Source: a virus. Taken from it: a stretch of 40,734 nt of DNA. Positions 1-40,734 of this stretch are shown one piece after another. The translations under genes and the position numbers were made by a program. Under the pieces are notes generated by a model. It searched no databases, was not told the DNA's origin, and worked only from the letters and a program-made list of their open reading frames with translations. How positions within the stretch are numbered: the stretch's first letter is position 1; every line of letters starts with the position of its first letter. The stretch lies in IMG/VR virus record IMGVR_UViG_3300049203_000077, positions 64,001 to 104,734 of that record; one strand, written 5' to 3'.

Positions 1-144
1 CCTGCTGCAGGAATTCAAACTCAAGCATTAGCAGGTCAACCTGGTGGTGGTCTACAACAGATAAAGGCTGGTAAGGATTATTACAATAGAAGAAGTGGTA
101 AAACATATTATTTTGATGGAAATAGGCTTTTACAACGTAAATAA
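1..144 (+). CDS. C-terminal end of an unknown protein (partial)
   Basis: An open frame runs from base 1 to a TAA at 142-144 and gives the last 47 residues of a protein whose start lies outside the window. The visible part begins with a Gln/Gly-rich stretch (QALAGQPGGGLQQ) and ends with a Tyr/Arg-rich tail. It lies on the same strand as, and just before, the virion gene cluster, so a structural or cargo protein is plausible. No family is recognised. A promoter-like box follows it in the 64-base gap before the next gene. Confidence 0.7.
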   Translation, partial: PAAGIQTQALAGQPGGGLQQIKAGKDYYNRRSGKTYYFDGNRLLQRK

Positions 145-173
145 TCACCTCTTATTACCTTTACAAAATAATA

Positions 174-197
174 TAATTAAATTTAGTATATTTGCTT
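174..197 (+). promoter_or_regulatory. Promoter box before the 831-aa gene (TATATTTG)
   Basis: The Bacteroidota -7 element TAnnTTTG is present as TATATTTG at 187-194, 14 bases before the ATG at 209. It sits in a longer AT-rich box that is repeated almost base for base before the gene at 14118. A clear TTTG -33 element is not visible at the usual distance, which leaves open a phage-modified or alternative promoter. Confidence 0.6.
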
Positions 198-208
198 AAT
201 ATTAGAAT

Positions 209-2704
209 ATGGCCATAAGTTATAAATCCACTGTACATAAACCTATTGATTATGTTCAGCCTGTAGACTTAAATCTTCTTGGGAAGGTACTACAGTATGA
301 ACAAGGGGAGTTTGACAAAGGTGTAAGAAATGTACAAAGTACCATAGACTCTATTGCTGCATTAGACGTGGTAAAAGACGTTGATAGACAATATCTTAAC
401 GCTAAGTTGAGTAATATGGTTAACGCTATCAATAGTATTGGTGGAGTTGATTATTCCGATCCTAATGTGCAGAATCAGATTTCAGGAATGGGTAGTCAAA
501 TCTATGGTGATGATAAGATAATCAATGCTGTGGGAAACACTAAAAAGTTTCGCTATGTGCAGAATTACTACAAAGATCTTAAAGAAAAGAAGCCTAAAGA
601 TTGGAATCAAGCTAATGAGTGGTACGATATGAATAAATTCTCAAGCTGGTTACAGGATGGACAGGTAGGGTCTTCTACTACTAGTGATGCGGGAACAGTT
701 ACTCCATATCACGATTATCAGACAGATTGGGAAAAGCTTTTTGATAAAATTGCTAACTCAGCTAATATAGAGGTACAATGGAGTGACAGAGGCTTGATGT
801 ATGTTAAAGATGGAAAGAAATATGTTTCTCCTGATCGTATTTGGGCTACAGCATCTCAAATGCTTACTCCTCAACAGCGCACACAGCTTGCTATAGAAGG
901 ACGTTACACTTATCAAGGTGTACCAATTTCTGAACTTACTAAAGCCTACGATGCTAAACTTTATGAACAAATAGGAGAGGCTACAAATGAATTAAAGGAC
1001 TATCAAACTAAGTTTAAAGGTGCTACTTCTCTCAAAGATCAACAAGACTATCAAAGACTTGTTGCTGAAAAGGAAGCGGAAGTTACTAGACTAACTGCCC
1101 CTGTCCAAAAAAGTGCTGATCAGATTAGAGAGAAACTTTACTTAGACGAGAAATTTAAGGGACTGCAAGCACGTTACGCTTTCTCGCAAGCTACTTCTAC
1201 AATGCAAGCTGCTACTGACAAGATGTTCAAACTGAAGTATGATATGGATAAAAGTAAGTTTGCCTATCAGCAACAAAAGGATCAGCTTGACAGAATGGTA
1301 GACATGGTAGACAAGGGACTTATGTGGGGTACAGATGCATTCGGTAACAGAACTGCTGTCATTGATCCTTCTAATCCACGAAACTATGCTAAGAGTAAAG
1401 GTGGTACAGGGACAGCTGCGGGAGGAGCAAATTCAATGCTCCCTATTATGGGTGGAGCAGGTGAAGAACAAACCTATACAATGACCGAGAAAGCTCTAGA
1501 CACTAGAAAGACTGCTCTAGTTCAATCAAATAATCAGCTCTTTAATAACTTCGTGAAAGACTTTGGTTGGAAGATGGGATGGACAGATGCCTTTGTTAAT
1601 GATTTTACAGATGATGGATTTCTACAAGGCAAGTTTGATGACAGAGCTGTAAAAATAGCTAAAGATTATAAGGACGCGTGGGAGGCCATGCAAAGGGGTG
1701 AGAAAGTTAACTTCGATCATGTAGATCCAATGTTTAGAAATTTCATCTCTAAATGGCAAGAAAATCAAAAAGAAATAGAAGCTATTGATAATTTCTACAA
1801 TCAAGTAGATAATCAAGTAAGAGAGAAGTATGGATTTACTGGAGCTGACATAGAAAAGGCTGCTGATTATGCTAAACTTCAACAGCAATATACTGAACTA
1901 GACAAGAAATATCCTATAACATCTGTTCAAGGAGGTGTAGTTAGAAAAAATCAGGCAGAGTACAATAAAGAGATTGCAGCTATTAAAGCAAAACAGCAAG
2001 TTCTTGGACTTGATATGAATAAATTAAATAACTACATGACTAATAGAACTGCTGAGAGAAGAGGTTTGATAGAAAGAGGTTCTATGAGATTTAATCTTCC
2101 AGGTGTCACTATTTCAGACGACAAGGAAAAGAATACAGCTAAAATGATTGCGGCTAATGCAGGAACTATGCAGTATTATGATGAAGCAGGGAATGTAGTA
2201 GGGAAAGCTACTCTAAATTCAGATAACATAGAACCTATGACAATAGGATATGATTATATAAATACAGGTGGAACTTTTTCAAGGCAGCCTGTATTAACAT
2301 TTAAATTAAAGACAGGAAGTAAAGCCGATGAGTATTCAATTAATAAAGTACCTTTATCCCCTCAACAGGCACCTCTCTTTGGGTTTGGAAGTGATATGCA
2401 AGACATTTCTGGATATAGATTTGGACTACATGCGACAGGTAAAGTGACGGATATTGGTACAACATCCGGAAACAATTATCAGTTAAAGTATGATATGAAA
2501 AAGTACAATTTAGGTGATGTAAATGATAATAGAGTGTTTGTAATTGTACATGGTAAATCAGGTCCAATATCATTATATAATACACCTTTCAATACGCCAG
2601 AGTTAGCTACTCAATATATGGAAGGTATGACAAAACTGAACTCATTCGACGACGCTATTATAGTATTAGATCAACTATCAAGAGGTCAGATATATAACAA
2701 ATAA
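209..2704 (+). CDS. Unknown virion-type protein upstream of the RNA polymerase gene
   Basis: This is an 831-aa protein with no motif that I can name. Residues about 251-375 are rich in Glu, Lys and Gln with heptad-like spacing and probably form coiled coil. A Gly/Ala-rich linker follows at about 395-420, then a second helical region and a beta-rich C-terminal third. No signal peptide is seen. The gene has its own promoter box and is followed after two bases by the 3782-aa RNA polymerase gene. In crAss-like phages the genes next to the giant polymerase genes encode tail or packaged cargo proteins, so a packaged or tail-associated protein is inferred from position and length only. The coding call itself is secure. 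Confidence 0.75.
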   Translation: MAISYKSTVHKPIDYVQPVDLNLLGKVLQYEQGEFDKGVRNVQSTIDSIAALDVVKDVDRQYLNAKLSNMVNAINSIGGVDYSDPNVQNQISGMGSQIYGDDKIINAVGNTKKFRYVQNYYKDLKEKKPKDWNQANEWYDMNKFSSWLQDGQVGSSTTSDAGTVTPYHDYQTDWEKLFDKIANSANIEVQWSDRGLMYVKDGKKYVSPDRIWATASQMLTPQQRTQLAIEGRYTYQGVPISELTKAYDAKLYEQIGEATNELKDYQTKFKGATSLKDQQDYQRLVAEKEAEVTRLTAPVQKSADQIREKLYLDEKFKGLQARYAFSQATSTMQAATDKMFKLKYDMDKSKFAYQQQKDQLDRMVDMVDKGLMWGTDAFGNRTAVIDPSNPRNYAKSKGGTGTAAGGANSMLPIMGGAGEEQTYTMTEKALDTRKTALVQSNNQLFNNFVKDFGWKMGWTDAFVNDFTDDGFLQGKFDDRAVKIAKDYKDAWEAMQRGEKVNFDHVDPMFRNFISKWQENQKEIEAIDNFYNQVDNQVREKYGFTGADIEKAADYAKLQQQYTELDKKYPITSVQGGVVRKNQAEYNKEIAAIKAKQQVLGLDMNKLNNYMTNRTAERRGLIERGSMRFNLPGVTISDDKEKNTAKMIAANAGTMQYYDEAGNVVGKATLNSDNIEPMTIGYDYINTGGTFSRQPVLTFKLKTGSKADEYSINKVPLSPQQAPLFGFGSDMQDISGYRFGLHATGKVTDIGTTSGNNYQLKYDMKKYNLGDVNDNRVFVIVHGKSGPISLYNTPFNTPELATQYMEGMTKLNSFDDAIIVLDQLSRGQIYNK

Positions 2705-2706
2705 TT

Positions 2707-5700
2707 ATGCCACAACAAGACCCAATAAAACCGGGACAAGTAACAAATCTTCCACAGAACAATTACGATCCAAATGCTGAAGCAGGTAGAGTAGTAAATA
2801 AACTTCCATATGTTGCTCCTCCAACTGCTCTTAACTTATTGTTTAATAGTACAGCTCCTACTACTGCAGAAGGTGCTAGTAAGGTGAATCCTGCTTACGC
2901 ATTATATATTAACACATTAAAGAATGCTAATGGAAAACAGGCCTTTTTAAGTCAGCCTTATTACACACCTGAGACAATAGCAGGACGATATGGGGATAAG
3001 GAAATAGGTGGTTATCATCCATATGACATGAACCTTGAAAATTGGTATGGAGATAATCAAAGCTGGTTTAATCAATGGGGAAATCGTCTTGGCAAGCTTG
3101 GAACAAAGGCAATAGGTAGCTTTGCTAATTCCTTAATGGACATTCCAAACATTATAGCTCAATCAGCAACAGGACAAATGTCTCTGGATAAGATGTGGGA
3201 TAATCCAACAAATAGTTGGGCTACTGATCTTATGGAGTGGAGTGAAAAAGCTATGCCTAATTATGAGACAAATTGGGAAAGAGAGCATCCTTTTGCTAAT
3301 CTTATTCCTATTTATGGTGCTCTTCATGGCGGTAGTGCTGCAAACAGCTGGGGCAAAGCAATAGAGAATCTTGGTTTTACTGTGGGTGCTATTGGTGGAG
3401 CTGTAGTAGAAGACTTAATTGTAGGTGGATTAACAGGCGGGGTAGGTGAAGTACCTCTTGCTGCTATGCAAATAAATAAAGCTGTTTATAAGCTAGGTAA
3501 GCTTGTTAATGCAGGAGAGGATTTCTTAGGAGCACTTAAGTCTAACATTAGAAATGCTGATGATATTGTAAAAGGACTTAAAGGAATAGATAGATTCAAT
3601 TATGCTGTTCGTCAAGGACTTTGGGGAGCTAATATGATTACATCAGGTATCTCTGAAGCTGCTTTTGAAGGTATTGAATCTTACAAAACACTATCTAAAG
3701 ACCTTCAACAAAAATATTTTGAAGAAACAGGTAAAGCTCCTTCTTTTGAAGAAAATCAAAAGATAGACGCTCTTGCTAGAGATGCTGCTAACTCTCGTTT
3801 CTTATTAAATACTGCTTTATTAGCAGCAACAAATAGTATTCAATGGGGTAATCTGTTTCGTCCTCTAAACGCTACTAAAGAACTTCTTGAAGCAGAAGCT
3901 AAACAAGGTGTACGTATAGCATTAAAGGAAGGAAGTGTGGACGCTTTCGAAGCTGTAGAACATACTTCCAGACTAGCTAAATGGGGAAAGAACCTTACCG
4001 ATAATAAAGTATCTCAAATTCTATTTGGCTCATCTTCTGAAGGATTTGAAGAAGGCGCTCAATATATTATTGAGAAAGGTATTAACGATTTTTACAAAAG
4101 GAAGTATGAAGATAAGAATATCACTCTTACTAACAACTTTTTAAAATCGTTTGGTACAGGTTTAGCTGAAACATTAGGTACTAAGGAAGGTTGGGAGAAT
4201 ATAGTTCAGGGCCTTCTAGGTGGTGCACTTTATAAAGGTGGGGAACATGCGTATTACAAGGCAAGAGGTATAAATAACAATCCTAACTACAAAAAACAAA
4301 TAGATGCTGTAATTGATGGACTAAACTCCCAATCTCTTACAGGTATATTTGAGAATAAATACGGCACTGCTGTTGAAGCTATGTCTATTCAGCAGGACTT
4401 GCAAGATGCTGCTGCTAAGAATAATGTATTTGCATATAAGAACTATAAGCACGATCAGTTTGTAAACTTTGTTTTAAGTGGTATTCAACAAAATAAGTTT
4501 GATACCCGCCTTGAACAACTTCAAGAATTAAAGAAGCTTGAGGGTTCTGAATTTGAAAAAATGTTTGGTATTCCTTCTAATACAGAGAACAAAAAAACTG
4601 TGTCTGAATATGTAGGCAAATTGGAAGAAAATGCTAAGTATATAAAGGAAATTCACAAAAGGGTATCTCGTACATTTGTTAATCCTTATCAGCTTAAAGG
4701 AACAGGTAACTACAAGAATGCTGAAGAGAAAAAGAGACAAGACGAGGAGAATGAGAAGCACATCATTTACGAGAAGGTAAAAAATGAGCTTGTTCGCTTA
4801 ATGTCTATTTCTAAGGACTCGGCAGATCGCATTAGAGATATGCATAGTCAGATTACTTCTATGCAGACTGTTGTAGACCCTTCAACTGTTATTAAGCTTT
4901 CTTCAATAGAAGGGATACAAGATCTCAAAAAGGAATATAAAGAAAAATTAAAACTTGCTGAGGAATCACTTAAGCTTGCTCCCAATGATGCTAAAAATAA
5001 AAGGGATGTTAAGTGGTATTCTAAGAAAGTATCTGAGATAGAAGATGTTACTAATGAGAAAGATGAGAAAACTCAAAATGTTAAATACAACAAATTTCTA
5101 AATGATGTATTTGATAGAACACAAAAAGAAGATAATAAGTTCTATAAATTATATGGTACTGACTCTCAGAAGTTGTCTGTAGACACTCCTTTTCCAAGAG
5201 ATGTTATTAAGGATTTAACTGATTTGGGAAAAGATATTTATTACTTACAAAAAAGGAATGAGGTTGCCGTTGATAGATATGCTAGTTTAACTACTAAAGG
5301 AGGATTTAAAGAGCACTTTGATAAAGAGGCTACTGCAAGAAAGGAGGCTAATGATTTATTAGTTAATCTACAACAACCTCAGACACAAGGACAAGCAGCG
5401 CAACAACAAGCAGCATTTAATGCTTCTCAAGTACAACAAAATCAAGCACCTACTCCTCAGCCACAAGCAGCTACTACAAATACAACAGCACAAACTCCTT
5501 CTTCTCAACCACCTACAGCAATTCCTCAACAACAAGGATATGTTGAAGAACTTGGTATAATAAAAACAGCAGACGAGGAAAGAGCTGAACTCATCACTTA
5601 CATGATTGAGGCTATTGACGAAAAGAGAGTCTTAAGTGAAATAGAAGCTGAAATCTTAGGCTTTAAGACTATTGACGATTTAAAGTTTGATAATCCTTCA

Positions 5701-8700
5701 GTTAAAGTAGAGGATTATGAAAAAATTAGAACTCAGTCAAAAAGGCACTACTACCTTCACAAAGACACCATAAAGGCTGGTAGAGAGTTCCTAGAAGAAT
5801 ATAACAAAAGACCTTCTACAATATCTAATTTAGTATCTGAGATTGAGAAGAAAAGGAAGGACGCGTTACAAGGTATTAAATTATCGGATGTACAGGTTGG
5901 AGATAAACTACAAGTTTCTTCAAACTTGTCCGGAGGATTTAAAAATAAAGATGTTGTAGTTACTAGAAGATCAAAACTGGGAGTTCAATTTGATAACGAA
6001 AACGTATGGTATAACTTTAAAAATTCTACACTTTCTATAGTTAATTTTAAAAACTATAGTCAAGAAGAAAGAATTAACGCTAAATATGATGCAGAGTTAG
6101 CTGTACTAAGAGGGGGAGCTTCTCAAGAAAGCAATGAAAATCAAGGTGGTGCGCCTCCTATCACTCCTAATGATCCACCTCCTACTACAGGAACAGGAGG
6201 ACTTAGGACTGATGACTTCATGGCAAAAGTATTTGTTCCGGGAGATTTAAAACTCTCGTTTAACAATGCTATATTCTCAGGAACTAGGGATCAAGTTAAG
6301 ACTGGAATGAGTATTCGTGTAAGACCACTGGAGCCTCAATTCCAGCAGCAATTTGATCAACAATCTGCTACAAGATCATATACACAAATGACTGGATTTC
6401 CAGGAGTATATGTGTCTAAAGCACCTGTTGATATTTCTGTTTCACACTTTAATGGTATCGAAGTGAATGAAATAGGTAAAGTAGCCTATCCAAAGAGACT
6501 TTTGTTTAGAGTAGGTAATGACTTTGTTAACATTGACAGGCTTACTCCTGAGCAATATCAACATTTCACTGGCAGGCCAGCAGCTCAACATGCTGCTGAT
6601 GTAGAAGAATATAACAAACAAGTAGCTTTTACAAACTACTTAGCTTTAAGATTTAGAAATAACAATCTACAAGAAATTACTCTCACTCCACAAGAGATTA
6701 ATGAGCTTCTTGATATTGTTATTACTTATGGAGAGTTGGACCTTATACCAGTTGGCCAAGAAAGACCATTATATAATCAGCTAAGACGCAACACTGTATC
6801 TCTTCCTATCTCAACAGGGGGAACATTAAATACAATGGTGATACTGTCTGCTCCTAAACGTCAGATGGATGAAGATGGTGTAATGGTTCGTGAAAGAATA
6901 GGAAGTATCAATCCTATCTATGGACAAAATTTCTATGATAATTCAAGTGCAGATGATAGTGTTATTTTAGATTTTATCAGTAATTCGGCTGACAGTATTA
7001 TTAAAGTGAATTCTCGTTACATAGGACTAGTATCTAAACCAGATGGTAGTTTTTCTCTTATTGCTCTACGTCCAGCAGAAATGGACACTGCTGCTAAAAC
7101 AAGTTTACTCCAAACTCTTATAGATAGATCAACAGAGTCTCTTAGGACAAACTTTGTTCCTTCTACAAAGGAGGAGTCTCCTAAGAATGTATTATTAATA
7201 GGTAATGATGAGGTTTACTATAAACTTCCAAGTGACGCTGCTAAAGACTATAATAAAGATTTCAATGACAATATAAATAATCAAGTGTTTATTTCAGATC
7301 CTAATGGTAAAGTGTGGTTTGAAATTACACTTAGTCCAATTGGAGCTCTTCGCTTGGATATTCATGAACCTAATTCTGGATATAGAAATCGTCTTATTGT
7401 TGCTCCTCAAAAGGTTGGAAAACTTGATTCTTTCCAAGCAATGATTGATGCATTTAATAATGAATTAGTAAAGAAAGAAAAAGATGATGAAACTCTCAGA
7501 GGACTAGCAATAAGACTAAACAGTAGTAACTTTAGGCAAAACATAGCTGATGATAGTAATATTCCTAATGCTGAAGCATTGGCTTCTCAACTAACTGCTG
7601 CTACATCTACAGAGGTATTTAAGAACGGAACAATGAAACTTGTTCCTGATACTGGAAATGTAGCATCAGCTTATAAAAATGCAAGAGGTAGCACACAACA
7701 GGCTACTCCTGAACAAACAGCTCAAGAACAGCCTCCTGTTGCTCCTGAAACTCCAGCTACTCCAGCAATGCCTCAAGGGCTTACTTCTCTTACAGAGCAA
7801 CAACCTCAGGAGTATGGTACACTAGAAGATGTGTTTGGTCCCCAGATTCCTACTGGAATGTTTCAAGGTATGACAGGAGTTCCTGTAGATGAATCAGGAA
7901 ATCCTATTGCACCTATAGAGACTGCTCCTCAAAATCAAGAGGAAGCACAAGGAATTGTTTATACATCTGTTAAGGAAGCATTAAATGCTAATGACATAGA
8001 CTATAGAACAGTAGAAGGTGAAACTCAGTTCTTTAATATTAGTACAGGCCAATTACTTGATCTTCCTGGAGTAGCTCCAAAGGACTTAGCTGATTCTATG
8101 GGACTTACTATTGCACCTCAACAAAGACCTCAGAGAGGTACAGGATTTGACTTTATGCGTTCTGAGCAAAATCTATCTACATTAAACAACATGGTAGATT
8201 TTGAGAATGCTAGAGTGTACATCAATTCTATTCTTCCCTCATTTATTAGTGTGGAGGACATGGATGCTGTAATGAATAAGATTAGAGAGCAAGGAATTGA
8301 AAATCCTGAGAAAAATGTTTGGGGAGCTTTCAAGGATGGGATCATCTATCTTAATAAGCAAGCTCCATCAGCAGGACAAGAGTATCATGAAGCATTCCAT
8401 GCTGTATTTAATTCATTCATTCCTCAAGAAGAACAAAAGTCTCTTCTTAACTATGCTAATGATGAGCTTTACAAAAAGCTTAAGAAAGAAGGAAAATCTA
8501 TTAGAGAATATATTAATGAACAGCGTAAACAAGGAGTATGGACAAATATTTCTGATACCCATGCAGCTAATAAAGCAGCTGAAGAATGGATGGCAGAAAA
8601 GTTTCGCTCATGGAAAAATAAAAAAAAGAACGCAGGTATTCTTCAAAGACTATTTGATTTAATTGATAGATTTTTTAGATGGATAACTAGAAATCAAAAT

Positions 8701-11700
8701 GATCTTAATGCCCTATTCCACAAAATAGATACAGGAGGGTATAAATATTCTAATATAGCTGCTAACTCCTTCACTCAAGAGACAACTGAAGACACTAATA
8801 TTCAGGAGTTTAAATTCATGCTTGTTCCTGCTCGTCCTACGCAAATGGCAGTCGGTAGAGGAACTATTGAAGTAAAGAGAAATCTTGATGCTAAGACATC
8901 TACACAAGTGATTCAAAATGTAGCTGCTTACTTTGAGATGTACAAGAGAATGGGAGAGTACCAGCTGTCTGATGAAAAGTTATTAGACCAAATATTGGAC
9001 GACCTAAAAACTACATACAGCGCAGATAATCCTCTTTATGAAGGAATGACTCAAGAGCAATTAAATATAATAGCTAACTCTGACGAAAACTATATTTATT
9101 CAAATGACGAGACAAGAGCTATTATAAAAGAAGGTGCTAAAGAGTACATTAATTCAATGAATTATTTTGAACAATTCCAGTCTGAGGAACTTGAAGATCA
9201 AGAACAGGATACAGGTGCACCAAGAACTGGATATGATAATAGCTCTGAGAATATTGGAGGATTTAGCTCTCTTCCAGGAATGGTTCGTCATTACTTAGGG
9301 TTTACATCTTATCCTGTAACTAATAGATTTGGTCAATCTACATTAGCTAATGGTAAGCCCGTAATAGCTACAATTGATGCTGTATCAGTTTACTATGGAT
9401 TACTACGTGCTACAGCTAATATCAATGATCCTGTCAGATTCTTTCAGAGAATGATACGCTTTGCTGATAACAATGAGCAGAGTCGTCACTTTGTTAAGAA
9501 ATTCCTCGTTGATACAGGACTTAACGAAGACGCATTAAATGAAGGTAGAATTGAGGCTACCAGAAATAAAGCCTTAGTTGAGCAGGTAAGAAAAGCATTT
9601 AATAAGTATCGTATTGATTATATATTTACAGAGTATGACATGAAGAAGGGTAAATATCGCTCTTATCATGCAAATCGTAGAAATGTAGAAAATGTACAAT
9701 TCGATAAATGGTCTAATGTATTTATTGATGGATACTCTGAGATGAGTGCTGACCAGCAGGCTACTATACGCAGAACTATTGATAACATAAGAAACAGATA
9801 CTTTGATCCAAGAAGGGCTACAAAGAGAACAGCTGATGAAATCAATGTGATAGTTACTGAAGTAAGGAATGCTCTACTTTCAGTAGGTATGCAACTGTCA
9901 TTCGACTATATAAGATATTCATTATTAAGTATTAATGCTAAAAGATTTGATACTCTAAATAAAGAATATAAAGCTCAGGGAGCAGAATTACAGGTTGATG
10001 ATCCACAAAACACATTTATTTCTAAAGCTGATTATAACTATGTTCAGGTAATGAAGATTGCTGATGAAGTTACTTTGAGTAAAGAGTTTATGGATGAGCT
10101 TTCTAGGTCTTTATCAGCTAATGAGAACCCTTATTTTCGTGTATTAAGAGAAGGTGAAGATATTGATGAGGAAGAAGAAAAGTCAAAGGGTGGTATGGTG
10201 ACACGTATCTCAAATGTCGCTAAGGGTAATGCTTTATTTGATGAAACTGTAGGTGAGTCTTCTTATATGAATGCTGATGATAAATTAGTATTTGCTCACC
10301 AAGATGGTACATTTAATGTTAAGGCCTCTTATGCACTTAGAGATGCTGAAACCAGAAGAAGACTTAGAGAGACTGGTATAAGAAATGAGGCTTCTGCAGC
10401 TACAGATTCCTACGATTCTGCATGGTTAACAGATAACTACTTGTTAAACTCTGCTTCATTTGAAGCAGTAGCAGATAATCTATTGTTTCAGAATATAGAT
10501 GGTATTCGTGCTGTAGAAACAAATAAAGAAGGTAAAGTAATTACAGAGGAGTTTAGAGACCAAAAAGAAGGTGTTACCTATGGTTCTTATTCTCCTAGAG
10601 AATTCTTTATTAACCTTACAAATATGTATATCTCTTATGCTAAAGTTCAGAAGACAGCAGCAGGAGATGTTATTACTACTCCTCATCTAATTCGTGTACT
10701 TGAAGCTTCTAAAACAGCTAACACTGTAAACCTACCTATCAACTTAGATGTTTATAGAGAAGGTACAGTAACAGAGAAAACTGCAGATATTCTTTTTAAG
10801 GAGGTGCAAAAAGAGTTCAACAGAATAAAAAGAGTGCAGGGTGAAGTAGGAACTTTAACAGATAGTATAGTGGAAAATTATCATACAGGTAGTTTTGAAG
10901 ATGATGGATTTACTGTAAGAAAGGGTTATCGTGGCCTGAAGTTTACAGATAACATGACTTCCTTATTGACTAAATCTACAGCTAATCTACTTGAAAGGAA
11001 AGCTCGTACAAACCTAGAACTATCTCAAGAAGATGTTGCTACTATTAAACAAGAGATTAAAAACTCTTTAAATAAGATGGTAGATGACGCTATTGATCTG
11101 ATGGTAGCTGAAGGTATTATTAAGATAGGACCTAAAGGTTCTTATCAAAACGTACTTCTTCATCGCGAGTTCTTTGTTCAAGGTAAAGATAGTTTAGGAC
11201 TGAACTTACAAAGTGTTGATAAAGGAGTAAAATTTAAAACGAATATAGGACATGTTCTCATAAATGACTACATTAATACATTAGCGTATAATCAGATTCT
11301 TCATGGTGATCCTGCGTTATCGCTAAAGAATGACGGTGGTATTGATGCTGTAAAACGTGCCAAGGGTGACAATGCTGCAATCACTTCTATTAGAACTGAT
11401 TTGACAGCTCCAGAGCTTGGAATTACTGAAGCATTTACACATTCAAGTGTAGCTATTTTTAAGGAACCTGTTGCTCCAGATGGAACAAAGGTAGCCGATG
11501 CTCAAATGTATGCTACTGTACGTGCTCTTCGTTATACATTATGGGGACTTGGTAGACTTTCTCCACGTTTAGCTAGATTTTTAGACGCCTTAGAAAGAGG
11601 AGATGATATTCACAACTTAACAGATTCAAATGGTGAAACTTATGATGGAGTGTTTGATGATAGTAAAGGCATCTTAAGATGGGATGAAATGACTAACTCT

Positions 11701-14055
11701 TTAAAACTCGTATTTAAAGATGGTAAGACATACTACAAAATGTCTGTAGTTATTCTTCAACCAAATCTTACTGCTAGAAGGAATGAGCAAGGTGAGTGGA
11801 TAACTCGTCCGGGATGGGAAACCCTCGATAGTCTTAGAAGAAAGATGGAGAAAGACAGAATACATTTTGCTGCTCCAGAATCAGCTTCTAAAATGATGAC
11901 TTTAGATGTATCTAAAGCTGAAGACTTCTCAGACTTAAAAGGACATTTAGTTGATAATCAGTATTTTGGACTACAAACAGAAAATCCTTCTAATAAGCTT
12001 GAAATTACTACACCTACTCAGTTATTACAATTGATTGATTCTGAGCAAGATGATAGTGTAGAAGTAGTGTTCCAAGGCACAAGAACTAGTGTTGGAGAAG
12101 TTAAGAGAATTTATCAAGAGTCTGTAGCTCAGAAAGTAGTAAACTCTTATGATACAGCTCTTAATGAAATATACGATATTACAGAGTTTAATGAAGATAT
12201 GGATACTTTGATTGTTAATGGTCATGTAACTCCTCGTCTTGCTAAATTCTATCAGCGTATATCTTCTACATTAGAGTCATCAGGTAGTGATGCGCAATTA
12301 TTAGACTTCTTCTCATTAGATGAGAATGGAAATATTAGGTTTAACGCTAACCTATCAGCAATTAAAACTAAATCTCAACAGCTTTATCTGTCATACTTTT
12401 CTAAAGGAGTTCTTTCTCAGAAGAATCCTGGTTATACTGTAGCTCTGTTCTCAGGTATTGATACTAAAACTTCTAGAATAGCTAAAAGGGTTGAGAATGG
12501 AGTTGTTACAGAATGGGCTTACGTTAGAAGAGATGAATGGGACGCTAACCATAATGGGGTGAGAGATCAACAGATACTTGGTTCTAAAGATCAAGTGACT
12601 GAAGAAGGGCAATTATTCTTGGATGAACTTCAATACATGGTCCCTAAATATAATTATGAGGGAGAAGTAGAAGGGTATTATTCAGAAATGATGCTTCCTG
12701 CTCATTTTAAAGAGCTTCTTGGTCTTAGACCAGGGGATGAAATTCCTGATGCTATAGCTTATATGTTTGGTGTACGTATTCCTTCTCAAGATAAACACTC
12801 ATTCATTTCTTTAAAACTAATAGACTTCTTACCAGCTAACTTAGGGTCTACAGGTATGTTCCCTAAGGAGTTGATTAAACTATCAGGTGCTGACTTTGAC
12901 ATTGATAAACTCTTTATTACTAGATATGACTTCTATCTTACTAAAGATGCAGATGGCAATCCTAAATTTAATAAATATGGTGATGCTACGAATGATAGGG
13001 GTAGATGGATGGAGTATAAGAGATGGATGTTAGAAAACAATAAGTCTCTTAAAAACACTGTAAGAGATATTCTTTTACAAGACGCTACTTATCAGGAGCT
13101 TAAAGATGAGCAGCAGGTATTAAGAGAGCTTCAGATGGAAGAAGCATTTGACGATGCTGCTAGACAATTAAAAAAGCAACTTTATGACAGAGCTGTTTCT
13201 CAAGCTTTAGCGTATCTAAAACTTCCTTCTACACTAGAGCAGTTTACAGAAGCCTCAAGAACTAAAGAACTAAATAATGGTGTTCTGAATAATAGAATAC
13301 TAGATAGTTATCGTACTCTTTTAACAAATAGGGGAATGCATGAAATTGCTGCTACACCTGCTAGCTTAACAGCTCTACAGGACATTCAGGATGAGAATGA
13401 CATTACGTTGAGAGATGCTCAAGGAAATAAAATAGGCTCTGTTTTTCAAAAGAAAACAAATTATCCAGTAGATAGTTTAATGGGTAAATTCTATGGATTT
13501 AAGAATAACACTACAGGCAAAAACAATATTGGTATTGATGTTAATGCTAACTTAATATATTCAGTAGCTAATAAAGGAGATATATCCTTAACAGACCCTG
13601 AAGAAGGATTTGAAATGGACAGTAAGAAGTTTTCTAGCTTTTCTGGAAATAGAGAATATAATTTAGAAACTGAGCAGTTTGATGGAAAACGTACAAATGA
13701 CGTTCTTTCTACATTAATTACAGCTGCTACAGATGAGGCTAAAGAACAGTTAAATGCCTTGTATAACTTAGGAGTGGATGCTCTGAAAGTAGTAAACTAC
13801 TTGGTAGCTCTTAAAGTTCCTTTAAAGACAGCCATCTACTTTGTAAACCAGCCTTCTATTCGTAACTACTTGGATATTAAGGCTGTAAAGCAAAATACAA
13901 TTCAAACTAAAGAAGAAGAGAATCTCTATAGAGATGCCTTCAGGCAAGAAGCTGTATTAAAAACTCAAAAACAAATTAAGGATTATAAGGACATGTCTGA
14001 CAGCGAGCTATTCAGCATGTTTGAGGCTAATAGTTTAGTGGAGGTAAGATGTTAA
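2707..14055 (+). CDS. Giant crAss-like virion RNA polymerase with zincin domain
   Basis: This 3782-aa protein is interpreted as the virion-packaged DNA-dependent RNA polymerase of crAss-like phages, ejected to transcribe early genes. The catalytic metal-binding motif DFDID lies at residues 3396-3400 within SGADFDIDKL, and ESASKMM with Lys3062 resembles the lysine region found upstream in single-chain polymerases. A zincin metallopeptidase motif HEAFH is at 1894-1898, with a candidate third ligand in EEWMAE (1959-1964). Residues about 222-250 are hydrophobic and Gly-rich, as in proteins that cross or line membranes during ejection. Residues 600-880 look coiled-coil. Three low-complexity Pro/Gln/Thr linkers (about 887-945, 1138-1165, 1662-1705) separate blocks. 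As I recall, the phi14:2 homologue gp66 is about 2180 aa, so this one is unusually long. It begins two bases after the preceding stop codon. Confidence 0.88.
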   Translation: MPQQDPIKPGQVTNLPQNNYDPNAEAGRVVNKLPYVAPPTALNLLFNSTAPTTAEGASKVNPAYALYINTLKNANGKQAFLSQPYYTPETIAGRYGDKEIGGYHPYDMNLENWYGDNQSWFNQWGNRLGKLGTKAIGSFANSLMDIPNIIAQSATGQMSLDKMWDNPTNSWATDLMEWSEKAMPNYETNWEREHPFANLIPIYGALHGGSAANSWGKAIENLGFTVGAIGGAVVEDLIVGGLTGGVGEVPLAAMQINKAVYKLGKLVNAGEDFLGALKSNIRNADDIVKGLKGIDRFNYAVRQGLWGANMITSGISEAAFEGIESYKTLSKDLQQKYFEETGKAPSFEENQKIDALARDAANSRFLLNTALLAATNSIQWGNLFRPLNATKELLEAEAKQGVRIALKEGSVDAFEAVEHTSRLAKWGKNLTDNKVSQILFGSSSEGFEEGAQYIIEKGINDFYKRKYEDKNITLTNNFLKSFGTGLAETLGTKEGWENIVQGLLGGALYKGGEHAYYKARGINNNPNYKKQIDAVIDGLNSQSLTGIFENKYGTAVEAMSIQQDLQDAAAKNNVFAYKNYKHDQFVNFVLSGIQQNKFDTRLEQLQELKKLEGSEFEKMFGIPSNTENKKTVSEYVGKLEENAKYIKEIHKRVSRTFVNPYQLKGTGNYKNAEEKKRQDEENEKHIIYEKVKNELVRLMSISKDSADRIRDMHSQITSMQTVVDPSTVIKLSSIEGIQDLKKEYKEKLKLAEESLKLAPNDAKNKRDVKWYSKKVSEIEDVTNEKDEKTQNVKYNKFLNDVFDRTQKEDNKFYKLYGTDSQKLSVDTPFPRDVIKDLTDLGKDIYYLQKRNEVAVDRYASLTTKGGFKEHFDKEATARKEANDLLVNLQQPQTQGQAAQQQAAFNASQVQQNQAPTPQPQAATTNTTAQTPSSQPPTAIPQQQGYVEELGIIKTADEERAELITYMIEAIDEKRVLSEIEAEILGFKTIDDLKFDNPSVKVEDYEKIRTQSKRHYYLHKDTIKAGREFLEEYNKRPSTISNLVSEIEKKRKDALQGIKLSDVQVGDKLQVSSNLSGGFKNKDVVVTRRSKLGVQFDNENVWYNFKNSTLSIVNFKNYSQEERINAKYDAELAVLRGGASQESNENQGGAPPITPNDPPPTTGTGGLRTDDFMAKVFVPGDLKLSFNNAIFSGTRDQVKTGMSIRVRPLEPQFQQQFDQQSATRSYTQMTGFPGVYVSKAPVDISVSHFNGIEVNEIGKVAYPKRLLFRVGNDFVNIDRLTPEQYQHFTGRPAAQHAADVEEYNKQVAFTNYLALRFRNNNLQEITLTPQEINELLDIVITYGELDLIPVGQERPLYNQLRRNTVSLPISTGGTLNTMVILSAPKRQMDEDGVMVRERIGSINPIYGQNFYDNSSADDSVILDFISNSADSIIKVNSRYIGLVSKPDGSFSLIALRPAEMDTAAKTSLLQTLIDRSTESLRTNFVPSTKEESPKNVLLIGNDEVYYKLPSDAAKDYNKDFNDNINNQVFISDPNGKVWFEITLSPIGALRLDIHEPNSGYRNRLIVAPQKVGKLDSFQAMIDAFNNELVKKEKDDETLRGLAIRLNSSNFRQNIADDSNIPNAEALASQLTAATSTEVFKNGTMKLVPDTGNVASAYKNARGSTQQATPEQTAQEQPPVAPETPATPAMPQGLTSLTEQQPQEYGTLEDVFGPQIPTGMFQGMTGVPVDESGNPIAPIETAPQNQEEAQGIVYTSVKEALNANDIDYRTVEGETQFFNISTGQLLDLPGVAPKDLADSMGLTIAPQQRPQRGTGFDFMRSEQNLSTLNNMVDFENARVYINSILPSFISVEDMDAVMNKIREQGIENPEKNVWGAFKDGIIYLNKQAPSAGQEYHEAFHAVFNSFIPQEEQKSLLNYANDELYKKLKKEGKSIREYINEQRKQGVWTNISDTHAANKAAEEWMAEKFRSWKNKKKNAGILQRLFDLIDRFFRWITRNQNDLNALFHKIDTGGYKYSNIAANSFTQETTEDTNIQEFKFMLVPARPTQMAVGRGTIEVKRNLDAKTSTQVIQNVAAYFEMYKRMGEYQLSDEKLLDQILDDLKTTYSADNPLYEGMTQEQLNIIANSDENYIYSNDETRAIIKEGAKEYINSMNYFEQFQSEELEDQEQDTGAPRTGYDNSSENIGGFSSLPGMVRHYLGFTSYPVTNRFGQSTLANGKPVIATIDAVSVYYGLLRATANINDPVRFFQRMIRFADNNEQSRHFVKKFLVDTGLNEDALNEGRIEATRNKALVEQVRKAFNKYRIDYIFTEYDMKKGKYRSYHANRRNVENVQFDKWSNVFIDGYSEMSADQQATIRRTIDNIRNRYFDPRRATKRTADEINVIVTEVRNALLSVGMQLSFDYIRYSLLSINAKRFDTLNKEYKAQGAELQVDDPQNTFISKADYNYVQVMKIADEVTLSKEFMDELSRSLSANENPYFRVLREGEDIDEEEEKSKGGMVTRISNVAKGNALFDETVGESSYMNADDKLVFAHQDGTFNVKASYALRDAETRRRLRETGIRNEASAATDSYDSAWLTDNYLLNSASFEAVADNLLFQNIDGIRAVETNKEGKVITEEFRDQKEGVTYGSYSPREFFINLTNMYISYAKVQKTAAGDVITTPHLIRVLEASKTANTVNLPINLDVYREGTVTEKTADILFKEVQKEFNRIKRVQGEVGTLTDSIVENYHTGSFEDDGFTVRKGYRGLKFTDNMTSLLTKSTANLLERKARTNLELSQEDVATIKQEIKNSLNKMVDDAIDLMVAEGIIKIGPKGSYQNVLLHREFFVQGKDSLGLNLQSVDKGVKFKTNIGHVLINDYINTLAYNQILHGDPALSLKNDGGIDAVKRAKGDNAAITSIRTDLTAPELGITEAFTHSSVAIFKEPVAPDGTKVADAQMYATVRALRYTLWGLGRLSPRLARFLDALERGDDIHNLTDSNGETYDGVFDDSKGILRWDEMTNSLKLVFKDGKTYYKMSVVILQPNLTARRNEQGEWITRPGWETLDSLRRKMEKDRIHFAAPESASKMMTLDVSKAEDFSDLKGHLVDNQYFGLQTENPSNKLEITTPTQLLQLIDSEQDDSVEVVFQGTRTSVGEVKRIYQESVAQKVVNSYDTALNEIYDITEFNEDMDTLIVNGHVTPRLAKFYQRISSTLESSGSDAQLLDFFSLDENGNIRFNANLSAIKTKSQQLYLSYFSKGVLSQKNPGYTVALFSGIDTKTSRIAKRVENGVVTEWAYVRRDEWDANHNGVRDQQILGSKDQVTEEGQLFLDELQYMVPKYNYEGEVEGYYSEMMLPAHFKELLGLRPGDEIPDAIAYMFGVRIPSQDKHSFISLKLIDFLPANLGSTGMFPKELIKLSGADFDIDKLFITRYDFYLTKDADGNPKFNKYGDATNDRGRWMEYKRWMLENNKSLKNTVRDILLQDATYQELKDEQQVLRELQMEEAFDDAARQLKKQLYDRAVSQALAYLKLPSTLEQFTEASRTKELNNGVLNNRILDSYRTLLTNRGMHEIAATPASLTALQDIQDENDITLRDAQGNKIGSVFQKKTNYPVDSLMGKFYGFKNNTTGKNNIGIDVNANLIYSVANKGDISLTDPEEGFEMDSKKFSSFSGNREYNLETEQFDGKRTNDVLSTLITAATDEAKEQLNALYNLGVDALKVVNYLVALKVPLKTAIYFVNQPSIRNYLDIKAVKQNTIQTKEEENLYRDAFRQEAVLKTQKQIKDYKDMSDSELFSMFEANSLVEVRC

Positions 14056-14093
14056 CAATAATCATCACTTCCACTTACCTTCATAAAAAAGTG

Positions 14094-14116
14094 TAATTAA
14101 ATTAGTATATTTGCTT
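14094..14116 (+). promoter_or_regulatory. Promoter box before the 859-aa gene (TATATTTG)
   Basis: TATATTTG at 14106-14113 matches TAnnTTTG. The surrounding bases, AATTAGTATATTTGCTT, match the box at 174-197 except for one T. The ATG at 14118 starts only four bases after the element, so the transcription start should fall at or beside the start codon, which would make a leaderless or nearly leaderless mRNA. Confidence 0.6.
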
Positions 14117-14117
14117 T

Positions 14118-16697
14118 ATGGCTTGTACTTATGTCGTAAAAAATAGTGCTGGAGAGGAAATCTCATTTAATAGTCAAGGGGAAGCTCTTCAATATCTCAA
14201 GGATAATAATATAGCTGAGTCTAGCGTTAAAGGAGAACCTGCACGTAACACTGCTACGTTAGCTAATGTGTTACGTCAAGTAGCTTTTGGAGAAAATAAT
14301 TATTCTCCTGAACAACTGCGTGTCTTCCAAGAACAAATGTTGGATGAGTTTATAAGAATGGAAGAACAATCTCAGTTCTTCTATAAGATGGGTAGTCCCA
14401 TTGCCCTTACAAAAGGTTTGGGAAAGAGCTTTGATCAGATGGCAGGAGTTGTTAAAAATCTTACTGATCTTGGTATTGGACTTCCTGCTGATACTGAAAT
14501 AGATGCTCCGTTTGATGTGCGATATCTTCTTTCAGGAGAAGACAGATATAGATCTGCTGATCAAAATCCTTATTATCATAAGATTACTGCGAATAACATT
14601 AAGATAATGAAGGATGTTTATTCTTTGAGTAAGACAATGTTTATGGAGCAAGCTCCTTCCTTTATGAATATATCAGATAGAGTGATATCAAATCTTAAAG
14701 GAGGTCTGGCTGATGACATTGATAAAGTGAGAGAGATTAAAGATGATTTGGCAGCCTTCTTACAAATAGCTGCTTACAAACAGTGGATAGACGTAAATGA
14801 TAAGAAAACAAGTACATTACATAACAGTCTTATTTATGATACTGAAGGAACTACTTCTACTGTTGTAGATATTGTTAAAGAAGCTATTGCACTCTCTCCT
14901 GATAATACTTTCTTAAAATTTATTCTCCCTGTAAGCACCACTGTAAAAATAGGAAAAAGAAAGGTAAGAAACATAAATAATAAGGATATTATTAATACTA
15001 TCGAAGGTAAAACTCGTGGTAAAATAGAACCAGACCTTATTGCTAACATGATGGACTCATTCTCAGAACTTTATCTAAATCCTAGAACTCAATATCATGC
15101 TAAAGCACTATTTGATTACCTTATAGTGAAAGATGGTTTGATGTATAGAAATAAGTCGTTTATTAAAATGATTCCTACATTCATGTTCAAGGAGATGTCT
15201 AATGCTACTGATCTAGCTACAGAACTTCTCTCCCTTTCTCAAAGAGCTGAATTTAGTAGGTTTCTTAGAAAGATAGACACTCTGGAAATAGTAGATTCTG
15301 AAGGAAACTATAGAAGCTATTTCTCAGATGCTGATAGACAGCAATTCAATGATCTGTTTAGAAATAATGACCTTTTAGGTATAAAAAATAAATTATATGA
15401 AAAAGTTTTTGGTCTTAACTACAATCAACTTTATAATAGGTTTGAACAGATTTATGCTACAGATGCCCGGTATCAGTTTAATTTGGAGCTAATTAGGACT
15501 AAGGTAAAACCTGCGACAGGTCCAGCAAGGACGGCTAACGGTATAGCCTTTGCGGAGGATGCTGGAGTTCGTTATTTACACGTAGGTATGTTTACTGAGA
15601 AATTTAGAGCTACAGAAGAAGGTAGTGAAGAAAGATCTAAAGTGTTTAGGGAAACAATGGAAGATCTTGCTGCGGCTGGATTTAACAGTGTAAAAGTTGG
15701 GGAAGATAAAACAAATCTTCAATTTAAGAAATTTATTCGTATAAGAAGAAGTGCAGGAACATCACCTACAGGGGAACAAAAAATTGTATATGTTACGTAT
15801 CAACTTGTAAATGTTGAAAGACAAGGAGCAAATAATAGAACACAAGCTTTCTCAGGAGCAGCTATGACTGCAGAAGGTGAGTCTATTCCTAGAGGTGTTT
15901 ATGCTGTTTATGCTCCTGTAGATATTGTAGGTACATCAAACTCTACAGGCGTAGCTAATTTAGGACCGCGTCCTACAAAAGAACAAGTGATTCAAACTCT
16001 CAATAATAAGTTAAGAGGTGGTGGACAAAATCCTCCAGCAGCACCTACTACTGAGCCTTCTGGTCCTACTGGTGGTACACCTATAAGCGGTGGAACCTAT
16101 TCAGGACAAATAACTTCTCTTAGTGAGAATCAAGTATTTGTGTTTGGTTCTAATCCACTAGGTGTAAATGGAAATCCTGATAAAGGAACTGGTGGAGCAG
16201 CTCTTTCAGCTCTTAAAAATGGATGGGTGAAACAAGGTGAGAAAATGGACAATAAGGTGTCTGATTCTGGGAAGGCTTATGGTTTAACAACCGTAACTGC
16301 TCCCGGAACTAAAAGAAGTATGACTGCTGAACAGATAACAAGCGGCATTGAGAAACTCTACAAACTTGCTTATGGTAACCCTCAGAAACAATTCCTTATA
16401 GCTTATATGGGTAAGACAGGAAATAATCTGAATGGGTATTCTAACCAAGAGCTTGCAGATATGTTCTCAGCATTTGTTATTCCACCAAATATTATTTTTG
16501 AGAAAGACTTTAATACACTAATTACTAGAAAGACTCCTACTTCTAAAACAGAATCAACAGGAATAGTACAAGGAGGTATATTTGGAGGAATGCAACAAAT
16601 GCCTTTTGATCCTAATGATCTTTCAGGATTTGATGCAGGTTTTTTTACTGATAGTAGTAGTATTGATGACACATTAGACAAACTAGATGACTGTTAA
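14118..16697 (+). CDS. Large virion-type protein, possible polymerase C-terminal part, with macro-like domain
   Basis: This 859-aa protein lies directly after the polymerase gene. Residues about 60-620 are helical and of no named family; because the polymerase ends only 382 residues after DFDID, this segment may supply the rest of the polymerase (inference). A Gly/Pro/Thr linker at about 634-660 leads to a module at about 672-800. That module begins NQVFVFGSN and contains GTGGAAL, YGLTTVT and FLIAYMGKTG. It resembles the FVFGSN-type macro-domain relatives found in many phages, which are thought to bind ADP-ribose-like ligands. The N-terminus (MACTYVVKNS) resembles that of the next protein (MKCSVIRNS). 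No signal peptide is seen. The macro assignment is from pattern memory and is moderate; the virion role is inferred from context. Confidence 0.65.
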   Translation: MACTYVVKNSAGEEISFNSQGEALQYLKDNNIAESSVKGEPARNTATLANVLRQVAFGENNYSPEQLRVFQEQMLDEFIRMEEQSQFFYKMGSPIALTKGLGKSFDQMAGVVKNLTDLGIGLPADTEIDAPFDVRYLLSGEDRYRSADQNPYYHKITANNIKIMKDVYSLSKTMFMEQAPSFMNISDRVISNLKGGLADDIDKVREIKDDLAAFLQIAAYKQWIDVNDKKTSTLHNSLIYDTEGTTSTVVDIVKEAIALSPDNTFLKFILPVSTTVKIGKRKVRNINNKDIINTIEGKTRGKIEPDLIANMMDSFSELYLNPRTQYHAKALFDYLIVKDGLMYRNKSFIKMIPTFMFKEMSNATDLATELLSLSQRAEFSRFLRKIDTLEIVDSEGNYRSYFSDADRQQFNDLFRNNDLLGIKNKLYEKVFGLNYNQLYNRFEQIYATDARYQFNLELIRTKVKPATGPARTANGIAFAEDAGVRYLHVGMFTEKFRATEEGSEERSKVFRETMEDLAAAGFNSVKVGEDKTNLQFKKFIRIRRSAGTSPTGEQKIVYVTYQLVNVERQGANNRTQAFSGAAMTAEGESIPRGVYAVYAPVDIVGTSNSTGVANLGPRPTKEQVIQTLNNKLRGGGQNPPAAPTTEPSGPTGGTPISGGTYSGQITSLSENQVFVFGSNPLGVNGNPDKGTGGAALSALKNGWVKQGEKMDNKVSDSGKAYGLTTVTAPGTKRSMTAEQITSGIEKLYKLAYGNPQKQFLIAYMGKTGNNLNGYSNQELADMFSAFVIPPNIIFEKDFNTLITRKTPTSKTESTGIVQGGIFGGMQQMPFDPNDLSGFDAGFFTDSSSIDDTLDKLDDC

Positions 16698-16699
16698 AT

Positions 16700-19600
16700 A
16701 TGAAATGTAGCGTAATAAGAAATAGTAATAATGAAATTCAACAAGTATTGGCTTCAAATGGTGAGGAGTCAATACTTTTTAATATCCTTGATAGAGTATT
16801 GAATGATAAGGAAAAGGCTCTAAGACTATGGGCTACCACTTATACTCCTGACTTCAAGAAGAAATTCAAAGGAGAACGAGATGAGAATGGCGAACCTCTT
16901 TTAAGAGAGATTTCCTCTATGGTTGAAATGGATAATCCTAATGCTAGTGACAGCATCTATTTTCAGAAAGGAGATAACTCTTCATTTGAACTATTCGGAA
17001 AGATTCAAACAATTGCTCAGAAGCTAAATAACAGATTCAATATTCCCTATAGTATTATTAATGATCCCAGCAATCCTAATAGAGGATGGTTTGGGGTTAA
17101 TGGTGTGGTTATTAATTTAGCTCATGCTAAGAAAGATACAGTGTTTCATGAATATTTACACCCATTTATTCTAGCTGTACAACAGCAGAATCCCTTTCTT
17201 TATAAAGACTTATTAGTTCAACTTAGCAGTGATTTAGAAGGAATTAAAGTAATAGGTGAAGTAACTAGAAAATATCCTGAGCTTACTAAAGAGCAACAAA
17301 TGAATGAAGCTTTAGTAGAGTATTTAGGAAAACTATCAGCTCAAAAATATAACACTCCAAAATCTCCTTTTAATCGTTTTATTAACTGGTTAAAATCTTT
17401 ATTTAAGAAGATACAAATTGATCCTAAGAACTTTAGGATTGATATGACTCTTGATGAAGTTGCTGATTTAATAGTAGATGATATTTATGTAGCCGACTTA
17501 CGAGCTATTCTTCAAGATGCTAAGATACAAACGGTATATCAAAAGCCTGACACAGACTTAACATATGAGTCTGTTTATCAAAGAATTAAAGATAAAGTAT
17601 CTATCCTAAACAGAACAATTAAGAATAGAAAGAAAGGTGACCAATTTAAGGAAGATATTAGTGTGCTTAATGAAATCATCCAAAATCAGGATGAGATAAC
17701 GTCTATAAATAACTTTATATCAAACTCAATATACTATATTGACGCAGCTAAGAAAAGATTTGAGACTTTAAGAGATTCTGTAAGAAAAGCTGATCAGCTA
17801 ACAAAGGATCAACTTTCTTATAATTTGAATATTCTTGGTGAAATTCAGCAGCTTTTGAACGTATACAACTCATTAGATAGTGTCAAATCTCTTTTGTTTA
17901 GGGAGGGTATTGGATACGACAATCCAAGATTTCAAGAACTTGCTACAGCTATAGATCAAAAAAATCAGATTATTGAGGATTTTAAATCATTCAGCCTCAC
18001 CTATCTAACAGAATGGTTATTTCCATATCTTGAGCCTACAAATAGAAACTTAGAAGCTCAAGGCAAACAAAACATGATGATTACTAAAGATCAATTCAGA
18101 GAGCAATTAGTAATGGCTTTAAGAGATATTTCTGCTGCTGGATATTGGTTAGGTACAACTATCAATAGTCGTGATCCTGTATCTGCTGCCGTAGGATTGG
18201 CTCTTAAAGATGTGGTGTATGATAATCATCTAAAAGACCTTGATACAAAGAAAGAGCTTACAAATGAATATGAAAGGGCAAGAGGTTCAGCTCTTTACAA
18301 AAGCTCCAAAGACGAAGAGACTTTTAACAAAGAGTTCTTAAGAGAAGTTGAAGTATGGGAGAAAGTGGGAGTTGATCCTGAAACAGGTGAAGATAAATAT
18401 GATTACAGAAGACGTTTAGCCTTTTATCAAGAGTACCAACTGGATCAATTTGACAAGGCCAAGAAAGAATTTTATAGACAACTTGGGCCTAAACCTACTA
18501 ACGATGCAAAAGCTTTAAGAGCTTGGAACAAAGCCCAAAGTGAATGGTATGCTCAGAATACACAAATTCACCCTGATTATCAAAGAATTATAAGTGAGAA
18601 AAGAAGAACTCTTACTAAGAGACAATTTGAAGAGTGGTGGTTAACAAATACTAAAGAGATAGATGAATTGGATTATGGATATGGTAGAAAACTCTCTCAT
18701 TATTATGGAAGAAGAGTATTACAGAACTCTTTTAACCCAACAAAAGGAACATTTCGTGCTCTTTCCGGTGAGCTTATTAGGCCTGCGGAAAAATACAAGG
18801 ATAGGAAGTTTTCTACTCTTATGAATAATGCTTATTATAGGAAACTCTATAATTCTTATAAAGAAGCTAATGACAAACTTGGAAGTTTTGGACTTAAATA
18901 TGGTATTATTCCACAGCTATCTAAAGGACAAAATGCTTTTTCTGATTTAGAATGGAAAGATGGAGTTAAGAAAAATCTAGGGAAAGCCTGGAAAGGAGTG
19001 AAGGATTCTATTACGGCTAACTTTGATGAGGAAAAAACTGTTCAAAGACAAGATGGTGCTGAGGTTAAGAAAGTGCCGGTTTACTACACAACAATGTTAA
19101 ATCCAAGTGATCTTAAACTAGATTTACTTGAAGGTGTTCTAAAGTATAGTCAGATGGCAAATAACTACTCTACTATGACTGAAATTGAGCCTAATATTAT
19201 TGTTCTTAAAACTGTACTTAATGGAGACTTTAATCTAGGTATTAAAGGTAGAGATGTAGCTAAAACAAACTCTAAGGGTATTCAAGTATTCAATGCTATT
19301 ACTAAGAAAGTGGTTCCTAAGATGGCGCGTGAAGACATGCTGAATAATCGTTTAAACGAGTTTATTAATGACATTGTTTACGGAGATGCAGAGTTTGAAC
19401 AAGCTATTAATATGGGTGGAAGAGAAGTATCTTTAAACAAGCTATCTAATAAGGTGGCACTACTTACAGCATTACAAAACATGGCGGTTAACGTAAATGG
19501 AGGTATAAGTAACGTTATTGTAGGTAACTTTAACAATACTATTGAAGCTATGGGTAGACGCTTCTATTCAGCAAAAGACTATGCTTGGGCTCAAGGAGTA

Positions 19601-20656
19601 TACGCTAGGGAGCTTCCTTCTCTAGTAGCTGAAACAGTTGGAAAGGGAGATTCTTTTCTAAACAAACTAGCAGATCACTATGATGTTCCTCAAGGTGAAT
19701 TTAAGGATCATTATGGAGAAAATGTTTCTAAGGGAACATTCAATAAATTAATGAAAACCAGCACTTTATTCTTTTTACAGAAAGGGGGTGAACATCAGAT
19801 TCAGGTGACAGGAATGCTTTCTTTAATGCACTCTGTTAAATTAACTGATTCTAAAACAGGAGAGCAAACAAGTCTTTATGCTGCTATGAAAGAGACCAAT
19901 GGAAATCTCGATGAAATGGCGTCAAAATTTGGATGGAGTGTAGAAGACGATAAAGCTTTTAGAAATAGGTTACATGCTGTTGTTAAAAATCTACAAGGTG
20001 TGTATAATAGTTTTGATAAAGCTATGTTATCAAGACGTTGGTATGGTAAACTAGCACTTATGTTTCGTAAATATCTTTTTAAAGCTATGCAGTCAAGATG
20101 GGGTGAGAAGTATGTAGATTATGAGCTTGGAACAGATGATGGTGGATATTGGAGAGAATTTATGAGTAAGTTTTATAAAGATGTTAAAGAGTATAAATGG
20201 GGAGCTATTCAAAGAATGTGGACTAAAGATGGATATGATGAGTTTCAGAAATCAGCTATTAATAAATCTTTATATGAATTTAGTGTTATCTTAGCTACAT
20301 TTGTTCTTATAGGACTTATTGGAAGTGGAGATGAGGATGACAAGTGGTTAGATAATGAAATGCAACTTCAACTTACACGGTTTAGTGCAGATATTACTCA
20401 GTATATCAATCCATCAGACTTTATTCGTGTGATTCGTAATCCTGCAGCTTCTATTAACATGATGGAAAAATGGATAAGTTGGTTTACTCAGATATTTAGT
20501 CCATTTGAAGAGTATGAAAGGGCTTCTGGCATAGCTGAAAAAGGAGATAATAAGCTGTATATTAAGACGTTAAAACTAATGCCTGTTGTTAGGCAACTCA
20601 TTAATTTTCTAACCCCGGAAGAGCAAATTAAATTCTATAAACTTACTGGTAGATAA
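16700..20656 (+). CDS. Giant virion-type protein with N-terminal zincin metallopeptidase motif
   Basis: This 1318-aa protein starts two bases after the previous stop codon. It carries HEYLH at residues 150-154, the HExxH zinc-binding motif of zincin proteases, with Glu203 or Glu207 (NEALVEYLG) as a candidate third ligand. The residues before the motif (WFGVNGVVINLAHAKKD) parallel those before the HEAFH motif of the 3782-aa protein, so the two domains look related. Residues about 280-420 are helical and Lys/Glu-rich. A hydrophobic helix at about 1194-1210 (VILATFVLIGLIG) lies near the C-terminus. In crAss-like phages large proteins beside the polymerase are packaged or ejected, so an ejection or envelope-crossing role is plausible. 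The domain could cleave virion precursors or host proteins; nothing in the sequence decides between these. Confidence 0.75.
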   Translation: MKCSVIRNSNNEIQQVLASNGEESILFNILDRVLNDKEKALRLWATTYTPDFKKKFKGERDENGEPLLREISSMVEMDNPNASDSIYFQKGDNSSFELFGKIQTIAQKLNNRFNIPYSIINDPSNPNRGWFGVNGVVINLAHAKKDTVFHEYLHPFILAVQQQNPFLYKDLLVQLSSDLEGIKVIGEVTRKYPELTKEQQMNEALVEYLGKLSAQKYNTPKSPFNRFINWLKSLFKKIQIDPKNFRIDMTLDEVADLIVDDIYVADLRAILQDAKIQTVYQKPDTDLTYESVYQRIKDKVSILNRTIKNRKKGDQFKEDISVLNEIIQNQDEITSINNFISNSIYYIDAAKKRFETLRDSVRKADQLTKDQLSYNLNILGEIQQLLNVYNSLDSVKSLLFREGIGYDNPRFQELATAIDQKNQIIEDFKSFSLTYLTEWLFPYLEPTNRNLEAQGKQNMMITKDQFREQLVMALRDISAAGYWLGTTINSRDPVSAAVGLALKDVVYDNHLKDLDTKKELTNEYERARGSALYKSSKDEETFNKEFLREVEVWEKVGVDPETGEDKYDYRRRLAFYQEYQLDQFDKAKKEFYRQLGPKPTNDAKALRAWNKAQSEWYAQNTQIHPDYQRIISEKRRTLTKRQFEEWWLTNTKEIDELDYGYGRKLSHYYGRRVLQNSFNPTKGTFRALSGELIRPAEKYKDRKFSTLMNNAYYRKLYNSYKEANDKLGSFGLKYGIIPQLSKGQNAFSDLEWKDGVKKNLGKAWKGVKDSITANFDEEKTVQRQDGAEVKKVPVYYTTMLNPSDLKLDLLEGVLKYSQMANNYSTMTEIEPNIIVLKTVLNGDFNLGIKGRDVAKTNSKGIQVFNAITKKVVPKMAREDMLNNRLNEFINDIVYGDAEFEQAINMGGREVSLNKLSNKVALLTALQNMAVNVNGGISNVIVGNFNNTIEAMGRRFYSAKDYAWAQGVYARELPSLVAETVGKGDSFLNKLADHYDVPQGEFKDHYGENVSKGTFNKLMKTSTLFFLQKGGEHQIQVTGMLSLMHSVKLTDSKTGEQTSLYAAMKETNGNLDEMASKFGWSVEDDKAFRNRLHAVVKNLQGVYNSFDKAMLSRRWYGKLALMFRKYLFKAMQSRWGEKYVDYELGTDDGGYWREFMSKFYKDVKEYKWGAIQRMWTKDGYDEFQKSAINKSLYEFSVILATFVLIGLIGSGDEDDKWLDNEMQLQLTRFSADITQYINPSDFIRVIRNPAASINMMEKWISWFTQIFSPFEEYERASGIAEKGDNKLYIKTLKLMPVVRQLINFLTPEEQIKFYKLTGR

Positions 20657-20661
20657 TGCTA

Positions 20662-20685
20662 TTAGAGTTCTTAAATGAACTCTAA
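20662..20685 (+). terminator. Perfect hairpin after the 1318-aa gene
   Basis: TTAGAGTTC (20662-20670) pairs perfectly with GAACTCTAA (20677-20685) around the loop TTAAAT, five bases after the stop codon. No run of T follows at once, so it may be an mRNA 3'-end stabilising or processing hairpin and not a terminator by itself. Confidence 0.55.
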
Positions 20686-20720
20686 CTACTTCATTTCTAA
20701 TAAAAAAAGCATATATTTGT

Positions 20721-20760
20721 GCCTAGCGAGCAATTGCTGGGCTCTTTTATTTCTTTTATT
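20721..20760 (+). terminator. Probable intrinsic terminator ending the giant-protein block
   Basis: GCCTAGC (20721-20727) pairs with GCTGGGC (20736-20742), giving seven base pairs with one G-T wobble and an eight-base loop. A T-rich tail (TCTTTTATTTCTTTTATT) follows directly. It lies in the 142-base gap between the 1318-aa gene and the small-protein block, where a stop in transcription makes sense. Confidence 0.65.
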
Positions 20761-20798
20761 TAGAGCTGGATTTTTTAATAATAAAAAATTGATAATAT

Positions 20799-21104
20799 AT
20801 GGCTCAAGGAGATTTTCTACTTGTCTTGGATCAAATTGCGCGTAATACGCGTATTACTGCAAATACCCTCTGTGGCACTCCCTCTCTAGCTTCCATTACT
20901 GGCGGAACGGGAAATATTCCCTATGGATTTAACTCTGTTAGTATTACAGCTACAACAGTTCCTGCAACAATTACTTTCGCTGATGCAACAACTTACACTC
21001 TTAGTACAGTAGGGGAAACTCTTCCTATTTCTGCTGCTGAAGGTGGGAGGTTACCTGCATTTACTATTTCTGCTGGAGCAGTTAAGTGGATAGGTATAAA
21101 ATAA
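20799..21104 (+). CDS. Small beta-rich unknown protein
   Basis: This is a 101-aa protein. The first 20 residues form an amphipathic helix (FLLVLDQIARNTRITANTL). The rest is Thr/Ala/Gly-rich with alternating hydrophobic residues that suggest a small beta-sandwich. There is no signal peptide or membrane helix. It follows a terminator and stands at the start of the lysis-type membrane gene block. A head-fibre, decoration or tail accessory protein would fit its composition, but I recognise no family. The start codon is the only ATG in a sensible position. Confidence 0.6.
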   Translation: MAQGDFLLVLDQIARNTRITANTLCGTPSLASITGGTGNIPYGFNSVSITATTVPATITFADATTYTLSTVGETLPISAAEGGRLPAFTISAGAVKWIGIK

Positions 21105-21120
21105 TCTATCATATGTATGT

Positions 21121-21483
21121 ATGAGAAAAGGAGAGTACATTGATATGAATTTATTAGAATTTCTTAATGATCTCGGGATTGGATGGCGCTATTTACTTAA
21201 TGGGCTTATTGGGGCTATTGTTTGGTCAATCTATAAGAAACTACGATTAATAGAAGCACTTAGACAGATATTAATAGGCTCTATTGTAGCAGGATATATT
21301 ACTCCGTTAATTGCGTATAAAGAAGCAATCCCTATTGAATATATGGCAGCATTATCCTTTATCATAGGAATGATGGGAATGATTATAATTGATGGAATTT
21401 ATAAATATATAGTAGGTAAAGTTCGTGCATTTAGAAAGGGGAAAGAAATTCTAAATGAAGAATTGGAGAATTCGAAAAATTAG
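21121..21483 (+). CDS. Holin-like membrane protein with three predicted helices
   Basis: This 120-aa protein has hydrophobic segments at about residues 24-37, 46-65 and 72-98 and a basic, charged C-terminal tail. That is the layout of three-helix phage holins such as the LydA-type family. It sits in a row of small membrane genes upstream of the lysozyme, which fits a role in making holes in the inner membrane for endolysin release. A second ATG at 21145 (residue 9) is preceded by AAGGAGAG and could be the true start; two starts are also a known holin device. The family assignment is by topology and context only. Confidence 0.6.
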   Translation: MRKGEYIDMNLLEFLNDLGIGWRYLLNGLIGAIVWSIYKKLRLIEALRQILIGSIVAGYITPLIAYKEAIPIEYMAALSFIIGMMGMIIIDGIYKYIVGKVRAFRKGKEILNEELENSKN

Positions 21484-21493
21484 TGTATCTTTG
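21475..21493 (+). promoter_or_regulatory. Promoter before the 73-aa gene (TATCTTTG)
   Basis: TATCTTTG at 21486-21493 fits TAnnTTTG. TTGG lies 19 bases upstream, close to the expected TTTG. The ATG follows 17 bases downstream. The context AAATTAGTGTATCTTTG resembles the boxes before the genes at 209 and 14118. Confidence 0.6.
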
Positions 21494-21510
21494 TCACTAA
21501 AATCAAAAAT

Positions 21511-21732
21511 ATGAGTATTAAATTAAGTAGAAAAGCAAAAGACATTCTGTTTGTATCTGGTCTTTTAAGCTGCCTAGTTTTAGCTGTTGGTGGATTTGGT
21601 TGGTCAGATTATGCAGATTCTAAGTTCTGGCAAGTAGCATGGAATGTACTCGGTGGTCTTGGTATCATTGGTTTCTTAGGTGGAATCAAGTGGAAATCAG
21701 ATCAGAGAGAACCTATTAAACCTGATCAATAA
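21511..21732 (+). CDS. Small membrane protein with two predicted helices
   Basis: This 73-aa protein has hydrophobic segments at about residues 12-28 and 43-60, separated by a short polar turn (GWSDYADSKFWQ), and a charged hydrophilic C-terminus. It has its own promoter and its stop codon overlaps the next start by one base (TAATG), suggesting translational coupling. Size, topology and the nearby lysozyme suggest a holin, antiholin or pinholin role, but no family is recognised. Confidence 0.6.
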   Translation: MSIKLSRKAKDILFVSGLLSCLVLAVGGFGWSDYADSKFWQVAWNVLGGLGIIGFLGGIKWKSDQREPIKPDQ

Positions 21733-22142
21733 TGTATTGGCTGGCATTCATAATATCTCTTGCATTTACACTTCTTCTGTCTGGAAAGGACGCAAGTTCT
21801 TTCCTTCTCAGAGGAGTACTGGATTCATATCAAGGAGTGACAAAATCACGTCTTGATAGGTGGCACAGAGATGGTGTTATAATGCACAGCTTATTTACAC
21901 TAGTTCTAGCCTGGGCTACAGGACTATGGGTAAGTGCTCCTATCCAAGCACTTCTAATAAGACTGGGTTTTTACGACCTATCTTTTAACAAGTGGACTTC
22001 CTTACCAACAACCTATATTGGAAACACTTCTGGTGTAGATAGAATATTTTTAAAAATATTTGGACATAATGGTGCTGTAAAGAAAAGTGCAGCATTTTTA
22101 ATAATACTATTGTTATGGGGAGTGTTAAGGATATTTTTGTAA
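21732..22142 (+). CDS. Integral membrane protein of unknown function
   Basis: This 136-aa protein has hydrophobic segments at the N-terminus (about 1-17), middle (about 50-80) and C-terminus (about 118-136). The stretch RWHRDGVIMHS between the first two holds paired His and Arg residues. It is coupled to the preceding gene by a one-base overlap, and its end overlaps the next gene by 28 bases. The tight packing places it in the lysis-type cluster. I recognise no family and cannot tell a holin accessory from a superinfection-related membrane protein. Confidence 0.55.
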   Translation: MYWLAFIISLAFTLLLSGKDASSFLLRGVLDSYQGVTKSRLDRWHRDGVIMHSLFTLVLAWATGLWVSAPIQALLIRLGFYDLSFNKWTSLPTTYIGNTSGVDRIFLKIFGHNGAVKKSAAFLIILLLWGVLRIFL

Positions 22143-22924
22143 AGGTAATTTCAGATAGTAAGTCAAAATTGTTACTTGCGGGAGCAAGTATTATTCTGCT
22201 TTTAGTGCTTCTTAATCATTGGAATTACAAGAGATATAAAGAAGCAAAGCAAAGGATAGAGAGAGCAGAAAATAACTTAGCTGCTGCTCAAGATACCATA
22301 AGAGTAGCAAAAGCTAAGAATGGCGAACTTGAGTATAGTAAGCGTATTTATGTTGTTTCTACTAAGAGAAAACTCAAGGAATTAAGTGATTCTCTTGCTA
22401 AACAATTAGATCTCTCAAAAGGTAATGTTATAGCTATAGAGAATATAGGGTTTAAAATAAAACATGACACTGTCTCAGTACCTACTACAGTATATGTGAA
22501 TAAAGAGGATAGTATTATAAAGATAAGATCTCGGATAGATACTACTTATTCTAAGGGTAACTTTAGAACAATATCTTTTGAAAGTGAATATAAGGCTAAA
22601 GAAGGAAAAGCTTTTAGTCTTCTCACTGAAGATAAAATAGGCTTCACTGCTACTGTAGGGCTCAAAATAAATGAAAAGAAACAATACGAAATATTCGTTC
22701 GTCCTCACTACCCTAATATGACAGTGGGACTCCTAGAAGGAGCGATAATTGAGGATAATTTAATTAAAAAAGAGACTAAGATTCCTCTTGTTACGATAGG
22801 AGGACATTTAGGCTGGACACCGTTCACCTATGATATTAAGACACAGAAGGCTGATGTTAACTTTAATAGAATAGGAGTAAGTGTAGGGCTTAACTTCAAC
22901 TTAGCTGCAATGCTGAAGAAATGA
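22115..22924 (+). CDS. Spanin-like membrane-anchored protein
   Basis: This 269-aa protein has a short N-terminus, one transmembrane helix at about residues 19-35 (LLLAGASIILLLVLL) and then a long Lys/Glu-rich predicted coiled coil to about residue 95. That is the plan of inner-membrane spanins that bridge the periplasm at lysis. The remaining part is beta-rich and ends with alternating hydrophobic residues (RIGVSVGLNFNL), which resembles the closing strand of an outer-membrane barrel. It overlaps the preceding gene by 28 bases and the next by four (ATGA), two genes upstream of the lysozyme region. A spanin or unimolecular spanin is inferred from architecture and place, not from sequence homology. 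Confidence 0.55.
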   Translation: MGSVKDIFVKVISDSKSKLLLAGASIILLLVLLNHWNYKRYKEAKQRIERAENNLAAAQDTIRVAKAKNGELEYSKRIYVVSTKRKLKELSDSLAKQLDLSKGNVIAIENIGFKIKHDTVSVPTTVYVNKEDSIIKIRSRIDTTYSKGNFRTISFESEYKAKEGKAFSLLTEDKIGFTATVGLKINEKKQYEIFVRPHYPNMTVGLLEGAIIEDNLIKKETKIPLVTIGGHLGWTPFTYDIKTQKADVNFNRIGVSVGLNFNLAAMLKK

Positions 22925-23214
22925 GGCAAATTAATAAATCACGACTAGAACTTTATGTAGAAAATTATCTGAAGACTAAGCCTCCTAGAACACTGCAAGG
23001 TCTCAATTACCTACGTAAATCTAGGGCATATATTGATTATGCTCTTTTCTATAACGAGTGTGATTACTCCGAACCTTTTCTGAATCTATACACTATTCAA
23101 GATAATCAGTTTACAAAAACTGTTTATCATATGATAAGAAATATAGGACTTAATTACTACAAAAAAAGTTTAGAAAGAACGTCGGAGTTATTAAATAAAT
23201 ACATAAACCAATGA
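22921..23214 (+). CDS. Small unknown protein in the lysis cluster
   Basis: This 97-aa protein is basic, rich in Tyr and Asn, and predicted to be mostly helical, with no membrane helix or signal peptide. It overlaps its neighbours by four bases at both ends (ATGA on each side), so it is translated together with the spanin-like gene and the 59-aa gene. I recognise no family. Confidence 0.6.
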   Translation: MRQINKSRLELYVENYLKTKPPRTLQGLNYLRKSRAYIDYALFYNECDYSEPFLNLYTIQDNQFTKTVYHMIRNIGLNYYKKSLERTSELLNKYINQ

Positions 23215-23390
23215 ATATAGAGTTTACACAACAAGATTTACAAAAATTAGACGAATTAATTCAACAAACACCTTTCAAATATGCTCTTCCTTTCTTCCAA
23301 TTTTTTCAGGTGAAGGTAAAGGAGACACAAGATAGGCAGCTTATTTTGGAAGGAAAAGCTCGAACAGATGGAAATCAAACAGATGGATAA
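23211..23390 (+). CDS. Small unknown protein (59 aa) just before the lysozyme
   Basis: An ATG at 23211, overlapping the preceding stop by four bases, opens a frame of 59 codons to TAA at 23388-23390. The product starts MNIEFTQQDLQKLDELIQQ, has an aromatic stretch (FKYALPFFQFFQVKV) and a polar tail. It fills what would otherwise be a 150-base gap in a tightly packed operon and overlaps the lysozyme start, which supports it being real. No family is recognised. Confidence 0.65.
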   Translation: MNIEFTQQDLQKLDELIQQTPFKYALPFFQFFQVKVKETQDRQLILEGKARTDGNQTDG

Positions 23391-23817
23391 TAAAGGAATT
23401 GAATTCTTAGTTAATGAGGAAGGACTAGTTCTTCATCCATACTTAGATGATGGAGGAGTTCCTACAATTGGTGTAGGTTGTACTTACTACGAGAATGGTA
23501 GCCGCGTCAAGATGACTGATCCTGCAATTTCCAGGGAAAGAGCAATAGAATTGTACAGACATATTCTAAAAAACTATGAAACTACTGTTTGGTCTGTTAC
23601 TAGAGATGACATTTCTCAGAATCAATTTAATGCTCTTACATCTATCTGTTTCAATATTGGAGTAGGAGCTTTTAAGAAAAGCACACTTCTTAAGCGTGTA
23701 AATAATAATCCCAACGATCCCTCTATTAAGGAGGCATTTAAAATGTGGAGATTTGACAACGGAAAACCTGTTCTTCTAGGAAGACGCATTAGGGAATCCA
23801 AGCTTTATTTTAGTTAA
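23368..23817 (+). CDS. T4-type lysozyme (GH24 endolysin)
   Basis: This 149-aa muramidase is expected to cleave the MurNAc-GlcNAc bond of peptidoglycan at lysis. The T4 lysozyme triad is kept with the same spacing: Glu18 (in NEEG), Asp27 (in YLDDGG) and Thr33 (in PTIGVGCT), matching Glu11, Asp20 and Thr26 of T4. The later segment NQFNALTSICFNIGVGAF is also typical of the family. No signal peptide is present, so export should rely on the holin-like neighbours. The ATG at 23368 lies inside the 59-aa gene; ATG 23383 (residue 6) is an alternative start. Assignment of family is firm. Confidence 0.93.
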   Translation: MEIKQMDNKGIEFLVNEEGLVLHPYLDDGGVPTIGVGCTYYENGSRVKMTDPAISRERAIELYRHILKNYETTVWSVTRDDISQNQFNALTSICFNIGVGAFKKSTLLKRVNNNPNDPSIKEAFKMWRFDNGKPVLLGRRIRESKLYFS

Positions 23818-23829
23818 ATAATTTGATTA

Positions 23830-25215
23830 ATGCTAGGTGATAGATTTTACGTAGAAAAAGACAAAGGTGGAAAACCTAAGTTATTTTCTCCAGTGTACAC
23901 AGAAAGAGTTAAAGATAATCTTTTAGAGATTACTGATTATCTTGAATCATGTTGTAATACACTTACAAACATATCTAATTATAAGAGATTTTACATAAAA
24001 TTAGATTCTCATAATAAGCCTATACATGGAACCTTAACTAATAGAAGACCTATTACGGGGAATTATGCAGATATAACTTTAGCTTACGTATCCCAATCAT
24101 GTTGTTCAACACATGTTGAAAAACAATTAGTTAATTTTAATTCTGTAAATATTACAGAATACCCTGTTGGAGTATTTAATTATGTGGGAGACTATTTAGG
24201 AGATGCTAATACACAGCAAGAGTACATTAGTATATGGAATGCTGATCCTGTAAATAACGAAAAAGCATTATTATCAATAGGTTCAAATGATTTTTTGTTT
24301 GATGTTTTGTTATTGGATGAGACATTTACAGGAAACTTACTAGGATTGAATTTCTTTTCGACTACATTTGCAAATAACGGAAATGTAACACTGCATCTTG
24401 ATAACGACGCAGTAATTATAAATAAAACTACTGATGCTATTTACTATAGTAATAACTATCCTGTCGTAAATAGTGATACCAATGTATTTTTTAATTTCAT
24501 TGTTCCTTATTTCTGGCATGTGACACCCACTTTTAATATGAGAAATGTTGCATTAACTGGGTACACTGCAGGTGAAAAAATGAATATCTATCATAATAAT
24601 GTAGATATTGTATTTGCACATGTATTTACAAATCAATTAACAACTATCCAGGGTCAACTTCCTACAGGATTACAATATTTCTTTGCAAGAGGTGTTGTCA
24701 CAACAGACTATAATTTAATTACTAATGTTGGAGATTTAGCAAATCTTAAGGTTTGGGCAACTGATCATTTTGGAGGAGCTCCTAATTATATTCTTCCATC
24801 ATTTGTTCCAACAGAATTAAGAGATTTATCCCAGATAGAAATGTTATGGCTTGGTGAAACGAATACTGCAGATGAATTGTATCAATTTGATTGGGTTACA
24901 GCAGCCAATTTTCCTGTATTAACAGATTTAATATTTACAGGTAATCCACTTACACTAACAAGTGTGGACAATGTTTGGGTGTCAGCGCTTCCCAAACCTA
25001 CTAATTTGCTATTGTTTAAATTTAATTTTCTAGTGCCTAGTTCTATAGCAGATGATCTTTGGAATGCAATCGGTAATCATATGACAGGGGTTGTTCCTAC
25101 TGGTGCTCAGAAGAGAATCGTAGTAGCAAACACGGATACAACTGTGACGGCTGCTTCTTTGTCAGCTAGAAATGCTCTTACTGCTGCTGGTTGGACTTTA
25201 AGTTACACTGTATAA
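23830..25215 (+). CDS. Probable tail or receptor-binding protein with LRR-like C-terminal half
   Basis: This 461-aa protein has an N-terminal part with paired cysteines (ESCCNTL, QSCCSTH) and a beta-rich middle. The C-terminal third shows spaced leucine and asparagine patterns like irregular leucine-rich repeats (LRDLSQIEMLWLG, FPVLTDLIFTGNPL, PTNLLLFKFN). It ends AARNAL-type (SARNALTAAGWTLSYTV), which looks like a capping element. It sits between the lysozyme and the large fibre gene, a position used by tail and adsorption proteins. An adsorption role is inferred; it could also be another virion decoration protein. Confidence 0.55.
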   Translation: MLGDRFYVEKDKGGKPKLFSPVYTERVKDNLLEITDYLESCCNTLTNISNYKRFYIKLDSHNKPIHGTLTNRRPITGNYADITLAYVSQSCCSTHVEKQLVNFNSVNITEYPVGVFNYVGDYLGDANTQQEYISIWNADPVNNEKALLSIGSNDFLFDVLLLDETFTGNLLGLNFFSTTFANNGNVTLHLDNDAVIINKTTDAIYYSNNYPVVNSDTNVFFNFIVPYFWHVTPTFNMRNVALTGYTAGEKMNIYHNNVDIVFAHVFTNQLTTIQGQLPTGLQYFFARGVVTTDYNLITNVGDLANLKVWATDHFGGAPNYILPSFVPTELRDLSQIEMLWLGETNTADELYQFDWVTAANFPVLTDLIFTGNPLTLTSVDNVWVSALPKPTNLLLFKFNFLVPSSIADDLWNAIGNHMTGVVPTGAQKRIVVANTDTTVTAASLSARNALTAAGWTLSYTV

Positions 25216-25237
25216 AACATACTGAAAGATATTAATA

Positions 25238-28200
25238 ATGAGTAAATCAAGAGTTTGTAAGAAAAACTGTAGCTGCGATCAAAATATTTGGTACAAACTA
25301 AATTGTAATAATCTTAATTTTACAAGTGAGGATAGTACTGTAACTATTACTAAGGATGGATGTAATTTTGACCTTTCTGTAGATGCTCTTGCAGGATCTG
25401 GAACTGTCACTTCTGTAGGACTTACTGTACCGTCCGGTCTCTCTGTAGCTAATTCTCCTATTACTACAAGTGGTACAATAAATATCACTACTGTTCTAAA
25501 TGGTCCTGTGAGAGGAACAGGAACAGGGTTCACTACAGGACAAATAAATTTAGCTACAGAAGTACTTGGAACTCTTGCTGTTACTAATGGTGGTACAGGT
25601 ATTACTGCTTTAGGAGGGGCGCTGCAGCTACTTAGGGTTAATACTCTAGGAAATTCACTAGAATACTTTACGCCTTCTTATATATCTGGTGTCTCTCTTA
25701 CAGGAGATGTCACTGGGACAGGTACAAGTAGCTTAACTACCACCATCTCTCCACAAGCTGTTACATTCTCTAAGATACAAAATATTAGTACACAAAAACT
25801 TATTGGAAGATATTCTCCTAGTACTGGTTCTGTGGAAGAAATTACACTAGGAACAGGTCTTACTCTTTCTTCCGGAGGCGTTCTTAGTGCTAGTGGTGGA
25901 GTAACTTCAGTTAACTTTACGGATGGAAGTGGATTTGATGGAACAGTATTAAATCCAACCACAGCTCCAGTTATATCTCTCACTACTACACTTTCGTCAG
26001 GAAGCATTCCTTTTATTGGAATAGGAGGTGGACTACTTGAAGATAACTCTATTCTATTTTGGGATAATACAAATAAAAGACTTGGTTTAGGAACTAATAC
26101 TCCTTCTCAAAGACTTCATGTCTCAGGAAGCACCATTATTTCAAATCTAGCTACAGGAGGAACTGCACCTACTACTTCTGGCACTACTAGAATGGTAATA
26201 AGTGACGCTAACGGACTTCTTTCATTTACTGCCATACCAGTAGGTAACACCTACACCTCAGATAATGGAATTACATTAACAGGTAATAATTTCCAGCTTG
26301 GAGGTACTTTACTGCATGATACTGTTATAGACGCTACAACAGATTATAGTTTATCTGTTGTAGGGTCAGGAGCAGGTATTCCATTTAAAGTTACTTCTGA
26401 CAATAATATAGCAACACAAATCATATCTGCTACTAGTATTGCTGTACAAGCAACTGCAGGTGATAGTTTTCCGGCAGGACATTTTACAAACAGTACGCCT
26501 TATACAGATAGTGTGATCGATGCTATACATGCACAACATCAAGCTAATGGCTCTCCTGCTTCATTGGGTATAGGTGTAGGAATATCAATGAATGTTTCAG
26601 ATGATAGTGGTTTATATCAGTCCACAAGGCTTATTTCGAAATGGACAGACTTAACACATGCTACTCGTAGCTCCCAGTTTACTATTACAGGTGTAAATAG
26701 CGGAACTAGCTCTGACATTTTTACTTTAAGTGGAAGTGGAGCTACTAGGCTAAATAAATATGGAACAGGAACATTTACTGGAACTGCTGCTTATACACTT
26801 CAAGTAGACTCTTCTGGAAATATAATAGAAGGAACTGTTTCTGGAGGAAGTAGTACATTTGCAGGATTAACTGATGTAACTCTCACAAGTTTACAAAACG
26901 GACAAATAGCAAGTTATAATAGTGCTACTTCTGAATGGGTGAATAGACAACCTTGTTACTTTAATGTTAAAGATTATGGTGCTTTAGGAGATGGTGTAAC
27001 TGATGATAGAGCTGCTATTATTGCTGCTAGAGATGCTGCATATACATCTGGTGGAGGAGTGCTTTTCTTTCCTGCTGGAGAATACCTACTTTCTGATAGT
27101 ATAACATTTGAGCATTGTATAAGATTTCAAGGGGTTACTAAGTCAGGAGGATTGCATAATAATCAAGCAGGGGGTGTTCTTGAAAAAGACAGACTTGGTC
27201 CTATTGAAATGTCAAGTGTTATTGTCGTAACTGATAATAAAGATGGATTTGTATTTGATAGGCAATCTGATGAAACAAAGGCGGCTTTTTCAGTAGAAAA
27301 TCTTACTTTTAAGTCAACAGTCACTCCTGGATCTAATACTGGAGGTTCCTTTATAGTTATTAAAGGAATGCTACAAGGTACCATAGTTAAGGATACTACA
27401 TTCTATGGAGGGTACATTCAGTTAAACATTGAATCAGGTTATTATCAAATGATAACTGGGTGTCATTTCTCCGCTCCTCTTATAGCTGGTATAAAGACTA
27501 ATAATAATATTCGTACAGATACAGGTGATTTCACTGTGTTAGCATGTACGTTTAATTCTGGTACATTCGCTACAGGAACAGCAGTAACTAAGGCTATTTG
27601 GTGGCAATCAGGTGGAGGTATGCGCGTGGTTGATTGTAAGTTTGACGCATGTGAATTTAATAACGCAAATGGTTATCAGTATCATATATATGTAGAAAAT
27701 GTTCTTGATCCAACAAGTGATATTATACTATCTAATAATAGTTTTGAGAACTGGGTAGTTTCCGCTGTATATATGAGAGGAATTGTCTCTCCCTATGTTC
27801 GAAATATACATATTACTTCTAATCAGTTTGCTCCAGTAGGTTCTACTGGACCCGCAATTGACATTGATCAAATGGAAGTGATTGTTGTAAGTGATTTTGA
27901 AATTAGAGATTGGGGAGGAACTGTTTCTGCTGCTGCAATAAAAATTACAAATTGTACAGGTGTAACAATAGGTAAAGGTCACATAAGAGACTATACCTCT
28001 AATTTTGATTTAACAGGAAGTACAGACACGCATATTGATTATATGTGGGGAGGAGATGTTGCTATTGGAACAAAAAACACTGCTAATATTGCTGGTCTTA
28101 ATAGTACTTTATATACAACAGGGACTATATTAGGTAGAGCTACTACAGGTCAATTTGGTGCTGGTATTGTTGAACTTGCTTCTCAACTTGCGGAGCTACC

Positions 28201-29335
28201 AGCAGGTACACCAACAGATGTTGGTTTTGTTGATTTTACAGTTAATAGTAATAGTGGTGCTCATAAACGTGTGGCAGCCATTGGTGTTACAGCAGATGGT
28301 GCTACTACAGGTGCTCGTGGTGGTGATTTTCACTTTTACACTAAACCTGATGGTGGGTCACTTGCCGAGAGAATGGGTATTCTAAGTACTGGACAGTTAA
28401 CATTAGGTACTGGTTATAGTGGAGGGTCATTTACTGGAACTGCTGCATACTTGTTGGGTGTAACATCTGGAGGTAATGTTATAGTGACTTCTGGGGGTAG
28501 TTCACAATGGACAACTGCTGGTTCAGATATTTATTATAACACAGGTAATGTTGGTATTGGAGATAGTTCACCCGATGTTAAGCTTGATATAGAAATGTCA
28601 AACACTGGTTCAGATGGAATAATTATAACTAACACGAACAGTGGAGCAGCTGCAAGGCCAATAATAAGAGTTGTTAACGATGCTAGTGAGCTTGGGCAAT
28701 TTGGGATGATGAGTAGCACACATTCAACTTTAGCCAACTATACACTGTTCGAGGCAACAAAGAGCCTGCAATTTGGTACAGATCAGGGTGTAGCTTCTGG
28801 GGGAACTTCTGTCATTAACTTTGTAACTGGTGGTTATAGTGTTTCTCCTGCTGTACAAATAAAAGGAGATGGTAATGTTGTGTTTGGTACAACAACTTCT
28901 ATAGTTGGCACTACTACTAATAATAATGCAACGGCAGGTAATATAGGAGAAGAAATAAGCTCTACTGTGAGTACTTACACTAATTATACTACAACAGCTA
29001 CTTATCAAAATATTACATCTATAACTCTCACACCTGGAGATTGGGATATATCTATTCCTGTTTTTACATGTAGTACAAATTCTGCAACCATTACAGGGGA
29101 TGCTATCTTTGTAGTTAGTACTACAACGGCTAGTGCTTCTGGAGCTGTTGAAGGAGTAAATATTAGTTATATTTCACAATCTACACTTTTAGGAAGTTCT
29201 AAACAATCAGGTATTATAGCACCTTTTAGAGTTTCGTTGGCATCAACAACAACTTATTACTTAAATACACAAGCTTCTTTCTCAGCAGGAAATCCTCAAT
29301 TCGTAGGAACCATAAGAGCTAGAAGGATGAGATAA
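25238..29335 (+). CDS. Large tail fibre or tail spike with pectate-lyase-like domain
   Basis: This 1365-aa protein has the make-up of a tail fibre. The N-terminus is Cys-rich (CKKNCSCDQN) and precedes Gly/Thr-rich repeats with the fibre motif TNGGTGI. Two segments, at about residues 284-296 (LGLGTNTPSQRLHV) and 1108-1120 (VGIGDSSPDVKLDI), resemble repeats common in Bacteroidota phage fibres. From residue 574, FNVKDYGALGDGVTDDRAAI and GGGVLFFPAGEYLL mark a pectate-lyase-3 type right-handed beta-helix reaching to about residue 900; such domains bind or cut polysaccharide. The last 130 residues (NIGEE, LTPGDWDIS) resemble a common C-terminal trimerisation or receptor-binding fibre domain. No S74 chaperone domain is seen. 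The likely role is binding or degrading host capsule or surface glycan. Confidence 0.85.
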   Translation: MSKSRVCKKNCSCDQNIWYKLNCNNLNFTSEDSTVTITKDGCNFDLSVDALAGSGTVTSVGLTVPSGLSVANSPITTSGTINITTVLNGPVRGTGTGFTTGQINLATEVLGTLAVTNGGTGITALGGALQLLRVNTLGNSLEYFTPSYISGVSLTGDVTGTGTSSLTTTISPQAVTFSKIQNISTQKLIGRYSPSTGSVEEITLGTGLTLSSGGVLSASGGVTSVNFTDGSGFDGTVLNPTTAPVISLTTTLSSGSIPFIGIGGGLLEDNSILFWDNTNKRLGLGTNTPSQRLHVSGSTIISNLATGGTAPTTSGTTRMVISDANGLLSFTAIPVGNTYTSDNGITLTGNNFQLGGTLLHDTVIDATTDYSLSVVGSGAGIPFKVTSDNNIATQIISATSIAVQATAGDSFPAGHFTNSTPYTDSVIDAIHAQHQANGSPASLGIGVGISMNVSDDSGLYQSTRLISKWTDLTHATRSSQFTITGVNSGTSSDIFTLSGSGATRLNKYGTGTFTGTAAYTLQVDSSGNIIEGTVSGGSSTFAGLTDVTLTSLQNGQIASYNSATSEWVNRQPCYFNVKDYGALGDGVTDDRAAIIAARDAAYTSGGGVLFFPAGEYLLSDSITFEHCIRFQGVTKSGGLHNNQAGGVLEKDRLGPIEMSSVIVVTDNKDGFVFDRQSDETKAAFSVENLTFKSTVTPGSNTGGSFIVIKGMLQGTIVKDTTFYGGYIQLNIESGYYQMITGCHFSAPLIAGIKTNNNIRTDTGDFTVLACTFNSGTFATGTAVTKAIWWQSGGGMRVVDCKFDACEFNNANGYQYHIYVENVLDPTSDIILSNNSFENWVVSAVYMRGIVSPYVRNIHITSNQFAPVGSTGPAIDIDQMEVIVVSDFEIRDWGGTVSAAAIKITNCTGVTIGKGHIRDYTSNFDLTGSTDTHIDYMWGGDVAIGTKNTANIAGLNSTLYTTGTILGRATTGQFGAGIVELASQLAELPAGTPTDVGFVDFTVNSNSGAHKRVAAIGVTADGATTGARGGDFHFYTKPDGGSLAERMGILSTGQLTLGTGYSGGSFTGTAAYLLGVTSGGNVIVTSGGSSQWTTAGSDIYYNTGNVGIGDSSPDVKLDIEMSNTGSDGIIITNTNSGAAARPIIRVVNDASELGQFGMMSSTHSTLANYTLFEATKSLQFGTDQGVASGGTSVINFVTGGYSVSPAVQIKGDGNVVFGTTTSIVGTTTNNNATAGNIGEEISSTVSTYTNYTTTATYQNITSITLTPGDWDISIPVFTCSTNSATITGDAIFVVSTTTASASGAVEGVNISYISQSTLLGSSKQSGIIAPFRVSLASTTTYYLNTQASFSAGNPQFVGTIRARRMR

Positions 29336-29347
29336 AATTATTAATAT

Positions 29348-29584
29348 ATGAAAGAATTTTTGAATAAAATAGGTAATGGAGAAATAAGAAGTATACTTGC
29401 TGTAATAAGTATATTAGGCTCTTTTGCACTAATGTTTACTTTTATTTTTGCAGAAATACCTAAAGAGAACAGAGACGTAGTTATGATGGGAGCTGGTTCC
29501 ATCCTAACTGGAACACTTGGAGGTGTAATAGGATATTATTTTGGTGCCTCTAAGGGAAATGAAACTAAAATAAATAAAGTTTAA
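29348..29584 (+). CDS. Small holin-like membrane protein
   Basis: This 78-aa protein has two hydrophobic segments, at about residues 16-36 and 44-67, joined by a charged loop (AEIPKENRDV). It ends with GGVIGYYFGASKG and a polar tail, a pattern frequent in two-helix phage membrane proteins annotated as holins. It lies 12 bases after the tail fibre gene and away from the lysozyme, so it may act in lysis or in virion or membrane attachment. Confidence 0.55.
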   Translation: MKEFLNKIGNGEIRSILAVISILGSFALMFTFIFAEIPKENRDVVMMGAGSILTGTLGGVIGYYFGASKGNETKINKV

Positions 29585-29607
29585 AAATTATACTAAAATA
29601 AATTAAA

Positions 29608-30066
29608 ATGTCTAGATTAAATAAACAAGTATTAAATGACTACTTCAAATCATTTTTTAAACAATTCTCTCTTACAAAAGAGCAATTTGACAAGGTGAGA
29701 GATCTGATAGATGAAGCAGAATGTGGATGCTGTTCAGTAGTCACTGTCAATTGGATTAGTGACGATGAATCGGCAGCTTCTCCTGCTGCAGAGCAGATTG
29801 TGTTTAAAGATGAAAATGATGAAATTGTAGCGTCTACAAGCATTACAGGAGGGTCTCCTCAGAGAATATGTGTTCCAAGGGAGGCCACAACAATATGTAT
29901 AAATATTATTGAAGCAGTAACTACAGGGGGAACATTTACTCTTACAGGATCTGATGGGTTTAGTCAATCAGGAGCAGATACTGTTACGGAGGGGTGCTAT
30001 TTCATTGGCCCTCTTGAGACATCACTTCCAGCTTCATCTTATATAATTGTGACCGCCGAACCATAA
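29608..30066 (+). CDS. Unknown protein at the end of the virion arm
   Basis: This is a 152-aa protein. The first 40 residues form a helical, charged segment (LNDYFKSFFKQFSLTKEQF), followed by CGCC and then a Thr/Ser/Ile-rich part likely to form a small beta-sandwich. It is the last gene of the + strand arm and is followed by a strong bidirectional terminator. Position and composition suggest a small fibre-associated or virion surface protein, but no family is recognised. Confidence 0.55.
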   Translation: MSRLNKQVLNDYFKSFFKQFSLTKEQFDKVRDLIDEAECGCCSVVTVNWISDDESAASPAAEQIVFKDENDEIVASTSITGGSPQRICVPREATTICINIIEAVTTGGTFTLTGSDGFSQSGADTVTEGCYFIGPLETSLPASSYIIVTAEP

Positions 30067-30083
30067 TCTACGTTCAAGATTTC

Positions 30084-30136
30084 TAAAAAAAAGTTCCGGC
30101 GAGCCTCATGTGCTCCCGGAACTTCCTTATTTTTAT
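30084..30136. terminator. Bidirectional terminator between the two gene arms
   Basis: AAGTTCCGG (30091-30099) pairs perfectly with CCGGAACTT (30116-30124). Inside it GAGC pairs with GCTC around a seven-base loop. A run of eight A lies on the left and a T-rich stretch on the right, so the structure works on both strands. It lies exactly between the convergent genes ending at 30066 and 30144. Confidence 0.9.
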
Positions 30137-30143
30137 TATGTCC

Positions 30144-31166
30144 TTACTTTTTAGCTCTTAGATCATTAACAAAATTCTTGATTCTGTTGTATAGTTCTTG
30201 ATAGAATTCAGGATTGTCTGTTAACATTCCTTTAAACTCTTCAAGGTCATATTTTAGTGGTTCTGTTCCCTCTACAAATAATGTGATTTGCTTTCCCCAT
30301 TTCTTTAGTATTCCTGCTTTGTGACCAAGTTCAATTACTTCACTTACTTTATCAATTCCTTTGGCGAACTCTACATCAAATTCTGCTATTTTAAATGGCG
30401 GACCCACCTTATTTTTGACTACCTTTACTTTCACCTTATTACCAATCATTTCGTCACCATCCTTTACTACATCGTCCTTACCTAGTGCTCTACGAACATC
30501 AAGTCGTACAGAGGCATAAAACTTCAATGCGTTACCACCGGTAGTGGTTTCGGGGTTACCGAACATAACACCTATTTTTTCACGCAGCTGGTTAATGAAT
30601 ATAAGTAGGCAATTGTTTTTTGATACAGTACCTGTAAGTTTGCGCAATGCTTGTGACATTAGTCGAGCGTGAAGTCCCATTTTACTTTCACCCATTTCTC
30701 CTTCTAATTCCCCTTTAGGAACTAAAGCAGCTACAGAGTCAATTAAAACAACTCCAAATTTGCCAGAGCTAATAGCCCTATCAGCGATTTCAAGAGCCTC
30801 GTCTCCACTATCAGGTTGACTAATATATAGAGTTTCTGTATTCACTCCTAATTTCTTAGCGTACTCCATGTCAAAAGCATGTTCAGCATCTATTACTAAA
30901 CACTTGTCGCCTTTCTTTTGAGCTTCCGCTATAACATGAGTAGATAAAGTAGTTTTTCCAGATGATTCAGGACCGTAAATTTCGACAATTCTTCCTTTTG
31001 GTAAACCCCATACACCAAGAGCACTATCTAGACCTAATGAGCCTGTAGACACTACGTCAATTGGTCCAGAGGGTTTATCACCTGCCTTTATAATTGCCCC
31101 TTCTCCAAAAGCCTTCTGAATTTCATCAATAACTTTAGATAATTCCTTTAAATTGTTATCTGACAT
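30144..31166 (-). CDS. recA: RecA recombinase
   Basis: This 340-aa protein is a full bacterial-type RecA, the ATP-driven strand-exchange protein of homologous recombination. It has Walker A GPESSGKT at residues 65-72, catalytic Glu95 in IDAEHAFD, and a Walker B strand ending in Asp143 ([10 protein letters not shown]). It also has the conserved loop region [20 protein letters not shown] leading to [16 protein letters not shown]. The length is close to the usual 345-355 aa. It is the last gene of the - strand arm and ends just before the shared terminator. A TATCTTTG element lies 19 bases upstream of its start. It resembles cellular RecA more than T4 UvsX, so acquisition from a bacterium is likely. 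Confidence 0.96.
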
Positions 31167-31184
31167 TTATAATTGTTTAGGATA

Positions 31185-31192
31185 CAAAGATA
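31185..31192 (-). promoter_or_regulatory. Promoter element for recA (TATCTTTG)
   Basis: Read on the - strand, TATCTTTG at 31192-31185 fits the Bacteroidota -7 consensus TAnnTTTG and ends 18 bases before the recA start codon. It lies right after the stop codon of the upstream gene. No clear -33 TTTG is visible. Confidence 0.55.
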
Positions 31193-31474
31193 CTACTTTT
31201 TCTCTGAAGTTTTGGATATTTCTTCAAGTTTTCTGTAATAAATATCTATTGTTTTCTCTATACTATCAGTTTGACTTTTTATATATTCAAGTGCTACAAA
31301 TGGCACAGAACTAGCTTTTTCTCCACGTTCATTTCCGGCTTTAGCTTGTTCTTTCACCCAATCTTCTAACTTCTTTGTGTGCCATCCAAGTAATCCAAGG
31401 CTAGAGTTAGTATCATGAATTAATGAAGCTAAAGCTCTTTCTTCTGGTTTGTTTCCAAACAAATTAATAGACAT
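31193..31474 (-). CDS. Unknown small protein upstream of recA
   Basis: This 93-aa, mostly helical, charged protein begins MSINLFGNKPEERALASLIH. I chose the ATG at 31474 because it is preceded closely by GAGGAGGGAG, a strong Shine-Dalgarno sequence; the frame remains open upstream to 31510, but that would overlap the preceding gene by 47 bases. With this start the overlap is 11 bases. No family, signal peptide or membrane helix is seen. It belongs to the operon-like row that runs from 32058 towards recA. Confidence 0.6.
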   Translation of the reverse strand: MSINLFGNKPEERALASLIHDTNSSLGLLGWHTKKLEDWVKEQAKAGNERGEKASSVPFVALEYIKSQTDSIEKTIDIYYRKLEEISKTSEKK

Positions 31475-31676
31475 TATCTCCCTCCTCGTAAATTGCGTCT
31501 GTTTTCTCAAATAAGTTAAAGAAATCCTCTTTTAATCTCACCCAAATGTCTCCATCTGGGTTATCGTAGAGAGTAGCGTAGATGATACATGGAATCCATG
31601 TACCACCTACTTTTATGCTAGTCTCTTCAACAATATAGTAGGGTTTTTCCTTATAGATGTAAACGTTACTTCGCAA
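31464..31676 (-). CDS. DUF1653-like small protein
   Basis: This 70-aa protein has the pattern of DUF1653 proteins: VYIYKEKPYYIVEE at the start, a middle strand IIYATLYD and then DIWVRLKEDFFNLFE. In that family the corresponding parts read like YRHYKG..Y.V, VVYRALY and WVRP..MF. The function of the family is not settled. No ATG is present in the frame; the start is probably TTG at 31676, overlapping the upstream gene by 11 bases, so translation may depend on coupling. It overlaps the next gene by 11 bases. Confidence 0.6.
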   Translation of the reverse strand: MRSNVYIYKEKPYYIVEETSIKVGGTWIPCIIYATLYDNPDGDIWVRLKEDFFNLFEKTDAIYEEGDNVY

Positions 31677-32058
31677 GTTTATTAGCTTCTTTTGGAGTTA
31701 AAGGATAGTTTCCAACATGACTATTTGGGAACTTTTTTAGTTCCCTTTCTTTTATCCGCTTCTTGAGTTCCTCTGTTCTATCGTATTCAGCGGCAATTAA
31801 AGCTCCGGCAACAGCGAGCCTTTCCTGATAAGACTTCTCTATCATCTTCCTGCAGTGAGCTATTCCCCAAGAGTCAGGAAAATCATGAAGAACAGGACGT
31901 TCTTTTAATAAAGCTCTAGCAGCTTGAACAAGTTCTCCATTTGGATTATAGAGAATGTCGTCGTTGACAGTAAGTTTATGTTTATGAATCTGGTCGTTTC
32001 GCTCATTTATAATAGCGACAATACCGTGTAAATTATTATTTACGATTGTATCGTTCAT
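31666..32058 (-). CDS. Phage-conserved protein of unknown function
   Basis: This 130-aa protein has INERNDQIHKHKLTVNDD, then GELVQAARALL, and near the C-terminus RLAVAGALIAAEYDR. This order recalls a common phage family in which ERxRQI and ALIAAEIDR motifs frame a small helical domain; such proteins often lie among nucleotide-metabolism genes, and their activity is unknown to me. The C-terminal tail is basic. A 74-base gap separates it from thyX upstream. It starts at a clear ATG. Confidence 0.6.
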   Translation of the reverse strand: MNDTIVNNNLHGIVAIINERNDQIHKHKLTVNDDILYNPNGELVQAARALLKERPVLHDFPDSWGIAHCRKMIEKSYQERLAVAGALIAAEYDRTEELKKRIKERELKKFPNSHVGNYPLTPKEANKLAK

Positions 32059-32132
32059 CTTTCTTGTTTTCGTTTTATACGTTTGTTCTTATTCTATTGT
32101 TAACTACATCCGAAATATAACCACTACTAGTA

Positions 32133-33047
32133 TTATTTTGTAGTACTTTTTTGAACTCTTCCATCTATTTGCGTTTCTAGTTCAAGTAAAGCACGATGTT
32201 GAATGAACCCCTTAAGATTCTTACACCATCCGTATTCATCTATTTTCTCTCCATTTCTTATCTCTACTTTTCGAAAACCTTCATATTCTTCTTTACTCAT
32301 ACATCTTGCTACGTGCTCAAATGGACTTGCATGTTTGCTTTTAAGTAGCCTTTCATATAGACGAATATCCTCCTTATAATCATCTTTACCTTCAAAGTTT
32401 AGATAACTTACTCTTGCACAGCGTGCTGTAGCTACTTTTAATTGCCAATCACCTGCTTCTTCATTAGTAAACCCTTTAGTTTTCTGCATGTCAAGGTTGT
32501 CTCCAAAGGGAATATGCCATTCATAGGACTTTAGTACCTTAGGAGTACTTGCATTTGCAGCTTCAAGCATCTTATATGCAAGTTCTTGAATGTGTATTTC
32601 AGCGTCTGGATGTGCTCTTAATGCAAAGAAATTCTCAAACTCGGTTCCCGTACAAATACAGGTGTGCCACATGAAGGGCTCAAGAAGACGATTGGTAATT
32701 TGTTTAGTAGCACCTGCTTCACTTAAAGCTTTTGCTATTTCGATATTACCATCTCTTGCATTAAGCCATGCATTATTTAATCTTTCAATCTCTACATGAT
32801 GCGTAAAGTACTCAGTACCTTGCATTCCTGTATGTTCCTTCATCCATCTGATAGGGATGAATGGATTTTCCCGTACCATCTTAAGCATTTTCTTAAATGG
32901 TATAGCGCGGCTACTTGCACTATTGCGAGATAATGCTCGGTGAGTGTTAAACTCAGCGAGTACGATACGGGGAAAGGTAAGCACATAAGTAATAATCCTG
33001 TCCCCAAATGGACCCAAACTGTCTGCAATAATTTTCGCTTCAATCAT
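32133..33047 (-). CDS. thyX: Flavin-dependent thymidylate synthase
   Basis: This 304-aa enzyme should methylate dUMP to dTMP using methylene-tetrahydrofolate, with FAD and NADPH. The ThyX signature is present as THRALSRNSASSR at residues 35-47. The substrate-binding segment FFALRAHPDAEIHIQELA at about 140-157 matches the FxLR....A..EI..LA pattern. At 304 aa it is longer than the typical bacterial enzyme of about 220-250 aa, as is common in phages. Its start overlaps the upstream stop by four bases (ATGA). With dUTPase, the MazG-like protein and ribonucleotide reductase nearby it forms a dNTP supply set. Confidence 0.93.
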   Translation of the reverse strand: MIEAKIIADSLGPFGDRIITYVLTFPRIVLAEFNTHRALSRNSASSRAIPFKKMLKMVRENPFIPIRWMKEHTGMQGTEYFTHHVEIERLNNAWLNARDGNIEIAKALSEAGATKQITNRLLEPFMWHTCICTGTEFENFFALRAHPDAEIHIQELAYKMLEAANASTPKVLKSYEWHIPFGDNLDMQKTKGFTNEEAGDWQLKVATARCARVSYLNFEGKDDYKEDIRLYERLLKSKHASPFEHVARCMSKEEYEGFRKVEIRNGEKIDEYGWCKNLKGFIQHRALLELETQIDGRVQKSTTK

Positions 33048-33391
33048 TCGTAGTATTCGTCAATTAATTTCCTTAAATCAAGTGTATTTGTAATTTTTAT
33101 ATTTTTGTCTTTCAGCCTTGGTTTATTGATAAGTGCTAAATGAGACTCAAAAGAGTCATCCGTATATACCACATCGTATAGAACATCATTTGAACCTGAA
33201 ATTTTATAGGTTAATAAAAAAGGTGTTTTTGAATAAGGTTGTCTAATACTACCTAGAATAGAATATTCAAGATCAACATCAGCGTCTTCCTCCATGCTCT
33301 TAATACTCTTCTCCACATCTGATTTAGGAAGTAAGAATAAATCCTTACCATTCTCTGAAAGACAAATAAACAAAGTTTCTTTTTTAGTCAT
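33044..33391 (-). CDS. Unknown protein coupled to thyX
   Basis: This 115-aa acidic protein begins MTKKETLFICLSENGKDLFL. Alternating charged and hydrophobic residues suggest a mixed alpha/beta fold. It overlaps thyX by four bases, so the two are probably translated together. Its ATG lies 23 bases past the stem of a strong hairpin terminator, so expression would need read-through or an unseen promoter. No family is recognised. Confidence 0.6.
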   Translation of the reverse strand: MTKKETLFICLSENGKDLFLLPKSDVEKSIKSMEEDADVDLEYSILGSIRQPYSKTPFLLTYKISGSNDVLYDVVYTDDSFESHLALINKPRLKDKNIKITNTLDLRKLIDEYYE

Positions 33392-33406
33392 ATTTTGTTT
33401 TTAGAT

Positions 33407-33435
33407 TAAAAAAGTCCCCACGTTTCCGCAGGGAC
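33407..33435 (-). terminator. Intrinsic terminator or attenuator with GAAA tetraloop
   Basis: On the - strand GTCCCTGCG and CGTGGGGAC form a nine-pair stem (with two G-T wobbles) closed by GAAA, a GNRA-type tetraloop, and are followed by six T. It lies between the 63-aa gene and the 115-aa/thyX pair, all on the same strand. It would end the short AP2-type transcript and could limit read-through into thyX. Confidence 0.85.
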
Positions 33436-33464
33436 CAAAACCTCTAAAAATGAAAAAAAATCAA

Positions 33465-33656
33465 TTATAAACTGTTCAGAAATGTCTTAGCTGCTTTAAT
33501 AGAGCTTACGCTTTTACAATGGCGTACGCCATCTACCATCTTCCGTACACAGTAGGAGCCGCTTACATCTTTGTAGATGTTTGGAGCTATACGAGTGTAG
33601 ATAGAAGTCTTAAGGTTTTTCTTAGCTGTTTTCTTTGTCGCTTTACGTTTAATCAT
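33465..33656 (-). CDS. Small basic AP2-like protein
   Basis: This 63-aa protein has a Lys-rich head (MIKRKATKKTAKKNLKTS) and then a compact domain: YTRIAPNIYKD, GSYCVRKMVDGVRH, a final helix SIKAAKTFLNSL. The three-strand-plus-helix pattern resembles AP2 and Arm-type DNA-binding domains found in phage endonucleases and integrases, but no nuclease or recombinase part is attached. It has a very good promoter upstream and a terminator downstream, so it is probably a separately transcribed DNA-binding protein. A regulatory role is inferred. Confidence 0.6.
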   Translation of the reverse strand: MIKRKATKKTAKKNLKTSIYTRIAPNIYKDVSGSYCVRKMVDGVRHCKSVSSIKAAKTFLNSL

Positions 33657-33680
33657 ATTTTTAATTTCAATTTTCGATCA

Positions 33681-33712
33681 CAAAGGTAAATAGTATTTAA
33701 CTATCTACCAAA
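33681..33712 (-). promoter_or_regulatory. Bacteroidota-type promoter for the 63-aa gene
   Basis: On the - strand TTTG (33712-33709), a 20-base spacer and TACCTTTG (33688-33681) match the -33 and -7 elements of Bacteroidota primary-sigma promoters. The ATG at 33656 follows 24 bases later. Confidence 0.8.
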
Positions 33713-33718
33713 CATTTC

Positions 33719-33955
33719 TTAGAATAAGTTGGAAATAAATTTTAATCTTTCATAATGAGCTTCTTCTGCTGTAGCGAAATGACCTATGTGAATTGTGGTA
33801 AGTTTTCCTGATACGGTCTTTGCAGATACTTGTGCTGAAAATTTATTTACAGAAGCAGGGTTACTTATCTCGGATACACCCTTATATCCAGTGTTAGTAA
33901 AAGGTTTATATCTTAGCCCCTTTGGTCTATTTCTTTTCTTTTTTACTTCAGTCAT
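33719..33955 (-). CDS. AP2-domain-like small protein
   Basis: This 78-aa protein has a basic head (KKKRNRPKGLRYKP) and an AP2-like core: TGYKGVSE, NKFSAQVSA, HIGHFATAEEAHYERLKF. The YKGV, HIG-F and TAEEAHxER elements are the usual AP2 landmarks in phage HNH proteins. The HNH nuclease part is missing, so this may be a free-standing DNA-binding protein or the remnant of a homing endonuclease. Its start overlaps the dUTPase stop by one base, so it is coupled to the nucleotide-metabolism operon. Confidence 0.72.
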   Translation of the reverse strand: MTEVKKKRNRPKGLRYKPFTNTGYKGVSEISNPASVNKFSAQVSAKTVSGKLTTIHIGHFATAEEAHYERLKFISNLF

Positions 33956-34392
33956 TAAGCTTTTTCTTTGTTAGTACTACCATATCCTCCTTTACCACGA
34001 ATAGTGTCAGATAGATTCTGAGTTACTTTAAATGTAGCTTGTTCTACTTTAGCAATAACTCCTTGAGCAATTCGATCGCCAGTGTTTATTGTGAATGTGC
34101 TATTACCATGATTAATCAAGATAATACCAATTTCTCCACGATAATCTGAGTCAATTGTTCCGGGAGAGTTAAGAACAGTAACACCATTCTTAAGAGCAAG
34201 GCCACTACGAGGACGTACTTGCATTTCATACCCTTTAGGGATTTCAAAGGCAAGTCCTGTACCTACAAGTACTCTTTCTCTTGGACCAATCATATATGTT
34301 CCAGACGAATGCAAATCAAATCCTGCTGCTCCTTCTGTCTGGTATTCAGGAACAGTAGCGGTACTAATCAATTCTTTTACTAAAATCTCCAT
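33955..34392 (-). CDS. dut: Trimeric dUTPase
   Basis: This 145-aa enzyme should hydrolyse dUTP to dUMP and pyrophosphate, keeping uracil out of DNA and feeding dUMP to ThyX. All five motifs of the trimeric family are present: AGFDL at residues 23-27, PRSGLA at 61-66, GTIDSDYRGEI at 78-88, GDRIAQ at 105-110 and RGKGGYGST at 132-140. The length is typical. It overlaps its upstream and downstream neighbours by one base each, which indicates a single operon. Confidence 0.96.
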   Translation of the reverse strand: MEILVKELISTATVPEYQTEGAAGFDLHSSGTYMIGPRERVLVGTGLAFEIPKGYEMQVRPRSGLALKNGVTVLNSPGTIDSDYRGEIGIILINHGNSTFTINTGDRIAQGVIAKVEQATFKVTQNLSDTIRGKGGYGSTNKEKA

Positions 34393-34724
34393 TAAAGTCC
34401 TCCTTTGTATTTTCCTTCGTTGTAGTATTTTATTAACTTAGAAATCTTGGTGTCAAGACGCTCACCAATCGGGTCTTCTTCTACTTCAAGCTGTTTTATA
34501 ACAACTCCAAGTCGTAGAAAAACATCTCCTACTTCATCCACAATTGCTTGTTTAGAAGGAGCTTTTTCTGGTTTCTTGTTGATGTACTTTAATAGAACTT
34601 CCTGAAGTTCAGAGAGTTCTTCACAGAGTTTTGTAATATTAAACTTAGGGTCGTTTTCATTAAGAAGAACTTCCATTAATTCTTCTTCTGTCTCAATCTT
34701 GTTAATTACTGCTGTTTCGCTCAT
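34392..34724 (-). CDS. MazG-like nucleotide pyrophosphohydrolase
   Basis: This 110-aa helical protein has the metal-binding pattern of the all-alpha NTP pyrophosphohydrolases: KLCEELSELQEVL (an ExxE helix) and, after a loop, AIVDEVGDVFLRLGV (an ExxD helix). Such enzymes cleave nucleoside triphosphates to monophosphates. Placed next to dUTPase with a one-base overlap, it probably cleans the nucleotide pool or lowers an alarmone-type signal. The substrate cannot be read from sequence. Confidence 0.8.
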   Translation of the reverse strand: MSETAVINKIETEEELMEVLLNENDPKFNITKLCEELSELQEVLLKYINKKPEKAPSKQAIVDEVGDVFLRLGVVIKQLEVEEDPIGERLDTKISKLIKYYNEGKYKGGL

Positions 34725-34733
34725 TGTGTAGTA

Positions 34734-34850
34734 TTAATTAAATAAATTTTGAAATGTATTAGCTGCTGCCCAAAGAAGAGCAGCTATAAATACACCTATA
34801 GCTGCTCCCCAGACAATGTCGCCTATTTTTTGTTTTTGTTCTTTTGTCAT
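34734..34850 (-). CDS. Tiny single-helix membrane protein (38 aa)
   Basis: An ATG at 34850 opens a 38-codon frame ending TAA at 34734-34736. The product has a basic head (MTKEQKQKIGD), one hydrophobic helix at about residues 12-30 (IVWGAAIGVFIAALLWAAA) and a short polar tail. Its ATG overlaps the stop codon of the Tad1-like gene by one base, which supports translation. The function is unknown; the placement directly after a probable anti-defence gene is notable. Confidence 0.65.
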   Translation of the reverse strand: MTKEQKQKIGDIVWGAAIGVFIAALLWAAANTFQNLFN

Positions 34851-35161
34851 TATGCAAGATGTTTACCTTCTACTCCCCGCTGAACTCTGTTTTTTGTTCT
34901 CTCGTTTAACCAAATAAGGGCTTGTTGAAGATTACTAATAGCATACTCGTTTTCCTTACAAGGAAACTTCCCTTGTAAATATTCCATTCTGTTAATGAGA
35001 ACTTCTAGCACATCTTCGTTAGTTGTACCGTCTGCTACTGTTACTAAGTATTGATCAGAACCAACTAATTCTTTTTGAATGAATTGTAATGTTTGACCTT
35101 CTTTTTCTTTATTCTCGAAATTATCGAGTTCGTATTTGTGTCCTTCTACTTTTATTTTCAT
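34850..35161 (-). CDS. Tad1/Acb2-family signalling-nucleotide sponge (probable anti-defence)
   Basis: This 103-aa protein closely resembles, from memory, the Thoeris anti-defence protein Tad1. Residues 48-100 carry NEDVLEVLINR, then CKEN at 68-71 and a helix ISNLQQALIWLNERT, ending in RVQRGVEG at 92-99. Tad1 has the same order: NNEDL, KCREN, a helix ending WLGKRT, and GIEGT. Tad1 and Acb2 share a helical-hairpin domain that binds cyclic ADP-ribose isomers and CBASS cyclic oligonucleotides, so that immune effectors are not activated. The N-terminal 45 residues would form the beta part. It is a cytoplasmic, probably oligomeric protein. It lies 15 bases after the ribonucleotide reductase gene in a nucleotide-metabolism operon, and its stop overlaps the next start by one base. 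Which ligand it binds cannot be read here. Confidence 0.85.
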   Translation of the reverse strand: MKIKVEGHKYELDNFENKEKEGQTLQFIQKELVGSDQYLVTVADGTTNEDVLEVLINRMEYLQGKFPCKENEYAISNLQQALIWLNERTKNRVQRGVEGKHLA

Positions 35162-35176
35162 TTGTTGTATATTTAA

Positions 35177-37819
35177 TTATCCACATTTTGAGCTGCCACA
35201 TTCTAAACATGTTCCACAGCCTTCTTCAAATTTTACATTGGATGAGCCACATTCAGAACATTTATAACGTTCTAAAAGCTCTTTTTCAGGAATGTATTTC
35301 TTTAAGGTACGAGCTAAGGCTTTACCAAAGCTTACTACCTCTAAGGGACATTTATCAATTTGTTCAATAATGAACTTAGGGTTGACACCATGACGCATCA
35401 TTCCCGATACTAGGCGTGTAAGAACCTGTTCGTCAACATGTGCGTCGCGATTTTGTATATTTTCAATTGTCCGTCCTTTATCGTAAGTAAAGCTGTAGTG
35501 TCCTTTCTTGACTTTAGTGACAATACCCTTCCCATTTGTTGGTTTTTCGTCCTCTTCTTCGGAGCTAAAGGCAAATACCTCATACGGTTTATTATTTAAA
35601 AGTCCAACAATTACAGCATAAGAGTTACCCTTCACTCTAATAGAGTGACATTCAGCCTCTAATGACTTAGGACGTTTTGGAGCATCGTGATAAACCAAAT
35701 CATTCCCGTCACTAGACTTGCTTGTAACAAGCACGCCACTACGAGAACCATCACGATATACAGTAACTCCTTTAAGACCAGCTTTCCACGCTTTAAAGTA
35801 TATGTCAGATACTGTTTGTTTTGATACATCTTTTGGTAAATTTAAGGTTGAACTAATAGCATTTGTGGTGTATTTCTGGATAATTGATTGAATTTCAATA
35901 CGCTTCTCCCATGAAATATCATTTGCACAACTTCCATAGTATGGAGAGTTTTCAAATAAGTACTGCATCTCCTCTTTAGTCATATTTTCAATTTCCTTAT
36001 CCTCGAAAAGATTCATGTGTTGTCTATTGATATCGTACCATTCTTTAAATCCACCCATTACTACAGGATAAGTCATCCAACAATCCCCGTTCTGATCTTT
36101 GAAGTCAACACGAGCATCTTTATCAGAAGGATTCACTTTTTTATTTCTAAAGTGGTAAGGCAAGAAGCAAGGCTCAAGTCCCCCAGTAGTGTTAGAATAC
36201 TTAATGAGGAGAGCTACAATACTTACAGTACCAGTAGGTGCTACGGTAGACCAACTTACGTTACGTCTTCCGTAGACAAACATTCTCTCTACCTGTTCAG
36301 GAAACTCTTTACAAAGCATCTGATAGAAAGAGTTCAGTCCTACAATCTGTCTTTTCTCATTGAGGAAGCCTTCACCAAGCTCTAAATCTCTATCCCATCC
36401 AGTAAATGTTCCACGTAGTATAGCTAGGTCAATAGTACAATCTAGCTCTGCTCGCATTTTAGCCTTCATTACTTCTTCAGTAACCTTGAGAGCTTCATCA
36501 GAATCATATTTCAATCCTAATGCTGCCAACATGTCACCAAGAGCAGTGAATCCACAACCAGTCCGCCTAGAAGCAGAAGCCGTTTCTTTTACTTTCTCCC
36601 AAAGATTAAGCTCTGTGGCTTTAATATCATCGGGTTCTGGATCAGCCTTAATTTTAGCGATAATCTTGTCTACATACTCGATTTCGAGGTCAACAATATC
36701 ATCTGCTAAACGTTGTTGAATATAGAATACTTCGTATACTTTTTCATAGTCAATACTCGCGTTCCTCGTAAACGGATTACGAACAAAGCTAAATAGATTG
36801 ACCGCAAGCAATCTACAGGCGTCATAAGCTTGTAACCATTGCTCACCGCATGGATTGGAAGCAATAGCTCTAAATACTTCATAGACACCTTCTGGAGAAT
36901 AATCTTGTACTCGATCCATGAAAGCTACGCCGGGTTCAGCATTCTCCCATGCCATCTCTACGATAAGGTCAAAGACTTCACGAGCTTTCACTTTCATTGC
37001 TGCAATTTCGCCTTTACCTTCTACCTTTATATTTACGATAGTATTATAAGCAGCACCTTCAAGCTCATCAATACTTACACTAGCATCAATAGGAAAACGA
37101 CATACAAAATCGCTATCCTTTTCTACAGCATTCATAAATTCATCCACTATCTGAACACTTACATTGGCTCCTGTTACCTGTGTGCGGTCTTTCTTCTTGA
37201 TAATGAACTGTCTAACATCAGGGTGTAGAATGCTCATTAGAAGCATTAAAGCTCCTCGTCTTCCATTTTGAGCAACTTCGCGTGTAGTGTTCGAAAACCT
37301 AGACATAAAGCTATGTGCGCCAGTAGAAGTACCGGCAGCGTTAAGCACAACAGCATCATCATATCGAAGTTTGTTAAGAGTTGTGCCGACTCCTCCTCTA
37401 CGCTTTTCGAGTTGGGCGATTTCTTGGTCTGCTTTGAATATTCCTCCATAAGAATCAAGTGGTTCTGGTACAACAAAACAATTAGATAGAGACTGTAACT
37501 TATAATGGTTACCAAGTCCAGACATAATAGACCCCTGAGGTATTATCCATTTGAACTTGTGTAGGTACTCCATTATCTCAGCCGCACTAAGTGCTCTAAA
37601 ATGGTCTTTACCAAATGTAGATAGAGCTCCATAATTTAATGGTCTGCCATCCATATACCTCTCTTCTGCTCTAGCTAATTCTCTTGCCATGCGAACATGC
37701 ATGTCGTAAGGTGTTGTTTCTACAACCTCTTTTTTCTCATTCTTTAGTGCATACTTACCATACCATACTGATGCTGAAAGTTCGTCGCCGTTAAAATAGT
37801 CTAATAGTTCTTTCGTCAT
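35177..37819 (-). CDS. nrdJ: Cobalamin-dependent (class II) ribonucleotide reductase
   Basis: This 880-aa enzyme should reduce ribonucleotides to deoxyribonucleotides using an adenosylcobalamin-made thiyl radical, independent of oxygen. Cys324 in NPCGE (322-326) is the radical cysteine. Cys114 (SLSNCFV) and Cys335 (11 residues after Cys324) form the redox pair, with spacing like other NrdJ proteins. Other family stretches are RRGGVGTTL, APTGTVSI, TTGGLEP and GLKGVTVYRDGSR. A TSCPD-type domain follows (HSIRVKGNSYAVIVGLLNNK), and the tail has several CxxC-like cysteines (CSECGSSN, CGTCLECG, SSKCG) for zinc or for thiol relay. The length is in the usual range. It heads the long - strand operon and has a TATTTTTG element just upstream. 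Confidence 0.95.
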   Translation of the reverse strand: MTKELLDYFNGDELSASVWYGKYALKNEKKEVVETTPYDMHVRMARELARAEERYMDGRPLNYGALSTFGKDHFRALSAAEIMEYLHKFKWIIPQGSIMSGLGNHYKLQSLSNCFVVPEPLDSYGGIFKADQEIAQLEKRRGGVGTTLNKLRYDDAVVLNAAGTSTGAHSFMSRFSNTTREVAQNGRRGALMLLMSILHPDVRQFIIKKKDRTQVTGANVSVQIVDEFMNAVEKDSDFVCRFPIDASVSIDELEGAAYNTIVNIKVEGKGEIAAMKVKAREVFDLIVEMAWENAEPGVAFMDRVQDYSPEGVYEVFRAIASNPCGEQWLQAYDACRLLAVNLFSFVRNPFTRNASIDYEKVYEVFYIQQRLADDIVDLEIEYVDKIIAKIKADPEPDDIKATELNLWEKVKETASASRRTGCGFTALGDMLAALGLKYDSDEALKVTEEVMKAKMRAELDCTIDLAILRGTFTGWDRDLELGEGFLNEKRQIVGLNSFYQMLCKEFPEQVERMFVYGRRNVSWSTVAPTGTVSIVALLIKYSNTTGGLEPCFLPYHFRNKKVNPSDKDARVDFKDQNGDCWMTYPVVMGGFKEWYDINRQHMNLFEDKEIENMTKEEMQYLFENSPYYGSCANDISWEKRIEIQSIIQKYTTNAISSTLNLPKDVSKQTVSDIYFKAWKAGLKGVTVYRDGSRSGVLVTSKSSDGNDLVYHDAPKRPKSLEAECHSIRVKGNSYAVIVGLLNNKPYEVFAFSSEEEDEKPTNGKGIVTKVKKGHYSFTYDKGRTIENIQNRDAHVDEQVLTRLVSGMMRHGVNPKFIIEQIDKCPLEVVSFGKALARTLKKYIPEKELLERYKCSECGSSNVKFEEGCGTCLECGSSKCG

Positions 37820-37843
37820 TAATTATATAAAAAATTTAGCTTG

Positions 37844-37851
37844 CAAAAATA
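37844..37851 (-). promoter_or_regulatory. Promoter element for the reductase operon (TATTTTTG)
   Basis: On the - strand TATTTTTG matches TAnnTTTG and ends 24 bases before the reductase start codon. No good -33 element is seen, so this call is weaker than the one on the opposite strand of the same gap. Confidence 0.45.
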
Positions 37852-37889
37852 ATCAAATCAATTGAGAGAAAAAAATTTATTAAAAATAT

Positions 37890-37920
37890 TTTGTAATATC
37901 GTTTATTCATCTTACCTTTG
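37890..37920 (+). promoter_or_regulatory. Bacteroidota-type promoter for the + strand islet
   Basis: TTTG (37890-37893), a 19-base spacer and TACCTTTG (37913-37920) match the -33 and -7 elements of Bacteroidota primary-sigma promoters. The first ATG of the islet follows at 37938, giving a leader of about ten bases. Confidence 0.85.
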
Positions 37921-37937
37921 TGTAACATAAGTTGATT

Positions 37938-38402
37938 ATGGCTCAAAGAAAAAACAAAGAACGTAAACAAAAATTATTAAAATACAAAAAATCAAAAGTA
38001 ATGAGTGAATCAAAAGCGCCTGAAATGAGACCGTTCCGCCAAGTACCAAACTGGTCAAGTACTGAAAAGTTTGATATAAATGGTGAAGAACTAGGTGCAT
38101 TGTATAATTTTTTCAATATCTTCGCACCAGCCTATACTGCTTTCCAGCAAGTGTTTGCCCGTGGTTATAAGTCAGGTAAGGTGACAGTTTCATACGAGGA
38201 TTTAGAGGGTAACCCTATTCATAACGATGAAATTGAGCAGTTTACACAGAAGTTGAATGAACATTTTCAGGCAGAGAATGCGAAAAAAGAAGGTAAAGTG
38301 ATAGATGGAGATGTTCCATCGCAAAATGCGAAAATCGTGTCATTTACAGGCGAGAGATTAACTAAGGAACAAGTCGATTCGACTCTTCCATTAGAAGACT
38401 AA
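37938..38402 (+). CDS. Unknown protein of the + strand islet
   Basis: This is a 154-aa protein. The ATG at 37938 is preferred over a TTG six bases earlier because it fits the promoter. The head is strongly basic (AQRKNKERKQKLLKYKKSK), the middle has an aromatic stretch (ALYNFFNIFAPAYTAFQQVF) and the tail is acidic. No family is recognised; a basic head plus an acidic body would suit a nucleic-acid-associated protein. It is transcribed against its neighbours from a strong host-type promoter and overlaps the homing endonuclease gene by one base. Confidence 0.65.
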   Translation: MAQRKNKERKQKLLKYKKSKVMSESKAPEMRPFRQVPNWSSTEKFDINGEELGALYNFFNIFAPAYTAFQQVFARGYKSGKVTVSYEDLEGNPIHNDEIEQFTQKLNEHFQAENAKKEGKVIDGDVPSQNAKIVSFTGERLTKEQVDSTLPLED

Positions 38403-38812
38403 TGAAAGAAGTCTGGAAAGACATTAAAGGTTATGAGAAACTCTATCAGGTGTCAAATCTTGGTAGAGTTTCTTCTTTGCGTTTTAGCAAGCCTAAGATT
38501 CTTAAAACAAGAATTAAAAATGGTTATGAATATATTAATTTAGGTATTGATAATAAACGTAAAACCTTTCTAGTTCATAGACTTATAGCAGAAACCTTTA
38601 TAGAAAATCCAAATCCTGATTTATATACACAAGTACATCATATAAACAGTATCAGAAATGATAACCGAGTAGAGAATTTACTTTGGTGTACACAAATTCA
38701 GAACTTGGATTTTATAAATAGAAATCTTTTACATAAGGTAATCTCCAATATTCTCAGAAATAATCCAGAAATTGTAGATATTCCTTCTTTATTACTCTAT
38801 TTAAGCAAATAA
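38402..38812 (+). CDS. NUMOD4/HNH homing endonuclease
   Basis: This is a 136-aa protein. The N-terminal EVWKDIKGYEKLYQVSNLGR (residues 3-22) is a NUMOD4 DNA-binding motif. The nuclease core VHRLIAETFIENP followed by VHHINSIRNDNRVENLLWCT (about 58-97) is HNH, with His79/His80 and the downstream Asn residues as catalytic or metal ligands. These are site-specific endonucleases that spread by cutting alleles lacking the gene. The stop of the preceding gene overlaps its start, so it is free-standing and not inside an intron. No AP2 or NUMOD1 part is visible; the last 35 residues are unassigned. Confidence 0.9.
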   Translation: MKEVWKDIKGYEKLYQVSNLGRVSSLRFSKPKILKTRIKNGYEYINLGIDNKRKTFLVHRLIAETFIENPNPDLYTQVHHINSIRNDNRVENLLWCTQIQNLDFINRNLLHKVISNILRNNPEIVDIPSLLLYLSK

Positions 38813-38825
38813 AGTCCCCCTTTTT

Positions 38826-39116
38826 TTATCTTAAATTTTCATAAGCACTAATAACAGTCTGTATGTGCTCAACTTCTGAAGGATCAAGTTTTCGCACAGT
38901 GTATTTATAGGCTTGAGAATTGTACCCATCTTCACTTCCGCGAAGATCGTCCTCATCAACGTATTCTTCTCCATCGAGATACTTACCTTCAGGTGTAGTT
39001 TTATACCAATCACTATCAGTTATAAACTTTTTTATTCCACCTTTATCAGGAGAACCATGTGGGTCAACAAAATAAGTTGTTTGAGTTACTAGGAATCTAT
39101 CGTCTGTTTTTGCCAT
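38826..39116 (-). CDS. Unknown acidic small protein
   Basis: This 96-aa acidic protein with many Asp, Glu and Tyr residues (for example DSDWYKTTPEGKYLDGEEY) ends with a helix, EVEHIQTVISAYENL. No membrane helix or known motif is seen. It is the last gene of the - strand row that begins beyond the right edge of the window and is convergent with the homing endonuclease, 13 bases away. Confidence 0.6.
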   Translation of the reverse strand: MAKTDDRFLVTQTTYFVDPHGSPDKGGIKKFITDSDWYKTTPEGKYLDGEEYVDEDDLRGSEDGYNSQAYKYTVRKLDPSEVEHIQTVISAYENLR

Positions 39117-39124
39117 AATTTATT

Positions 39125-39295
39125 TTATTGTAACCAAGACCAGTCGTTATCAATAAAGTCCGGAAAATCTTCTTCTAATTCATCTTCTGGAAAAAGATCG
39201 TCGTCATCAATATTACTGTCTTCTACTAAAATATCGGTGTCATCATAATCTTGAAGGAATGATGAGAATGGTGAATTTTCTTCGAAATAGTTCAT
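39125..39295 (-). CDS. Very acidic tiny protein (56 aa)
   Basis: An ATG at 39295 opens a 56-codon frame ending TAA at 39125-39127. The product has 21 Asp or Glu and no Lys, Arg or His, plus aromatic residues near both ends. It includes a DDDD run and the stretch EDELEEDFPDF. It sits four bases after the nucleotidyltransferase gene and nine bases before the next gene, filling an otherwise empty gap. Such composition is seen in DNA-mimic and anti-restriction proteins, but also in other small acidic phage proteins; the role is unknown. Confidence 0.68.
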   Translation of the reverse strand: MNYFEENSPFSSFLQDYDDTDILVEDSNIDDDDLFPEDELEEDFPDFIDNDWSWLQ

Positions 39296-39299
39296 AATA

Positions 39300-40436
39300 T
39301 TAATTCTCCAATGCTACATCTGTATGAGTAGCCCTTAAAAATTTACGAATGTCTGTATTAAGTTCTTTTAAATATTGTTTTTCGATAACATCTTCTGGAA
39401 GACTACTGCGAAGGAATGCCTCATCAATGGCTGTTATTTTTTCCTGAGCATGTTTTAGAATATCCTCAAGATTGTGTTTTCCGTGACGTATCTCTTTCAA
39501 ATACTCAGCGTTCTGGCGTCTTACAATGAGTTCACCATATTCTGCAATATCAAGAGCAGTCTCAATTAGACGTATGCAATGAAGCATGTTTTTACCATCT
39601 ATTTGTTGACCATGATTCTCAATATCTACATACCTCTGAGTATTACGGTTTTTCAACCATGTTTGGTATTCGTTATAAGCCTTACAATGCTGGGTATATC
39701 CGTCTTTGTTAAAGTACATTATACCAATACCATACGCGTCTTCAGGAATAGAGGATAGAGAAATATCGTTAGATGTGCTCTCATCTTGTACTATTCCTCG
39801 AAACATATATTTAGCATCATGAAACAGGTTGTACAAATCCCGAGTATGAGGAATTGCGGCTACTCCCATTAGTTTAATCTGACTGAGAGCAAAGGTTTTC
39901 TTCATGGGGTAGGTTTTGTACTTTTCATCTGTACTTGGTTCCATTGAATTACTTATAAAGTAACAGAAGTCCAAAACAGATTTACGTTCAATCTTTTCTT
40001 TCTCCCAGTTCATTTTCTTATTTAGCCCTTTGGCCTTCTCAATCTGAGAGATAGCATATCCTCCAAAAGAGAGTCTACACTTTTTAGTTAAGAAGCTATT
40101 TCTCTGACGTATTATCATATCAAACACCTTGTGTTTGTATATAATCATGTCTTCAGGACTAAATAATAGTTCAAGAATGGTAGGGTTAGCCTTCTCAGCT
40201 AATTCCAGAAACCTTGACAACTCATAGGCTGTTTCATCTTTAGAAATGTTAATTTGTGGGCGTGGACCATTAATAAAATAGTCATCCGCGCTTTGAACAT
40301 ATATCCATTTCTTATCAATATCAGATCCTTCAACGTTTGTACCGTAGGCATGAGAGCCTACGATACACCCGAAGATAATTGTATTTCCGTTGCCTAATTT
40401 AGGAAGATCAGGCGATGAATTCCTTGCTATTACCAT
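39300..40436 (-). CDS. RlaP-type nucleotidyltransferase (polymerase-beta superfamily)
   Basis: This 378-aa protein has the nucleotidyltransferase signature GSHAYG at residues 27-32 followed by SDIDKKWIYV with metal-binding Asp39 and Asp41. The rest is helical and resembles the family of predicted nucleotidyltransferases named for RNA-ligase-associated RlaP. Those proteins are linked with RNA repair pathways, but their reaction is not well defined. The ATG at 40436 is preceded by AAAGGAGG at a good distance and overlaps the upstream gene by 29 bases. No RNA ligase is visible in this window; it may lie beyond the edge. Confidence 0.82.
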   Translation of the reverse strand: MVIARNSSPDLPKLGNGNTIIFGCIVGSHAYGTNVEGSDIDKKWIYVQSADDYFINGPRPQINISKDETAYELSRFLELAEKANPTILELLFSPEDMIIYKHKVFDMIIRQRNSFLTKKCRLSFGGYAISQIEKAKGLNKKMNWEKEKIERKSVLDFCYFISNSMEPSTDEKYKTYPMKKTFALSQIKLMGVAAIPHTRDLYNLFHDAKYMFRGIVQDESTSNDISLSSIPEDAYGIGIMYFNKDGYTQHCKAYNEYQTWLKNRNTQRYVDIENHGQQIDGKNMLHCIRLIETALDIAEYGELIVRRQNAEYLKEIRHGKHNLEDILKHAQEKITAIDEAFLRSSLPEDVIEKQYLKELNTDIRKFLRATHTDVALEN

Positions 40437-40734
40437 AATATTTTTCCTCCTTTATTTTAGGCATTTCTTTGTACTTTCTTCGTAATTTTTTCTTAGGATA
40501 AAGTGCTGGTATAGGAATACCATTTCTTTCAAGATATCTCCATAAACTGTCTCTACTTGCCCATTTGACACGAAGATTATCGCGATAATAGTCTGTATTT
40601 AGAATACGACTATCAGCATACTCATTTACCCATATACCACCAGATCGAGTTTTATTGACTATAACACCATGTCTTGCATCATAAGCAGGAGATATTTGAG
40701 TACCATTAATAGTTACTATTAAGAAGCGAACGCT
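40408..40734 (-). CDS. C-terminal part of an unknown protein (partial)
   Basis: A frame on the - strand is open from the right edge to TGA at 40408-40410, giving 108 residues. It contains a Gly/Tyr-rich beta part (GVIVNKTRSGGIWVNEY), the stretch WASRDSLWRYLERNGIPIP and a very basic segment KKKLRRKYKE near the end. Its last 29 bases overlap the nucleotidyltransferase start and include that gene's ribosome binding site, which supports it being real. The start lies outside the window and no family is recognised. Confidence 0.6.
   Translation of the reverse strand, partial: SVRFLIVTINGTQISPAYDARHGVIVNKTRSGGIWVNEYADSRILNTDYYRDNLRVKWASRDSLWRYLERNGIPIPALYPKKKLRRKYKEMPKIKEEKYYGNSKEFIA

Follow-up and report, generated by a model that had tools for sequence, protein, structure and literature searches.

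The window analysed here is the whole 40,734-nucleotide stretch of DNA, which spans positions 64001-104734 of a virus record 104,734 bases long, and the cargo-block features described below lie on its plus strand. An intact open reading frame at 2707-14055, designated ORF3782, encodes 3782 amino acids, in agreement with a preliminary description of this DNA. It is directly preceded by a gene for an 831-aa cargo-type protein (209-2704), which contains no cysteine and ends without one, and is followed by ORF859 (14118-16697; 859 aa) and ORF1318 (16700-20656; 1318 aa). A second IMG/VR contig of 128,945 bp showed 0 differences from the window over 24,052 bp. This contig represents the same virus and is not an independent sample, and the identity makes a local misassembly of the ORF3782 region unlikely.

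The 3782-aa protein had no match in the Pfam, PHROGs or NCBIfam HMM libraries, and a phmmer search against the PDB returned only a match to a low-complexity linker. Comparison with annotated Crassvirales proteins was informative: residues 109-760 match crAss001 gp47 (E=1e-24), as do residues 1871-2016 (E=2e-6), while residues 3126-3749 match p-crAssphage gp44 and residues 3292-3423 match crAss001 gp50. Iterated profiles delimited a gp47 N-terminal module at residues 94-761 (2986-4989; homologous to residues 70-787 of crAss001 gp47), a zincin domain at residues ~1828-2025 and a polymerase core at residues 3160-3772. The N-terminal and central parts of a two-barrel virion RNA polymerase occupy residues ~2050-3782 (8854-14052) and include the catalytic motif DFDID at residues 3396-3400 (12892-12906). 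This motif lies in the context GYRxP..GxDFDxD, of which R, P, S and G.DFD.D are invariant among 15 aligned phages. A profile of the window clade built without phi14:2 finds the solved structure of the phi14:2 polymerase, 6vr4_A (E=1.5e-14), and a model of the core and tail of an unsplit relative, L091, matches the same structure (E=9.3e-20, TM 0.61). As judged by these matches, ORF3782 is a crAss001 gp47-like cargo protein fused to the first ~1,730 residues of a virion RNA polymerase of the phi14:2 type. Homologues of this polymerase in phi14:2 and crAss001 are known to be packaged in the virion and to transcribe early genes (PMC7886860, PMC10172136). ORF1318 is a homologue of crAss001 gp49 (E=4e-45) and phi14:2 gp76. 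ORF3782 is thus the first, and ORF1318 the last, of three polypeptides of one crAss-like phage cargo thread of ~6,000 residues, with gp47-like plus zincin, RNAP and gp49-like modules. Apart from its unusual split, the locus is typical of an already known cargo family.

The preliminary description regarded the protein as unusually long and gave phi14:2 gp66 as having roughly 2180 aa. The latter length is right, as gp66 (gp077 in KC821624) has 2180 aa, but ORF3782 does not stand out for its size. The fusion of gp47 with the polymerase is common, and in its unsplit form it is longer, at 4,300-5,000+ aa among relatives and reaching 5,643 aa in chains that also include gp49 (4,300-5,600+ aa in all). 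In the GenBank Suoliviridae cr55_1 and cr50_1, the gp47-polymerase fusion has 4,551 and 4,774 aa, respectively. The polymerase core had likewise been assigned to ORF3782, which holds for the part bearing DFDID at residue 3396, but the core is incomplete and its remainder is encoded by the next gene. ORF3782 ends 386 aa past DFDID, and most of the other 79 loci of a first survey run on for 950-1,600 aa, truncations at contig edges apart. A tail profile made from unsplit relatives was matched in two adjacent stretches, positions 77-294 by ORF3782 (E=2e-51) and positions 301-809 by ORF859 (E=6e-73). Hence, no single polypeptide of the window includes the complete polymerase, and ORF859 is a separate chain forming its C-terminal part. 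In the predicted structure of L091, the cut maps to a site flanked by two helices (model residues ~779-825). Residues 673-798 of ORF859 (16134-16511) form an A1S_2505-family domain (NF049995, E=6.9e-13, 48.8 bits against a cut-off of 45). The same domain is found in the C-terminal part of the cr50_1 fused polymerase and near the N-terminus of the cr112_1 polymerase, and these differing placements indicate that it moves around within polymerase chains.

The 62-nt gap between ORF3782 and ORF859 holds a near copy of a promoter-like block located upstream of the cargo operon. Copy 1 (140-200; ..TTACCTTTACAAAATAATATAATTAAATTTAGTATATTTGCTT..) precedes the first cargo gene and includes TAnnTTTGC, and copy 2 (14057-14119) reaches the start codon of ORF859. 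The local alignment of the two copies scored 63, as compared with 26 for the next best on the same strand and 33 for that on the other strand, and the exact sequence TTAGTATATTTGC occurs only twice in the 104.7-kb record, once in each block. The -7 element in Bacteroidota is TAnnTTTG, which we take the blocks to fit. The blocks would accordingly be candidate promoters, and the presence of one in the gap suggests that ORF859 is probably transcribed on its own. A hairpin at the split (z=-1.9) is too weak for a terminator or a frameshift signal. It might be supposed that the break at 14055-14118 reflects an error in sequencing, a frameshift, or an intron interrupting a polymerase gene that is in fact whole, given that introns and recoding are known in Crassvirales (PMC7886860) and that, contig-edge truncations apart, all loci of the first 80-locus survey except the window virus and its identical copy continue well past this point. 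However, two assemblies are identical at the break, the gap carries the copy of the cargo-operon block, homology is contiguous across it, and both new ends bear the cysteine caps typical of the family (see below), which makes an artefact or intron highly improbable.

Three linkers and a zincin motif noted in the preliminary description are present in ORF3782. Linker 1 (residues 882-958; 5350-5580) and linker 3 (residues 1653-1718; 7663-7860) are composed mainly of Pro/Gln/Thr, and linker 2 (residues 1139-1179; 6121-6243) of Pro/Thr/Gly. The zincin domain (residues 1828-2025; 8188-8781) contains HEAFH at 1894-1898 and EEWMAE at 1959-1964. The linkers had been proposed as joints between cargo modules, at which the chain might be cut. 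However, in 56 dereplicated fused proteins the three linkers are neither conserved nor, in most relatives, rich in Pro/Gln/Thr, and no conserved cleavage sites were found at module joints. The linkers are lineage-specific, and all three belong to the gp47-like half, with none separating the zincin from the polymerase. As far as module joints can be read from sequence, these are the cysteine-capped chain ends and not the linkers.

The zinc site, which the preliminary description allowed might prove incomplete, comprises HExxH and a downstream third ligand. In 56/56 fused proteins, H1894, E1895, H1898 and E1959/E1960 are invariant; A and mostly D or E come next. This invariance argues for activity, and the zincin is probably an active metallopeptidase. 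Its model is a confident one (pLDDT 83), and a Foldseek search against the PDB gave no match with E below 2.5 and no solved zincin. Identity as a Pro-Pro endopeptidase, tempting given the Pro-rich linkers, was rejected because the profile match (E ~0.3) is at chance level. Loss of the zincin from most fused relatives, as first indicated by a regular expression that allowed a short spacing before the third ligand, was also rejected, since a profile search showed the opposite. The motif is retained where gp47 and the polymerase are separate genes (HEAFH in crAss001), and profiles did not detect it in phi14:2 gp78 or in the Leptolyngbya phage Lbo-JY46, both with separate genes. Freeing the polymerase is therefore not an obvious general function of the zincin. 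It may have a role when gp47 and RNAP are fused and their joint cannot be opened through a disulfide.

These data bear on the earlier view that the polyprotein processes itself, with the zincin cutting at the Pro/Gln/Thr linkers in maturation or after ejection. In favour of this view are the intact signature and the lack, in fully fused threads, of any other means of separating the parts. Against this, the linkers are unconserved and placed before the zincin, and the domain is kept in genes that are already separate and undetected in two such phages. Furthermore, the bands of ~150, 270 and >300 kDa in the published crAss001 gel, unassigned in the accessible part of that report, are compatible with uncut gp49, gp47 and gp50 (PMC6235969). 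We consider self-processing at the linkers quite unlikely.

The three window chains are almost devoid of cysteine. The only cysteine of ORF3782, absent from the preliminary description, is its last residue, Cys3782 (codon 14050-14052). ORF859 has two, Cys3 (MACTY..; 14124-14126) and the last residue, Cys859 (16692-16694), and the sole cysteine of ORF1318 is Cys3 (MKCSV..; 16706-16708). Together these are 4 cysteines against ~80 expected from the other genes of the record, which contain 13.5 Cys per 1000 residues, and a generally low cysteine content of the phage was rejected as the cause on this ground.

The same arrangement was found in the reference phages. The phi14:2 polymerase gp66 (gp77 below; PDB 6VR4) resembles that of the window in having DFDID and a homologous core and C-terminal region, and it is flanked by gp78 and gp76, the counterparts of gp47 and gp49. 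Their cysteines are C1797 of 1797 residues in gp78, C3 and C2179 of 2180 in gp77, and C3 in gp76. All three are separate chains, whereas the window has a gp47-polymerase fusion and a polymerase divided between two chains, and a zincin, not detected in gp78, is present in ORF3782. In phiCrAss001 (Steigviridae), the virion cargo proteins gp47, gp50 and gp49 comprise the same three modules as the window, with the HEAFH zincin and terminal cysteines: C2339 of 2341 residues in gp47, C5, C1334 and C2404 of 2412 in gp50, and C5 in gp49. The three crAss001 chains are encoded on two strands, while those of the window are on one strand with a different pair of breaks. In p-crAssphage, gp45 (‘RNAP associated protein fused to zincin protease’) is a zincin-bearing protein directly before the polymerase, as in the window, and gp44 is a polymerase fused to a neighbour. 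Cysteines flank the single break there (gp45 ..SCM, gp44 MSC..), but the p-crAssphage fusion is of polymerase and gp49, and that of the window is of gp47 and polymerase. No cysteine is present in crAss001 C2 (gp46), phi14:2 gp79 or phi14:2 gp81. The N4 virion RNA polymerase is T7-like and belongs to a different polymerase class. Like the window polymerase, N4 gp50 (3500 aa; L331 10524-21026) is giant and injected, but it is a single chain and so has no joints; gp50 and the neighbouring virion proteins gp51 and gp52 contain zero cysteines. Injected cargo in general may be purged of cysteine. In Thermus phage P23-45, a long-tailed phage, gp96 is a two-barrel virion RNAP fused to a virion protein (PMC10770324); the partner is the tail tape measure, unlike the gp47-like partner in the window.

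The occurrence of terminal cysteines was surveyed across Crassvirales in 323 loci from GenBank records and four alignment-based IMG/VR scans. Loci were read again with TAG=Q or TGA=W where this was clearly better, and profiles for gp47N, zincin, RNAP core and gp49 were applied. A cysteine was present within the last six residues of 174 of the 188 dereplicated RNAP-containing chains (1.6 expected; ~105-fold) and at positions 2-6 of gp49 in 163 of 176 (1.3 expected; 128-fold). Counted by position, cysteines 0-5 residues from the end numbered 175 over the 188 RNAP-containing chains, and those at residues 3-6 numbered 162 over the 176 gp49 chains. The next best enrichment of any other residue was 1.8-fold for K at the RNAP C-ends and 2.3-fold for P at the gp49 N-ends. 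At the outer ends of the thread, no cysteine was found in the last 25 residues of gp49 (0/191) or in the first 25 residues of gp47 (0/34).

Adjacent genes were then scored as tagged pairs when a cysteine was present both in the last eight residues of the upstream product and in the first eight of the downstream product. Both tags were present in 235/256 adjacent same-strand pairs of the cargo block versus 2/147 outside it (Fisher p~2e-83, with pairs not dereplicated). After dereplication, both tags were present at 165/176 RNAP/gp49, 45/49 gp47/RNAP and 5/6 gp47N/zincin-RNAP breaks, and in 2/100 controls. The untagged remainder consists mostly of chains with a cysteine a few residues further in, mis-called starts and frameshift-like fragments. 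In a few TAG=Q Suoliviridae, gp49 has the N-terminal cysteine, yet the last eight residues of the upstream chain have none. Hence, the crassvirus thread is encoded by one to four genes, with break points that vary, nearly every genuine-looking cut is flanked by cysteine on both sides, and cysteine is otherwise largely purged from the thread chains. This pattern amounts to a strong and general rule for the whole family, and one open to testing. The rule can also correct start calls and flag frameshifts in metagenomic genomes; at three loci (L012 11209-24417, L014 10624-23361 and L035 13080-17306), the called start lies upstream of an MxC or MxxC start.

Natural rearrangements of the thread were examined for their effect on the cysteines. 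Among eight loci with fully fused three-module threads, seven have zero cysteines in the available sequence, and the eighth has three internal cysteines and none at the ends. The site of the break varies: it lies inside gp47 (L236, L150, L174-L178 and Lbo-JY46, the last with a gp47N chain that has a terminal Cys and is followed by a further chain), at the gp47/RNAP boundary, within RNAP itself, as in the window, or at the RNAP/gp49 boundary. The polymerase-internal cut of the window has its own cysteine pair, at the copy of the cargo-operon promoter-like block. Additional links also occur, for instance in L305 and in the four-chain (three-break) L145, in which the internal links have a cysteine at each end. 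In 13/13 loci in which gp47 is encoded on the opposite strand from RNAP, its C-terminal cysteine is kept, which excludes gene junctions, whether at the DNA level or during translation, as the cause; an origin of the cysteines in translational coupling at gene junctions was rejected on this basis. In a tree of 188 polymerases, changes between the fused and split states numbered at least 7 for gp47-RNAP and at least 3 for RNAP-gp49. A phylogenetically corrected sign test was not significant, there being few pairs, and no independent pair went against the cysteine rule.

Lbo-JY46 (L006 24496-32742), which is recorded on a cyanobacterium, has a gp47/gp49 cargo block with cysteine caps and, in the RNAP position, a 2748-aa chain without a recognisable DFDxD. 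It looked like the closest named relative of the N-terminal module, but for the latter reason it was used for break and cysteine evidence only.

The cysteine pattern is established, and from it we infer a bond: the best explanation, and in our judgement a likely one, is that disulfides would link the three chains of the cargo thread head-to-tail in the virion, and that the reducing cytoplasm would release them. The facing terminal cysteines would form a disulfide in the mature, oxidised virion, so that chains encoded by separate genes would behave like one polyprotein. Given the order of the modules in the fused proteins, the linkage order would be gp47-RNAP-gp49. The thread would be packaged and threaded from N to C through the narrow tail in a fixed order and a 1:1:1 ratio. 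Reduction in the host cytoplasm would then separate the chains, allowing folding of the polymerase and transcription of early genes. With internal cysteines lost, incorrect pairings would be avoided.

The crAss001 virion has disulfides in the tail and contains gp47, gp49 and gp50 as cargo, the ejection of which is thought to proceed partly unfolded via a channel of <50 Å (PMC10172136). In the accessible text of the same study, which covers mass spectrometry of reduced and unreduced crAss001, nothing was found on cargo disulfides (PMC10172136), and the published virion gel was reducing (PMC6235969). Open-access full texts, which describe giant ORFs, fusions and tail disulfides, were found to contain no mention of the terminal cysteines.

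Other fates of the terminal thiols can be envisaged: they could bind a metal or another partner instead, a chain with cysteine at both ends could cyclise, or gp47 could pair directly with gp49. In particular, the cysteines may constitute a non-covalent or metal-mediated joint, sharing zinc or another metal, or a packaging recognition tag, with no disulfide formed. The pairing rule and the position in flexible ends require only that two ends meet, and virion assembly takes place in the reducing cytoplasm, both of which suit such a joint. However, each end has a single cysteine and no other residue is clearly enriched, which makes a four-ligand metal site unlikely. The position of the cysteine also shifts by several residues, unlike in a folded motif, and its purging elsewhere fits avoidance of disulfide exchange. 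A metal-mediated joint or a tag is therefore considered unlikely.

Extending the disulfide-joined thread to the family, we find it fairly likely that the crassvirus transcription machinery is delivered as one covalent, redox-labile polyprotein. A peptide bond and a terminal Cys-Cys bond would be interchangeable in it, and gene boundaries would thus be free to move; the chains would stay connected while the virion is oxidised, be drawn through the tail one after another in fixed sequence and come apart in the reducing cytoplasm of the host. For crassviruses, the commonest viruses of the human gut, a covalent, reversible thread, if true, would go far to explain how very large folded enzymes leave the phage head via a channel of <50 Å with the correct order and ratio. 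It would also explain the free fusion and splitting of polymerase genes, the stripping of cysteine from injected cargo and the separation of the parts inside the cell. The polymerase is of an established type; the joint, should the bond be demonstrated, would be categorically new. It would represent a new means of assembling and opening polyproteins that needs no protease, and would offer a principle for designing them.

Other genes of the window include one for a 1365-aa probable tail protein (25238-29335), which has a cysteine-rich N-terminus (MSKSRVCKKNCSC) and a weak match to rhamnogalacturonidases (E=4e-8, with a score far below cut-off). On the minus strand, a phage RecA (30144-31166; 447 bits) and a B12-dependent ribonucleotide reductase, NrdJ (35177-37819), are encoded, both identified with scores above the cut-off.
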